Assembly (NCBI GenBank): GCA_964030785.1
Contig: OZ034972.1
Coordinates: 54,563,538-54,627,537 of the forward strand
Reading direction: 5' to 3'
DNA from: Siderastrea siderea
Lineage: Eukaryota > Cnidaria > Anthozoa > Scleractinia > Rhizangiidae
Length of the DNA: 64,000 bases
Shown here: positions 1 through 64,000 of the stretch, in pieces
Layout of the letters: every line of letters starts with the position of its first letter
How positions within the stretch are numbered: position 1 is the first letter of the stretch
The notes under the pieces: model-generated
The model's input: the letters and a program-made list of their open reading frames with translations, nothing else
Database searches by the model: none
What the model was told of the DNA's origin: nothing
Translations under genes and position numbers: made by a program

Positions 1-1218
1 ATTCCATAGCCGTTAACCCCCCCCCCCCCTCCTGTTCAGATTTTTCACGTTTTCGTCAAGCCCTTTAGAATTCCCGGCAGGGTTCCCAAATACGCTCAAT
101 TTGGCGTATTTTACATCAAATTATTTCAAATGACTCGATTTGTACATAAAGGGAGTCATTATGACTCAGGAAATTCTGGGATGAAAATGTAAAAAAATAA
201 GGCTTTTCTCCTTACCCTTGTTCAACAGATACAACCTACATTAACTTTACATTGCCCCAAACTGGTACAGAACATTAAAATAAGAATATCGTGTGATGTA
301 CGTGTGTACACTTGAAAGATAAATACGATTGAGTGCACTGACATATCCGCCATCGAGCCTTCAGGGTCAGCAGTCGCTCCCAATCCCACGTGCTTCAAAA
401 TGGCTCAAAGCGTGGCAAAAGAGTTTCCCACTCCACTAAATGGACTAAATATTTTCTGGATCTGCTTTGACAAGAAAAAAGAGCGAATGAAGAAGTTCAT
501 CAACGTTGAGGCCTCTGAAGCTTGATGTACAACCCACATTTTATCGGTTTTCTTTTATAAATGAATGCAAACACATGCCTGATCGATCGATACTTGTCTT
601 GTATCCTGCTTCCGCGACGCAGTCGTCAGTTCGTGTTTTATTTACGAATTGGTAGTCCACAAAATAAGCATTTCAAGGAAGACACTCTTGTCTGTCTTCT
701 CTGGAAATCCGAGATCTGGAACTCCCCCATGCCTTCGGAATTCCAATCGTAAGTATCCCCCCATGCCTTCGGAATTCCAGTTCAAAGAACCCCGGCCCCT
801 TGACCTTGGATTTCCAAAAAGCCGTCCGTGGTATGGTATGGATAATATATATTTCCTGGAATTGCCCAAGTCGGTCATCGGACATTGGCCGACCAAAATT
901 TGTTCATGTCCGACGAAATCCCAAGTGTGGTCGGACATAATGTCCGGACAATTTTTTGATCATAAATCATTTTACGGCAATGATGAATAAATATCTGCCA
1001 ACCACATTTTTGTTTTTTCCGACCAAGATGCTGTCTTAGTAGAGCATATGTCCTTTCAAGTGAAAAAGTTATTTGCAGCCCTCTAATTAGGTAACGAGAA
1101 TCAGTGTAACAAGATTTTCTTTTAAATTCGTTTTCTTTTAACATTTTAGAAGCAGTTTTTCCCTTAGGAGTACTGAGCAACTTTTACATTTCCGTAGAAG
1201 TGGCTCATATACATGTAG

Positions 1219-1436
1219 GCCAGAGCTTATCCCCTTGGACGGGATGCTAGTCCATTGCAGGGTTAATCCCCCAGCATTAAGTTCACTGGTACCCGTTTAT
1301 ACACCTGGGTGGAGAATGGCACTGTGATAGTAAATTGTCTTGCCCAAGAACACAACACAGTGACCCCCGCCAGGCTTAAACTTGGACTGCTTGATCCAGA
1401 GTCCAACACCCTAACCATTAGGCCACCATGCCTCCC
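1219..1436 (-). repeat. tRNA-derived SINE copy 1
   Basis: On the minus strand this starts with a tRNA-like head containing an A-box-like GTGGCCTAATGGTTAG. It continues with GTGTTCTTGGGCAAGAC, CCCAGGTGTATAAA and a stretch ending near GGGATAAGCTCTGG. The same order of blocks occurs on the plus strand at 60623-60840, so this is a dispersed SINE family with an RNA polymerase III type promoter. It lies at the left edge of the window, downstream of exon 5 of gene A and probably in its next intron. The homology to the second copy is seen directly; the SINE class is inferred. Confidence 0.8.
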
Positions 1437-1505
1437 TGATTGGAAAGTCTGCCAGCCAAAAAAAAAATTTCAACTACAAAATTGATGAACTTGACAGTGA
1501 CTTAC

Positions 1506-1582
1506 CCAGATATTGGAACTGATGAATTTGACGGTGCAGGATAGTTATCATTTTCAACAACATCAAAGCTTGCTTTTTCATC
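1506..1582 (-). CDS. gene A exon 5: S8 segment before the His motif
   Basis: The acceptor GATTCCTTGCAG and donor TCTGG/GTAAGTC frame 77 nt, phase 0 to 2. The product is DEKASFDVVENDNYPAPSNS and five more residues. Convertases have ASFDVNDxDPDPxP here, directly before the HGTRCAG motif. The HGT exon must lie beyond position 1. Confidence 0.75.
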
Positions 1583-1901
1583 CTGCAAGGAATCAGGTAG
1601 TCGAGTAGCTTTTTTTGTCTTATGTGCATGCAATGTACATAACAATTCCCTACGTTTTGACCTTATGACTAAAAATTTCAAGGTTGCTGGGGACAGAATA
1701 CTCATCAGTTTGCATTTATATGTTAAGAACACATTAAAGCGATATTATTATGAAATATTGCATGCATGTGTGATCATCTGGAACTCATTGCATGTAACAA
1801 ATATAAATTATTTTGTATAAAAAAAAATTTGTCATTGAAGAATGGTTTTAATAATTTAAAACTGTATAACTTTCATACATGTAATAAACAGTGTAGCTTA
1901 C

Positions 1902-2038
1902 ATAGTTGGCTTGAATCTCTGGATGTTCTGGATCAAGACCCTCATCTACCACTGCACGGCAACGACCACTCCTGCACCAGTGATGTTTCTCTTCCAAACG
2001 TCAATCACATTGTATGTTGGCTGACCATTTTCTCTGTT
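1902..2038 (-). pseudogene. gene A exon 4: catalytic Asp exon with 5-nt insertion
   Basis: The exon lies between acceptor TTTCCTTCCAG and donor TAT/GTAAGC. It encodes NRENGQPTYNVIDVWKRNI, then GAGVVVAV, and, after a shift, VVDEGLDPEHPEIQANY with the S8 catalytic Asp. The DNA at the joint is GCCGTGCAGTGGTAGATGAG. Removing five bases would give 132 nt, a multiple of three that fits the phase-0 neighbours. As written the exon is 137 nt and hits TAG. The duplicated GTG around CA suggests a small tandem duplication. Confidence 0.75.
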
Positions 2039-2124
2039 CTGGAAGGAAATCGAGATAAAAATAGACATGTAATTCCCAGTACAGTGTGGACTCGACTGCA
2101 GTACTGTTCAGTCCTTATCAAAAG

Positions 2125-3288
2125 TAGCCTCCCATGCAGTTGTTCTTAGGGGCGATCGTGTTACACTCCTCCCCACGAACGCCTGCTTATCCGAGGCCAA
2201 CATTCCTTTCCGCCGCTTAGCCAATCAGATTTTACCTACTAAAGTCCGGAAGGTTGACCTTGACCGCAAGATGCCCTCCGCAGGACGAGACCAAAACAAT
2301 TGATCAGAGCTGTTAGTACTGTGTGCTCCAAGTTTAGGATGTTTCGCTTAAATTCATTCAGATGAAAGTAATTTCTGAATTTGCTGGCTACGGTAAATCG
2401 CTTGTTTATCAAGCTTGTCCTTTGATATTCGACAATCTCACCAATGCTTTGGCTCCATTGTGATTTCGCCGTTCGAGAAAATATTATTTGGTGCGCGATT
2501 CATTTATTGTTCATTTATGCATTTGCTCGAACGAAAAACATTTTTCGCAACCCTAAAATCGAAGGACCGTCAAACTATCGACTGGAAAAATACAATGCTA
2601 GCTTTGTAACACAACATTGAACGTTTAAATGAATTTGAGAATCGTTCAGGGGCAAGTTTGACGGAACGAAAAAATAATTCACCGCGCGATGAATTTGTTA
2701 TTGTGGTCACTATTTCCAAGTTCTACGCGTTCGTCAACTTGATCGGTTCATTGCTGTTTTCCCTTCGATTCATTGACTCGAAAATACCATAGATCTCTTC
2801 TTTGATGCCAAATTCTTCTTTGCTTTTTTCAAGATGCCAGAGTCTCTCATAGCATTTAGCATTGCAAATAAGCAATTCGGATCCACAGTTGTGATATTTT
2901 GTTGATGTTCTCACAGATTGCCAATTCGATCAGGCGAGGAAGATCATCTGCACTTTTCCCAAAACTTCTAACCCTTCCAGCAGATGATTGAATCAAAGCG
3001 TCACACAAAAAGCACTTGAATTCAAATCGATGGCATTTTCCGGTGTCTCAGCCATCATAACATGCCGTACTAAAGTGAAATATTCAAGCCTGCATGTCAA
3101 AGACAGAATTCACGGGAAATTTTATAACGATCATTTTGATTGTTCACTGACAGACAATGCCTCAATGGTGATTGATAGGTTGCCTGGCGAATAAAACAAT
3201 GGGAAAGGAATGTTGGCCTCCGTTAAGCAGGCGTTCGTGGGGAGGAGTGTAACACAATCGCCCCTAAGAACGACTGTGTGGGAGGCTA
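2125..3288. mobile_element. Mutator-like non-autonomous transposon, 1164 bp
   Basis: Terminal inverted repeats of about 87 bp start TAGCCTCCCA at both ends and share TTACACTCCTCCCCACGAAC internally. The element is flanked on both sides by the 9-bp direct repeat TATCAAAAG (2116-2124 and 3289-3297). Long inverted ends plus a 9-bp target duplication are the hallmark of Mutator-like elements. No transposase frame is seen inside, so it depends on an element elsewhere. It lies in intron 3 of gene A. Confidence 0.85.
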
Positions 3289-4640
3289 TATCAAAAGATA
3301 ATTGTAAATTGTTGTATATTACAATTACTAAACCCATGAAAAAGTTATTAAATAAATTAAGCCTAAAAGCAGAGCTCCTGGGTTATTTAATTTGCCCTTT
3401 TTTTAAATCTGAATTTACTAACCATTAACAAAAAAAATACAGTCAAGCCCGCAATCAAATTTAAACCATTACCTGGTCAGCAGTCAACTTAACAAAAATG
3501 CGACCTCAATACACTTGAGCCCGCGATATGTTCATTGATACTGGTCAGTATTTACCTACTAGAAGATGGTTTTCAATGTTCTATAAGAAAATAATGCATG
3601 CTTGAGGTCTAGAAAAGCTGCTAATGGCTGCCTGAGCCGATACAATGTAGGCGAGGGCATTCAGCGCCTTTTTTACACTTCAAAAGTGCATTTTTTCTTA
3701 TAGGGCATAGGAAAACCATCTTCTAGTTGGTTTAGAATATAGCATAACAACACTTACAAGACTCGCCGCTGCTTACGGCAGTTACAAATGCACGCAGCAT
3801 TGGTAAAGTGAAAGTTTAGTTTATTGTTTTCTTTGACAACTTCTTTGTAAATGAACAAAGATACCAGTTCATTTGTATTTCCAATTCATATTCCTTTCTC
3901 GAACTACTAAAAGATTCTGATAGGCTGACAAAGCCAAAAAACCTACTGAATTTTTTAGGCATTCAAGTTTGGTCACCTTATTTCAACTTCATTCAAAATT
4001 TTTATGCCTTTGTTTCGCAGCAAGTTTTTCAAACTCGCCACTGTAGTTAAGCGTTTCTAGAATCCTACTTGTTTGGTTAAATAATTTCCATTCAATTTTA
4101 GACAGTTAACGATGAAATGGTGGCGTAAAAAACTCCAAAGAAGAACAACAAATTTCAATGATTCTTTCTTCACCTGCCGCCTTCCTTGGCACTGTCTAAC
4201 TTCGTAAATTAAGCACGTAGAACGTTTCTGATGAAAGCTTGCTGTATCAAAGATCATTTAAACCACAAAACAAGATAATAGCGGCAAAGTCGTTCAGTGA
4301 AATTTGTTACACAATTTACACATCCGGAGTTCCGGGCTTCTATAGCTTTTAGCTATGTTCTATCAAAAAATATGCCCGCAAGAATTCCATAGCATGTGTA
4401 CAGTGGCTATATTCTAAATTCCATTGTTTTTTGTCTTGTTTTGCCTATTAAAAACTATAACTAATAGATGTTGTTTCACGGTTTATACATGTATGAAATC
4501 AGTCTTGCATGACTTGTTTAATTTGGTCACAAAAAAAAATGTAAAAGAATGAGTTGGTCAGGTGACCTGACTGAGTATGGCCTGGTGTAAGAATTCTGTA
4601 CAGCAAGTTAAAAAACATGATACTGTATAAGCGCACTCAC

Positions 4641-4748
4641 AATATACCACATTTGTTCTAATCCTGGGTCATTAGCATGAAAGCCCATGACTGAATAAGA
4701 TGAGAGCAAATTGTAAGACTTCAATTCTTGCTGTTCCACCATTTTGAC
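4641..4748 (-). CDS. gene A exon 3: end of prodomain, start of mature enzyme
   Basis: The acceptor CTTATCAG and donor ATT/GTGAGT frame 36 codons in phase 0. The end DPGLEQMWYI matches the 'DPxFPxQWYL' motif at the start of convertase catalytic domains. The preceding part starts VKMVEQQELK, typical of the prodomain end. The multibasic primary cleavage site expected between the two is absent; the residues there are LLSSYSVMGFHAN. Confidence 0.75.
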
Positions 4749-4949
4749 CTGATAAGTAACAATCATTTAAAATAAATAATTTATTAAATATTGGTGCCAG
4801 TACATAATTAATAATAATTATTGTTTTTTAATAAATTATTTTCCCCATTGCAGTAGTTAATGCCTGTTTGGTCTTAACTGTCACAGTCCTGGTATTATAG
4901 AGAAAGTTGACAAAGCTTCCAGTAATTATACATGGATGGTTTACAGGAG

Positions 4950-5143
4950 TACAGTCAACTCTATCTAAGATGGACACCATCGGGACCAACTCCAACTGTC
5001 CATCTTAGAGAAGTGTCCGTCTTATAGGGAGTTTAGTTACAGTAAAATGACTGAAAAACGGCAAGGGCGGGACCAACACCAGATGTCTGTCTTATAAAGG
5101 TGACCGTCTTATGGAGGTGTCCTCTAAGAGAGAGTTGACTGTA
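4950..5143. mobile_element. Tc1/mariner-type MITE
   Basis: Both ends carry TACAGTCAACTCT..CT(A/T)AGA in inverted orientation (ACAGTCAACT at 4951-4960, AGTTGACTGTA at the right end). The inside repeats GTCCGTCTTATAG-like blocks. The element is about 194 bp, has no coding capacity and is flanked by TA. It lies in intron 2 of gene A. Confidence 0.75.
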
Positions 5144-5865
5144 TTCAATAAAACAACCACAGTAAAGTAGGCCATGCACAGATAGTTAAGGTGGCTGAAC
5201 ACAGTTTTCCAATCTTTAAAGTACCTATCCTTTATTTTGCACTCAAAACCAAACAGTGGCAGCTGATGAGCTCAAAATTGGCAAGTTACAAGATAAGCTA
5301 CTGCATTCGTAATATTTGTGTGCCACTTTACACCATGATGCATTACCATGGCAACACAGCTAATTATAAATCAACCAAAAAGATTGAAATCTTTACCATT
5401 TTAGAAAATTCAGTCGGTAGAATTTTTTCATCACTTGTGTACAACAAACATGGAGAAATTGTGACATTTTAACATTGAAGTTTTAAAGATTTAACAGAGG
5501 GAATTCTAATTTTTCGCTGTTTTATGTTTTCATGTATTGTCCTGGAATGTTTAAAAATTCCTTTTTTAAATCCCAGATTTTTTGTACAGTAATCAGTAGT
5601 TTTCTTGTCTTCTAGAGTACAGCCTTGCAAAATTTCTTAAAAATCTAACGACTGGCTCGCTAGAAATCACACCTTTCTGGTAGGACAATAAAATGCCTGA
5701 TCGCAGCTTTTTGAGCAACTTTTCTCAAAGCCTTCAGCGGGCACATCGGGACTCATATTAGCAATGAATCTAAAGAGTGCGCGGAAACTGTATTCAGCCA
5801 CCTTAATGGTACTGATACATTTTACCTCTTTTAAGCTATAAAAACCTAAATTAAAGTTAACTTAC

Positions 5866-5964
5866 ATTTGGCTCAAACACTAGTCCTTTATGTAGATGGG
5901 TAGTTGGTATATTGGATATTCTTTCAACCAGTTGATGTTCAAAACTGTAGTAATTGTCAACAAC
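5866..5964 (-). CDS. gene A exon 2: prodomain
   Basis: The acceptor TTTCTTTGTTTAG and donor AAT/GTAAGT frame 33 codons, phase 0 to 0. The product starts VVDNYYSFEH, the position where convertases have the 'G..YHF.H' segment of the prodomain. It directly continues the exon 1 frame. Confidence 0.75.
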
Positions 5965-6113
5965 CTAAACAAAGAAATAAACTACAGGTAAGTGCTGAAT
6001 TAATAATACCATGCAAGAAGCACACTCATATCCAATCATACAATCATACAATCACAGTGCCGTCCTCAAGCAATAATTGATGCAAAGACTTACATGTACT
6101 TGTGGAGAATTAG

Positions 6114-6285
6114 CAGTGGCGGATCTAGGGGAGGAGTTCGGGGGCCCAGACCCCACCATATTTTTAGGCCAAATAGAGGCCCATTGTGCCAAGGTAAATT
6201 ATTTTTGAGAGTGCATTCCCCCCTTATTCCATGGTCTGGATGATCGCCCCCCTCCCCCTTATCTGAAGGTCTGGATCAGCCACTG
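6114..6285. mobile_element. MITE with CAGTGGCGGATC ends
   Basis: The left end CAGTGGCGGATCTAGG is the inverse of the right end CTGGATCAGCCACTG. The inside is G/C-run rich and non-coding. The total is 172 bp. I could not define a target duplication. It lies in intron 1 of gene A. Confidence 0.6.
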
Positions 6286-6293
6286 AAAGGTAC

Positions 6294-7017
6294 AGGAGGC
6301 AGGAGGTTTGGACACCCTGTCCCCCCAGGAGTAGTCAATCGATAAAATTTGATATCGGAAAATCATTCGATGATTCGATATCTATCGATAAATTGATTTT
6401 AAACAATATCAACTTTATTGGTCAATCAATAGAAATTGAAAATCACACGCTGAAGAATTGTTAAATTTATTGATTTTATCAGATTTATAAATCGTTATAA
6501 AATCGATAAAAATTATCCTGTGTCCATTGAGACAGCGTTTGATTGTGACTATTAAAATGTAGATTTCAAAGGCGGCACTGAAATGATTTGTTGACAAGCA
6601 CTGTACAAGAGACCAAAGAAACTGCATTATGAACCAGGTATCTAAAGCGGATTTCAAATACAACACATGCCGAGCATATTACTAAAATTCTACGGAAAAA
6701 ATGTAGCAATTTTTAATCGATAAACGGTCATGGAATTTGTTATAAGTGTTTCTGTGAGCTCTATAATATCTTTTGGTGTTTCCATTTCGAAAAATGGTAC
6801 CATAATTTAGTTTCGATAAATTCGGTATTTATCGATAAAATCGATAGCCCTAATTCAAAAATCAACAATTATCAATTACTCACCACAAAATCTTTTATTG
6901 ATTTTTATCGAATTTCGAAAAAAATTACTAGATTTTTATCGATTGTTATCAAATGTTATCGATTGTCGATATTATCAATTGACTTCTCCGGGTGTCCCCC
7001 TCCACTGACTCCTAACT
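6294..7017. mobile_element. inverted-repeat element rich in ATCGAT
   Basis: The left arm (AGGAGGCAGGAGG..GGACACCC..AGTAGTCAATCGAT) is inverted at the right end (ATCAATTGACTTCTCC..GGGTGTCC..CTCCACTGACTCCT). The body is full of ATCGATAAA and TTTATCGAT words and can fold back on itself over most of its length. There is no open frame of note and the target duplication is unclear. Confidence 0.5.
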
Positions 7018-7340
7018 CTTGAAGCTAGCGTAATCGAGGTTTCTTTAGAAACAAGTCACTTTTGAAATTTAGACTTTTCTGGTATCTCTCGCAAGAGTCT
7101 CATGATCCTCAAAATAAACAGCTTTGAAAAACGCAGGCAAACGAGCCACTAAGTCTACACAGTATTTATTTTTCATCGTGGTGTAAGATAGGAAAGATAA
7201 ACGTTTAAAAACAAATCTCTCGTTCTTTACATCCACAGCCGAGGCAAACGAGCCACCGGATACACCGTCTTCAAAAGTCGCCCTGCACTGTGTAGTTAGC
7301 AATAGGCCTATAATTTCGAGCAGTAATAACAGAAGCTCAC

Positions 7341-7511
7341 CTTCCCTTGGTTTACAAAGCCATGTTTTCGCGCCAATCTATTTGCCTCGTCATTATCACC
7401 ATCGATTTGCACCGTCCACCGATTCGAGTATTCCAAAGCTTTCGAAAAGAAAATCACAGAGCAAGAGACAGCCCAAAATAAAAGGGTTTTAGACTGTATG
7501 AATATGGCCAT
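7341..7511 (-). CDS. gene A exon 1: signal peptide and prodomain start
   Basis: Start ATG at 7511-7509 was chosen because it opens a good signal peptide (MAIFIQSKTLLFWAVSCSVI). An in-frame ATG further upstream would put a charged leader in front. Residues 28-55 match the convertase prodomain (NRWTVQIDGDN, LARKHGF). The exon has 57 codons and ends in phase 0 at a GGGAAG/GTGAGC donor. A degenerate copy of its 5' part lies just upstream at 7645-7765. Confidence 0.8.
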
Positions 7512-7644
7512 TTTCTCAGGATCTGGTGAAAGCTTACTTCCTTGTTTAGTAGAGAGGTAAAAAAAATTTCGCTCTCGCTGAGAAGAGTTCAAGTATCCAT
7601 TTCATCTGTCACGTCCTGACATCACGTTGCAGACAAGTCAAAAT

Positions 7645-7765
7645 AAAAGAGTTATCGACTGCATTATCATGGCATTTTCTCGGGATCTTCTTAGAAAAAT
7701 TTGACATTTTGGGCTTCAACTTCCCGTGTACGTGCCGGTTCAATGGAGAGGTTACAAAGCCAGTC
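7645..7765 (-). repeat. degenerate duplicate of gene A first exon region
   Basis: On the minus strand this reads GGTTACAAAG-side sequence, then ATCCCGAGAAAATGCCATGA and CTCTTTTATTTTGAC. It parallels the gene A first exon (CTGAGAAAATGGCCATATT, CCCTTTTATTTTGGGCTG). It is a partial tandem copy with a broken frame. A further remnant in the opposite orientation lies at 33640-33750. Confidence 0.5.
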
Positions 7766-8181
7766 CTGGTATTTAGATAAATACGTGGTATAATATATCA
7801 TTACGTGTCTCAGTATTGTCTTTCCACTGAGTGCCTCCCCGCAGCCGTAGTGATGTTTTGCGCGAACCGTTTGAGGCTAATAACTTAAAAACTGTCGAAG
7901 CTTTTGTTTTTGATCTATATTTTACTAACAGACAAAGCAAACGTTAAATAGATTATGTCGCATGCAATTTTGAACTGACCGGGGAAAGTGAGTGTTCGCG
8001 CAAAAACATCTCTGCGGGGGGGAAGCGTAGGCCCTTATCGATTTTGCTAGTAAAACAAGCATATTATGCTACTAGTTGTGCCCAATTTTTTTCCAAGTTA
8101 TGCTCGTTGTTGAAAATTATGCTAAATTTTCTTAAAGTATGCTTCCTTATACGATCAGGAAATGGGACTTTTTCACGTCAG

Positions 8182-8470
8182 ATAGTTCATTGTCCTTCCT
8201 GCATACTTATTAGCATTTAGTAATGGGAAAGTCAATCCAGACGAGCAAGCTCGCTGAGGAAGACACGAAGGTGCTAATAAAGTAAGCAGAAGGGGTGGGT
8301 GGGTGGGGCGATTCCAACCAAAGTTAGTCAAACTGACAACTATGAATAATTAACACATGCTTATATACTATGCACAAAGTCTAATGAATATTAATAGGGT
8401 ATAAATAGTTCATTGTCCTTCCTGCATACTTATTAGCATTTAGTTATGGGAAGGTCAACCCAGACTGCGC
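8182..8470. repeat. paired direct repeat, spacing 223 bp
   Basis: ATAGTTCATTGTCCTTCCTG and the following 40 bases (to GTCAAYCCAGAC) occur at 8182 and 8405 with few differences. A diverged relative of the same pair occurs at 48981 and 49211. The surrounding stretch 7770-9660 holds no gene that I can support. Confidence 0.6.
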
Positions 8471-9661
8471 TGCACCTATCGCTAAAGAATCACCTAGATT
8501 ATCCAGGCAGATATACCAAAATATAGCTCCTACCTCCCCCATCCTCAATCCCAATCCCCATTTTCCCAACCCTTACCAATCGTCGAAACTCCCTTGAAAT
8601 AATATTGTGGCCAACAGCACACATTTCTAGCCACGTGAGGTAACGTTCCGATTAGAAAGGCTGTTGATTTGGCTAGCGTACTTTAGGAGTCGCTCTTGGT
8701 CCGCGGCCAACTCAAAGGGGGGGGGGGGGTTGAAAACCTCTCCCAAGGGTTGACGTGTGCCTCAACAATTAGGGGAACAATAGTCGTTGGTGTAGAACCA
8801 CCAAAAGCTCAATAGAAACAAATGGTAAATTGAATCTGCTTGTCCGTTACACAGCCATTTCAGACACGCTACTTTGAATGCATTATCGTGAGCCTTATGT
8901 CTAAGGAAAACAATAGCTAACACGCGATTGGCTCTAAACACACTCTCTTGAGAATTTACGCACGCTCGACACTACAGTTGTTAGACAGCGGTCTTCAGTA
9001 AGCAACATAAGCTAATGTTGACCTCCATTGCAGAAACCTGGCATACTGATAAGTCTGCATGTGTGATGCTAAAGAGCAAAAAAGGTTTGAAGGTCCGTCT
9101 CGCAGAGACTTAATGAGGGCATGGTTGGAAGGCAGACCCTGTTTTCAGGAAAGCAAAGCATCATTGTTTGACTTATTCCTTTAGGCCCCTTGTGGAGAAA
9201 AGGGCGTTTTACCCGACCAAAATCGTCGAACCTGTCATCACCAACAAAGAGTTGAGCTTTGAAAAGGCTTGATCTTTTGCCAGACTGAAATAACGGGGAA
9301 CGAACCCGTACGTTCATGCGATTAAGTTTTCTAAAGACAAAATCACCAAATCCTTAAAAGAAAGGTTCAGCTTGTTTTTGAAATAACTCTCCTCAGTGAT
9401 GATTGATAAATAAGACTTGACTAAGGGGTTAGCAGGCCTGGGGAGGGGAAAAACAATCGCCGATCTCCCTTACTTGTTGAATATATGGCTCTCATTTTCC
9501 CAATAATCGAGCCAACTGATCCAAGCGCTCAACACTTACGACAGCAATAGTGCAAAACAAACAATTCACCAAACAATGGGCACGTATCAAAATGCACCAC
9601 CTCCCCAGGTTCAGGCCATCTGGTGCTGCCGAGCACATGTCTCTGTGAGGTTGATTCTATT

Positions 9662-9701
<40 letters not shown>

Positions 9702-9960
9702 TAAAGCAGTTTATTGATTAACACTGACTTACAATACATTACAATACATAGCTTACTTACAATTACAATACACTACAATATATAGCTTACTTACAGAGAA
9801 TAATTTACGTTACACAAAGGGCATGCAGAAACTAAAAAAAAAAAAAGAATATATTACAGAGAACAGGAAACCTGGGTGCCTACTTTTGTTGTTATTATAT
9901 CTATTATTTCTATATGTGTTTATTTTAATATATACTTATTTCTATAGTTATTGTTACGGA

Positions 9961-12900
9961 TTACAACTGTATCTGTTTCTTAGATTTATGCATCTCTATC
10001 TGAATTTTACTTTCAAGAACGGCCATGAAAGCTTCCCAGTAGTACTCTTCTTCTTTTCTGGAGGCAGTGTAAATGTAATGTTTTGCGATAATCAAGCAGA
10101 GGTTTAAACCAAGTCGACGAGAGAAGTCATTGGCAACACCGTAAATGATCATGTTTTCATCAAGAGTTATTGACTCGGAGTTTTTGAAATTCCACCAATT
10201 AGTAAAATGAGACCAAAAGCTCTTAACTTTTGAGCAGGAAGCGAAAAGATGAGCTAGTGTTTGTCTTTCAGAGCATAGGTGACATTTATCGGTTTCTTTA
10301 AGTGCGTCTCTAAAAAGTGTTGAGTTTGTTGGCAGAATGTGATGTATAATTTTAAATTGAAAGATGGCAAGTCTGGTGTCCTTAGTAACTTTGAAAGGAA
10401 GGCTATATATGAGTTGTATTGTTTTTTCATTCAAATTTGCTTTTACCATCCTTTTTTCGGCAGTAGGTGTTACAAACTTTTTTTTGACAAAGAATCGTGT
10501 AGCTGATTTGCAAGAGAGCTTATTCAAAGGTATTCTATTGTTATCTTCACCATCCAAAGGCGCCTGGATGTTTCCTTTTAGGATATTAACCCATTCTCTA
10601 GGGATTGAGTGGCATACTCCATGATACGTAAGAAAGTTAGCTTTGATTTTAAATCTAGAGCAGAACTCAGGAAAAGATAGAAAAGCATTGTTTTGGAAAA
10701 TGTCTTTGATTTTAATGACTCCGGCTTCATGCCATTTTTTATAATAAACAGAAACACCACCAACTTTAATGAAGCGATTGTTCCAAATAATTTCATTCAA
10801 AACTTGTTCTTTGGTGTTAGGAGAAAAATAATTTATTTTTCCCCACGCGTAGAGAGCTTCCGAGTAAAAAGCAAGGGGTATTTCAATTTTAAGTGCTTTT
10901 AAGTCAAAATTACATTGAAGTAGAAACAAGCCTCCAACATCCCTTAGGTAGCTCAATGGTATGTAGCTCCAACTTGAAGTTTCATTACTGTCGTTGAGTC
11001 TTTTTATCCAGGAAACTTTAAGTGCATCGTTGATTATTTCAAAATCAGGCATATCTAGTCCACCTTTTTCTCTCGGGCCGATCATAGTCTTTTGTTTTAT
11101 TTTAACTTTCTTGTTCCACACAAATTGGGTAATTGCTTGATTTACCATGTTGACAAATTTCGAAGGAAAGGTGAGCACTGATGTATTATATACGAGTTTA
11201 GAGATTGCGAGAGATTTTAGAATCGTTATACGGCCATATAAAGTGAGGTTTCTAGGATACCATAAGTTGAGAAGGCTTTTCATTGAGTTCAGTTTTTGTT
11301 CGAAGTTTTTCTTATATGCAACTTCATCATCATGTGAAAAATGAATACCTAATGCGAGTATTGAGTTGGAAGGCCAAGCTATTCCAAGGGGCTCTGTTGT
11401 ATTGTTTCTGTTCGCGCCCAACCACATACCTTCAGTTTTGCTTTTATTAATCTCTAGGCCTGAACATTCCTGGAAGTTTGACAATAATTGGAACAAGTTA
11501 TTTGCAGATTTTAGGTCAGAGACAAAGGCAGTTGTGTCATCGGCATATTGAGAAAGCTTAAATTCTTTGTTGTGTATATTAATTCCTTGAATAGTTTTGT
11601 CAGTTCTTATTGCATTGGCTAGGATTTCAGCACATAGGACAAATAAAATACCTGAGAGTGGACAGCCTTGTCGAACGCCTCTCTCAGGCATGAAAAACTC
11701 AGACGCATATCCGTTGTTTATAAAGCAACTGGAGCAATCCGTGTAAAAGGTTTTTATCCACTTTTGAATGCATGGACCGAAGTTAAAAGCTTGTAGGGTC
11801 TTGTGAAGAAAATTCCAGTCGACCGTGTCGAAGGCTTTCTTAAAGTCAATGAATATAGCCAGCCCAGGGATGTTTTCTAATTCAGTTACTTTCATAATAT
11901 CCATAATGAGCCTAATGTTTTGACCAATATAACGCTCTTTAACGTATCCGGTTTGATCATCGTTGATTATTTTGGGAAGAACGTTTGAAATCCTATGAGC
12001 TATGGCTTTAGTTGCAATTTTGTAATCGACATTAAGTAGTGTCAGCGGTCTCCAGTTTTCAAGATATAGTTTGTCCTTACGTTTTTTTGGTATTACTTTG
12101 ATAATTCCTTGTTTTTGCGTTATATTCAAATGTTGATGTTCGAATCCGTAGTTTAGACTTTGTACCAACTCTTCACCCAGCATCGACCAAAAGCGTAAAT
12201 AGAACTCTACTGAAAGTCCATCGCTACCAGGGCATTTGCCCTTGGCGCACTGCTCTAAAATGTAAAGGCATTCCTCGTTACTGAGTGGGTGCTCTAGTTC
12301 ATTTTTTCCAGTTTCATCTAGCTTAGCAAGATTAGGATTCTCAAAGAAAAGATTGTACTTCGGATTGTTGCACGGTGCTGCAGTATATAGATTTTTATAG
12401 AACATCTTTCCTTGTTCTAGGATATCGTTCGGAGTAGTAATTTCTCTATCATCGTTTGTTTTCAATTTGGAAATGTGCGTCTTAAAATGGTGCCTTTTTT
12501 CTAAATTCAAGAAATATTTAGTGTTTTTTTCGCCTTGTTCATGCCAGCGTGTTCTACTTCTTATTATTGCGCCTTTAGTTCGATATTCCGCAATAGCGTT
12601 AAGTTCAGCTCTAAGACGATAAAATTTTAAAATGTTTTCCTTTGAACGCTCCGTCTTCAGCAAGGTCATCAAATGGTCAATTTGAGTTTGAAGGTTTTTT
12701 TCAGCATTTCTACGTTCTCTATTTTTCCGTTTTGTATACTGGACACAAAAGCCTCTCACTTCCATTTTTATCATGTCCCAGTAGAGACCTTTATCCTCTA
12801 GATAATTGTGCTTTGTTTTGAAATCTGGTATCTTGTTAGAAAGTTCCTGTATGAATTTTTCATCGTGCAGCAGAGAGTTGTTTATTTTCCAAAAACCTGG

Positions 12901-13650
12901 GCCTCGCTGAGTATATTCTTTTGATTGCAGATTAAGGATAATTGCAGAATGATCAGACAATGTGTAATGAACAATTGTAGAGTCTTTCACAGAGTTTGAC
13001 AAGTCTTTTGAAACCAGCCAGTAATCCAGCCTGCATTGTACTTTTAGAGAGTTGTTACGCCACGTGTATTGTGACTGATTGGGGTGTTGACTCCTCCATA
13101 CATCTTGTAGGTTGTATGTTTTGCATAAATTTTTGATCTCGCTAATTACTGCTTTTTTTCTTTCAATAGAAGTTCCACCAGTTTTGTCTAAAGGTGCTAG
13201 GGCGCAATTAAAGTCGCCCCCAAGAATAATTTGCATATCAGCGTATTCTCGAAGGGTGTCATTGAGCTTTGAGAAGAATATTTTTTGACTGTTATTGTCG
13301 TTTGGGCTGTAAATATTGCAAAGTAGAAACGTAGAATCATACAGCGAGGCTTCTAGTAGTATATACCTTCCGTTTTTATCAGCTATAATGTTTTTAATGC
13401 GAACATCTAATTTCGGATTAAAGAGGATTGCAACTCCTTTTGAGTGATTTGTCCCGTGACTGAAGAAAAAATTCCCTCCCCATTCTGATTTCCACATTGC
13501 TTCTATGTTTTCCGTAGAGTAAGTTTCTTGAAGGAAGATTACATCAAATTTATAGTTGTGAAGCCATCTGAAAAGTTGTCTTCTTTTTCTTGTTTGGTTT
13601 AAACCTCTTGCATTGAGTGAGCAAAACGACGCTTTAAACGGTGTTGTCAT
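9961..13650 (-). CDS. LINE ORF2: endonuclease and reverse transcriptase
   Basis: 1229 codons, uninterrupted. Residues about 5-240 are an APE-type endonuclease (SLNARGLN, QETYSTE, GGDFNC, LDYWLVSK, LSDHSAI). Residues about 480-780 are a reverse transcriptase (RPLTLLNVDYKI, FIDFKKAFDTVDW, GVRQGCPLSG, QYADDTTAF with the catalytic DD). Near the C terminus is a CCHC knuckle (CHLCSERQTLAHLFASC). The protein nicks target DNA and copies the element RNA there. The order and the RQGCPLSG form fit the L1/Tx1 clade. No stop or frameshift is visible, so the copy may still be enzymatically competent in spite of the truncated 5' region. Confidence 0.93.
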   Translation of the reverse strand: MTTPFKASFCSLNARGLNQTRKRRQLFRWLHNYKFDVIFLQETYSTENIEAMWKSEWGGNFFFSHGTNHSKGVAILFNPKLDVRIKNIIADKNGRYILLEASLYDSTFLLCNIYSPNDNNSQKIFFSKLNDTLREYADMQIILGGDFNCALAPLDKTGGTSIERKKAVISEIKNLCKTYNLQDVWRSQHPNQSQYTWRNNSLKVQCRLDYWLVSKDLSNSVKDSTIVHYTLSDHSAIILNLQSKEYTQRGPGFWKINNSLLHDEKFIQELSNKIPDFKTKHNYLEDKGLYWDMIKMEVRGFCVQYTKRKNRERRNAEKNLQTQIDHLMTLLKTERSKENILKFYRLRAELNAIAEYRTKGAIIRSRTRWHEQGEKNTKYFLNLEKRHHFKTHISKLKTNDDREITTPNDILEQGKMFYKNLYTAAPCNNPKYNLFFENPNLAKLDETGKNELEHPLSNEECLYILEQCAKGKCPGSDGLSVEFYLRFWSMLGEELVQSLNYGFEHQHLNITQKQGIIKVIPKKRKDKLYLENWRPLTLLNVDYKIATKAIAHRISNVLPKIINDDQTGYVKERYIGQNIRLIMDIMKVTELENIPGLAIFIDFKKAFDTVDWNFLHKTLQAFNFGPCIQKWIKTFYTDCSSCFINNGYASEFFMPERGVRQGCPLSGILFVLCAEILANAIRTDKTIQGINIHNKEFKLSQYADDTTAFVSDLKSANNLFQLLSNFQECSGLEINKSKTEGMWLGANRNNTTEPLGIAWPSNSILALGIHFSHDDEVAYKKNFEQKLNSMKSLLNLWYPRNLTLYGRITILKSLAISKLVYNTSVLTFPSKFVNMVNQAITQFVWNKKVKIKQKTMIGPREKGGLDMPDFEIINDALKVSWIKRLNDSNETSSWSYIPLSYLRDVGGLFLLQCNFDLKALKIEIPLAFYSEALYAWGKINYFSPNTKEQVLNEIIWNNRFIKVGGVSVYYKKWHEAGVIKIKDIFQNNAFLSFPEFCSRFKIKANFLTYHGVCHSIPREWVNILKGNIQAPLDGEDNNRIPLNKLSCKSATRFFVKKKFVTPTAEKRMVKANLNEKTIQLIYSLPFKVTKDTRLAIFQFKIIHHILPTNSTLFRDALKETDKCHLCSERQTLAHLFASCSKVKSFWSHFTNWWNFKNSESITLDENMIIYGVANDFSRRLGLNLCLIIAKHYIYTASRKEEEYYWEAFMAVLESKIQIEMHKSKKQIQL

Positions 13651-14308
13651 ATCCTGATATTGTGTGATTCTTTCTTACTGAAACAGTTGTAATCCGATTT
13701 GTAATATTTAACATATTTGGATTGTAATAACATGTTGCTATCCTTATAGCTTGTTTTTAAAAATGTGAACAAGGCATAATGGTTTCTTATAAGATTGATT
13801 GAGTATAATTGTTTACTTGTAGATATTACTGTATTACTAGATAGTTGCCAAGAAACCTGTAGAAGAAATATTAACATAGAAACGAAAATCCTAAGAACTA
13901 CAAAAATACAAGACACACGTGAACGACAGAAACGTGCCAGTTTATAGAGAAAAAAAAAAAAAAAAAACTAGCACGGTGAAACTACTTTGCCGAGCGCCGA
14001 GTCAGCAAAGGAAGGCAAGGGAGCTGTATGATTATTAAATAACTAAATAGAAAGACTCCCTTGAATATATAAACAATGGCGAGAATGCATCTAGGGAATA
14101 TGTCGCAAGCACTTTGCAAACGTAATTAATGCACGAAAGAAAGAAATACACATTTCGACAAGTAAGCAAAACTAAATAACCGTCAGTAGACTGAAGCCCG
14201 AAAACTTTAAATAAAAAAGCAAGAAAAAGAAACAAATATTAATAGAAAAAATTACCAAAAAAAAGAAAAAAAACTAGCCGATTTATGTTTTTAGAAATAG
14301 GATTAGAT

Positions 14309-14620
14309 TTAATGATCGTTGCCATGTTTTGAAGGCAGCAGATATTCTGGAATATTGTCAACTGTGTAGCTACTGCTGTTAACAAAAAGTTTGTTACCTT
14401 TAATGAAAGCCCGAGATATGTTCAGTTCCTTTGATTTCCTGAGCGCCGCTCTAAGTTTCCCTCGAATTTTTGCAGACTCTGCGGAGAGATCTTTGTCAAT
14501 AAAGACGCTTGACAAAGCGGGGTTTTGGAGCAGCTCTTTTCTTTTTCCCCAAACAGCGTCTGCATCCATTCTTGAAACAAATCTGACCAACTTCTTTGTT
14601 TCTGATACGGGGTGGTATGT
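14309..14620 (-). pseudogene. LINE ORF1 C-terminal remnant
   Basis: The open frame runs from a stop at about 14623 to 14309. It reads LVRFVSRMDADAVWGKRKEL at the start and later ISRAFIKGNKLFVNSSSYT. L1-type ORF1 proteins (nucleic acid chaperones) have this layout in their C-terminal domain: strand, kinase-like R/K helix, then 'KGxKLFVNxxxYT'. Only this domain is left; the N-terminal coiled coil was lost by 5' truncation. It precedes ORF2 as expected. Confidence 0.6.
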
Positions 14621-14639
14621 TGCCTAGCAACCAAATATT

Positions 14640-15500
14640 GCTGACGCCCCGCTCAGTGAAGGCAGGTCAATAGGTCCCTTGAGATTCTTTAAAGTTTAAC
14701 ATTTTCTCTTCTGACGCTGATAGCCACACCTCTGATAAGAGCAAAAATTATAATCATCGGGTTTCGAGCAAACAGGGCACGAAAAAGATGGTAAGAAAAG
14801 TCTGAGCATCCTCAGCAAAGACTTCCACGCTTGTCACGTTGAGCTTTCGAGTCTAATAACTTCATATCAAAATCATAGCGATCAAAGCCACCCAAGTGTC
14901 GCTGTACCAGCGATTTTCCAAGTCTTGGCCAGAGAAAAGCATAGGATCAGTACGAGGCAATTTTGGAAACCAATCCACTTGCCTAAAGAGTGAAAGATTA
15001 AAAGACATTCTAGGAAAAGATCTCTTTCCATCAACAATAGGACAATGAGGTCTGAAATCTGCGTTCATTTGTAGAGCGTGCCCACGGCCCGACCAAGCAC
15101 GGAAAAACGACCATGCTGTCTACTGGCGCATCGATCCCGCGACCAGAAAAACTTTCGTGAAGGGACTATAATCCCTTAAGAACCGCCCACATTTCTTAAA
15201 TGTTAATATGGCCGTCTCGCATGTTATAATTTAGTGTAGAGGCAAGTTCTGAACTGCTCCCCATTGGAAGAAAAACGCGCCTGGGGTAACGGAGTTGACT
15301 ATTTACTTAAGAACCTGGGGATGGACAGGGAAAAGGGAACGCAAATTCCCATTAACTTCCCGAGGAACTACAAGGTGACAGCGGTTCCACGCAAAAAGTA
15401 TTTGCTCACGTAGTCGAGCTAATCTTCTTATCCTCAGGTATGCGAAAAGCCCATACGGTAGAAACCACAACAATTTCCAAATAATGGAACTGGTATACAG
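14640..15500. other. no gene seen
   Basis: Between the LINE and the duplicated block I see short chance frames only, no convincing splice-framed coding exon and no clear repeat. Confidence 0.5.
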
Positions 15501-15517
15501 GGACCAGAACGCATTTG

Positions 15518-15737
15518 GACTGTACAGACTAGTATATATATATATATATACATGCATACAATGGCATCTCCGCAGATTGACAACTGTATTTAGGCATTCT
15601 CTGTGACGTCGGAAGTGACCAAAAGGCCTCAAAGAACAGCTCCCCACTGAAGCGATCATCAATGTAAAGAGAACATGCGATCCTTAAACTCCTGAACGTT
15701 TTGTGGGACCTAGCTAGTCTAACCATTTGGTATACAA
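15518..15737. repeat. segmental duplicate, copy 1 (partner 17021-17232)
   Basis: About 215 bp are nearly identical to 17021-17232, from CTGTACAGACTAGTA to GGTTTGGTATACAAA-like sequence. Copy 1 contains a longer (TA)n run at 15531-15550. Open frames on the minus strand occur in both copies but differ downstream, and I do not recognise them. Confidence 0.85.
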
Positions 15738-16197
15738 AGGCAAAGGGCCCTAATGCTTTCGGGCTATAACCATTGGTTTAATTTCAGCAGGAAAAATTAT
15801 CAGAACCCCCTTTCTGAACTCCGCGGAATGAGATTTTAGCCTTTAAAGAAAAAGATAGGGGATGGCCGCTCAACAGGAGTTCGACTGTATATTTAGTAAA
15901 TCATGAAATAAATTTATAGGTGTGAAATTTTAAGACAAACAACTTATTTAGAAAGAATAAATATATGAAATTCATACTTTTGAACTGCGGAATAAAGTAA
16001 TGAATGTAGAGACAATAGTCGCAGTTATTTACGCAACTACATTCATAACTTAATTAGAATAGTTTACCATGCCAGAATTAGAACTTACTAAAGGTTCCAT
16101 CTTCACCCTTGACTGGGTTATCGAAAACGTCCGTTTCGTAAATCGGCAAAGCACCACAGAACTCCAGAATCTCCTTTGTAAGCGAAGATCTATCGGC
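15738..16197 (-). pseudogene. truncated duplicate of BRICHOS exon 5 and adjoining intron
   Basis: This stretch aligns closely with 21849-22296, from GCCCTAATGCTTTCGGGCT to GATCTATCGGCA. On the minus strand it contains the 3' two-thirds of the BRICHOS gene exon 5 (from the end of the GPADRSS segment through CGALPIYET) and the same donor. A 6-bp insertion follows the donor. Homology stops abruptly at 16197, so the 5' part of the exon and its acceptor are missing. It is a fragment of a former tandem copy of the gene. Confidence 0.75.
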
Positions 16198-16461
16198 ATA
16201 TCATTCTCGTTGATAGTGAAGCACAGTGAGCGCCAAAAAAAGCATTCTACTTTTCATTTACGTCAAGGGGAGGTGGGGGGCAAGAAGTTATTTCAGCTTT
16301 TGGAGAGGGTGGTTTAGTTTAACTTTACGGGATATTTCACCCCCCCCCCCCCCCTTCCTCCTGCTAATTATTGCACAGTCCCAAAGAGCGATTGGTTTGT
16401 TTTATTGAGAACTACAGTGCATACTAGTGGAAATAGTAACACGGCTTGGGCTAAAAGGATT

Positions 16462-16810
16462 GAGAACAAACTCAACAAACTATTCAGGGCCGTACCTAGG
16501 ATTTTTTGTCTGCGGGGGCAAGTTTTCCTGGCGGGGTCAACTTGGGTTTTTCTAGGTTATTTTTTCTTTTTTTCGTTAGTTTTCTTAGTTTTTTAGTTTT
16601 CATAGCGGAGGCAACTGCCCCCCCCCCCCCCCGCTAGGTACGGCCCTGCTATTACAAAAATAGCGTCACCTATAGCGGCGCAGTCTTCTTTCCAACGTAA
16701 GACAAGCAGAGTCCCTTGGGCAATATAAAGGTTTACTTAAACAAGTACTTTACGACACAACATTTGTGGAAAGCAGCTTCTTTTTTATATAGCTTATAAT
16801 TAAAATTTTT
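16462..16810 (+). repeat. CR1/Jockey-like LINE 3' fragment, interrupted
   Basis: AACAAACTCAAC..(gap)..ATTACAAAAATAGC and CCAACGTAAGACAAGCAGAG match the 3' end of the LINE at 46105-47262. The match extends into the 3' UTR (GTGGAAAGCAGCTT). The fragment is split by the MITE at 16485-16648. Confidence 0.75.
16485..16648. mobile_element. 164-bp MITE nested in the LINE fragment
   Basis: Ends CAGGGCCGTACCTAG and CTAGGTACGGCCCTG are inverted repeats of 15 bp. CTATT is repeated directly on both sides (16480-16484, 16649-16653). The related LINE copy near 46990 shows CTATT only once, which confirms a 5-bp target duplication. The inside has long T and C runs and no coding capacity. Confidence 0.85.
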
Positions 16811-17020
16811 AGTATTTATGTAGGATCCATCCTCGGATACCCAGGGGCAGTTAGTGGGGGCGGGGGAAAGTCTATACGGGCGAAAAATCTGCGAAGAAAA
16901 GTCAAGAACGAAAATAGTCCGGGAGCTAGGAGCACAGAAATGATGTTTTGCACTTCCAGAGTACTGAAAAGGTTTGAACACGGATTTCAATGGATTAACA
17001 CCTCCAATTTCACAAGAACT

Positions 17021-17232
17021 GTACAGACTAGTACATATATACATACATGCATACAATGGCATCTCCGCAGATTGACAACTGTATTTAGGCATTCTCTGTG
17101 ACGTCGGAAGTGACCAAAAGCCTCCAAAGAACAGCTCCCCACTGAAACGATCATCAATGTAAAGAGAAGATGCGATCCTTAAACTCCTGAACGTTTTGTG
17201 GGACCTAGCTAGTCTAACCCGTTTGGTATACA
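17021..17232. repeat. segmental duplicate, copy 2 (partner 15518-15737)
   Basis: This is the near-identical partner of 15518-15737. Here the unit is followed directly by CR1-like LINE debris on the low side, whereas copy 1 is followed by BRICHOS-derived sequence on the high side. Confidence 0.85.
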
Positions 17233-17718
17233 AAAAAGGAGTTCTTCCAGCTGAAAGGAAGCGTTACTCCTAGGCCACTATCCCTAGGCCCCAGCACTAA
17301 CACCAGGATACTTTTGTGAATCATGGAAAAGCGAGATGCGGTTACAATCCACACTTTCATAAATTTACACGTGTAAAGTCGGAATACACGAAATTAGGAA
17401 CTCCCAAAGCGTTTTCAGTGCGAACATGGTATCGATCATCCCCAGAAAGAACCTGGCAACAAGGCTTAACCTTGCGTTCTGTGGTTCGATCATTATCAAA
17501 CGTACGAGATGGGGCGTTCAGTAACCAACTCACCCACTCTTCCCCAGACACAAATTTCTCCCGTCTTGAAATTGTTTTTGGTGACGAACTGCGAAAATTG
17601 TTTGCATGAGTTGTGGTTCCTGAAAAACCTTGCTCGGGTATTCCGCGCTCTCAAGCTCAAAGCCCTATAGGATCCCTTAAGGGTTTAAGGTCTTTTTTAG
17701 GCCCGACAAGTATCATTG

Positions 17719-17909
17719 TGGTCATTTTCTCCGAACTCGGTTGTCCATCCAGGGATATCCAGCATATTTTCCTCTAACTGCCCTTTTCACAGCCTCTAAG
17801 GGCAAACAACATCGTCGTATCTCCCGTGAGACGTTTTTTTTTTAACGAAACAATCAAAGTGATGCACTTTAAAAGAGGCTATAAACCCGAGTTCGGAGAA
17901 AATGACCAC
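17719..17909. repeat. 22-bp inverted repeat
   Basis: GTGGTCATTTTCTCCGAACT plus CGG at 17719-17741 returns inverted as CCGAGTTCGG..GAAAATGACCAC at 17887-17909. About 147 bp lie between the arms. The rest of 17235-18740 shows no gene that I can support. Confidence 0.7.
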
Positions 17910-18739
17910 CGTAGCCCGAGTAATCGGGTTCAAGGGCATGCCTATGGGCAAAACGCTTGTGGGGTCACTTCTCCAACCTCGAGACCACAGACTTCCAAAA
18001 TTAAAAAGAATATACAACCACGCGAATTTGCTGTAATGCCTTAAGGCTTTACTGTCGTCAAACCCAACAACCGCCTTTAGTTAATAACATTTAATCACTG
18101 CAACTGGCTCCTTTAAATAACGACTAGCGTCTCTCTGGACAGGAACGCAATGTGTGGCCCACTTCACCACGCACCCAAAAGTCTCCGAAGCTTGTTTAAA
18201 GCTCAGATTCTCCTAGTTGGGTTATAAGCGATTTTATAAAGTTATATTGCATAGTTCAAGACGCTACGCAGTTGTTACAAATTTTGTCAAATTAGGGCTC
18301 AGATTGCCACATCTGGAGTGCAGAGCTCTCCGTGTCCGTCCCACGACCGACCCCTTCCTAACGTTAACCACCCCTTCATGCAAGCGAACTCACAGCTAGC
18401 CGCAACATAAGTATCAAGCAAAGTCATTGACCGCTGGCCTTAGAAGCCAGGATCTTACAAAGGAAAAGTGCCACACGATGCCTCTAAATCTCCAAATTTC
18501 CTTCATTGGAATCACCCACTTTCACATTGTGTTACTGAGACTGTCTCCACAGAAACCCAACATTCAAACTGAACAAAAGATTTAATTCGTACCAGCTTGA
18601 ATCATCCCGAATACCTTTCTTTTCTAGTTCACCTCGTACCACTCTGAATTATCCCGAATACTTTTTTTCCACGTCACTCCGTAGCACGGGGCAAGCAGAT
18701 CCTTTACCTACGAAAATTCGCCAATTCCTCATACACATT

Positions 18740-19312
18740 CTATCCGCGCGTTCTTTTCCCAGCCAACGCGTGGCACGGTGCAAAAGTTACGCGACCCGCT
18801 TCTCGGTCAGTCAGCAATCCTTATTTGTTCGATCTGCCACCACGTGGTGGAAGCAAGTCCTCAACTCCTCATCCGGTCCTCAACCACATGTTTCCTTTTT
18901 TCCTTTCCATTCTTACGCCAAACCGTGGCACTGAACCAAGAATCCATGACTCATCGCTCAATCGGCCCACGACATTTTTTTTGGTGGCCACTACGTGACA
19001 CAGAGCAGGAGACCACGACACACTGCACCGATATCGGTACTCATTGGAATTAAAGCGTTTTATCTTTTAACGCCATCTCGTGGCTCCGACCAAGAGTCCT
19101 CGAAACACTGCTCTAACGGTCCTCGACCGAAAACTATTTCTTTTACGCCACCTCGTGGCTCAGAGCAAGAGTCCTCGACCCACACTGCTCTAACGGTCCT
19201 CGACCGAAAACTTTTTTTTTACGCCACCTCGTGGCAAGAGCAACAATCCTGAATAGACTGTCAGGCTAAACGGTCTTCGACCGAAACTATTTTATCGGTC
19301 CTCGACCGAGAC
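18740..19312. repeat. degenerate minisatellite, unit about 80 bp
   Basis: Words such as ACGCCACCTCGTGGCTC, AGCAAGAGTCCTCGA and AACGGTCCTCGACCGAAAAC recur in the same order at least three to four times, with decay towards the edges. The plus-strand frames here are by-products of the repeat. Confidence 0.75.
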
Positions 19313-20029
19313 AAACAACTCCTCAAACATAAACTAATTATCAAAATATCTAGGAAAAAAAAAGCGAAAGCACAACAACAACGTATAATAAAAGCAACTA
19401 ATTAACACCCAAAGAAGAAGAAGCGTCTTCTGAAAAGCCAAGACGAATAAATTACCGAGCACGTGCGCCAAGCGCGAAATTCAAAACCGATTCCTTCGGT
19501 CCAAGAAAGACATGAGCAAGAAAATGTTAATGTTTACACACCTTACCTACAAAGCTATACGAATCCATAAGACAAACATGCGTGCTTGTTTCAGTACCGC
19601 AATGGGATGTTTTACGTAACAAACCTACCGTCTGCTAACTCGTTAACACTTGAAACCTAAGCTCCTTAATTATAACACTCTAACACCAGCAAGCTCTAAA
19701 ACAAAAGTCCATCACACGGCAACTACTGGATTTTTTTAACATGCAAGCTTTTTGGCTTACAGTTAAAAAGGCCGACACATGACTGTTGCCAAATACGACC
19801 AAATACCCTCGATACACTGCCTCGTTCCCAGGCGCCGATCGGCCGGACGGTTAGGGCGGAAAGGTGGGAAAACTAGGAACGCGGGGATTGATGGTTAGGA
19901 AACTTCCGCGTCAGGCCCACAACGCAAAGCGAATCGTGAACGTCAGTCCCAAGCGAACCGTGCACGACAAAGTAGGAGGACACCTGGGGACGAGGCAGCT
20001 CGATACACAATTCAATCTTTAAACAAACC

Positions 20030-20290
20030 CGACGCATGGTTCTTGTGAACTTAGCTCGGCACACAAACCAAACTTAAGACAAAAACCGACACAAGGCGTG
20101 GAACAAATTGTGCTCAACACGAACATTTGAGCAACGTAAAGCCGACTCGCGGTGTCTGTCAAATTGTGCACGACACGCGAGCGAACTTAGCTACAGCCAA
20201 CACACGGCATCTCCCAATTTCTGCTCGGCACACGAGCGAACGTTTTAGCTACAGCCGACACACGAAGTCTGCAAATTTCCACATTTGTTA
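20030..20290. repeat. degenerate tandem repeat, unit about 65 bp
   Basis: Variants of GCTCGGCACACGAGCGAAC, TTAGCTACAGCCGACACACG and CAAATTGTGC recur three to four times. It resembles the neighbouring 18.7-19.3 kb minisatellite in style (short CACACG/CTCGG words) but has a different unit. Confidence 0.65.
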
Positions 20291-21113
20291 CACTCTTCGC
20301 GTAGCAATCACTTTTCTCCACCAGCCACCAAATCTCATTTGCTGCCATGTTTTGAATTCAGCTGCAGTGGAGCGCTCTTTATCCAGACCGACTCCGTATC
20401 AGACATCGCCACTTTGAATTCTTACTATATTAGAGGCGCGGTCTGCTGGTAAGAGGTCTGGAAATAAATTACACGCGGTCACCGAGTGCGATCTCTGGAA
20501 CCGACAAATCTTCGGAGACCGCTTGGTCGCTCGTAAAACTCCCAGTAACACTCTGTGACAAATTTGTGGCTGTTGTATGCGTTAATTTTACGCTTGATGT
20601 TTGAGAAAATTTGACAGGGACCTTCCTGAGAAATGTATTTCGTAAAGGTCTACGGGACACATATAAAAATTATTCGATATTATCACGGGGCTCTAGATGT
20701 TACCCAAAAAGACACAACGAAAACATCAGCAAAGCATATTTTATTAACACAGAGCGGTAACCAAAGTACATTCTTCTTTATAACTACTGCACCAAACCTT
20801 TTACAATCAAATCATGATGATAAACATAGAAAGTATCTCCCTGAACCAATACTTCACACTTCAAATTTTGAAATATTTCAGTTACTTTTTGTCTGTTTTT
20901 ATAATTATTTATTCCTTTTGTGACTTACAATATTTTAAAGAATACAGATCAAAGAAGCTCTGCAAGCTGAACCGCTGCAGGTTTAATTAATATTCAGGTT
21001 GTTTTGGAATCAACGCATTCACGCAAAGCAAATTACACAAAAATCTGAAAAGAATTACTTCTTTTGCTAAAATAAAGTTACAATAAATTGGTTTTACTTT
21101 TTTATTTTTTAAC

Positions 21114-21119
21114 TTTATT
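21114..21119 (-). terminator. poly(A) signal of the BRICHOS gene
   Basis: AATAAA on the minus strand, about 240 bp after the stop codon at 21359. It is the first canonical signal downstream of the last exon. Confidence 0.55.
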
Positions 21120-21358
21120 GTGTTCTTAAAAATTCATTTATTATTTTAAGGCCCACGTTGAAAGCAGTTGTGAAACCTAAATGGCTACCCCGAAAAAATA
21201 TTTTTTAATTATATATATTTTAAGCGCTTTAATCTTTATGAGCTATTCGAAGTTAAAAATCAAATGAAAAGCTTTTAATTTTTCCATGACGAGATATTTT
21301 CTATTTCTTAGATCTTATCTCATCAGTTTCCGAGGTTGGGGATAGTGCGTGTGGAGGC

Positions 21359-21672
21359 CTAAGGGCATACGAAGTCACAGCAATAACCAAAATCAGCGTT
21401 ACCGACACTATGCTCTTCAACGCATTTATAAGTGAAAGCGTGTCCAACAGGCGGAGTTTCATCAGTCCTGTGACAGTACATATAGTAGAAGCAGCTACGA
21501 TCTAGTCGCTTCATTTGACATCGAAGAACCCATGTCTCTGGCTTCTGTTGACAATTCTTTTCCTTTACATATTTTGAGGGATCACCCCGTTGATCCAGCG
21601 ACTTGATACAGGATGTGTAATTGCGGATATACCGGGTGATCTGGCGCCTTTGACGTCTAGTTGGTTTTACAG
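21359..21672 (-). CDS. BRICHOS gene exon 6: furin site and Cys-rich peptide
   Basis: The acceptor AATTTGCTTTGCAG supplies two bases that complete the phase-1 codon from exon 5. It encodes VKPTRRQRRQITRYIRNYTS and then a Cys-rich tail ending YCCDFVCP. RQRR fits the RxRR furin consensus. The released peptide would start with Gln, have nine Cys and many Arg/Lys/Tyr. An independent start (ATG at 21703) would give only a very short hydrophobic leader, so I prefer the spliced reading. Confidence 0.65.
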
Positions 21673-21773
21673 CTGCAAAGCAAATTACGGACAGAAAGGT
21701 CATCCAACAGATCCATGACAGATTTTATGTATTTATGTATTGTTAACCGAGAAGGCCTCCCCTATAAGCCTGG

Positions 21774-21848
<75 letters not shown>

Positions 21849-24800
21849 CAAAGGGAAAGAGCCCTAATGCTTTCGGGCTAAAACCATTGGTTCAATTTCA
21901 GCAGGAAAAATTATCAGAACCCCCTTTCTGAACTCCGCGGAATGAGATTTTAGCTTTTAAAGAAAAAGATAGGGGATGGCCGCTCAACAGGAGTTCGACT
22001 GTATATTTAGTAAGTCATGAAATAAATTTAAAGGTGTGAAATTTTAAAACAAACAACTTATTTAGAAAGAATAAATATATGAAATTCATACATTTGAACT
22101 GCGGAATAAAGTAATGAATGTAGAGACAATAGTCGCAGTTATTTACGCAACTACATTCATAACTTAATTAGAATAGTTTACCATGCCAGAACTTACTAAA
22201 GGTTCCATCTTCACCCTTGACTGGGTTATCGAAAACTTCCGTTTCGTAAATCGGCAAAGCACCACAGAACTCCAGAATCTCCTTTGTAAGTGAAGATCTA
22301 TCGGCAGGACCAGTCACCAGCACAAGATGCTCCTTTGTCGTGACAGGAAGTTCACCAGGCTGAGAAGCTGCCTGCGAAATACAAAATAAAATTTTTAACG
22401 TTGCTGATATCTGCAGTGAGCAATACCTGGGCAATAATTGCTGGCCCCAGAGAGGCCCACAACGCTAATCTTGACAGTGACCAGCGGATTGCGTACCACG
22501 CGTGCGCGCCACGTTTATAACAGGGCCATTCAAACCGCAAGTTGAAAATTTCTTCTTCCACCAAGAACGATCAGAATGTGAAAAATGTGTCAATCGCAGC
22601 AGTATCATAGCCTGCAAACGCAGACGTATTCCCGGCTGTCGCTAAGCAGTCACGATGAAGCTTGCGCGAAGATTGCCTCAAAGCGTTGAAATGGAGGAAT
22701 TTAGCTTCGAATTGAAGCCAAATTTGCCTCTCGGATTTTGAATAACGATCGTAACTTGTTGTTCTGTTTATGTAACACAATTGAGGATCATTCGCTTGTG
22801 TTCGGGGCTCGAACAAAATTAAAATTTTTGTCTGCTCTAGGCAAAAAAATCGTTGTTGCAGATTGATGTAAAGTCACACTTGATTCTGCGTGCACAGTTT
22901 CAAGTCTGGAGAACTTTTCGCTTCTCGGAGAGAATGAAAACAACTAACCAAGAAATGTTCATTTTGAGGGAAGTAGATCATGTAACAAAGTGTTCTCATG
23001 CTATCTCAGACTCTGAAGCTGCCAAAGCTATCGAGTTGAAAAACTTGCACGTAAACAGCGTTCGGTGTTTTTATAAGAAGGAAAGGACGTTTAGAACTTT
23101 CATAAGATTTTAGCGTATAAATGACCATTAATGAGTGAGTGTTTGTAACTGTAAAAATAAACTGCCCTTATACATTTTCTTGCCTGGTCAATTACGTTTG
23201 GCAATATTAAACGCTGCCAACAGGCTACAGTGAAATACTTAAGCAAAGTTTGGAACCGGCGACGTATTTATGTTACGTGTTTATACCGGTTGAACATATA
23301 TTGAAATTGCATGTTTTTGATACCACATCTGATACTTCAGAAAAAAATCCGCTGTAAATGATCTTTTTTCGCCTGGGAATGTTCTTGAAAATTCAGCCAT
23401 TTGTAACTCCGCCTTTATGAGTTATCGACAATTTAGTGTTTTTTATAAAAATGTAAGCTTGGATCCTGCTTCTGGTTCAATCTCAAAAGCGTGTAAACTC
23501 GCTCGAGTACCGCCTCTCCTTCCCTGACCCCTCACAAGACAACTAGTCTATCAATGCCCGCACTTCCTAACCCGTGGTTACCCCTAGTATTAACAATTAT
23601 TCTTTGAAATCTCTCTGATTAGCGCAGAATATCACAGGAAGTAATCTCGACAACAAGCGATATCAACATTTTTAAAAAAATTGTAGTCATTAGTCATAGT
23701 CTTTATTTCAATTGATAAAATACATAACAACAGTTACAATAGTAAAAATATTAAAAAGAACCAAACAAAGGAATAAGAATAAAAATTGAAAATTAGTTAC
23801 AATATGATGACAATTATATTAAAAAACTATATAACTATATAAGAATTAATTGCTAAATTATATCTAAAAGCTAACCGATTACTAAAACTATTCTTAAAAC
23901 GCTCAGTGTTTAGTAGAGGCAATACAATATTTGATGACCGTAATTGATGAGCAGAACAGTGCCGCTTTGGTAGTAAATTGTACAGTGGGTGGTTTCCGTC
24001 TGTACTGATTTTTTCAAATAGTGTGCGGTCCGCATTCTCAAGTAGGTCATTTATATTGATTAATTAATAGTGCTGGGGGAGCTAAGAGTTCTTGGAGTAC
24101 ATAGTGTAAGACCTCACATAAGGTAACAAAGTGACAAGGTAGCCAAATTTATTGTAAATTGTCGTGGTCTTATTCCAAGTACAATTTTTAGACATTCATT
24201 CTAAATGCTCGGGACATTATATGTGATTTTACTCCAAGTGCAATTGCAACACATTTATTTTAAATGCTCGGGATATAATGTAATGTATTACACCACCACC
24301 ATCTTTAGTAAGTGCCGAAAAATGCGATTATCAGATTTATCGAAATGAGTTAAAAAACAGATGCTGTTTGCACTTCGTTGACAGTTGTTTATAAGATTTT
24401 TGTTTGTTTTTCTTAGTGATAAAAGCGATCACTCGAGATTACCACCGACTATGCCACCCAAAGTGGAGGTCAAGACCCTCTCTGCTGGAAAAAGAGATAA
24501 CGCTATACACGTATTTTATGAATTATTCGATGAATTTGAAGCACTTTGAAACCTACAGGGCAATTAGGAAACAGAAAGAGGCCATTGCTAAAAGATTTGT
24601 CGATGAGGATGTCACTTCAGAAGACGAAAGAACAGCAGAAAATCAGAAATCTGGAGATGAAGTCAAAATAAGATATGTGAAACTTTGCTTGGTAGTGTGC
24701 TAAGTGAAGTTAAGTTTATTGAGCGTGAGTCTGGAAACATTCTTATCAGTCACAACTACAAAACAACAATGGAGAGTCTTTGTGGCTTTGTTGACTTTTT

Positions 24801-27800
24801 TTTTTCGACAGATACCGGATATTCTCAAGTAAGTCGTTTGTATGTTATAAGTATAGAATGAAGTGAATCAAAGTGCAATACAGCGTTTTTCCCCAACTAG
24901 TAAGCTTCAGTTTAGATACCCTTCCTAAACGATTATCTTCATATCATAATTCTTTTCCAAACTGCGTAATGTATGATTTATAACCCTTTACCCTAGCCTG
25001 TGTGACACACAATTGTTCAATGAACTGGACGGCCGTGCACAGCATCATAACAAGGTTTTTATAATATTTCATAATACTGTCGAAAAGGTGAAAGAATCGA
25101 CACTCTACCTTAATGCTTGGATGTTACATATTGAAAACAACAAATCCTTTTTAGCACAAACATTGATATTCCTGTGATCCAAAATATTCAACTGTTCCAC
25201 GGTTTCATGCTGGAGTGTACTCTGAATTTTTGTACAGCCTACTTTCTGCTGCTTGGGAAATCGCTTATACTGATAACTAGGTTTCTGAATTGACCTGAAT
25301 CAAAAGTTTCGTATATCGTGTTGTGAATGTCACGCTACAATAAAACGCAGAGCGACAAAAGGAGTTGTAGTTTTATGTTTTATTGGATGAATGAAGTTCA
25401 AAAGAGGCATGATGATTTTGGGGTGATGAGTCTAAATTTTTTTTTATGCCATAAAAAAATTAAAGATGTACGCTTTTCAATTTTCGATATATTTGACAGT
25501 CTTCAGCCAGCAAAGTCCCCAGCAAGCATTAAAAAGACGCGAAAAGCGATCTATTTTTCAAATAAACTCCGAAAAGTGACACGAGACACTAAGCCCAAAA
25601 AGCTTTTGATTTAGCTTATCAGGGAGGCTGTTCCACAGCTTCAAGGCACAAATAGAAAAAGCCCGATCCCCGTTGGTCTTCATGTTGGAAGGTGGAACTT
25701 TTAGAAGCTTTTAGTTTAAAGTCTTGAAACTGCTCAGCACAGTATTAGAAAGGTAACTGAGGCAAATAATAAATTTTCTATTCTCTGTATACTATATAAA
25801 ATTCTATTTACTCCAAAAAGCGGAAAAATACACCAATGGCATTGCGTTAGGGGCAGCAGTGTTGGCACAGTGGTGAGAGCGCTCGCCTCCCAGCAACGTG
25901 GTCCAGGTTCGATTCCCGGACCCGGCGTCATATGTGGGTTGAGTTTGTTGTTGGTTCTCGCCTTGCTCCGAAGATTTTTCTCTGGGCTCCACGGTTTTCC
26001 TCTCTCCGGAAAAACCAACGTTTACAAATTCCAATTCAGCTAGCGCTGAATAAGAGAATTGGTCTTCCTTTTGAAAACCGATGAATGCTGTCGTAGTTTC
26101 GTTTGAAAGTGCACAGATTTATCGTCTTGCTGAGGCTATATTTTATAGTTCGATATCTGAGATATTAACACAAGTTTATAACTGTTTGGTATGATTTTTA
26201 AGTCCTTGTCGACAATAATTCTTCGCAGGGTGTTTTAAAAGCAGCTTATCTTTTCCTTTCAACGATAATGTATTTTATGCTCAAGGATACAACAAAAAGT
26301 CTGACAACTATATGTGAAAGCTATTTGCGATACAATTTAAAAAATAAAACTATTTATAATACAATTTAAGTAATAAAACTATCTACAGTACAATTTTAAA
26401 AATAAAAACTCCGTACAATACAATTTTAAGAAATAAGCCAAACGCTCTTTGGAAAATAAAATCTAAACTACTTTCTAGAAAAATTCAATTACAATTAAAA
26501 ATAAAGTAGTAAAAACAATACAATACAAGAAAGCGATATCTAAAAATTATAAAACAAATGTTTTTCACCGTTACAGAATTGCAGCAAAGTTCTTGTAACC
26601 GTTATTTTAAATATTATTCTAAATAGATCATTTTATTTACCCGTGCAATGTCCGCCTTCAGTTTCTTTGGAGATGGCATGGAAGGGTCCATGTTGGCAAT
26701 GTAGCAGACCTTTCGAGACAGATCCTTGGTAACCGTCACACGCTGCAAAAACACGAAGCTAATGTCAAGAAGAGTTATTAACCTGGCCTCGTGCAAATGA
26801 AAAAAAATACACGACTTTTTATTCCATAATCAAGGTCATCTGTCCTCAAGGCAATTGCATGTTATGAACGAATGTTAGCCAAAAACAAACACGGTGCGCT
26901 TTAAAAATAATCAAATTCGCTCTCCTTCTGCATATGGGTAGCCTTTGGTAAAATGGTAACGCAATGAAGATTTTTTTCCAAACATAATAGTTTCGAATTT
27001 CCGAGAAAAATGGTATTTTCGATATCGATCAAGACCTCCAGACTCTCCTGACTGGGCTGAAAAATGACCATTTTCATTCGAATCGCTTGTCAAAACTATT
27101 GAGCATGCGCAGAAAAGTATTGGATACTTATAAATCCAAAGTATCTTACACTCCATATCAGCTGGTTGGTCGAAAAATTGTCGTTTTTTAAGATTTAGGA
27201 TTTTAACTATCGAAGGATAGCTCCTTTAATTTATGTAAAATTTGGTTCAGGCAAATGACTCCGTACTCCTCAGAAAATTCTTCAAATTAGCACACAAAAG
27301 TTATGAAATCACCCCAGCTTTCGCATGCGTAACCAAAAGTCAACCACCGTATTCGCAATTAAATCAGTTAGAACGATCAGGATATCCTGACTGTTACAAA
27401 TGTTTCTTTTTTTTAAATTTTTTTGCAGCGAAGTTCTCAGTAAACGTGTTCCCAGAACACAAAATAACAATAGCATTTTTTTACAAAGGATTATTTTCCT
27501 CAATAAGTAAACTTAGAATTACTCGACTATCTTAACTTTAATTACATTATGTAGCTTCTTAAAAAACATTGCATATCATTATCAAGTAATAATCAGCTTT
27601 AAGATAACTGCAGCAGGAAATTGTAAATGGAGATCCCCTAAGAAAAGTTTAAGGAAATTTACTAGAATCTCTTTCCAATTATATCATTGCTGTGTAATAA
27701 CGAGAATTGTAAGAAGCTATGGGGCAAATAAATCGATTCAAATTCAATTTAATCCCCAATACAGCGTTTCAGTTCCCTGTAGGTTATGCTAATTTCCAAC

Positions 27801-30407
27801 AGACTGCCCTGAAAACGGGCGCAAGTAGAATTGCCGAAATCACAAGCCAAAACAAGCGCTTTCACTGAAATTCTTGCTGAATGGATCCGTCTCTGAGTAA
27901 TGCTAAAACAATTAAACGGCTCGCTCTCGGTATCTTTCGACTTATGATAGTTCCAGCCGATAGAAACCTTGAGTTTGCCGTTTAATAATTGTTAAATACA
28001 TACAAAAGGAAATTCCGGGTTAGTATTGAACTTACCTTCTTAAAATTGTGGTAAAATTCAGCAGCATTGACATCGTTGTGAGCAGGAACTCGAAACACTT
28101 CAACGTCCTGCTCTTCATCGACTTCGATTCGTTCTGTAAAAGGTGTTCCCTTTTCTACAATGGGCATTTTATAACGATCAACCTGGACAATAATTAAAAA
28201 CAAATTCACATATTAAATTCAAATTTCCTCTTCACTATCCATTTTTCCTATCAAGGAGTTATTTTTTTTGATGTGGTATTGTTTTCTTGTCTTTATATGT
28301 TTCCACTTAAAATGGGTGTTTTCTTGTTATATCAGTTCGATATCAACGTTTTGAAGTAAAAATAGTTCACACAACTATGCATAACTGTAGTTCTCAGTAT
28401 TGCGGGCCCACAGTCTGCCCTAGCTGCTGTCACGTGAGCAGCGTTACGCTTACGTGGAGTGCCGTTCAGGATCTAGGGACGTGTGACTACGAGAAACTGC
28501 AGAATTACTCCAGAAAATCGATAAATAAAAAGCTAAGTACTACCTGCTTCGACAGGGCGTTTCTTTCAAATAATATTTACAGTACCACCAGAAGGACATT
28601 CTTCGAGGATATCGAAAAAAGACGACATTTTTAGTCTAAGTACACTTATTTATAAGTGTCTAATTAATGCAAACAAAGGCAAATTATTTTATTGTTTTGT
28701 TAACTTTCAGAACAGTATTTGAGTCTGTATGGAATGGAGGTTTATTTCTTTAAAATAAAAATGATTTACTTAACACTATTTAATAAATCAATGAAGTCAA
28801 CCAGTGGATTCAAAAGTACCTCGACCCCTCAATCGTGGAAAATGGAAAGAATTCTTTGATCTCGAATTTGCCAAGTTTGGAGGAAACTTAATCTTTAAAG
28901 GTAACCTCAAAGCGGATTGTTCTAAAACAATACCAGTTAAAAACCCTTTCGAAAGAGAATTGCTAGAAATATGGTCGGAAGTCAGTTTTGAAGAAGTCAT
29001 AAAAAACAGACAGCATTTTTTTGAGCAACCTCTATGGCACAACTCACTAATCAGGATTGGCAACAAGCCAATTTTTCTACAAAAAAATTTCTTCCTTCAT
29101 GGTGTCCTCAAGACAAAAGATTTAATGAAAGACTCCTGCAGCTACCTATCCTAGAAAGACTTTACTAACACCTACAAAATACAAATAGATCCTCTGAAAT
29201 ATTACGGACTTATATCTGCCTTAAACATCTCTATAAGCTTCCGAATCTACCAAATGAACTTTATGATCCAGTCTCACCTAAACCTTTATATTAGACTTTA
29301 TGTGTAAGAAACCTATTGATACTCTTTTCATTCAGTTCCATTTGACACTGCTCAGACATCTGGGGCGCTTTTAACAATATGGACCGCAAGGAATGGGAAA
29401 AGGACACCATTCAAAGACTTCATACTCAATTTTATAAACAGTACATTGGCTTAAACAGAAGAGCCCCAGCTTTGTTTCTCGTAAGGAAATGGGAAGACTT
29501 TCTCTTTAATTAATCATCTTCCATTCGTTTTTTGATTGAAAACTTCCCTTATAGTGAACTGACAAAGAGTGATACACTTTCTTAGCCGAATCACTGGTGG
29601 GAGTTTATAGAATTTGTATATCTTGTAAAAAAAAATTATTTTCGTAAAAATATTTTTTTAGCGTTTTGGTTCTTAGTTAGTTTTATTGTAAAACAACTCT
29701 TTTCCCTTATATTCATTTATTTAGCTTTTTCATACGCGTACACGTTTAACGAGTTTGTGGGAGCTCCTAGGTGTTTACGTGTTTAACTAAATTGAAGGAT
29801 TGGATTGACCGAAGTTTGCTTTTGACGCGGACATTCAATAATAAAGTCACGCCACGTGAGCGGTCTTCGCAGTCAGTAATCAAGTAATGCCTGCAGCAAT
29901 TGACAAGGCAGTTTTCTGTTTCCAGGGTCAAATAAATTCCACACGATTCTGTCAAAAAATTTATCTCTATACGAAAGAACGAACGAACGATCGATAAAAG
30001 GATAATTTTTTCCATAAACTAAAAAGTGCGAAATTGTAATGGTTTTCAGAACTTGTATTCAGTAGAAAAAGGACCGTCGAAATATATGTGATAACAACAG
30101 GAAAAGTGGTACTCCGTATATCTGTCCTAAATTGTTTACCGTTAGTAATTTCAGAGTGATAACATTATTGTTGGGTTGAAGTTTCAACTTTAAAGGCAAC
30201 AAAGTCCAAATGTAAACCGATTGCTGCCGAGTGCGATGCATGAGATGGGTCGATAAAACTAACCTTTCCAAGAGAAAATGGCAGCAGGCATGAAAAAGTC
30301 AGGCTGATAACTGCAACTGCAAGGATCTAAAACGAAATGAGAAAACAATGAATATGTAACAAAGAAAAACATTTATCTCTAAGACTGAATAAATGATTTA
30401 CCTTCAT
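21359..30407 (-). CDS. secreted BRICHOS proprotein with furin site and Cys-rich C-terminal peptide
   Basis: Six coding exons (30402-30407, 30264-30326, 28036-28182, 26641-26742, 22197-22371, 21359-21672) join with matching phases into about 268 codons. Order: signal peptide (about 1-22), acidic linker, BRICHOS domain (about 50-155) with the family's invariant Asp (TKDLS) and two Cys (KVCYI, EFCGALPIYE), linker, RQRR furin-type site (ends near residue 174), then a C-terminal peptide of about 94 residues with nine Cys. BRICHOS domains act as intramolecular chaperones for aggregation-prone segments in the secretory pathway. In annelid antimicrobial precursors the bioactive peptide follows the domain. 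Release by a furin-type convertase is inferred. TATA box and poly(A) signal are present. I do not recognise the C-terminal peptide family. The fifth-to-sixth exon join is predicted, not proven; without it the frame stops at 22168. Confidence 0.72.
21772..21847. repeat. (GAT)n microsatellite, about 25 units
   Basis: A pure GAT/ATG trinucleotide run. It lies in intron 5 of the BRICHOS gene, about 100 bp upstream (in gene sense) of the exon 6 acceptor, and marks the edge of the segment duplicated at 15738-16197. Confidence 0.95.
22062..22165 (-). repeat. tail of the tRNA-like repeat family, headless copy
   Basis: ATATATGAAATTCATA..TTTGAACTGCGGAAT, GTCGCAGTTATTTACGCAACT and flanking words match the non-tRNA part of the 247-bp units at 47285-48410, in the minus orientation. 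The tRNA-like head is absent. A second copy lies at 15950-16055 within the duplicated block. Confidence 0.65.
22197..22371 (-). CDS. BRICHOS gene exon 5: second Cys
   Basis: The acceptor TTGTATTTCGCAG is strong. The exon encodes 58 codons plus one base; it starts AASQPGELPVTTKEHLVLVT and includes EFCGALPIYE, the second invariant Cys region. A consensus donor A/GTAAGT ends it in phase 1. Ignoring the donor, the frame reads nine more codons to TAA at 22168. That shorter form could be a read-through isoform. Confidence 0.78.
23684..24010 (-). repeat. CR1/L2-like LINE 3' end fragment
   Basis: The minus strand encodes HPLYNLLPKRHCSAHQLRSS followed by LPLLNTERFKNSFS. This is the C-terminal motif of CR1/L2-like reverse transcriptase proteins. 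A short AT-rich 3' UTR ends AATAAAGACTATGACTAATG without a poly(A) tail. It lies in intron 4 of the BRICHOS gene, same strand. Confidence 0.65.
24417..24703 (+). CDS. possible plus-strand exon, unknown
   Basis: A strong acceptor (TTTTTGTTTGTTTTTCTTAG) is followed by two overlapping open frames. One contains MPPKVEVKTLSAGKRDNAIH and stops early. The other runs 95 codons with an acidic patch (DEDVTSEDERTAEN) to TAA at 24703. I do not recognise either. It could be an old exon or transposon debris with a frameshift. It lies antisense in BRICHOS intron 4. Confidence 0.22.
25455..25720 (-). repeat. LINE RT C-terminal fragment
   Basis: The minus strand encodes LKVPPSNMKTNGDRAFSICA followed by LKLWNSLPDKL. 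This is the 'GDRAFSxxAPKLWNSLP' motif found near the C terminus of many non-LTR reverse transcriptase proteins. The frame decays downstream. Confidence 0.6.
25847..26090 (+). repeat. tRNA-derived SINE, second family
   Basis: A tRNA-like head has an A-box-like TGGCACAGTGGTGAGAG and B box GGTTCGATTCC. It is followed by a body (TTGTTGTTGGTTCTCGCC, TTCCTCTCTCCGGAAAAACC). The head differs from the SINE at 1219 and 60623. It lies in BRICHOS intron 4. Confidence 0.75.
26321..26436. repeat. AT-rich minisatellite, unit about 30 bp
   Basis: Four diverged units of the form CTATTTATAATACAATTTAA plus AAAATAAAA follow one another, about 200 bp downstream (in gene sense) of BRICHOS exon 4. Confidence 0.7.
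26641..26742 (-). CDS. BRICHOS gene exon 4: conserved Asp and first Cys
   Basis: The acceptor GTGTTTTTGCAG and donor GCACGG/GTAAAT frame 34 codons starting RVTVTKDLSRKVCYIANMDP. The Asp in DLS and the Cys in VCYI are the BRICHOS signature pair, as in ITM2-type proteins (LDL..CYVIPLN). It continues PSMPSPKKL, where relatives have VMPPRNL. Phase 0 to 0. Confidence 0.82.
28036..28182 (-). CDS. BRICHOS gene exon 3: linker and BRICHOS start
   Basis: The acceptor TTAATTATTGTCCAG and donor AAGAAG/GTAAGT frame 49 codons. An acidic stretch (RIEVDEEQDVEVFRVP) leads into the first BRICHOS strand, ending FYHNFKK. This is comparable to the 'hDF' segment of known BRICHOS proteins. Phase 0 to 0. Confidence 0.8.
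28800..29620 (+). pseudogene. degenerate LINE ORF2 C-terminal region
   Basis: The plus strand reads ENRQHFFEQPLWHN-like sequence and NKPIFLQKNFFLHGVLKTKD, which resembles the WNNRFIKVGG..YYKKWHEAGVIKIKDI segment of the intact L1-like ORF2 at 9961-13650. Further on, GLNRRAPALFLVRKW and other short pieces appear in shifted frames. Many stops; clearly dead. It lies antisense in BRICHOS intron 2. Confidence 0.5.
30264..30326 (-). CDS. BRICHOS gene exon 2: signal peptide
   Basis: The acceptor TCTCATTTCGTTTTAG and donor GGAAAG/GTTAGT frame 21 codons, ILAVAVISLTFSCLLPFSLG then K. The segment is strongly hydrophobic and typical of a cleaved signal peptide, phase 0 to 0. Confidence 0.7.
30402..30407 (-). 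CDS. BRICHOS gene exon 1 (coding part)
   Basis: ATG AAG followed directly by donor GTAAAT. It is the first ATG after the TATA box at 30503-30511. The two codons join in phase 0 to exon 2, giving a signal peptide that starts MKILAVAVIS. Confidence 0.65.
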
Positions 30408-30502
30408 GACAAAAGTCTATTCCGGCCAATTGTGTTGTTACTCTTGAGACACAAGCTGATCTGAGTAGAAGAGTTCTTTTTTCTGAACGAGACAAGGTGC
30501 GA

Positions 30503-30511
30503 CTTTTTATA
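30503..30511 (-). promoter_or_regulatory. TATA box of the BRICHOS gene
   Basis: TATAAAAAG on the minus strand, 96 bp upstream of the ATG at 30407. Transcription should start near 30480 and give a 5' UTR of about 70 nt without upstream ATG. A strong TATA box suits a highly or inducibly expressed secreted product. Confidence 0.65.
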
Positions 30512-30534
30512 GGTTTTTGCCATGTAAGAAAATC

Positions 30535-30720
30535 TTTATTGAAAGCTGAACGTAGAATCTTACCACTTCCTTCTTTCTGTCATTACACACAACAAGATTG
30601 CTGAAGGAACTCCACAAAACTCTTCCCCTTAAACTAATATTCTAATTATTCTTGAGCAAAACGTCTTCCGCTGTTATTTTCATTGATTTCATCCTGGATT
30701 GCTGAAGTTCACGCTTAAAA
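30535..30720. repeat. promoter-proximal repeat, copy 1 of 3
   Basis: GAAAGCTGAACG..ATTGCTGAAGGAACTCCA..AACTCTTC..TTTCATTGATTTCATCCTG recurs, diverged, at 32160-32400 and 33905-34110. Spacing is about 1.6-1.75 kb. This copy lies directly upstream of the BRICHOS TATA box. Confidence 0.65.
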
Positions 30721-30999
30721 GTAAACACTATATAGGGTAAACACAGGTCTCCAGGTTGTCTGCCATAAGTGTCACCGAACTCGAACAGCCGTGACATAGC
30801 AAATCTTTTCGTTACATTTTGTGGTCCCACGAAAAACACCCAAATTTAGGCTACGCTTTGTGTTTTACTAACAGCATCAAAGCTCTGTGATTTCCCCTAT
30901 TAAATCCATAAAAGGAACTACGTTAATTATTCTTATCAGGATCTAGTGTGTAGCCATAATTCAGAGAACCACAAAACGTGAGACTCGTCTACTCTTTTT

Positions 31000-33600
31000 T
31001 GCAGAGAGAGCATGCACATAGGATGGTTTTCTATTTTTTTTCGGTTACACTTTTTGTATCTTGCAAATAGGAATATTAAAAACAGGAAGGTTTTACTATT
31101 TTGTGGCATACCAAGCAATCGAATCGTTAAAACAGGATGTCAACCATGAGTTTCTGTGAAGTCTTATTTATGGTGTTTGAGTCCAATATAAATACACCAA
31201 CGCATGGTAATTCACACACGAGTATTACAATCGGTTGTGTGAACAGTAAAGGCTATTACCTCAGAGTTTTCCCTCACTTGTGTTCCTTCCTTCGCCCGGT
31301 GATTCCAAGATTTCTATGGAGAACATCAAGGAACCAGTCATTATTCACTGGTGGTGGGGCCGGGAGGGCCATTAAAGTGGTGAAGAAGTGGGCTCAAAAA
31401 TTGTGGCCTTCCCCCAAAGAATTTTGACCCTCGCGTTTGGATGGACACACAAAAATTGAAGACATCAAGGAGCTTTGTGTTTCCCACAAAAACTCAATAC
31501 TGGCCATATTTACGTGTATCTTCTGTCAACACATTATTCTAACATCACGAGAAAGGACAGACGTCAGTTTTGAAATTAAGAAAACCTCGATATAAAAATC
31601 AATTGTGACACTTTGAAGAGATTAATTACACTCTTTAACACATGTTTTAACCAACCAAACGTTCTTATCGCTGCGTGTTCATAAAATTGTAACACAAAAT
31701 TTTCTAAAATTAAAGGAACTGTGTCACAAGTTTTTGCCAAATTTAGTCATGAGGAAACGGCCACCAAATTGAGTGAAATTAAAAATAACATTTAAACTAA
31801 TGAATGGACATCTTTATAACACAGCAAATTCCAAAAAAGGTACAAACGGACAAAAATTGAATAACGTTTAAAACAGATTGCGATACGGGTTTTCACAAAC
31901 AGTTTTCAAAGTAATTCACTGGTTAGTTTGAGACTTCCTGTGCGGTAAAATAATCTCTATTTTGCCCTTCAGTGCCCTTCAAAGAGTGATTGAAAAACAC
32001 TTTATACCCTATGGAGTTATTTCTTTTCAGCAAGACATTTAAATTGGTGCTTTGTCTGTGCTAAGATGAATTGATGTCTTGGAAGTGAACTGTGTGACTT
32101 CGCATGTCGATGTTTACACGATTTTCTGCTTCTTGCAACGAAAACTGTTTCGTGTCCCATATAAACCTGAAAGCTAAACGCAATTGAATGGTATTTCACT
32201 TCCTTCTTTCTGACTACTAATTCCCCATTCCTGGATTGCTGAAGGAACTCCAACGAACTCTTCGCTAAAAAGGATGTTTTAAAATTCTAACATATTTTTT
32301 TAGGAAAACTTTTTATTTTATTTTCATTGATTTTATCCTGAACAGCTGTGGCGGTCGGCAATCCCATCGTCCAGAAGGACAACTGAGGAGTACTAGGAAA
32401 GAGTTCCGAGTCGAACAGCTTTCGGAAATAAATGGTGGACTGTTCTTAGCAGAGGCGGCGGAGCGTTTTGAAACGTGGAGGGGGGGGGGGCATCCTACTC
32501 GAAGCGAAGCGCATCCCCTTCTAATATTTCCCAAAATGTCTTTAACAGTGTCCGGTGTGTCCGTCATCGATTTTTGACAATGCATTACTAGGCAGTTCAG
32601 ACGATCCTGCTTTATGGTGCTTTTTGGGTTGTTCTTTAGACGTCAGAGGGCAGAAAATGTACGCTCCGAAGTCGCCAATGCCACAGGTAAAGTCAACAAT
32701 GTCAATGTAACAGATTGCGAACCTCTCTTAGCAGCGTTTTGGGGAAATGAGTTTCGTTGAAAGTCCTACGCCAAACTATCCCGCCAAGCACGATCCTGAT
32801 AAAACGATTTGTGTCTTGACAAACCAATTTTATGCTGCGCTAGTGATACTGCACTGAAATGTGGGGGGGGGAGGGCGGAACCCCCCTGCCCCCCCCCCCT
32901 GCTCAGCGCCTATGCTTAGTCAAGCATTTTGACAGCGATGTTGACGAACGTCGAAAGAACAAGATTAGCTTCGGAACAGTTTCAAAGTTGTTACTCGATG
33001 TCACCAGTAAACTGTTTGATTTTCTTTCTTTGTGCTTATGAGCATTTGCTTTTTCTGTGTTTCCGAAATAAGTGCAAAGCAATTTTTGCGCTGACAAAAG
33101 TTGAAAAGATAATTTGTTTACTGATCGTCTGATCGCTCGCATGAAGACTGTTTTCCATTACAGCCGGACACTGTTTTTAACCTGGTTTGCTGAAGGGTCG
33201 CGAGTTCAGGTTTCGAGAACTTGGTGGGCATCACGGGAAACTGCAAAGTTTTATTCTTGCGAAACAGCGGTACCGGCTGTTTAGATTTACCCCGATGGCA
33301 AGTTTTAAATTGACTCTGTCTCCTTTTTTAACGTTTGCATTTTGCTTTAAATTTATTTATGAGCAAGGGTCCTGCGCGACCTTCACAGAAAAAGAAATTA
33401 AAGCCAAAAACAAAAATGTCCCCTAAAAATATCCGTTCCATGCAAACAATACTGTTGCCAGCGTGGTGTCGGGAAGTGATGTTAACGTGACATCAACGGA
33501 TACTTTAGTCTTCATAGCTACATCGACATTTTTTTAAAAATTACAAGTGTACAAAGCACGGAAGTGAATCAACTGAAATCCTCAATACACTTAGGACTCG
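31000..33600. other. intergenic; repeat copy 2 and G/C-run debris only
   Basis: Apart from promoter-proximal repeat copy 2 (32160-32400) I see only short chance frames. There are two G/C-homopolymer-rich stretches near 32460-32500 and 32862-32900, probably MITE debris. Confidence 0.45.
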
Positions 33601-33639
33601 GCCGAAAAACTGGAACATAACAATAGACGTACTCACTGA

Positions 33640-33750
33640 AGAAAGACTCAGAAGGACAGTGGCTTTGTAACCTCTCTACTAAACAAGCAAGTTGAAGTTT
33701 CACCAGAAGATTCCGAGAAAAAGGCCGTGAAAAAATGGAAACTATGTCGA
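33640..33750 (+). repeat. remnant of gene A 5' region, opposite orientation
   Basis: ACCTCTCTACTAAACAAGCA, TTTCACCAGAAGATTCCGAG and AAAAAGGCCGTG match the gene A sense sequence just before and over its start codon (ACCTCTCTACTAAACAAGGA, TTTCACCAGATCCTGAG, AAAATGGCCAT). The start codon is lost. Confidence 0.5.
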
Positions 33751-34796
33751 GCCCCATATCAAATGTTATAATAAAGATTATAATGGTTGCTTCGCTTGTT
33801 GCACAGTAACTATATACAATTTATGAAGACCCTTCTTCTGACTTGACATGCCGTTTTCAATACCAGCAATTTTGGCCTGTTCCAGAAGAAATGTAGGAAG
33901 ATACTTATTTTTCTTGAAAGCTGAACGCAAATAGATCGCTGAAGGAACTGTAATAAACTCTTCGCTTAAAGATATGTTCTAACTTATTATTAGAAAAACG
34001 TCATTTGTTAACTTCAATGATTTAATCCGGGAGTGCTGAAGCAATCGGTTTTGAATCCTGCCGTCCAAAAGGGCAACTGAGAAGTACCTTGGAAAGAGTC
34101 CCATTTTTAGTTTATAACTACCGACCTAAGAAAGTGTTACACTTTCAGTTTATTTTCAATCATTTTGTGGATAACTGGAAGCTTAACCGTGTCGTCCCGG
34201 CATAAAGCCATATTATCCAACCCCGCTTTGGGGACTACAAATACCGTAAAACGAGTACAAATATCTAGCGACATTTCCTTATTCATCTTTGTGCACGAAT
34301 GATTCAAAAACCGTGAAAAGCCAGCATTTTGGAAAAAGAAAACGTTGGATAATAAATTTCTTATTGGTTCTTTAGTGTGGGGTATCGCGCAAGAGGTACC
34401 CCATACCTAATAGAAATCGTTAAACCCATCAAGCAGACAAATTTTGATGATGTGAGCGTGAGCGTACGTCGGAAAGTATACAGATTATTGAGAGAAGAAC
34501 GGGAGACCCAAGGCAGTTCGACTGGATGCCATCTCTTCTTTGGCGGGCAACGAGAAGCTCGCCGTGGCATATCCCTCCCCGGGCCAGTTTGTTTGCTTTT
34601 CTGCATTTCCCACCGGATTTTCGTTGACCTGACTACTAACATACTGCTAACATACTACGCTTACGCTTAATTTTTTTTTGTAAAAGTATTGCTTAAAGCG
34701 ACAAAAAGCTGCGATAAAGAGACGTTGCTCCACAAAACTTTTGATATAACTACTCACTGACCCTTGGCCTTACATCAAGACACGAACCTTTCTCAC

Positions 34797-34983
34797 CATG
34801 TTGAAGTACCGGCAACTGAGATGTTACCAGAACGAATAAAAACAGAAAAGACGATTTCACTTTCATTGTTACAAAATGAATTACCTTTAGAATGAGTTTG
34901 AAAACAAACCGTATTGTCTTATAAACTTAACCCATGCATTTGTTCGGATCGAAACTTACCAATGATGAAACAGCCTTTTTCAT
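34797..34983 (-). pseudogene. possible 5' end of a BRICHOS-gene paralogue
   Basis: The minus strand shows ATGAAAAAGGCTGTTTCATC ending at donor TTG/GTAAGT (34960-34983). Then come CTAAAGGTAATTCATT, similar to the BRICHOS exon 1 donor region, and a 70-nt stretch (34797-34866) encoding MKVKSSFLFLFVLVTSQLPV and a phase-1 donor CATG/GTGAGA. The hydrophobic run is a good signal peptide. It suggests a second small secreted-protein gene next to the first, but no body exon is evident. Promoter repeat copy 3 lies downstream in gene sense. Confidence 0.3.
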
Positions 34984-35316
34984 GAGAAGTCCACTCGCCC
35001 TTAAAAAGCCAGTTTTTAATAAAGGACATGATCCTGAAGTAGCCTAACATTTTTCGATTATAACTGAAATCCTTTAAGACAATTGTCCGCCTTTACTTGT
35101 TTTTTATGTATCTAAGTTGAAGGTAAGTGTATTTTGGCAATAGTAACTGCTGTTACTTTTATCCGTTACAAACTAAATCAGTAATATGGCCTCCAGAAAC
35201 GAAATATTTTCAGTAATTTTTCGTTTGTTTTTTAATTCAATATAATTTTTTTCTTGTAACTGTAAAAAAGTGGGGAGGCTAAAGCCCGCCTAGCCCCTCC
35301 CTCTCCGCGGTCCTGA

Positions 35317-36053
35317 CTTAGGGTGGTTTTCTTTGGGAAAATCCAAAATTTGATCATTGGTCACAGATCACACGGATACTTTGCTCCCAAAGAAACGAAG
35401 AATCCGAAAATGGGTTTTTTTTTGCCATGACAACCCTGTAAACACATTTCGCACAGAACATAAAATATCAGCACAGATTTATTTTCCGTCGAATGTATCC
35501 TAGCTAAAATCATTTCAGCATACAAAACCTTTCACAAAAATCACACGTCGAAATAGTTCTTCTTTAGCCTTAAGCACAATGTGGCGGGAACGCATCTGAG
35601 AGCGAAGAATGTTTGCGAAATGAGCAATGCAAACTTCACTCGTGACAATTTCAAAAGGATACAACTTTCGTAGGCACACAGTGGCTGTTATAGAAAACCT
35701 GCATCCAGTTTAAAATGACACTTCATACTGATCTTTTATCGTGAATTTTTGATCGAAATAAGCGCCTGAAACCTTACCGTATGATAGTGTTTACAAAGAG
35801 CGAACCTGTATTTTCACAGCAAGGACCGCTGGGCCAATGTACTCTATTCAAATCCTTTCCCAAAGAAACGCATGGATCACGAATTCTAAACATCCGGATT
35901 TAGATATGATCTGATGTATCCACTCGGAGTGTTAATTCTTCAGATCATTGATCCGAGATTAATCCATTTTTAGATATAGGTAAAGAAACGCAAAAACCGT
36001 TTTTTTGATACAAGAATCCGGATTTGAATTTTCCCAAAGAAACGCACCCTTAG
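35317..36053. mobile_element. MITE-like element, about 737 bp
   Basis: The left end CTTAGGGTGGTTTTCTTTGG is inverted at the right end (CCAAAGAAACGCACCCTTAG). Inside, the word CCCAAAGAAACG and ATCCGGATTT-type words recur. No open frame of interest. The target duplication could not be identified. Confidence 0.65.
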
Positions 36054-36909
36054 TGCCTCACACTGGTGGAACACATTGTGAGCAAGGACGGCGTACCTTT
36101 CCCGTCTTCCATTTAGACCTCCTTTCAGGTCAAGTTTGGTATAAAGGGTATTGAAGGTAACGCATTCTGATTAGCTTTCCACGGACCAATCTTTCATAAG
36201 CCATAGTGGGGGAAGGATGGTAAGGACAGAGATTTTGTTTTTTCTAGGGCTTTCTACGTCACTCATTCTGTTTGGTTTACTTCGGTTCATCTGTCATCAT
36301 CAGTTGATTAGATGAGGCAGTTGATTAGATGAGGCAGGGAGGATTGGACAGAGGGATTTAATTTAATGCGTAATACGCATTTTGTATCTGTTAAACTCAA
36401 CAAGGAATCCTCGCTTAGACCACAAAGCAAAATGAAACCTGACAGTTAGAAATGACTAGTTCAAGATATAGCCTTGCTGACGGCCGATTATCGTATATCG
36501 GATGTCACGCTTCAATATAACACAACTTTTGCTGAACAACAACAAAAGGAAATAACGCTACTAGGCCCATCCATTAAACCTTTGGGCTTCTTGTTTGTTA
36601 CATAAACTTGGTCATTCGGGAGACTACATCCTCTTTGTAATGCACAAAGAGAAAGAGATTTTCAACGCGTAATAAATGATAGAAGGTCTCTTTAATAGGA
36701 TAAAACGGAATAATATAAACAATTTCGTGGCATTGAGTTAACATTTTTAATTAAACTCGGCACAGGCCATGTGTCTTTCTACAACATTAACGGGGCTCTG
36801 CACTGATGGGGCAGTGTTCAGACCAGCTGTTCCGAAATAACTCACAGGATCCTTTCAATCTGAAAGAAATTGAGAAATTGCATAGAAGGTTTAAACATCA
36901 AAGTCGCCT

Positions 36910-37126
36910 GGGCCCAGTTGCATAAAGCAACTTAAGATTAAGTGGGATTTTGTGCAACTGTTCTCTGTGTTCCTAAAGATGTTTTTGCACCAGCATTGTG
37001 TTTCCCATGCTCTTTAATCTACGTTCGGTTGATTTATTCTCAAAAGTGTGCAAGAAGACGTTTGGAAACGCAAAATGGCTGCAAAAAATCCCACTCAATC
37101 TTAAGATGCTTTATGCAACCGGGCCC
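36910..37126. mobile_element. 217-bp MITE
   Basis: The left arm GGGCCCAGTTGCATAAAGCA then ACTTAAGATTAAGTGGGATTTT is inverted at the right (AAAATCCCACTCAATCTTAA, GCTTTATGCAACCGGGCCC). Arms are about 50 bp. The plus-strand ORFs here are artefacts of the element. Confidence 0.75.
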
Positions 37127-37637
37127 TGGTACCAAAAAATTCTGGTTACATCCTTTGCCAACTCCAGTCAGTCAGAACGCTGAAAAAGTTGTTTCATAAA
37201 TTTTGCGGCATCCTACGGCTTTTAATATTCTGTAGTTCTTGTTCCACTTTGGTAAAGTGGTATTCACCAGGAACACAAGTGCATTTTTTTGCCTAAACAT
37301 TTGTCACGAAAATGCATTCAAGAGATTTTCTATGTGCTTTGGCAGAGTCATGAATCCCATGCTCAGTTCAGATTGTGCAGGAAACCTCGGACTTTCAATA
37401 GTAGGTGGATGCCCCCTCCCGTTAGAAATCTTACTTTGGGATGCTTAAACTTTCATTCATCATGGACATTTTGATGGGACAACTGTTTGTCCACGATCCG
37501 ACCTTGCCATCGCAACCATATTTTGACATGTTTTAATTGGCTTGCCCAATTTGTGGATGTTCAGGCATAATTGTGCGTACTACTGATATTTTCACTTTTT
37601 TTCTCCAGTCATTTTGTATAGTATTCAATTACACATT

Positions 37638-37830
37638 TTAACATCCCTTCATTGGTTGTCCTTTCGCACACACCCCTTTCTGCTTGTACTTCCGAGGGGA
37701 ATGATTCCAAAACTCGAATGCTGAAAACATCACTCCAATTAAAAGAACACAAATGATTAATAAAAGTGCAGTTAACGTACGGCGACAAAATGAGTCAGCC
37801 GTGGTTGCTAAATCTTCCAGAGAAGGAGAA
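37638..37830 (-). CDS. possible last exon of gene B: membrane anchor
   Basis: After acceptor CTTCAAATACCAG, 63 codons run to [18 protein letters not shown], then a hydrophobic helix [20 protein letters not shown], then a short basic tail ([10 protein letters not shown]). This would make a type I membrane protein like furin. The acceptor needs a phase-2 donor, but exon 38127-38306 ends in phase 1, so a small exon in between is missing or the exon belongs to another transcript. Confidence 0.45.
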
Positions 37831-40800
37831 CTGGTATTTGAAGATATACAAATGTAAGAGAGGAAGAATTAAATGAGGGAATGATCCAATGAACTTGAGT
37901 TGTTTTTATATAAATGAAATATTAACTACCTTCAGCGTAGCGTGCATTCAGACCACCGGTATATATTTTGTGTCATAGTTGCTCTAGAGTACGAATTTCA
38001 GACAAGGACAGTGTGTGACTTTGAGCTTTAAAAAAAACAGTCAAAACCTAACTCTGCAGCAATATTTCTTAATTGTACGCTTTTAAACTTCGGTACAGTC
38101 TTCTTCTCATTCATGGATATAATTACCAACTAGCTGTGGACACAATTCAAGGGTACATATCCGTGTTTCTTTTTCAGTTCCTCTGCATTGTGTTACATTG
38201 TTTGCAGGCGATGGATTGGTGCATGATCGAGAACGCTGTTTAAATCCATTACCACATGTGACACTGCAGTCAGACCAGGAAGACCAGTCTGAAAACCCTC
38301 TGTCAACTGAAAAAAAAGGAAATAATCGATCTTCTGAAACGTTATTAATGTGTTATTTGCCAAGCCGCTGGAAAGCGTGCAATCATATTTCGGACCGGCG
38401 AGATGCTTGGAGATGATTTTTTTAATCTCCAATTCGGAGCCTAAAATAACCGCTAGTGAAACAATCTCAAACAGTGAGGAAGTATTCTCGTCACTAATTC
38501 AGATTAAACATTTATCATTTACGCGCAGGAATTTGGAGACCATCGTCAGCCGAAGGGTGCCAGATTTATTGGTATAGCAACAAAAACCGACAGCAACAAC
38601 GAAAACCTGAGGTAAGCATTGTTAGTTTATAATTCTTTAAAGAGGTTATTCATTTTTGACTCGTCACTTTAGTCTATTCAATTCTAATGTGATGTACACT
38701 AACAGCAAAGCAAAGGACTCCGTGTAAATTTGGTTTACTATAAACGGAATATTGTTTGCTGTGTCTATTACTTTACAGTCTTGTTACAGATCAAAAACAA
38801 AACGATAAGGAAGAGCTAGGTATAACAGCGCAAACCTTGGCATATTTTACAAGTCTTTGCACATTTACGTTGAACGAAACTCGTGTTACGACAGAGGCTC
38901 TGCCAAGATATGCATCTGTCGTCATTCTCCGCATTTTCACAAGACGCGTTAAGCATTATTATAGCTGAAAGGAACCAAATAAACTTGGATTATTTTAAAT
39001 AAAAAAATATATACTACTCCTTAATTAAGGTCCCCGGACAACATCCAATCAGATTCGGTCGTCTCTGTGGCGGGCTTTCAGACTAGCTCAGAGGTCCCGA
39101 TCCCTGGCGCAGACCAGAAGGTTCGCGGCCTTTGGGGACGAGACTGATGAACAATTCAATACCTCTGCACGTGAACCTTAGTTATCCTCTGCAAAACGAC
39201 AACGCGAAAGTACTAAATTCTGCGAGTTTTTGATAAAGTGAACTACTGTGATTCAGTTTTCGCTTTTTCTTGCGTCTATAATTTTAGATAGTTCCCGAAC
39301 GCGGGGTAAACACATTGTGTATTCTCTCCTCCGCAGAGGCTCCTTCAGTGGAAGGGGGAAGGCGAAAAAAAAAACGAAAAATGAAAAATAGGGGAGGGCG
39401 GGGACGACGGGAAAGGCGCCTTTCCTTTTCCCTTCCCAGTTTCCCCCGCGTACCTTCGTTGCCATTCTTCACAGGCTCCGCGCGCTTACTTTTCAACTCT
39501 CCCCATTTCCCAGCCCAGAGAGGTCTCTGCGGAGGAGAGAGACATTGAGTAGATAAGGTTATTGCGGGATTCTTAAAGGGGAAGTTCATTCCAAAATGGC
39601 CCTTTTTCTTCACACCAACGAAAAGGTAATACAAAGATATGTTAGTCACACCCAAACCCAATGAAATCCTTGTCTGAAGTAGACCAAAAAATGAGAACCG
39701 GCCACCGCGATCTTGGAATAACTTAGTAGCCTGGCAATGTATGCGTGACGTTAAGGTATCAGTGTACCTCAATTTCTCTCAAAAATGCGAATTCTCTTTT
39801 TTTAAATCTCTTGTTCGGAAATTTTGTTGTCTTTCTTTTGCAAAAAAATCGAAAAGAAAAGCTTTTTTGGTTTCCGAGATAGAGGTAAAAAACGATTTTG
39901 AGTTGGTAATTACCGCCAACTGAGCATCGACAAGTTCCTGTCATCGCTTATTTAATTCACCGACCGCATTTCACAACTGCAGTGCATATGTACAATATCT
40001 TTCACGCGATCGCGCTTCAATCTCCGAATCTCTTTAGTATTTTCAGTAGTGTCTAGGTTTTAGTACTGATTTTATTCTGCATTTCTGTGTGTTACATTCT
40101 AAATGTCTTCACGGAGACATAAGGGTGTCGTGCCTGAGGAAAGAAGCCAAAACGGCGAAAGAACAAGCAGTCGTTTCCCGCTGTGATAGCTGCCGAATTT
40201 ATAGCGGCGAGCGATCGTGATTCTATTTACGATAAAATGAGTGGCTAGACGAATACCTCAAGGGCTGAGCGTCTTTTTTTTACATCCATCTCGGAGGGCA
40301 CAGGAAACGAGCTTTAGTTTTCAGCAACAATAGTGATAGATGTTTCTAGTGTAGTCGCCTTGAAAAGATTGGAATATCGATTATTCAAACCGCTACAAGA
40401 GGATGATCGGTGCTGTTAACTTTTCACCACAATAACCTGAGTACGAGACAACTCATTGCGTTTCGTTTTCAACGAAAATATTCGCGGAGTCTGGATCCGT
40501 GTTGTTTTCCGTCGGAGTTTCTATCGTTCGGATGTCTGTTAAATGTAGATTGTCATCAACGCCATAGTAGCGGTAAGCCGATCCTTGGAGTTATCTGTCA
40601 ATACAAAATTAAATCTAACACTTTGTGCGACAAAACTGGAAAGCTTTTTTTGTCCGTATCTCGAAAATAAAAATTGCCGTAGTCGCACTCACGTTTTAAG
40701 TTCGTTTACAGCCGCCTTTCGACCGATTTAGCTAAAATTTTGCTGAAATGTTCCCAAGTAGCTGCACTACAAAAGGGTATCTCCGATTTTTGAATTTCGA

Positions 40801-43800
40801 CTTGGTTAAAAAGTAATGGCTTTATTTGTTAAAGGACATCACAGGATTTCGAAAATCAAACTTTAGAGTTGTATAAAAAGAAAACAAGGCGATCTTTGAG
40901 AAATCGGAGACACCCTTTCAAAGACCCATGTGTAACAAATCATTTGCGATGTTAAATACGTCGCGGTGATAATCAAGGCGTGTAAACGAACTTGATAAAG
41001 ACAAAAGGGTAAATATCGCTTCGCTATAAAACTCTTAAGTGTTCATAAAAAGAAAAAACATCATCGAATTCCTCAATTATCAAGCTTTCAGGAAATATAT
41101 ACTTTATTGGGGTTGTTTTAAAAGCCTCGCCATGAAAACGTGTTAACGTGAGGTGGTCATTTGAGGTACACTGATACCTTACAGAGCTCAAATTTTACTC
41201 TGTTGGAACTTAGTTCGTGTTAAATAATGCTGCACAAACAGGCATTTCCAAAAGCAAGCCAATACTTAATTAACAAGCAGTGTCAAGTATTTAAACATTG
41301 TTTAAATTTCCTGCCAAACTTCAGGTTGAGCCTTTGACGTCACACGTACATCGCCAGGCTGCTAAGTTACTCCAAAATGGCAGTGGCCAGTTCTCGATTT
41401 TTGGACTACCTCAGACAAGGATTTCATAAGGTTTGAATACTCTTTGGAAGCTGGAATGTTGGTGACAAACATACCTTGGAATTACCTTTTCGTTGGCGTG
41501 AAGAAAAAAGTGGCATTTCTGTATGGAACTTCTCCTGTAAACGAATATCGTAAAAAAAGGAAGGAAATTTATTTTTACCTATTTATTTATTTATTTATTT
41601 ATTTATTTGTTTATTTATTTATTTATGTATTATAAAACTGGACTCATTCTTACTAGAATTTCATTACAGTGTTATAGCTAAATTCTGCTGCAGGGACAAG
41701 TCATGTTGCAAAATTGTACGTCCACACAAAGGGAACATCGCATTCCTGCAACATTTTGTCCCTGCGACATGTCCCACGAAGTTCAACAAGTTGAACAACA
41801 CAGGATTTTGTCGCTGCGACATGTCCCTGTGACATGTCACCACGTTTGATGGGACCTTATTAAACCAAAAAAAAAAACGGATAAAGAGAGACGGTAACAG
41901 AGAGAATAAAAGGCCCGTTGCGCTCACGTTCATTCAACAAACGGATCTTCTAGATACTTTCCCCGATATTTGCCACTGGTTATTCTTAGGTTTGCGAAAT
42001 CATTCTAATACATTCGTCTTCGAATCTTGTCGGTATGAATTCGAGATGAAGATAACATGAAACCGGTAAGAAAAAGTCGAAAAGTGTAAAGATTACATTA
42101 CTTTCCACGATTAACTTAACGTGTAAAAGGAAAAACCATCAGTGAGGAAATTAAGGATGTATTCTTGGAATGGACTACTTTATTCTAGCCAAAAAGGTAT
42201 CTGTAAATTGGCCCGTAGGGTAGTCAACTTTGACATTTTATTCACACCCAGAAGTACACCGATCAAATTTTATACTTGATAGCATGGTGCCTTGCCCTTA
42301 TCCTAATACAAAGTTCATTGTTAGAAATCATTTATGTTCTAAGTTTGAAGAACAATACACTATATGTGAGATCGAAAAAATTGTTTGCTGTAACCAATAT
42401 AAAACCAATTTTATTGTATAGCAAGTAGGCCTATCCTTAAACATTTGTTTCTGCTCAGAAAGTCATCCGCATTGTTTTCCACCGTTAGCAGGCGGTGGAA
42501 TGGTGCATGATCGAGAACACCGTTGCGTACCATTACCACATGTGACACTGCAGTTATACCAGGAGGACCACGCAGAATATCCTCCATCAACAGAGAAATA
42601 AGAATACATAGCATTTTTTTTTCTCCGTATACAAAACGACCTTGTGGAACCTAGTGGCTACGAGCAGAAGCCATGATTCAACAGATAGCACAATGGATGT
42701 ATGTTAATCTAGGCAAAGGAGCATCTTCCACAAGCGTCTGGATATTAAGAAAAGAAAAATGATAACCTGGGCACTTCTGTGTGTTGCATCTTTGCCATTC
42801 TTCTGCTCGTCCAAGTCTCCAGCAGCCTCGTCCTCCGTTTGCCTGTGGGGGTCTGGTGCATTTACGTTTGCGACGCTGAGTTCCCCCGTCACATGACTTG
42901 CTACACAAGGTCCACCTACTCCACGGCGAGTAACCACCATGAACTGGGAGAGAATGTGATTATATATGTCATCTTATGTGGTTTATATTTTCTTTTTCCA
43001 CTATAACTCATAATAACTTTACCTGGGCATCCAAATGTGTTACATTTAAGTGATTCTTTATTTCTTCCCAGTCCGCTGCAGTCTTTTCCACCGTTTGCAG
43101 GCGGAGGGTTGGTGCAAAAACGATAACGACGTTGCGTTCCTCCACCACAGGTCTTGCTGCACCAACCCCAGTAAATCCACTGCGAGTAACCACCATGAAC
43201 TAAGAGGTATGATGTTTTATATTAGATCTTTAAAAGTTTAGTCTTTTTATCATTATATAGTAAATGGTTTGAACCCAAGAGTATCAGTAGGTCGTATCGT
43301 CCGGGTGAGAGTATTTCTGAGAAGAACTGTTCTTGGTGAATGACGTTTCGACAACCTTAGCAGAAGTCATCTTCAGAGTCAAGTGAAAAGTTGTTGTCTG
43401 TCGATGATGATTACAATCACATTTCTGAACAGCATCGACTTAATAACCACAAAATCGACTGAAACTCTGCTTAATGCTTAACCTACAATACTAGCTATTC
43501 ATGGCCTGCGATGTTTTCATTTGCAGTAAATTTAGTACATTTACCTGGGCAGAGCTGTGTGTTACAATTCGTTAACTGATGGCTGGACCCTTGGCAGGAC
43601 AGGCCACCATTCTGAGGGGCTGGGTTGGTACAAGTTCGGCTCCTTCTCCTGTAACCGCCTCCACACGTCTCCGAGCAGAGGGACCATTCGCCCCAAGCTG
43701 CCCAGTTACCATTAACTGAAAATGCAAAGTCATAAATACAGTTATCACTGATCGAACTATCTCCCAGCAAGAACAATACATTGTTAAGCAGATCAGACAA

Positions 43801-46800
43801 GTGATGAAAAACAATTATCAAACAGTGGATATTGTCTTGATGGACGACCAAATTTTCAGAACTGACATTAAAACACACGTATAACAACAAGTTGGGAGGA
43901 TGAATATTTCAAGATTTAAACGGCGAAGAGCTTCTAAAAGTACTAAACCAACATTAAGCGGACACGCTCAGGGAATATGTATTAATACAGGGGGACCGTT
44001 TAAATAGAGGATAATACACGGTCTGCGCGGAGATATGAAATTTATCTTCGAGTGTTCAACTTGATATCGATTTGAACACGAGAAGAGAAATTTCATATCT
44101 CCGCGCAACCATGTATTATTTTGTTTATTTTATAAACCCACTAATAACGAGGTTTTTGACGATTTTCCGAAGATTTCCGATCATTTTTCGGAGATTTCCC
44201 AAGATTTTCAAAGTGTTATCCGAAGATCATACGAATGTTTCCGAAAATAATCCAAACTTTTCAGAAAATTTCCGAAGATTGCCGAGGCCGATCCGAAGAT
44301 GTTTCGACTCAATATCGATAAACTTTGGCTTATTCAGCATTGAAACATGGCAAACTCATCAGCAAACGTGATGAAATCGATATCTTCACATGTGAAAAAT
44401 ATGATATCTCTCACATGTCAGGATATGGTGAGAGCGAGAGAAATCCTGGTAATTCACTCTAAAAAAACAGGTTCCCATAGATCCTGTTATATACCATTCT
44501 GATATCATTCTTATAAATGTTGGATACATCTGGAAGCAAGTCATTGACTTTACTATCGGTCGACCAGCAAGAGTTCCTTGTTTCAGCAATTTCGCGGCAA
44601 ATCTTAAAACCTCGTCGGATTTTTCCAGTATCAGAAATGTGGGATGGCAAAATCCCGTTACAAGAGTCAATTTAATACAGGTTTTAAACAATAAAAATGA
44701 CCATTTCAGCCGCTTTTAGAGGTGTCCGCTTAATATAGGTATAATCTGTAGTGTGTTTGACTGTACTATTAAAACAAGTTCTTACTAGCTAGTTTATTAG
44801 CTATGAATTGTGTTTGATTACTTTAGAAACATACAGAAACAACAGCTACTTTCACTACCTTTGCATGGTGAGCTGTTACAAGATTGTGACTGAGTAGAGG
44901 GCCCTGCACATCTACGGCCCTCATTCTGAGGAACTGGATTAGAGCACGTTCGGCGCTTTGACATGACACCACGTCCACAGCTCCTTGTGCACGTGGTCCA
45001 TTTGCTCCAAGCGCCCCAATTGCCATAAACCGGCACTGTAGAATGAATAACAATAAATTAGACATTGTTTTGAGAAAGATTATGCGAAAGTTTCATTGCA
45101 TTTTGCTGGCCTTATTTCATAGAGAACAAGACAAACGGGACGCTTTTGTTTACAAATTTTGCAAGTTCGGATTTAGATTAACGTTTGAATTCTCTAAACT
45201 ATTCTCCAGGGGGTTAGTATAGGAGCAGAGGAAAAACGGGATTGGCGCGAGGAACAACAGATGGAAAAAGTAAATGAAGAGTGTCTTAAGTTAGCCAAAC
45301 AGCTGGGGACGATAAGAGAAAATATCGTAGATTTGGAAATCGCATTACGAAAAGCCCCTTGCGACACCGAACAACAAGCTAACCACCCGAATAGCTTTGA
45401 ACGCAATGGAGTACAAGAACCAAGACAACGATTATCTCTCAAAGTGATCAGTCGATTGTAATCTTTTATTTTTTCCGGCTTTTTCTTCTGGGGAAAGCCA
45501 CCAAATCTCTCGAAAGTCAATGATCCATCGAGTGTATTATGCTAATTTATGCTAATGTGATGTGTGAAGCGATGGCCTGATCTTCTACGATTGTTTCACG
45601 GTGATGTCAACCCGTGATGCTTCTGTCCTGTACCTATATAAACAGAATTCGGACCCTGTTCTCTCACACGACGCAAGACAAACATGGAGGAAGGACATAA
45701 GGACTCACGCCGCTCCGACCGAGGTAGTCACGTCTAGCTTGACGAGGGGCCTTACTATTCTGCACTCAGTTCATGTAATGAGACAATAGTGAGACAGCTG
45801 ATGTCATATTATACCACGTAAAACTCAGTTCATGTAGTGAATACTAAACAGCACTTCGGTTAGCCTAACCAGGGGAGGGGAGGTGGAAGAAACTTCCTTT
45901 GTTACACGACTTAAAAGTGCGGCATAGCGGTGCCGGCCAACCGAGTGTGTGCAGTAGCCATCGAATGGTCGCTAAAGGCACAGTGAATAAGTTGACAAAG
46001 TTCTTTGTTTAGTTCGCATGTTTTGGTCTTGACCGTGCAAAAAACACAATAGCTGTTTACTTCTGTCAAAGCAACTAACCAAACAAAGCAACTGTCAAAG
46101 TAACTAACCAAATCAATGGTTTAGGTCATATTTAGAAAACCGCACACAAATGTGCTCCATCAATGGTACGCTATCCAGTAGTTGTTCGTTGTGTTGTGGT
46201 GTCCCCCAGGGAACGATTTTAGGGCCACTACTATTTCTATTATATATAAGCGATCTTCCGAATTGTCTCTCAAATTGTGTACCACTGATGTACGCGGATG
46301 ACACCCACCTTACATACGCGAGTGACAATACAGACAATATTCAATTTCGCCTAAACCAAGATCTAGAGAATGTTCACAACTGGCTGAGAGCAAACAAACT
46401 TACTCTAAATATGACTAAAACCGAGTTTATACTTATTGGATCTAGGCAGAGGCTTGGATAGTCTTACAGGTTCCCCGAAAATTGCAATCAATGATTTTCA
46501 AGTTAGCCAGGTTACTTCTGCAAAATCACTTGGAGTAATCATCGACGACAAACTTGATTGGAGTTATCACATCGAGAAACTAACAAAGAAAATTTCTTCT
46601 GGGATTGGGGCCTTAAAACGAGTAAGACACCTGGTCCCTCAAGCAACCTTACATCTAATATATAGAGCTCTAATACAACCGCATTTCGACTACTGCAATA
46701 CTGTTTGGGGAAACTGTGGGGTTACTTTGCAAAACAAGCTACAAAAGCTACAAAATAGAGCAGCCCGTGTTTTGAGCTTCTCAAACTATGACGCGAACGC

Positions 46801-49800
46801 TGGTGATTTATTTGACATTCTTGGATGGAAAAATCTAGCTCGCAAGCAGCAAATTCAAAGAGCCACAATGGTTTACAGGTCTTTGCACGGGTTGGCTCCA
46901 GACTATCTTTTCTCTAAATTTGAAAACCGAGAAATCGCGTACAACCTAAGGGACTCTGAGAACAAACTCAATGTTCCACTACCGCGCACTAACTATTACA
47001 AAAATAGCTTTACCTATAGCGGCGCGGTTTTATGGAATAGACTTCCTTCCAACGTAAGACAAGCAGAGTCCCTTGGACAATTTAAAGCTTTAGTAAAACA
47101 AGTACTATAGGGCACGGCATTCGTGGAAAGCAGCTTTTTCTTTATAATTAGCTTATCACTAGAAATTTATTACGTATTTTATTCTGTATGTATGATTGTA
47201 TGTAGTGTTTTAAAAAAGCTTATGTTTTAACCGTGTGGAAATAAAGATTACCTCTCACCTCACCTCTCCAATAGAAACGTCTCTTAAATGTAAAGAAGAT
47301 CCTCGCAGTTATTAACGCAACTTATGCAGTTGCGAAAAGAAAGCCTGAAAAAATCAGGCTTGCCGGGATTCGAACCCTGACCTCTGCGATACCGGTGCAG
47401 CGCTCTAACCAATTGAGCTAACAAGCCAACTGGGAGCTGGTCATTAAATTGGTTCGTAATATACCCGGGAAAGATGAAGATGAAGTTATGAATATATGAA
47501 ATTCATATATTTGAACTGCGGAATGAAGAATTAAATGTAAAGAAGATCCTCGCAGTTATTAACGCAACTTATGCAGTTGCGAAAAGAAAGCCTGAAAAAA
47601 TCAGGCTTGCCGGGATTCGAACCCTGACCTCTGCGATACCGGTGCAGCGCTCTAACCAATTGAGCTAACAAGCCAACTGGGAGCTGGTCTATTACGAACC
47701 AATTTAATGACCAGCTCCCAGTTGGCTTGTTAGCTCAATTGGTTAGAGCGCTGCACCGGTATCGCAGAGGTCAGGGTTCGAATCCCGGCAAGCCTGATTT
47801 TTTCAGGCTTTCTTTTCGCAACTGCATAAGTTGCGTTAATAACTGCGAGGATCTTCTTTACATTTAATTCTTCATTCCGCAGTTCAAATATATGAATTTC
47901 ATATATTCATAACTTCATCTTCATCTTTCCCGGGTATATTACGAACCAATTTAATGACCAGCTCCCAGTTGCCTTGTTAGCTCAATTGGTTAGAGCGCTG
48001 CACCGGTATCGCAGAGGTCAGGGTTCGAATCCCGGCAAGCCTGATTTTTTCAGGCTTTCTTTTCGCAACTGCATAAGTTGCGTTAATAACTGCGAGGATC
48101 TTCTTTACATTTAATTCTTCATTCCGCAGTTCAAATATATGAATTTCATATATTCATAACTTCATCTTCATCTTTCCCGGGTATATTACGAACCAATTTA
48201 ATGACCAGCTCCCAGTTGGCTTGTTAGCTCAATTGGTTAGAGCGCTGCACCGGTATCGCAGAGGTCAGGGTTCGAATCCCGGCAAGCCTGATTTTTTCAG
48301 GCTTTCTTTTCGCAACTGCATAAGTTGCGTTAATAACTGCGAGGATCTTCTTTACATTTAATTCTTCATTCCGCAGTTCAAATATATGAATTTCATATAT
48401 TCATAACTTCAGAAACGTCTCTGTTACGAAATTTAAGGAAAGTGTTTAAAACAAAAGATTGCGTACGGTTGTAAAAATTCCAACATATTTGCATCTTGTT
48501 TGCTCCTTTGATGTTTGCCGGACATCAAAACAACTTTCCTCTATTAACTATGCTAAAGGGAAAGGGAAAACAGTGATAACGGTTACCAGTCTGGCAAAAA
48601 TGAGGCTTGCAAATTATTCTAATTAAAAGAATTCCAATGATTCTGAGATTATCTACCATTTTTGGGTTGTTGAATGTCAACCTGACAGATTTTTCGCTTG
48701 ATATTCCACGCCTTCAAGAAAAAAATCTCAGCGGCGTGAAACATCAAACGCAAAAACCCCCACTCTTCGCATTTTACACGCATGCATTCATTGATATTTT
48801 ACTCTTTCCAAGAAAAACAAAACTTTGGGTGACGTCTTTCTTAGCAACGGCTTGATTGACACAGATTTGCACCGTTTCCCGGCACCGCTATGCCGTCAAA
48901 GAAAAGTGCCGACTTTCTTACCCCCTGAGCCTAAGTAACAGTCCGTTAGCTTAAATAGCACTCCGGCTAGCCTAAACTGAATAGTTCCTTATCCCACCTG
49001 CTGACTCATCAGCATTAAGATGTGGGGAGACTCCTGTCGAGCAGAAATGACAGGGAGCACAAGAGTGGATGAGTCAGCAAGAGGGGTGGGAGGGAGGGCC
49101 GACCAGTTCCTAGATGTCCTCGCGAAATGGCACACCTTGCATTAATTATCATATCTTTTATAATGCCACTGAGTCATCACGTGGGATAATGAATATTACA
49201 TGAACTGTGAATAGTTCCTTATCCCACCTGCTGACTCATTAGCATTAAGGTGTGGGGAGACTCCTGTCTCGCTACACCTTGAAACACCAGTGTTTGATGT
49301 TTACAATACTAATCCACTGCCAGTCCTTATCTAATATTCACACATCCCTTCTCCCAACCTTACAATTCCCCAGTCCTTAATTTATTTCCTCCCAAGCCTA
49401 ATCATATTCATATCCCAGTCCTAACTCAATTTTTTTTGAAACCGAGAAATGCCCCAATTAACGACTGATAGTCGTATAGAATCCACCTAAGCTGTTTTGT
49501 TTTTTGGTGGCTAAAGATCACGAGAGTCTAAAGAGAAATACGCAAACGCATCCCTCGCTCCACCCGGCCAAAGTACTTAGTTCAGCTTTAAATAGTGTTC
49601 TACCATTTAAGCCGTCCTTGAGTCCACATGAGATGGTATATCAGGCATGTGAGCTCCCGCCAGCGCGAAAAAAAAAGAATCGCTGAACCACTCCAAGGCA
49701 ATTTGCAGGCCATAAAGAGTAATATCGCGCGAAACGAAGATATGAAGAAACGAGCTAACAGGAGAGCCCAGCTCGGGCTGCGTTTGAATTAAACAGCTAG

Positions 49801-52800
49801 GGCGGCCATAATCTCACCCGAAGCATTCAGAGAACAAAATAGATAAGCCCCGCGCAAAGGAACCCTCAGACGGTCGCAAACAGAGACGTAAACTTCTATT
49901 ACTTTCACCGGACAAACAACGGAATTAACTTCACGTCATTTAAGGTCTTTAAGAGCAAATAAGTTATTGGAGCGATATCGATCAATTAATAACCTCTTAC
50001 TAACTGAACGCGAGGGCCGTACTGGGGAATATTGGCCCGAGGTCGTGGCAGTACGGACCGAGTGCAGTGAGGTCCGTACAAAAACGACCGAGGGCCAATA
50101 TTCCCCAGTACGATCCCGAGCAAGTGAAGTTAGTAAGTGGTTTATTATATGGCATCACTTTGCGTACGAACAACACTTCCGGTAGTTCATTCAAGTCAAT
50201 TTCCGGCGCGATGTCAAGGAAAGAAGCCCGCGATTTTAACTGGCTTTCGAATCAGTTTGATGATCGTTGCTGTCGATCGGCAAAAACTTGCGTGGCTCTT
50301 GAACGAAAACTGCTCTGCTTCTATTATATGTGTCAGTTTTTCGTCGTCCTCTACAACACAAGATATTTTTATTTGAAAATACTTCTTCGTTATGGGCGGA
50401 GACAACTCGGGAAAAAGAAGAATAATGAAAAGGCTGCGATAAAATCTCACAAACGTGCTTCTCAAACTGGAAATTGTGGCAGCGTGTTAGTCTGTAATGT
50501 GAACAAAGGAACACTCGAACTTTTAGTCCGGTCCGTTAAGGGAAAAATCGTGACAAATCGCGTAAAAGCATCAAATTTGGCACACATATTCTTGAGACCA
50601 TATGAAACAAATTGAGAAGGGGTGCCACGAGATCAGAGCATCCGGGGGGCCGTGGATCGCAATTCTATTGTCAATAACTTAGTCACAGGACAACCAGGCT
50701 CAATAACAAATCACTAATAGCAAAATAGAATTATTGTAGGGAACTTTTTAACTGATTTCATCAGCGAACGGAACAAATGATAATAAACAATCATTAGAGT
50801 TACTTGTCACATCAAATCCACATACTGTATGTATATTCGTCTACCAAGAGATCTGCTCATGAGCCTGGGTGTCCTGTGGTTAAATAGATTACTGGCCGTG
50901 ACTGGTGGACAACAAACATAAGCCGGACTGATGGGAGATAAAGCTTATCCCAAACGGGTTAAGCAGCTCATCTAAATCTTAGTTCAAGCTTTCTTTTGAC
51001 AAAGACATATCTGGGAGAGAAATTTCTTTTCTAATTCAAAAAATGTTACAAATAAACCAAAACATTCAATAATTCAATTTGTGATCACTTAGCCACGCAT
51101 ACTCCTGACTGTAGATCTCGAGATCGATCGTTATAAGAGATAAAGGCTGACAAAGCATGACAACAAAAACATCAAAAGGCATCAGTTAGTTAGAATGACC
51201 TGGCGAACTTCAGAATTTTTTCACCAAACTGGAGAAGGGGATTTTTATGGGTTAATCTGTCATTCTCTCTTGTGTAAATAAGAGCCTGCGCGCATGACAG
51301 GCGTTAATTAAAAACGCCTGTTCTGCAGGCGCTTGTAGGTGTGAACTGCTAAGGCTGCCAGCTACATTCAGAGGAAAAACAAACACATGTGATAGTAAAA
51401 CTAAAATAATGAAGTAACTGCGTTTTTTACGTTAATCGTGAAGAACACGTAATATTGTCAGAGAAGATTCTGGCCTATTACAATAACCATCCCCTCTGAT
51501 CTACGCGTTAGTCAGAAGACCAACACTGAAACTCTAAGTCGGTATTTATTTATGTCCCTCGCTATCCTAGGGCGAAAGATTGAGCTCGTCGCCGTGTCTA
51601 GACCTTTTCGCTCTCCGTTTATGCGTTGTATTCGGAATCTAATAGTCGCAAGTAATTTGGCGTGATTAACATTTTACGCGTTTTTCAGGCAAACGCTCGC
51701 CTGAAACATACAGTAAAATCCTGTTCTGCAGACCTCGGCGTCTTTTCTTAGGGGCACCCAAAGAGAAATTTTTAGCAAAATACTTGAAATATCATTTTCT
51801 GGTTTCTAAGATTGATGCGTGAGCTAATACGGGTTGAACTGTTCGGCGTTTTTAGCTGAAAATCAGTTAAGGCGCAGACAATTTTAGGAAACGGAATCCC
51901 ATCCGTCGAATTTCCGAGCTGCTAATGTCTTTCCGAAAATGCCAGCTGACCTTATTTGTCCCTCCAAAAATAAAAGGAATTAATCAGTCAACTTTTAAAG
52001 AAAATCCGTGAGGTCATGTTTCGCCACAGAAATCTATAGGTTCACTGCTATTAAATCCGAATATCTCAGGCGACTTCGGCCTGCCGAACAGATATTCCTC
52101 CGAAAACAAACCGTTGGGTGACCCTGTTTTCTCATAGGGAGGGATTAGATTAATGTTATCGGTATAAGCAATGTTAAGTACCCGATGTGGTGTACTGAAT
52201 TAAGAACTGCAAGACAAAAAAGCAAGAAAAACGTACGATGCTGGAAAAAGTGGTGTCTAATCGCTGGAGCTGGTTGACTACCGTGAAAGAGAGCTTAGCA
52301 AGCGTGCGTGCTTCTTATGGTACTCGCTGCTGACATACGACTCATAGCAAATTGAACTGAACGTTACCAATTTCAGAATTATATGAAGACCATCGCAGTG
52401 AAGGTGTTTCAACTTAAGCAGTTGAAAAGAAGAAACCTGAAAAAATTCAGGCTTGAAAGGGAATCGAACCCATAACCTCTGCGATACCGGTGCAGCGCTC
52501 TAACCAACTGAGCTATCAAGCCAACTGGGAGCTGGTCAAGTGAGAGTATTTATCCCGAAGATGGAAAAATTAACATTAATATATGAAATAATCATAGCGC
52601 TCTAGAGCGCTGCACCGGTATCCCAGAGGTCATGGGTTCGATTCCTGTTCAAGCCTGAATTCGTTCAGTTTTCTTCTTTTCAACTGTTTACGTTGAAACA
52701 CCTTCACTGCGATGATCTTCATATAGTTCTATCATTATCCGCAGTTCAAATATACGTTTATTTCATATATAAATGTTCGTTACCAATTTTGTTTCTTCAG

Positions 52801-55800
52801 TCATTGTACTGTGAATTAAACGGACGTTTAAAGTAAGGCAGATATGCCAGTGACCTTAAAATGTCTGTCGCAATATGTTTTTCTCAACAGTACACTTAAA
52901 ACATCTGACATTTTCCAGATTTCTGGTCAACCCGACTTGCTTTTAATGTCTAGAGGAACTTAATGGGGGAGCCGGGCTGTAAAGAAACGTAATTCAAAAC
53001 AATTAATAACGGAAGTCACTTCTTTCAGTTATCCTTCTCCTAAATGGGTCGGCGTACATGTTCCTGAACGTATGACGAAAATAACCCAAAATAAGTAATG
53101 TTTGAATAGCTGTAGCAGGCAACGGTTTCCTTTGCGATTTGAGCTGCTGATTTGGGACTGTTTGTCGACTTATTCGAACTAATAATTATTCGTTCCCTTA
53201 ACAGTTATCGGAAGTGTAACGATTCAGTTTGTTAAGTCTATTTGACCACAGGGAACCCAGGCAAGCGAAAAGGGAGCGGAAAATACAAGGATATGTGGCT
53301 CGGTAAACTTAGACGGCTGTTTGTTGTCACTTTCTGTCGTTTGCTGACAAGGCCAGTTAAAGAAGCCCATCGAATCCTTTTCAGTTTGCCAATGAGTGGG
53401 CTGTTCATGAGCGTGGGAGTCCTGTGACCATGAATGAAAATTAATTTGAGTGCTGTGGCCCCCCCGGATACCCAGCACGCCGGGCCAGCAGAGGGCACGA
53501 AGCTGCACGCTCGGAAAAACCTTTGCGTCTTTTATCCGATAGAGCTCAAACTTTGCACAATGATAGAACTTTTTATTCCAAACAATCGTATCGTTTTTGT
53601 TTTTTCATTTTAACGGTTTTTGGCGGGGAAATGACGTCACAGTGCTAAAGGCAAATTTTCAATTGTCTCTTATGGCACAAAAAGTATATGATTCTGAAAG
53701 AACTCATTGAGATAACGTGAAATGCGAAGAAATTATTGAAAAAGCTCGATCCGTCTTGAAGATATAAAGTTCGGAAGTTTGAATTTTCCGCCATTTTGTT
53801 ACTATTTTTAGAACATTTATAAAATTCAGATCTTTATATCTTCAAGACGGATTGAGGTTTTTCAATGATTTTTTCGCATTTCACTTTATCCCGACAAGTT
53901 CTTTCAGAATCATGTTCTTTTTGTGCCATAACAGGGAAACGAAAATTTGCCTTTAGCACTGTGGCGTCATTTTCCCGCCAAAAACCGTTAAAATCAAAAA
54001 ACAAAAACGATACGATTGTTTGGAATAAAAAGTTCTATCATTGTGCAAAGTTTGAGCTCTATCGGATAAAAGACGCAAAAGTTTTTCCGAGCATGCAGCC
54101 TCGTGCCCTCTCCTGGCCCGGCGTGAGATCACGTGGCACCCCTTCTAAATTTGTTTTACATGCCCTCAAGGACATGTATGCGAAATTTGGTGCTTTTACG
54201 CTATTTGTCACGATTTTCGTAGATTTCGACGCTAACGGACTGGACTATTTAAAAAAAAGACACTGGGAATCAAATACTGCAAGTTGTTTGCTTCAGTGGC
54301 TTTATGGAGAACTTTGTGGATGCTGAGAGCAAATTTTCGTCGCACCAAACAAAGTTGTTTTTATCGCGAGCTATAACTACAGCAAGAGCGGTCTTGTGAA
54401 CAAGCTAAAATTATTTTCAAGGATGTCAACTACAAGAGCAAAAATCTCGCTGAGGAATCAAGGTACACTGTTACTTTAATACATGAACGTGTAGCTTTAA
54501 TTTGTTCTTGTGGAAAGCGCTGACTGAAGCGATGGCCAATATTAAACTAGACAAGAACGTGATCGTTTCCTTTCGATTTATTAAGTCTTACAGTTGCCGA
54601 TAAAAGCCGTTTGCTAGTTGTTTTGCAGTTTTCATTTTTTTTCTTGTGAGAAAAATACTGTTTTGTTAATGCTGAATTTTGATAATTATTGTTTAAGTCT
54701 TGGCCGATTTACTCGGCTCTTTACAGCTTACAGTCTATAGCTGTACGAACAAACAATAAACACACACAGTCACTGAAGAACGTTGGCCATGCTTTTTGAT
54801 TCACTGCCGAGTCTTTTGCTTATATAAAAAAGTCGGTAAAGTTAATTGAAGAGCGCTTTTTCTAAACAGACGTGTTTACCTCGTTCATTTGTGTTGTACC
54901 AGCTCCAAACCTTTCCCTTTTTTTATCTTCTTGTACTTTCGCAGTTTGAATTTTGAGGGAGCGGGAGCGCGAAAAACAAAAATATCCAAAAAGGACCGTT
55001 TCCATGGTAATGGTCCGTACTGTAAAATCCCGACCGAAAACTAACCAATCAGAACACTCGATTTAGACTGGAGAATTGCTTGCCATATAATAATGGTGAT
55101 TATTTAAGATGCCTTCCCTCTGTGGTAACTATAAGTCAAACCGTACCAAAAGCTAACCGAGTCGGGCATACGCATTTAAATGAGTTTTTTCTTCTAGCAC
55201 TGGGCATGATTCCAAATGCACCTCTGTTTTTTCCCGAATATTACAGACAAAGAAATGAGCCACACTGTCTGGTGTAGCAGCCGCGGTTCCTAATGCAGCG
55301 ACAAGTTCTGTAAACAAGGATGCGAGCTCGTTCTCCAAAGAGGAATTTTGTTTACAATAGAGGGTTGACTACTTTCGACTGAGTAAAGCTTCTCTTCAAG
55401 TCCCAATACGTGTAACATCTACAAGAGCTTTAACGGTTGAAGGGTTGGCGGTCGTGTGATCTAGGTCTTGAATATCTGCACCTTAGGATAGGTAGCCTGC
55501 GAACAGGCTTTCCGGAGCGCTGCAGGCTATAGGATAGGCAGTAAAACGTTCCAGGGCCCTAACCTGTTTATCTCTCATAGCAATACTATCAAGAGCCATG
55601 AGATCACCGAACTCTGCCTGAACAAATTGCCAACGTACCTTTTGGCGACAGCATGTTTTTTTTTATTATTTAATTATTTGTTTTGTTGTTTTTTTCGGGT
55701 CGACTTGAAAACCAATTGCCTGTAACCATTCCAGACGGTACGTAGAACATGGACAAAGCAATGTTTTTTGTTTTTGTTTTTTTTTTTGCTTTTTTTTTTG

Positions 55801-58800
55801 ACGAGGGAAAATGAGGTCCCTGGAACGAGAACCTCCTCCACGCTAAGTGTAAATAACCACCAGGTTGTCCACTTGAATATCAACGCAACAGTCTTGAATT
55901 TCAACAGGGAGAGACTAATACTCAGCAACCACCTAAACAGGACACTCATATTTACCAATGTCCAAAAGTCAACTCTTGCGAACGCGCCCAACGCGGCTGC
56001 AATACGTCAGTGAATAACAACAACGCTACATCCATGCTTTTTTTTTGTTACCAAGCAATATGACCAATCCAAGAAGCGCCAGAATACTTATTGTCTCAGC
56101 TGGGGTGAAAGGGTGCATCTTGTTTCCAGCGGTCGATCCAATGGCGGACGCCATTTATGAATATAAAACTATGCACCTGGAAACGCGAGGGTTAACGAAA
56201 TGCATTTGTCCATCATCTTCTGGAGTGGGATCATCAGAGGGGCCGAGGCTTTCTCGTACGTCCGTAAATTTTTCTTTCTTGGCTTCCGGAATTAACAGCT
56301 TAAAGGTGCGAGTTGACCATCAAACCAAGGTAAAATATTTGCCCCAATTGATTTTAGAACACAATCCGCCAAGATTAAGTGTAACCAGCCCACACATAAC
56401 CAAGCTCGACCCACAATGTAAGCGATGGATCCGCCGAACACCTGCTAAATGCACTATCTTGTTAATGTATTGGTTTCGACCAAACCCAGCTCGCTGCCAA
56501 TTTTTCCCACCAGGTCTGTCACGAGATGTAAGGATCAAGCAACACCGAGATCCCGGAGGTAACTAATAGCCACCAGACCGATAAATTAATAAATGAGCGA
56601 ATAATTCTTTCAGCGAAACAGCAGTATCGAATTAACCAACAACCGGCCATTCCATTCAAAACCAACGTACGCACGAGACTTTCCAGTTAAAAAATGTGAT
56701 CATAACCAGCTTAAATGGTCCATTAAGTCATAAAATAATCAAATAAACATATCGAGGTACCTAAGCCAATTTATCCAGAGAAGAGGGCTTGCCCGACATC
56801 CCACAACTCAGAAACCGAGCGTAAAAACATACGCGATGCTAATTTGGGGGCTCACCCCCCCCCCCCCACCTACGTTTTGATGCCGAAAATATCGCGAGCG
56901 GTTTGTCAAGATATTTCGTCTCGTGTGTGAGTTCAAACATTCTCGAAAGCTCCTTGGAAGTCTTCGGGAAACTTCGTTTATTTTAGGAAACGTTCTAAAA
57001 ATGATAAAAAACGTTCGTATGGCCTTCGAAAACCAATCGGAGAATCTTCGGTCTAGAAACTGCTCTGCAAACAAAAAGTTGCTAGAACGAAAAAAAAGTT
57101 GCTCCAAATATGAAAACCTGGCGAGTATTTTTGGGACAGTCTTAGCCCTCCCACGTTCCAAAACGCTCCGCCGCCTCTAGACTTTCGATTTTAAAGAAGG
57201 CTTCTTCTGACGTGCGACAAAGGGAGACTTAACATGAAAGAACATATAGATATTAACTACCATGAAAAAAACCCCCAACAAATATATATTGTTTTTTTAA
57301 GGTCACTCTTTTTTTCGAAACCTGTTTTTTTTAACCTTTTGTTTAGAAAGCTGGTGTTTGCATTGTCATGTTTCCGTTTTCTTTCCGCTCTCCATAGCAT
57401 AATATACTTGTATTTTTTATTACTGTAACGTGCCCATGTTTGTAGTAAGTAATGTTAGGCTTGTTAGTATTTATTTTTATTGTAGTAGTGTAAGTACCGT
57501 CCAGACTGTAAGTAATGTTTAAATTGTAAGTAATGTTTTTTTTTCTCTTCTTTGTATTGTTGTATTGTTTTGCTGTAATGGCAAGAAATAAAAAAAACTA
57601 CCATAAAAAATATTCTGCAAATATAATAAACTGTTACCTGGGCATTTATGTGTGTTGCATCCCCGTGTTTCGACAGCTTGTCCCAGTTGCCGGCAGTTTC
57701 TGCCACTGTGTGATGGCGGGGGATTGTTGCATGAACGATAACGACGTTGCGTTCCTCCATCACATGACTTGCTACACCATCCCCAGTAACTCCACTGCGA
57801 GTAACCACCATGAACTAAGAACAGAACAGTGAAATGATCTTTAGGAATGTAGTTAGCTGTGAGTAATCCTATCGTTTTGAGCTCACCCTGAGAGATAACT
57901 TGGCTTCTATCATTCTCGTCCCCAGAGCTACGCGGCTTTTTTTAAATTACGTCTCTTGTAGCTCTGGTAACGGCCAAAAATTTATTTTTTTTGATTGGCC
58001 GATTCAAACTGTATGCGCAATAACGTAAAAATTTTTTGGCTTCTACGCATAACGTTTTATTTCCGATTGAATTAATCAGGGCATTAATTAATATATTGAC
58101 TTGATCAATTTCCACGCGATGGGCATGCGGCTTAGGGAAGATTAAGCGACCAAATTTTGAATTCAAAGTGTTGAGATTGTCGCTAAATGCCAGCGATTCT
58201 TTCCTCGCTACAGCATTTTCTACAAAACTACAGCTTGTCCATAAATAAACTTACATGTAACTGTCTCATCAACTTTTGCAATGACCTCTTGATATCGATG
58301 TTTAAAAACTTGGGCGCCAAATGCTTCTGGAAATTTTCGATGGGGTAAAACGTAATACAGTATAGCGTTTAGGGGTGGCGAAACGAAAAGTACACAGTTG
58401 ACATTCTCATACAACAAAAACCAGGCGAATGTAATAAAATAACTGTACAATTCAATATAACGCAAATGCAATAATATTATACCTTTAATCAGGCAAGATA
58501 CAAATCCAAAACCCGTGAGCAAAATGCAGGGACAATCGTTCTTCTGAACAACTACGGCACGAAAGGCAGCTTCTTAAGTTTGTTCCTTTTAAAGCTCCAG
58601 GTTTTCCGCTAATTGTAGGAGATTAAGAGGGCCCCGAAAAGCTTTTAGTCGATTCATAAAGCACCACAACTCGATCGATAGGAATTGTCAGAATTGTTAT
58701 GCCCAGAGCTCCACGGACGAGAACGGAGCAGGCGCAATAGCACCTTAACGAATTAGACATGCGCTACCGGATGTCGTGAATTTCACGACATCCGGTAATG

Positions 58801-61800
58801 GCTGATACCAGAGCCCTACGATCCCACCGCTGACAGAACAGATCGTAGGCTCTGGGAACGAGAATGGGCTTCTATTTTTAGAGTTTATACCTAGATACGT
58901 TGAGAATTAACAACTATTCACGTCAGTATCGGTGGCTATTTCAACACTTGTAGGCGTATAATCTTAAACGCAAACAACGTTCGTGGTACTTTCCCCAAAC
59001 GTAGGGGTTAAGGACGTTCGCGCTAATTGTTTAATGCGCATCCTTACTGCGCACGTAATCCCTGTCGCAACGTAACGCCACGTCATGCATGAGCGCGCGC
59101 GCTGAGAAAACTTTCCAAACACATATAGGGTGGGTACCTGTTGCGTTAACTTCGCTTGCAGTTTCCTCTCTTAAACGGTCGGTGACCCCCACTTTTTTCG
59201 GGATATATAACCTTTTGCGATAGATCTCTATCGATTGCAAAAAATGAGCCAAATTTGATTGTTAGAAGTTTATTATTTTTTCATTTTCTCTTCCCGCGCG
59301 CGATCGAATCGGTCACATTTTGCAGCATTTTGCTGTTTTGAACGTTTGCAAATCCAATTGTTAGAGAGAAGGTTTACTCTAAGGGACTTTACTGAAAAGC
59401 GAAATATATTTGTTCAATAAACCCACTTCAATAAATTTGAACAAATGAAATTGGCCTGCATCAACTCATTTAAAATATTTTGTTGCCAGAAGCCGCAGAG
59501 GTCATATCGAGTGACGAAGTCAAATTTATCCAAATAAGCGCCTTCTTTCAGATATCGTATCTCGAAAACAAACTCGGTGACCGCCAATTTTTTTTACATT
59601 TCTGACATAAGTAACGTTTAAGCTATCAGTGGTGAAAGTTTGAGAAAAATTGCAATGTTGGAAGATTTTCGCGCGAACGTCCGCGAAGAATTCTGACCGC
59701 TTTGAGCATTCTTCACAGCCATTAATACCAGCAGATTTCCACCCAGCAGATTTTTCACCCCGATAAAATAATGCTTTTTCGTTGGAGTAAGAACGACTGG
59801 ACTGTATCGAGAAATTGGGGCCAAAATCATGGAAATTAAGGTCATGGAAATTAACGCTCCACTTAATTAACGGTGCGGAAATTAACGTTAACAAAAATTA
59901 ACGTGACTTAAATTAACGCGAATTTTTGAAATTCGCATTAATTTCATTAATTTCAAGGTATACTATTGCTAGTTTGAAATAACAGGCAATATACCGCCGT
60001 AATTTTGTTACTTACTTGGGTTTTTCTTGAGTGGGTTCTCAGTTGTCCCATGTAAAATCAACGTCCAGTTGAAAAGTATTCCTACCAAGAAAAGTGAACA
60101 GTAAAATTTCACACAATAAAGTAAAGCCAAAACAGTAAAAACAACAAAACAAACAAAAATAACCAAAATAAATTATTTTAAAAGAAAAAGGAATAACCTT
60201 GACGTGTGGCGTTAATTGTAAGTGATATTCTTGATCGTAATATTGTGCAATATGCCGACTTAGAAACAAGCTGTTCACACAGGTATCCCAAGCTTAAAAG
60301 AAGAGTGTTTTCTCCAACTCCAATATTTTCGGACTTTAAATCGGATCTTTCCAGGGTCGCTTGTTTCCCGACCGCTAGTCAAGGGGAACGTAGATCCTGG
60401 GTAGGAGGGTGGCGCAGCAATAGCGTGAAATCTGCCTACCTGAGTTGGGTAGCTTTATTTTTTGTTTCTCTCTCCTTTTTCTACAAATTTCTTAGCATTT
60501 TAAGACTTCCAACGAATATTGTCTTGAAGTCAACTCCAGTCGAAAAATTTTCCAGTTTGGCGTTCACACGCTTGTGAATTTGTAATATGAATTTACAAAA
60601 AGGTACTCTCCCCAGGTGGGACGCGCGGTGGCCTAATTGTTAGTGCGCCGGAGGTCCAGGTTCAAGCCCCGGCCGGGGTCACTGTGTTGTGTTCTTGGGC
60701 AAGACACTTTACTCTCATACTGCCTCACTCTACCCAGGTGTATAAATGGGTACCGGCGAACTAATGCTGGGGAGATACCCTGCGATGGACTACCATCCCA
60801 CTCAGGGGGAGTGGAAATATTCCTAGCCGAATAGCTGAAAAAGCCCCAGCAGTAGCGATTTGTTTAAGTCCCTATTGATGGCTTCGTACGGAATAAAAAA
60901 CACGGGAAAGTACGGCTCAACAGCTTTCATTCCAATGTTACACGGTAAGATTTTATCCAGTTACAACTTTTAAGATCAGATTCCGTAAGAGTTGCGGTCA
61001 GTTAAATAGATGTCTTCGATTTTTTTCTTTGTCCAACGCTCGTCCAACATTGCTGATTCTAGCAGTATGCAGGACGCGTGTCACATAAGAACCTAGTAAA
61101 TGCACTAGCTCACCAAGAGTCTCTCGTAGCTCAGTACTGAACATTTCAACGTTATCATTTATTTACCTAGCTTAAAATTTGCCTTCTCCATTGTTTATTA
61201 CAGAAGATGTCAGCCACTTTCTTCTCTCCTTCCCTCCTTAATTTTCTCAAATTTTAATATGCATCCAACTAACCTGTATTAAAATTATACAGTTGTGTGT
61301 TCTGTAATGTTAATTTCCATACACCCATAGCATTCTCTCCCCAGTAATGTAACGACATCAGAACCCAGTTTAAGTCTTTTGCACCAAGAGAACTATCGTA
61401 CATCCTATATTTTGTTAGACTGGACACGGTGCCCTGGGGTGAAGTAAGCTTTATCAACAGATCTCCACGACGGGTATAGTTCAAATTCACAGCTACTTCA
61501 ACGTGTTCCAAGAAGTTTATTTCATCGCCACAGTATTCACTCCAGTTACTCAGGTCGATCGTTTCTTTTAACGCCCGTTTTGAAGGGATTCGACTGAAAG
61601 ACATGAACAAATATATCCAAAAGACACGTAACGATCATTATCCATTTAGAATCTACATGCAAAAAACTAACATGCGTCCAAACCGAGAATTGCATAATAT
61701 TAAAGTAACGGGAATTTTTTTTATTCATAATATGGTTGGTGAAATTGTAAGAAAATTTCCTACTTCGAGAATGTGAGAAGAATGTTTGCACCAACAGGGA

Positions 61801-62302
61801 ACGACGAACTGACGATTGCCTTCGAATGCGAGAATCAAACCTTCCAAAAGCCTTAACCAGGTGATGACTCATGGATGGATCATTTAAAAAAAATTAGCTT
61901 ACATTTTTTAAGTTTCTCAACAACCATCCATCTCAATCGTCCTCCCTTGATTACTTCTTCGATGTTTTTCATTTTGCTAATTAGTTCTTTTGAAGTTTAC
62001 TTCGATTTAAAGGAAATTTGAAACATTGCAAGAAGTGACAGCCCTTTTGAAAATAAATAAATGAATGAATAATCGTTCCATAATATGTACGCTCTTGAAT
62101 GGGTTAACTGTTTCAGTCCCAAAGAGAGAACAAACACAAAATTTATGAATAAAAATTTTAATACCAAAATATCTTGGTTCTTACCTGTTTACATAATAAC
62201 GTGGTATTGTGCAATTAACTTTTGTAGGAACAGTAGTCCAGTTGATTGCCAGATCAACCATCTTTTTTGCATCCATGAGGCCAAATCCAACTCTATTATT
62301 TA
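37638..62302 (-). CDS. proprotein convertase-like gene B, 3' part: S8 end, P domain, TSP1 repeats
   Basis: Exons on the minus strand, from 5' to 3': S8 domain end (62185-62302), P domain (61274-61593), possible linker (58255-58326), TSP1 exons at 57638-57814, 44859-45035, 43545-43715, 43023-43199, 42767-42943 and 38127-38306, and a possible membrane-anchor exon (37638-37830). From the P domain on, all joins are phase 1 to 1 except the last. The P domain is specific to kexin/furin-type proteases; TSP1 repeats bind extracellular matrix. Furin relatives with Cys-rich C-terminal repeats use them to localise the enzyme, and TSP1 repeats could do the same here (inference). Catalytic exons lie beyond the right edge. 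The 12.6-kb gap between the first two TSP1 exons means the TSP1 array could instead belong to a separate gene. Confidence 0.65.
38127..38306 (-). CDS. gene B TSP1 exon 6
   Basis: 180 nt, phase 1 to 1, acceptor TTTCCTTTTTTTTCAG, donor GTTG/GTAATT. It encodes [33 protein letters not shown] and [10 protein letters not shown]. All six Cys are present. If the donor is not used the frame stops 5 codons later, giving a soluble end. Confidence 0.85.
39573..41560. repeat. large element with inverted arms
   Basis: The right arm (41335-41555: GCCAGGCTGCTAAGTTACTC, TTTTTGGACTACCTCAGACAAGG, ATTACCTTTTCGTTGG) returns inverted at 39573-39750. The words GGTATCAGTGTACCTCAA (39755) and TTGAGGTACACTGATACC (41162) form an inner inverted pair. 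The body 39790-41150 has no recognisable gene. It is probably a foldback-type mobile element. Confidence 0.6.
41575..41626. repeat. (TTTA)n microsatellite
   Basis: An almost pure tetranucleotide run of about 13 units with one TTTG interruption. Confidence 0.95.
42463..42590 (-). pseudogene. decayed TSP1 exon
   Basis: It encodes [20 protein letters not shown], then TQRCSRSC and [11 protein letters not shown], followed by TGA, so the last two Cys of the repeat are lost. The acceptor position reads CTCTG instead of CTCAG, and an Arg before the third Cys has become Cys. Closest relative is the exon at 38127. It is probably skipped in the mRNA. Confidence 0.8.
42767..42943 (-). CDS. gene B TSP1 exon 5
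   Basis: 177 nt, phase 1 to 1, acceptor TTCTCTCCCAG, donor CCCAG/GTTATC. It encodes [37 protein letters not shown] and CNTQKCPG. Confidence 0.9.
43023..43199 (-). CDS. gene B TSP1 exon 4
   Basis: 177 nt, phase 1 to 1, acceptor ATACCTCTTAG, donor CCCAG/GTAAAG. It encodes [37 protein letters not shown] and CNTFGCPG. It is very close at DNA level to the exon at 57638, so one is a recent duplicate of the other. Confidence 0.9.
43545..43715 (-). CDS. gene B TSP1 exon 3
   Basis: 171 nt, phase 1 to 1, acceptor GCATTTTCAG, donor CCCAG/GTAAAT. It encodes [37 protein letters not shown] and CNTQLCPG: a textbook TSP1 repeat. Confidence 0.9.
44028..44108. repeat. inverted repeat around GCGCGGAGATATGAAATTT
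   Basis: GCGCGGAGATATGAAATTT (44028-44046) faces AAATTTCATATCTCCGCGC (44088-44106), 19-bp arms with a 41-bp spacer. It is followed at 44150-44300 by loosely repeated TTTTCCGAAGATTTCCG-like words. Confidence 0.75.
44859..45035 (-). CDS. gene B TSP1 exon 2
   Basis: 177 nt, phase 1 to 1, acceptor CATTCTACAG, donor CAAAG/GTAGTG. It encodes [20 protein letters not shown], later [13 protein letters not shown] and CNSSPCKG. It is more diverged from the others (GRGVMSK in place of GGTQRR). Confidence 0.87.
45210..45461 (+). CDS. possible plus-strand exon, coiled-coil-like
   Basis: After ACTATTCTCCAG an open frame of 83 codons runs to TAA. It contains [20 protein letters not shown] and [20 protein letters not shown], with charge and spacing typical of a coiled coil. 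I do not recognise it. It lies antisense in the big gene B intron; it could be the last exon of an unseen gene or a retrocopy piece. Confidence 0.3.
   Translation, partial: GVSIGAEEKRDWREEQQMEKVNEECLKLAKQLGTIRENIVDLEIALRKAPCDTEQQANHPNSFERNGVQEPRQRLSLKVISRL
46105..47262 (+). pseudogene. CR1/Jockey-like LINE, 3' part of RT gene, frameshifted
   Basis: The plus strand encodes [31 protein letters not shown] and [11 protein letters not shown] (RT catalytic DD), then a frameshift near 46445-46455. It continues [40 protein letters not shown] and [13 protein letters not shown] to the stop at 47110. The 3' UTR has AAATAAAG and short CTCACCT repeats instead of poly(A). 5'-truncated and dead. Confidence 0.88.
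47357..47427 (-). tRNA. tRNA-like head, unit 1
   Basis: 71 nt on the minus strand with A box TTAGCTCAATTGGTTAGAG and B box GGTTCGAATCC. The anticodon-loop position reads CCGGTAT (anticodon GGT, Thr-like) but has C instead of U at position 33 and an A-C mismatch closing the stem. One base is missing in the T-arm/acceptor side. More likely a tRNA-derived repeat than a working tRNA. Confidence 0.45.
47604..47674 (-). tRNA. tRNA-like head, unit 2
   Basis: Same sequence as unit 1, minus strand, 247 bp further on. It is adjacent to the inversion point of the array. Confidence 0.45.
47724..47794 (+). tRNA. tRNA-like head, unit 3
   Basis: Same sequence on the plus strand, the first unit after the inversion point. 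Confidence 0.45.
47971..48041 (+). tRNA. tRNA-like head, unit 4
   Basis: Same as unit 3 with one change in the acceptor stem (GCCTTG for GGCTTG), which breaks a base pair. Confidence 0.42.
48218..48288 (+). tRNA. tRNA-like head, unit 5
   Basis: Same as unit 3. It is the last unit before the right 12-bp direct repeat. Confidence 0.45.
48981..49270. repeat. paired direct repeat, spacing 230 bp
   Basis: ATAGTTCCTTATCCCACCTG with the next 40 bases (to GGGGAGACTCCTGTC) occurs at 48981 and 49211. It is a diverged relative of the pair at 8182/8405. The flanks 48420-48980 and 49270-49990 hold no gene that I can support. Confidence 0.65.
49992..50136. mobile_element. palindromic MITE
   Basis: CTTACTAACTGAACGCGAGG..GTACTGGGGAATATTGGCCC faces GGGCCAATATTCCCCAGTAC..CGAGCAAGTGAAGTTAGTAAG. 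The element is about 145 bp, almost entirely two inverted arms, with a GGTCGTGGCAGTACGGACCG-type middle. The long plus-strand frame that starts inside it and ends at 50615 is not recognised. Confidence 0.65.
50640..52380. other. no gene seen
   Basis: Ordinary intronic/intergenic sequence in the big gene B intron. No splice-framed coding segment or clear repeat noticed. Confidence 0.4.
52451..52523 (-). tRNA. tRNA-like repeat, full-length head (Thr-GGT-like)
   Basis: 73 nt that fold as a complete cloverleaf: acceptor GGCTTGA/TCAAGCC (7 bp), D arm GCTC..GAGC, anticodon stem CTGCA/CGCAG with one mismatch, loop CCGGTAT, T arm ATGGG/CCCTT with one mismatch, B box GGTTCGATTCC. Position 33 is C. 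It is related to the heads in the 47.3-48.3 kb array but better preserved. A plus-strand remnant lies at 52605-52655. Could be a tRNA gene by prediction, but the repeat context and a GGT anticodon (rare in eukaryotes) argue for a SINE-like element. Confidence 0.5.
52605..52655 (+). repeat. partial tRNA-like head
   Basis: GAGCGCTGCACCGGTATCCC, AGAGGTCATGGGTTCGATTCC and CAAGCC form the 3' two-thirds of the tRNA-like head. It is followed by the family tail (TGAATTCGTTCAG, CGCAGTTCAAATATA). Together with 52451-52523 it forms an inverted pair like the centre of the 47.7 kb array. Confidence 0.7.
53476..54124. repeat. foldback repeat with arms of about 295 bp
   Basis: The left arm 53476-53772 (CACGCCGGGCCAGCAGAGGG .. 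CTTGAAGATATAAAG) returns inverted at 53833-54124 (CTTTATATCTTCAAG .. CCTGGCCCGGCGTG). Identity is high and the loop is about 60 bp. A transcript would form a very long hairpin. Sequence just outside the right arm (to about 54250) is also found inverted at 50530-50650. Confidence 0.85.
54250..56040. other. no gene seen
   Basis: No convincing coding exon. Contains a T-run-rich stretch near 55655-55800 and ordinary AT-rich sequence. Confidence 0.4.
56059..56160 (-). other. possible first exon of an unknown minus-strand gene
   Basis: The minus strand reads ATGGCGTCCGCCATTGG, followed by codons for [20 protein letters not shown] and LGN before a stop; a donor TTG/GTAACA falls just after the hydrophobic run. 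The hydrophobic stretch ending in GN recalls helix 1 of a GPCR, but the following sequence does not continue it in frame. The overlapping 173-codon plus-strand frame (56045-56566) is not recognised either. Confidence 0.2.
57638..57814 (-). CDS. gene B TSP1 exon 1
   Basis: 177 nt, phase 1 to 1, acceptor CTGTTCTTAG, donor CCCAG/GTAACA. It encodes [20 protein letters not shown], then [13 protein letters not shown] and ends CNTHKCPG. It has the WxxW motifs, the CSxSCxGG core and six Cys of a TSP1 repeat. Closest in sequence to the exons at 43023 and 42767. Confidence 0.88.
58255..58326 (-). CDS. gene B possible linker exon
   Basis: 72 nt between acceptor GAAAATTTCCAG and a perfect donor ACAT/GTAAGT, open in the required frame and phase 1 to 1. 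It encodes [20 protein letters not shown] then TVT. I do not recognise it. It fits between P domain and first TSP1 exon by position and phase, but short open stretches with good sites also arise by chance. Confidence 0.38.
58765..58797. repeat. perfect 15-bp hairpin
   Basis: TACCGGATGTCGTGA, a 3-nt ATT loop, then TCACGACATCCGGTA. A second short dyad (AGAGCCCTACGATC .. GATCGTAGGCTCT) follows at 58811-58855. No gene is seen in 58800-60620 apart from these. Confidence 0.9.
60623..60840 (+). repeat. tRNA-derived SINE copy 2
   Basis: The head has GTGGCCTAATTGTTAGTGCG and B box GGTTCAAGCCC. It is followed by GTGTTCTTGGGCAAGACACT, ACCCAGGTGTATAAATGGG and CCTGCGATGGACTACCATCC. Same family and block order as 1219-1436 on the other strand. 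It lies in the gene B intron directly after the P domain exon. Confidence 0.82.
61274..61593 (-). CDS. gene B exon: P domain
   Basis: The acceptor TTCATGTCTTTCAG and donor ACAG/GTTAGT frame 106 codons. The P (Homo B) signature is clear: [54 protein letters not shown]. The P domain folds next to the S8 domain and is required for convertase stability and calcium/pH dependence. Phase 2 in, 1 out. Confidence 0.92.
62185..62302 (-). CDS. gene B exon: C-terminal end of the S8 catalytic domain
   Basis: The acceptor TCTTCGATACAG and donor AACAG/GTAAGA frame 38 full codons: [20 protein letters not shown], then [10 protein letters not shown]. Furin has 'SHSYGYGLLDAGAMVALAQNWTTV' at the same place. Phase 1 in, 2 out, matching the P domain exon. 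Confidence 0.88.
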
Positions 62303-62309
62303 CTGTATC

Positions 62310-63466
62310 GAAGAAAAGACGCGTGGTTACGAAAGGATCTAACTAATCAATTTAATAATAATAATAATAATAAAGGAATAATTCCAAAACAATAATAAAC
62401 CAATACACGAACAAGCCACTAATATTTATTGTCGATATCATGATACATTAATTTAAGTAAAATGTTTTTTCAAGTTTGAAGACAAACCATTAGTTGTTCA
62501 AATTAAGAGACAATTCCTCTTATATACACAGCTTGTCTTGTTAAAGAGCCCCTATTTTACAGTTTCGTGTGCAATAAGCTTTTTCACTGATCTTACCAAA
62601 CTTCACTCCATAATAGACATAATAAGCAATGAAAATCACGCCAAGAGCAACAAAAACACTAGAATTTCTCAAAGTCCTTCGATGCGCGGTTTAGGTATGT
62701 CACGTACGAAGGTTTAGGTATGTCACGCCCTCTCGCGACTTCGTCACTCACGATCGTCGCTTCACGACTCGCTGGGCGAAGCGACGCTTTTCGGTTCGCT
62801 GCGGTCGCCTAAAGATGGCGACTTGGTGCAAGTCTACAACAACACTACCGACTTGTGTTTCGTGCAATTGGCAATGCGGATTGTTATTATAATTTCAACC
62901 CGTGAGGTATTTTTGCTATCAAAAAAGTAACCGAACCATTCCACTGGCCGCCATTTTGTTATGAGAAAATGAAATCAGGGGATCTGCCCATGCGCCTTTC
63001 AGGCATCCGCTGACTACCGCCCCGATGATTGCTTTGCAAGTGGTGAGAACAACGCTCAGATTTCATATAAGAGAATGTATGGGAAGTTGCTCCCCCCGCC
63101 CCCTGGTTTGAGCCTTTTGCTTCACTCTCTCAGGCTCCAATTTTCAACCAAGCCTTGGAATAAGGCCAGTTAATGACGGATATAATAAACGGCATGCACG
63201 TGCATGCAGAGGCGATGACATTTCCCAAGGAGACATTTACCAAAGTGGTCTTAAAAAACATTTTCAGGGAATTTGTCAAAAAACATTAACGTAAATAAAA
63301 GTAGCTGACAACTTCTGTGTGTTGAATTATTGTTCAACAAAAAGTTGCGTTATCTTGTAGCGTGACGTCCGATATACGATATACTTCTCGCGAGCGACAT
63401 GCAAGGTCAAGCAGTAACCAGACAGGCCCATTGTATCAATAAATTTAGAGTCTGTCTACTGAATTC

Positions 63467-63505
<39 letters not shown>

Positions 63506-64000
63506 GGCTTCAAAGGAAGAACTTCCACAGGGTGGCTCTTCGTCTTCCAATAATCTAAAAATTACCTAGAATTATTACAAAATTAAAAGATTAAAAGATT
63601 ATTATTTACAATATTTACAATAGAATTAAAAATTATAAAAAGCTAAAACTTATGATAAAATAACACGAATAAAATAACAAAATCGATCACAAAAAAAAAT
63701 TAATTTGTAAAAAGAAATAAATAAGTTAAAAAATAAAAATTAACCAAGGCGAGACTGCCTTGCGAAATAAAATGTCTTTAACGGCATTTATAAAAGGGGC
63801 ATACGTGAAAATGTTTCTAATGTTTCCTGGTTTCTAATGTTTCCTGGTATTCAATAAAACTCATCAAATATATAACTTGTCTCCTCGTTTATACGTTGTA
63901 TCAGTCCTTTCTAACTTTTCAGGAGTATTTTGCTTCGTTTTTTCGCGATTTCTTGTTAGCTTCATCTCTGTTCGCGTAACATTTATTCTTGTAGCTAGTT
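62310..64000. other. repeat-rich right edge, no exon seen
   Basis: Contains an (AAT)n run at 62346-62372, a 17-bp direct repeat GGTTTAGGTATGTCACG at 62689 and 62711, and a second (AAT)n run at 63465-63504. A GTCCGATATACGATATAC motif at 63367 is related to 36490 and 25315. It should be intron of gene B, whose upstream catalytic exons I could not find here. Confidence 0.5.

What the first reader, a model, noticed from the sequence alone, without database searches (positions are those of the whole stretch)
21359..30407. BRICHOS precursor with a furin site and an unrecognised nine-Cys C-terminal peptide
Six exons with matching phases, a TATA box and a poly(A) signal predict a secreted precursor: signal peptide, acidic linker, BRICHOS domain with its Asp and two Cys, RQRR, then a basic Tyr/Arg-rich peptide of about 94 residues with nine Cys. 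In annelids BRICHOS precursors release short beta-hairpin antimicrobial peptides from the C terminus. Here the released part would be much longer and Cys-rich. I know of no described cnidarian family with this layout. An odd Cys count would leave one free thiol or allow dimers.
Basis: partly seen in the sequence, partly recalled or inferred. Interest (0 to 1): 0.88.

Follow-up and report, generated by a model that had tools for sequence, protein, structure and literature searches.

The report
Coral peptide precursor with fast-evolving tail
This coral gene makes a precursor protein whose front half is a folding helper and whose tail is a cysteine-laced peptide that looks built to be cut off and released; the tail changes very fast between near-identical copies while the helper stays fixed, which points to an arms-race role such as defence, not yet tested.

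Summary
The gene is real: six exons (minus strand, 30407 to 21359) encode 268 residues; Pfam BRICHOS scores 47.5 bits (cut-off 25). Relatives in Oculina, Montipora, Acropora and unnamed sources align over the whole length, across the disputed last junction. One detail of the finding is wrong: the conserved BRICHOS Asp is Asn69 here.

The tail is a domain Pfam does not know. Eight cysteines are invariant in 31 of 31 aligned sequences; the ninth (C225) is in 22, needs four changes on the tree, and is probably the free thiol. Related terminal exons lie at 24 places on seven contigs of this genome.

Against a 98.7% identical copy on the same contig, 19 of 128 substitutions fall in 280 bases of the peptide (P 6e-14); 76 codons hold about 18 non-silent and 0 silent substitutions. 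Best reading: a BRICHOS-chaperoned, furin-released, diversifying host-defence or interaction peptide. BRICHOS plus cleavage site plus Cys-rich tail has precedents (chondromodulin, annelid peptides), so it is a new variant. No activity was tested.

The parts
21359..30407 (-). gene, start codon to stop codon, six exons, 268 residues
   Evidence: rebuilt model; full-length relatives
30402..30407 (-). exon 1: ATGAAG (Met-Lys) followed by GT
   Evidence: the same micro-exon 76 bases before exon 2 in L015
30264..30326 (-). exon 2: rest of the signal-like segment (Gly22 invariant in the 15 rows of A2)
   Evidence: no signal-peptide predictor was run
28036..28182 (-). exon 3: acidic linker and start of BRICHOS; holds Asn69 at the place of the conserved Asp
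26641..26742 (-). exon 4: BRICHOS, first conserved Cys (C85)
22197..22371 (-). exon 5: BRICHOS, second conserved Cys (C142), spacer; phase-1 donor
21359..21672 (-). exon 6: cleavage site, whole predicted peptide, stop codon
   Evidence: related terminal exons at 23 other places in the genome
21644..21655 (-). furin-type site RQRR (residues 171-174)
   Evidence: RX[KR]R in 24 of 31 sequences
21362..21643 (-). predicted released peptide, residues 175-268, 94 aa, nine Cys (186, 205, 216, 225, 231, 248, 262, 263, 267); hotspot of amino-acid divergence
30505..30511 (-). TATA box (TATAAAA), about 100 bases before the start codon
21101..21142 (-). three AATAAA poly(A) signals
15734..16198 (-). partial copy (96%) of the second half of exon 5 and the start of intron 5, beside a 220-base repeat; not a gene by itself

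Best explanation
This is the precursor of a secreted, cysteine-scaffold effector peptide. A signal peptide sends the protein to the ER. The BRICHOS domain acts as a built-in chaperone while the Cys-rich tail folds and oxidises. A furin-like convertase cuts after RQRR and releases a peptide of about 94 residues, held by four disulfides on eight invariant cysteines; the ninth (C225) stays free or links two chains. The peptide belongs to a multigene coral family whose loops diversify under selection while chaperone and Cys frame stay fixed. The likeliest role is host defence or control of microbes on the coral surface; other antagonistic or recognition roles are possible. Shown here: gene structure, BRICHOS, family, Cys frame, excess amino-acid change in the peptide. 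Inferred: secretion, folding help, cleavage, disulfides, selection as the cause of the excess, function.
For: Gene and family. BRICHOS fold: the model of the Oculina relative P0002 has Bri2 BRICHOS (8rnu, probability 0.98, E 0.026) and proSP-C BRICHOS (2yad, 0.98, E 0.19) as its first two PDB matches, none below E 0.001; sequence match to ITM2B E 4.5e-5. Release: RX[KR]R in 24 of 31; site and peptide lie together in one exon, apart from BRICHOS. Scaffold: eight Cys in 31 of 31, spacing C-x(8-27)-C-x(7-12)-C-x(6-10)-[C]-x5-C-x(9-17)-C-x(11-13)-CC-x3-C. Excess change: window against the copy C7b, 67.9 substitutions per kb in the peptide against 2.0 in intron 5 and 4.5 in intron 4; 17.75 non-silent to 0.25 silent over 76 codons, non-silent against noncoding odds ratio 16.7, Fisher P 2e-15; none of the nine Cys codons differs among the window, C7b and C266 copies. 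Second pair L036/L039: 1 non-silent change in 116 codons of exons 3-5, 35 in 71 codons of exon 6. Across corals (27 rows): tail/BRICHOS rate ratio 3.68 (bootstrap 3.0-5.0) on branches outside one clade without the cleavage motif, 0.77 (0.42-1.21) within it.
Against: No transcript, peptide or activity data. The peptide is only weakly cationic (+3), and cleavable relatives range from -5 to +10. Silent sites in exon 6 taken alone do not reject neutrality (2 silent of 26 placed changes, P 0.07). In L036/L039 silent changes in exon 6 are raised too (dS 0.243, dN 0.241; silent against noncoding P 0.04), so gene conversion or a mutable stretch may add to the signal. C7b has a frame break in exon 6 and may be a dead copy or an allele. 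The AlphaFold model of exon 6 is poor (pLDDT 61). The contrast with the clade lacking the motif rests on one clade, and one cleavable pair (P0009/P0019) also has a low ratio, 1.37.
Confidence: 0.58

Rival explanations
1. The BRICHOS domain itself is the working part: a secreted stress chaperone, with the tail only a regulatory or anchoring piece.
For: Coral BRICHOS genes rise in heat: up to 380-fold in Stylophora (PMC5299404, passages) and about 6-fold early in Montipora capitata, where they are listed among chaperone functions (PMC8590396, passage). One clade has lost the RX[KR]R motif but keeps the tail.
Against: The tail keeps eight Cys in 31 of 31 and, outside that clade, evolves 3.7 times as fast as BRICHOS, with amino-acid change concentrated in it. 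A mere anchor would not be expected to diversify.
Confidence: 0.12
2. The released peptide acts on animals (nematocyst or gland venom component) or on other corals (allorecognition or competition), not mainly on microbes.
For: Excess amino-acid change in loops over a fixed Cys frame, local gene copies, only weak positive charge.
Against: No positive lead to a known toxin: Pfam none for exon 6, PDB profile best E 0.3, PDB fold best E 0.36 from a weak model. No toxin collection was searched. Expression site unknown.
Confidence: 0.15
3. The peptide is a matrix or developmental factor, as chondromodulin is in cartilage: a furin-released eight-Cys domain that acts on cells.
For: Same order of parts as chondromodulin: BRICHOS, RERR site, eight Cys in four disulfides (PMC11173128, passages). 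Two BRICHOS proteins are enriched in settling Pocillopora larvae (PMC12960093, passages).
Against: Cys spacing differs (chondromodulin Cys 79, 83, 99, 103, 109; PMC3492907, passages). Recent copies diverge mainly by amino-acid change in the peptide, unlike a conserved signal.
Confidence: 0.1
4. The excess of differences in exon 6 is made by gene conversion or a mutable stretch, not by selection; the peptide is otherwise ordinary.
For: Eight of the window's ten own changes in the three-copy comparison lie between codons 193 and 215, as a converted tract might; in L036/L039 silent change is raised too.
Against: Window against C7b has almost no silent change (0.25 of 18) in 76 codons, and each of three copies has its own non-silent changes: 9, 9 and 6, against 1, 0 and 1 silent. 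No nearby donor is known: the closest other match in the genome is 84% identical (C266).
Confidence: 0.13

Closest known systems
Annelid BRICHOS-related antimicrobial peptides (arenicin, alvinellacin, capitellacin, nicomicin, HfBRI, AmBRI-44a)
   Same: Signal peptide, BRICHOS in an acidic proregion (nicomicin abstract), basic cleavage site, C-terminal peptide; multigene; a few members long and Cys-rich (HfBRI-75 and -91: 11 Cys, weakly cationic, function unknown; PMC10745061 section 2.1).
   Different: Typical members are short, cationic hairpins or helices. In Alvinella the chaperone diversifies and the peptide is monomorphic (PMC5431198, abstract and section 24): the reverse of the pattern here. 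No sequence link between the peptides was tested; their sequences were not on hand.
Chondromodulin-I and tenomodulin
   Same: BRICHOS, furin site RERR (chondromodulin), C-terminal domain with eight conserved Cys and four disulfides (PMC11173128, passages).
   Different: Type II membrane proteins of vertebrates, 120-residue mature part with a hydrophobic tail, and different Cys spacing (PMC11173128 and PMC3492907, passages).
ITM2/BRI family
   Same: Closest solved BRICHOS by sequence (8rnu, E 4.5e-5) and first in the fold search; furin-released C-terminal peptide.
   Different: Membrane protein; released peptide of 23 residues (PMC9714404, passages).
Coral BRICHOS genes reported in heat stress and larval settlement
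   Same: Probable overlap with this family (inference): 238 BRICHOS domains in 15 coral species (PMC5299404, passages), two predicted antimicrobial BRICHOS proteins in Pocillopora settlers (PMC12960093, passages).
   Different: Described at the level of the BRICHOS domain or as predicted peptides; in the passages I read, no Cys scaffold, gene repertoire or selection on the tail. I could not read their supplements.

Membership tests
BRICHOS superfamily | Pfam PF04089 above its curated cut-off | tested here: met
   47.5 bits against 25
BRICHOS superfamily | two conserved cysteines | tested here: met
   C85 and C142; Cys in every row of A1 and A5 that has a letter there
BRICHOS superfamily | conserved Asp 16 residues before the first Cys | tested here: not met
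   Asn69 in the window, and in copies C7b and C266; Asp in nearly all relatives. Not disqualifying: 2.7% of single BRICHOS domains have Asn (PMC9627735, section on evolutionary conservation)
BRICHOS superfamily | N-terminal hydrophobic segment | tested here: inconclusive
   hydrophobic residues 3-21 read from the sequence, Gly22 invariant in A2; no signal-peptide predictor was on hand
Annelid BRICHOS-related antimicrobial peptides | C-terminal peptide behind a basic convertase site | tested here: met
   RQRR; RX[KR]R in 24 of 31
Annelid BRICHOS-related antimicrobial peptides | clearly cationic peptide | tested here: not met
   net +3 of 94 residues, pI 8.4; cleavable relatives -5 to +10. HfBRI-75/-91 are not clearly cationic either
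Annelid BRICHOS-related antimicrobial peptides | antimicrobial activity | not testable with these tools
   needs the peptide
Annelid BRICHOS-related antimicrobial peptides | sequence kinship of the peptide part with HfBRI-75/-91 or AmBRI-44a | not tested
   their sequences were not on hand; the hits of the three protein searches bear coral names or none
Chondromodulin/tenomodulin | furin site of RXRR type after BRICHOS | tested here: met
   RQRR
Chondromodulin/tenomodulin | eight conserved Cys in the released part | tested here: met
   eight invariant in 31 of 31, by number only; the window has a ninth
Chondromodulin/tenomodulin | Cys spacing (79, 83, 99, 103, 109 in the mature protein) | tested here: not met
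   window spacing 18, 10, 8, 5, 16, 13, 0, 3 against positions named in PMC3492907
Chondromodulin/tenomodulin | type II membrane protein with cytosolic N-terminal part | tested here: not met
   hydrophobic stretch begins at residue 3
ITM2/BRI | short (about 23 residue) released peptide | tested here: not met
   94 residues after RQRR

The most novel reading that the evidence does not exclude
Stony corals carry a large repertoire of BRICHOS-chaperoned peptides on one nine-cysteine frame, spread over several chromosomes, whose released part diversifies under positive selection while its chaperone is frozen, the reverse of the Alvinella case. The heat-induced 'chaperone' genes of bleaching studies would then be mainly effector precursors that shape or fend off the coral microbiota, and loss of the cleavage motif in one clade switches the diversification off.
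Probability: 0.42. Interest if true: 0.78.

Novelty: new variant of a known kind. Interest (0 to 1): 0.64.

Why it matters
Coral BRICHOS genes are among the extreme heat responders of one study, and their role was left open ('we can only speculate', PMC5299404, passage). If they are precursors of diversifying effector peptides, heat-stress data would have to be read in part as an immune or microbiome response, and corals gain a large, testable peptide family. The frozen-chaperone, fast-peptide pattern is the opposite of the one BRICHOS-peptide family whose selection I found studied (Alvinella), so the two make a natural comparison of what BRICHOS constrains. The invariant eight Cys plus one dispensable Cys give direct disulfide predictions.

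Tried and rejected
Rejected: chance exons (full-length relatives); exon 5 running on to the 22168 stop as the normal product (relatives continue into exon 6); 15734-16198 as a second gene (a fragment ending at a repeat; no further BRICHOS exon or tail was found near it in the window); membership in chondromodulin (Cys spacing). An early idea that the C266 copy lacks exons 3 and 4 was wrong: they lie about 75 kb away.
Full report
WHAT IS THERE. Its relatives with organism names are stony corals: Oculina patagonica, Acropora millepora, Desmophyllum pertusum, Montipora foliosa, so the host is taken to be a stony coral; the species is not known. On the minus strand six exons with GT/AG borders give one 268-residue frame: signal-like segment, acidic linker (net -4), BRICHOS (residues 63-148, 47.5 bits, cut-off 25), a variable spacer, RQRR, and 94 residues with nine Cys. 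A TATA box and AATAAA signals are in place.

IS THE MODEL RIGHT. One search found 22 proteins at E <= 0.001, with a profile, 39; many align over 100% of the query. P0007, P0033 and P0001 run through the exon 5-6 junction in one frame; P0007 also spans exon 4 on a contig of at most 989 bases, where the window has introns of 4.3 and 0.5 kb, so these look like spliced transcripts (I do not know how their source was made). In the same genome, the gene at C2 (L015), whose exons match P0004 best (itself 50% identical to the window protein), has the same borders and even the 6-base coding exon 1. The one contrary model, P0018 of Desmophyllum, stops in intron 5.

A CORRECTION. Hedlund et al. (PMC2751770, passages) name one Asp and two Cys as strictly conserved in BRICHOS. 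The window keeps both Cys (C85, C142) but has Asn69 at the Asp site; so do the copies C7b and C266, whereas nearly all relatives have Asp. A survey found Asn in 2.7% of single BRICHOS domains, in GKN1, GKN3, ITM2A and proSP-C (PMC9627735, one section). In proSP-C and Bri2 the Asp-to-Asn change made the domain more compact or dimeric and changed its activities, some lost or weakened and one raised (same paper, passages). What it does here is unknown.

THE TAIL DOMAIN. In 31 aligned sequences (the window exon and 30 relatives; nine further hits were left out as fragments, chimeras or departing frames) eight Cys are invariant; the ninth, C225, is present in 22 and needs four changes on the tree. 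So C225 is the likely odd thiol. Two other cases fit: in the same genome L045 (C5) has lost the stretch with the fourth Cys and keeps eight, while L047, L049 and L050 (C9) lack the third and the eighth Cys together, which suggests that these two pair; since the C9 genes are close kin this may be one event. So the 'invariant' eight are not invariant in the wider family. RX[KR]R precedes the tail in 24 of 31; six of the seven without it form one clade that also lacks C225. Pfam gave no domain for exon 6. AlphaFold on exon 6 gave four strands at pLDDT 61, too weak for fold claims. The full-length model of P0002 has a good BRICHOS part, with Bri2 and proSP-C BRICHOS as the first two PDB matches (E 0.026 and 0.19), and a poor tail.

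A REPERTOIRE IN ONE GENOME. Protein searches of the window's genome gave related terminal exons at 24 places, the window's included: C2 seven, C5 five, C7 two, C9 four, C11 one, C12 four, C266 one. Several are near-identical or decayed: six of the seven on C2 show a stop or a frame break in the exon (the seventh matched only in part), and C7b has a frame break. Ten loci were fetched because they had an exon-3 match; six showed the Cys pattern downstream at the first look, three more (L030, L034, L037) after a looser search, and one (L035) none in the 5.5 kb fetched. Five distant tails match the coral profile by profile-profile comparison, probability 94.8%, E 5e-8; these five had been chosen by Cys pattern, so this E-value is flattered, but each also sits behind matching BRICHOS exons. 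The pattern occurred once in the window and in none of 100 mononucleotide shuffles of it.

FAST TAIL, FIXED CHAPERONE. A second copy of the region lies about 270 kb away on C7, 98.7% identical over the 17.4 kb compared; three samples from both ends and the middle of the window also match, so either a duplication of about the whole window or more, or the other haplotype joined to the contig end. Of 128 substitutions over 17,327 aligned bases, 19 fall in 280 bases of the peptide (the stretch tested, 21359-21640, holds the stop codon and leaves out the first residue): 67.9 per kb, against 2.0 in intron 5, 4.5 in intron 4, 4.6 in intron 3, 10.1 in intron 2, 0 to 6.8 in exons 3-5, 13.3 in the first 300 bases after the stop (4 of 300) and 1 in the 32 bases of exon 6 before the peptide; binomial P 5.8e-14. 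Over 76 codons after the frame break the count is 17.75 non-silent to 0.25 silent; non-silent against noncoding change has an odds ratio of 16.7, P 2e-15. With the third copy (C266) changes can be placed on branches: window 9 non-silent and 1 silent, C7b 9 and 0, C266 6 and 1, plus one unplaced; none hits a Cys codon. Silent sites alone give only P 0.07, so the case rests on the comparison with introns. A second pair, L036 (C5) and L039 (C11), has 1 non-silent and 5 silent changes in 116 codons of exons 3-5 but 35 and 9 in 71 codons of exon 6; noncoding divergence is 0.103 per site, exon-6 dN 0.241 and dS 0.243. There both kinds of change are raised, so conversion or mutation may add. Across species, in the 15 rows of A2, BRICHOS is on average 63% and the tail 29% identical without Cys (BRICHOS higher in 105 of 105 pairs); in the wider set the tail differs more in 369 of 378 pairs and in 13 of 14 disjoint pairs. 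Close pairs with the motif, such as P0023/P0024 (2 of 83 against 22 of 67), show it most; among the 25 closest pairs the exceptions lie in the clade without the motif.

A NATURAL CONTROL. On one fixed tree of 27 rows, summed branch lengths give a tail/BRICHOS ratio of 3.68 (bootstrap 3.0-5.0) outside, and 0.77 (0.42-1.21) inside, the clade that lost the cleavage motif; 0 of 60 bootstraps overlap. If the tail diversifies only when it can be released, that links release with the selected function. It is one clade, perhaps orthologs only, and the cleavable pair P0009/P0019 (1.37) is also low.

HOW IT LIKELY WORKS. Steps shown: gene, domains, cleavage motif, Cys frame, family, excess amino-acid change. 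Steps inferred: ER import; BRICHOS shielding the tail while it oxidises (general BRICHOS role, PMC9714404 passages); cutting by a furin-like protease; four disulfides with C225 free; release outside the cell; an antagonistic role, most likely against microbes. The weak charge speaks against a plain membrane-lytic peptide, and in this it is like HfBRI-75 and -91, whose authors made no guess at function.

COMPARISON. It works like annelid BRICHOS peptides and chondromodulin but passes full membership in neither (see the membership table). In Alvinella the selection is reversed: chaperone diversifying, peptide monomorphic (PMC5431198, abstract and one section). Corals: BRICHOS enriched among extreme heat responders, 238 domains in 15 species (PMC5299404, passages); early heat response in Montipora (PMC8590396, passage); two BRICHOS proteins called predicted antimicrobial peptides in Pocillopora settlers (PMC12960093, passages; supplement not read, so whether they belong here is open). 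My literature searches (listings, some capped) showed no paper on this tail domain or on selection in coral BRICHOS genes; subscription journals are mostly not held.

VERDICT. A real gene and a real, largely undescribed coral peptide family; new variant of a known kind.

Noticed in passing
15734-16198, flanks 15519-15738 and 17018-17234: A 465-base copy (96%) of the second half of exon 5 and part of intron 5 sits beside one of two 220-base direct repeats (94%); its end coincides with the microsatellite at 21733-21848 in the gene. It looks like a gene fragment carried by a mobile element or by repair; the C7 duplicate has it too.
   Followed up: partly
9961-13674 (minus): Long open frame of 1237 residues with endonuclease and reverse transcriptase domains: a LINE-type element.
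   Followed up: partly
47354-48291 and 52449-52522: Five tRNA-Thr (GGT) predictions in about 1 kb on both strands in a repeated unit, plus a sixth at 52.4 kb; probably tRNA-derived repeats. An 82-base piece of intron 5 (22071-22152) matches stretches at 47.5-48.4 kb at 85%.
   Followed up: no
57519-57941 (minus): Open frame with a thrombospondin type 1 domain, perhaps an exon of a matrix or adhesion gene.
   Followed up: no
whole window against C7:54298001-54356000: Three sampled 3-kb stretches about 270 kb away on the same contig match the window's start, middle and end, mostly at 97-99% (one short piece 92%): a large recent duplication or an unpurged haplotype at the contig end.
   Followed up: partly
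P0022 (Oculina), P0035 (Desmophyllum): Public gene models fuse BRICHOS with reverse transcriptase or subtilase pieces, and P0018 drops the tail: this family is badly annotated.
   Followed up: no
C2:37665399-37678702: Five terminal exons repeat about every 3.3 kb on C2; four of the five show a stop or frame break and the fifth matched only in part: a decayed tandem array.
   Followed up: partly
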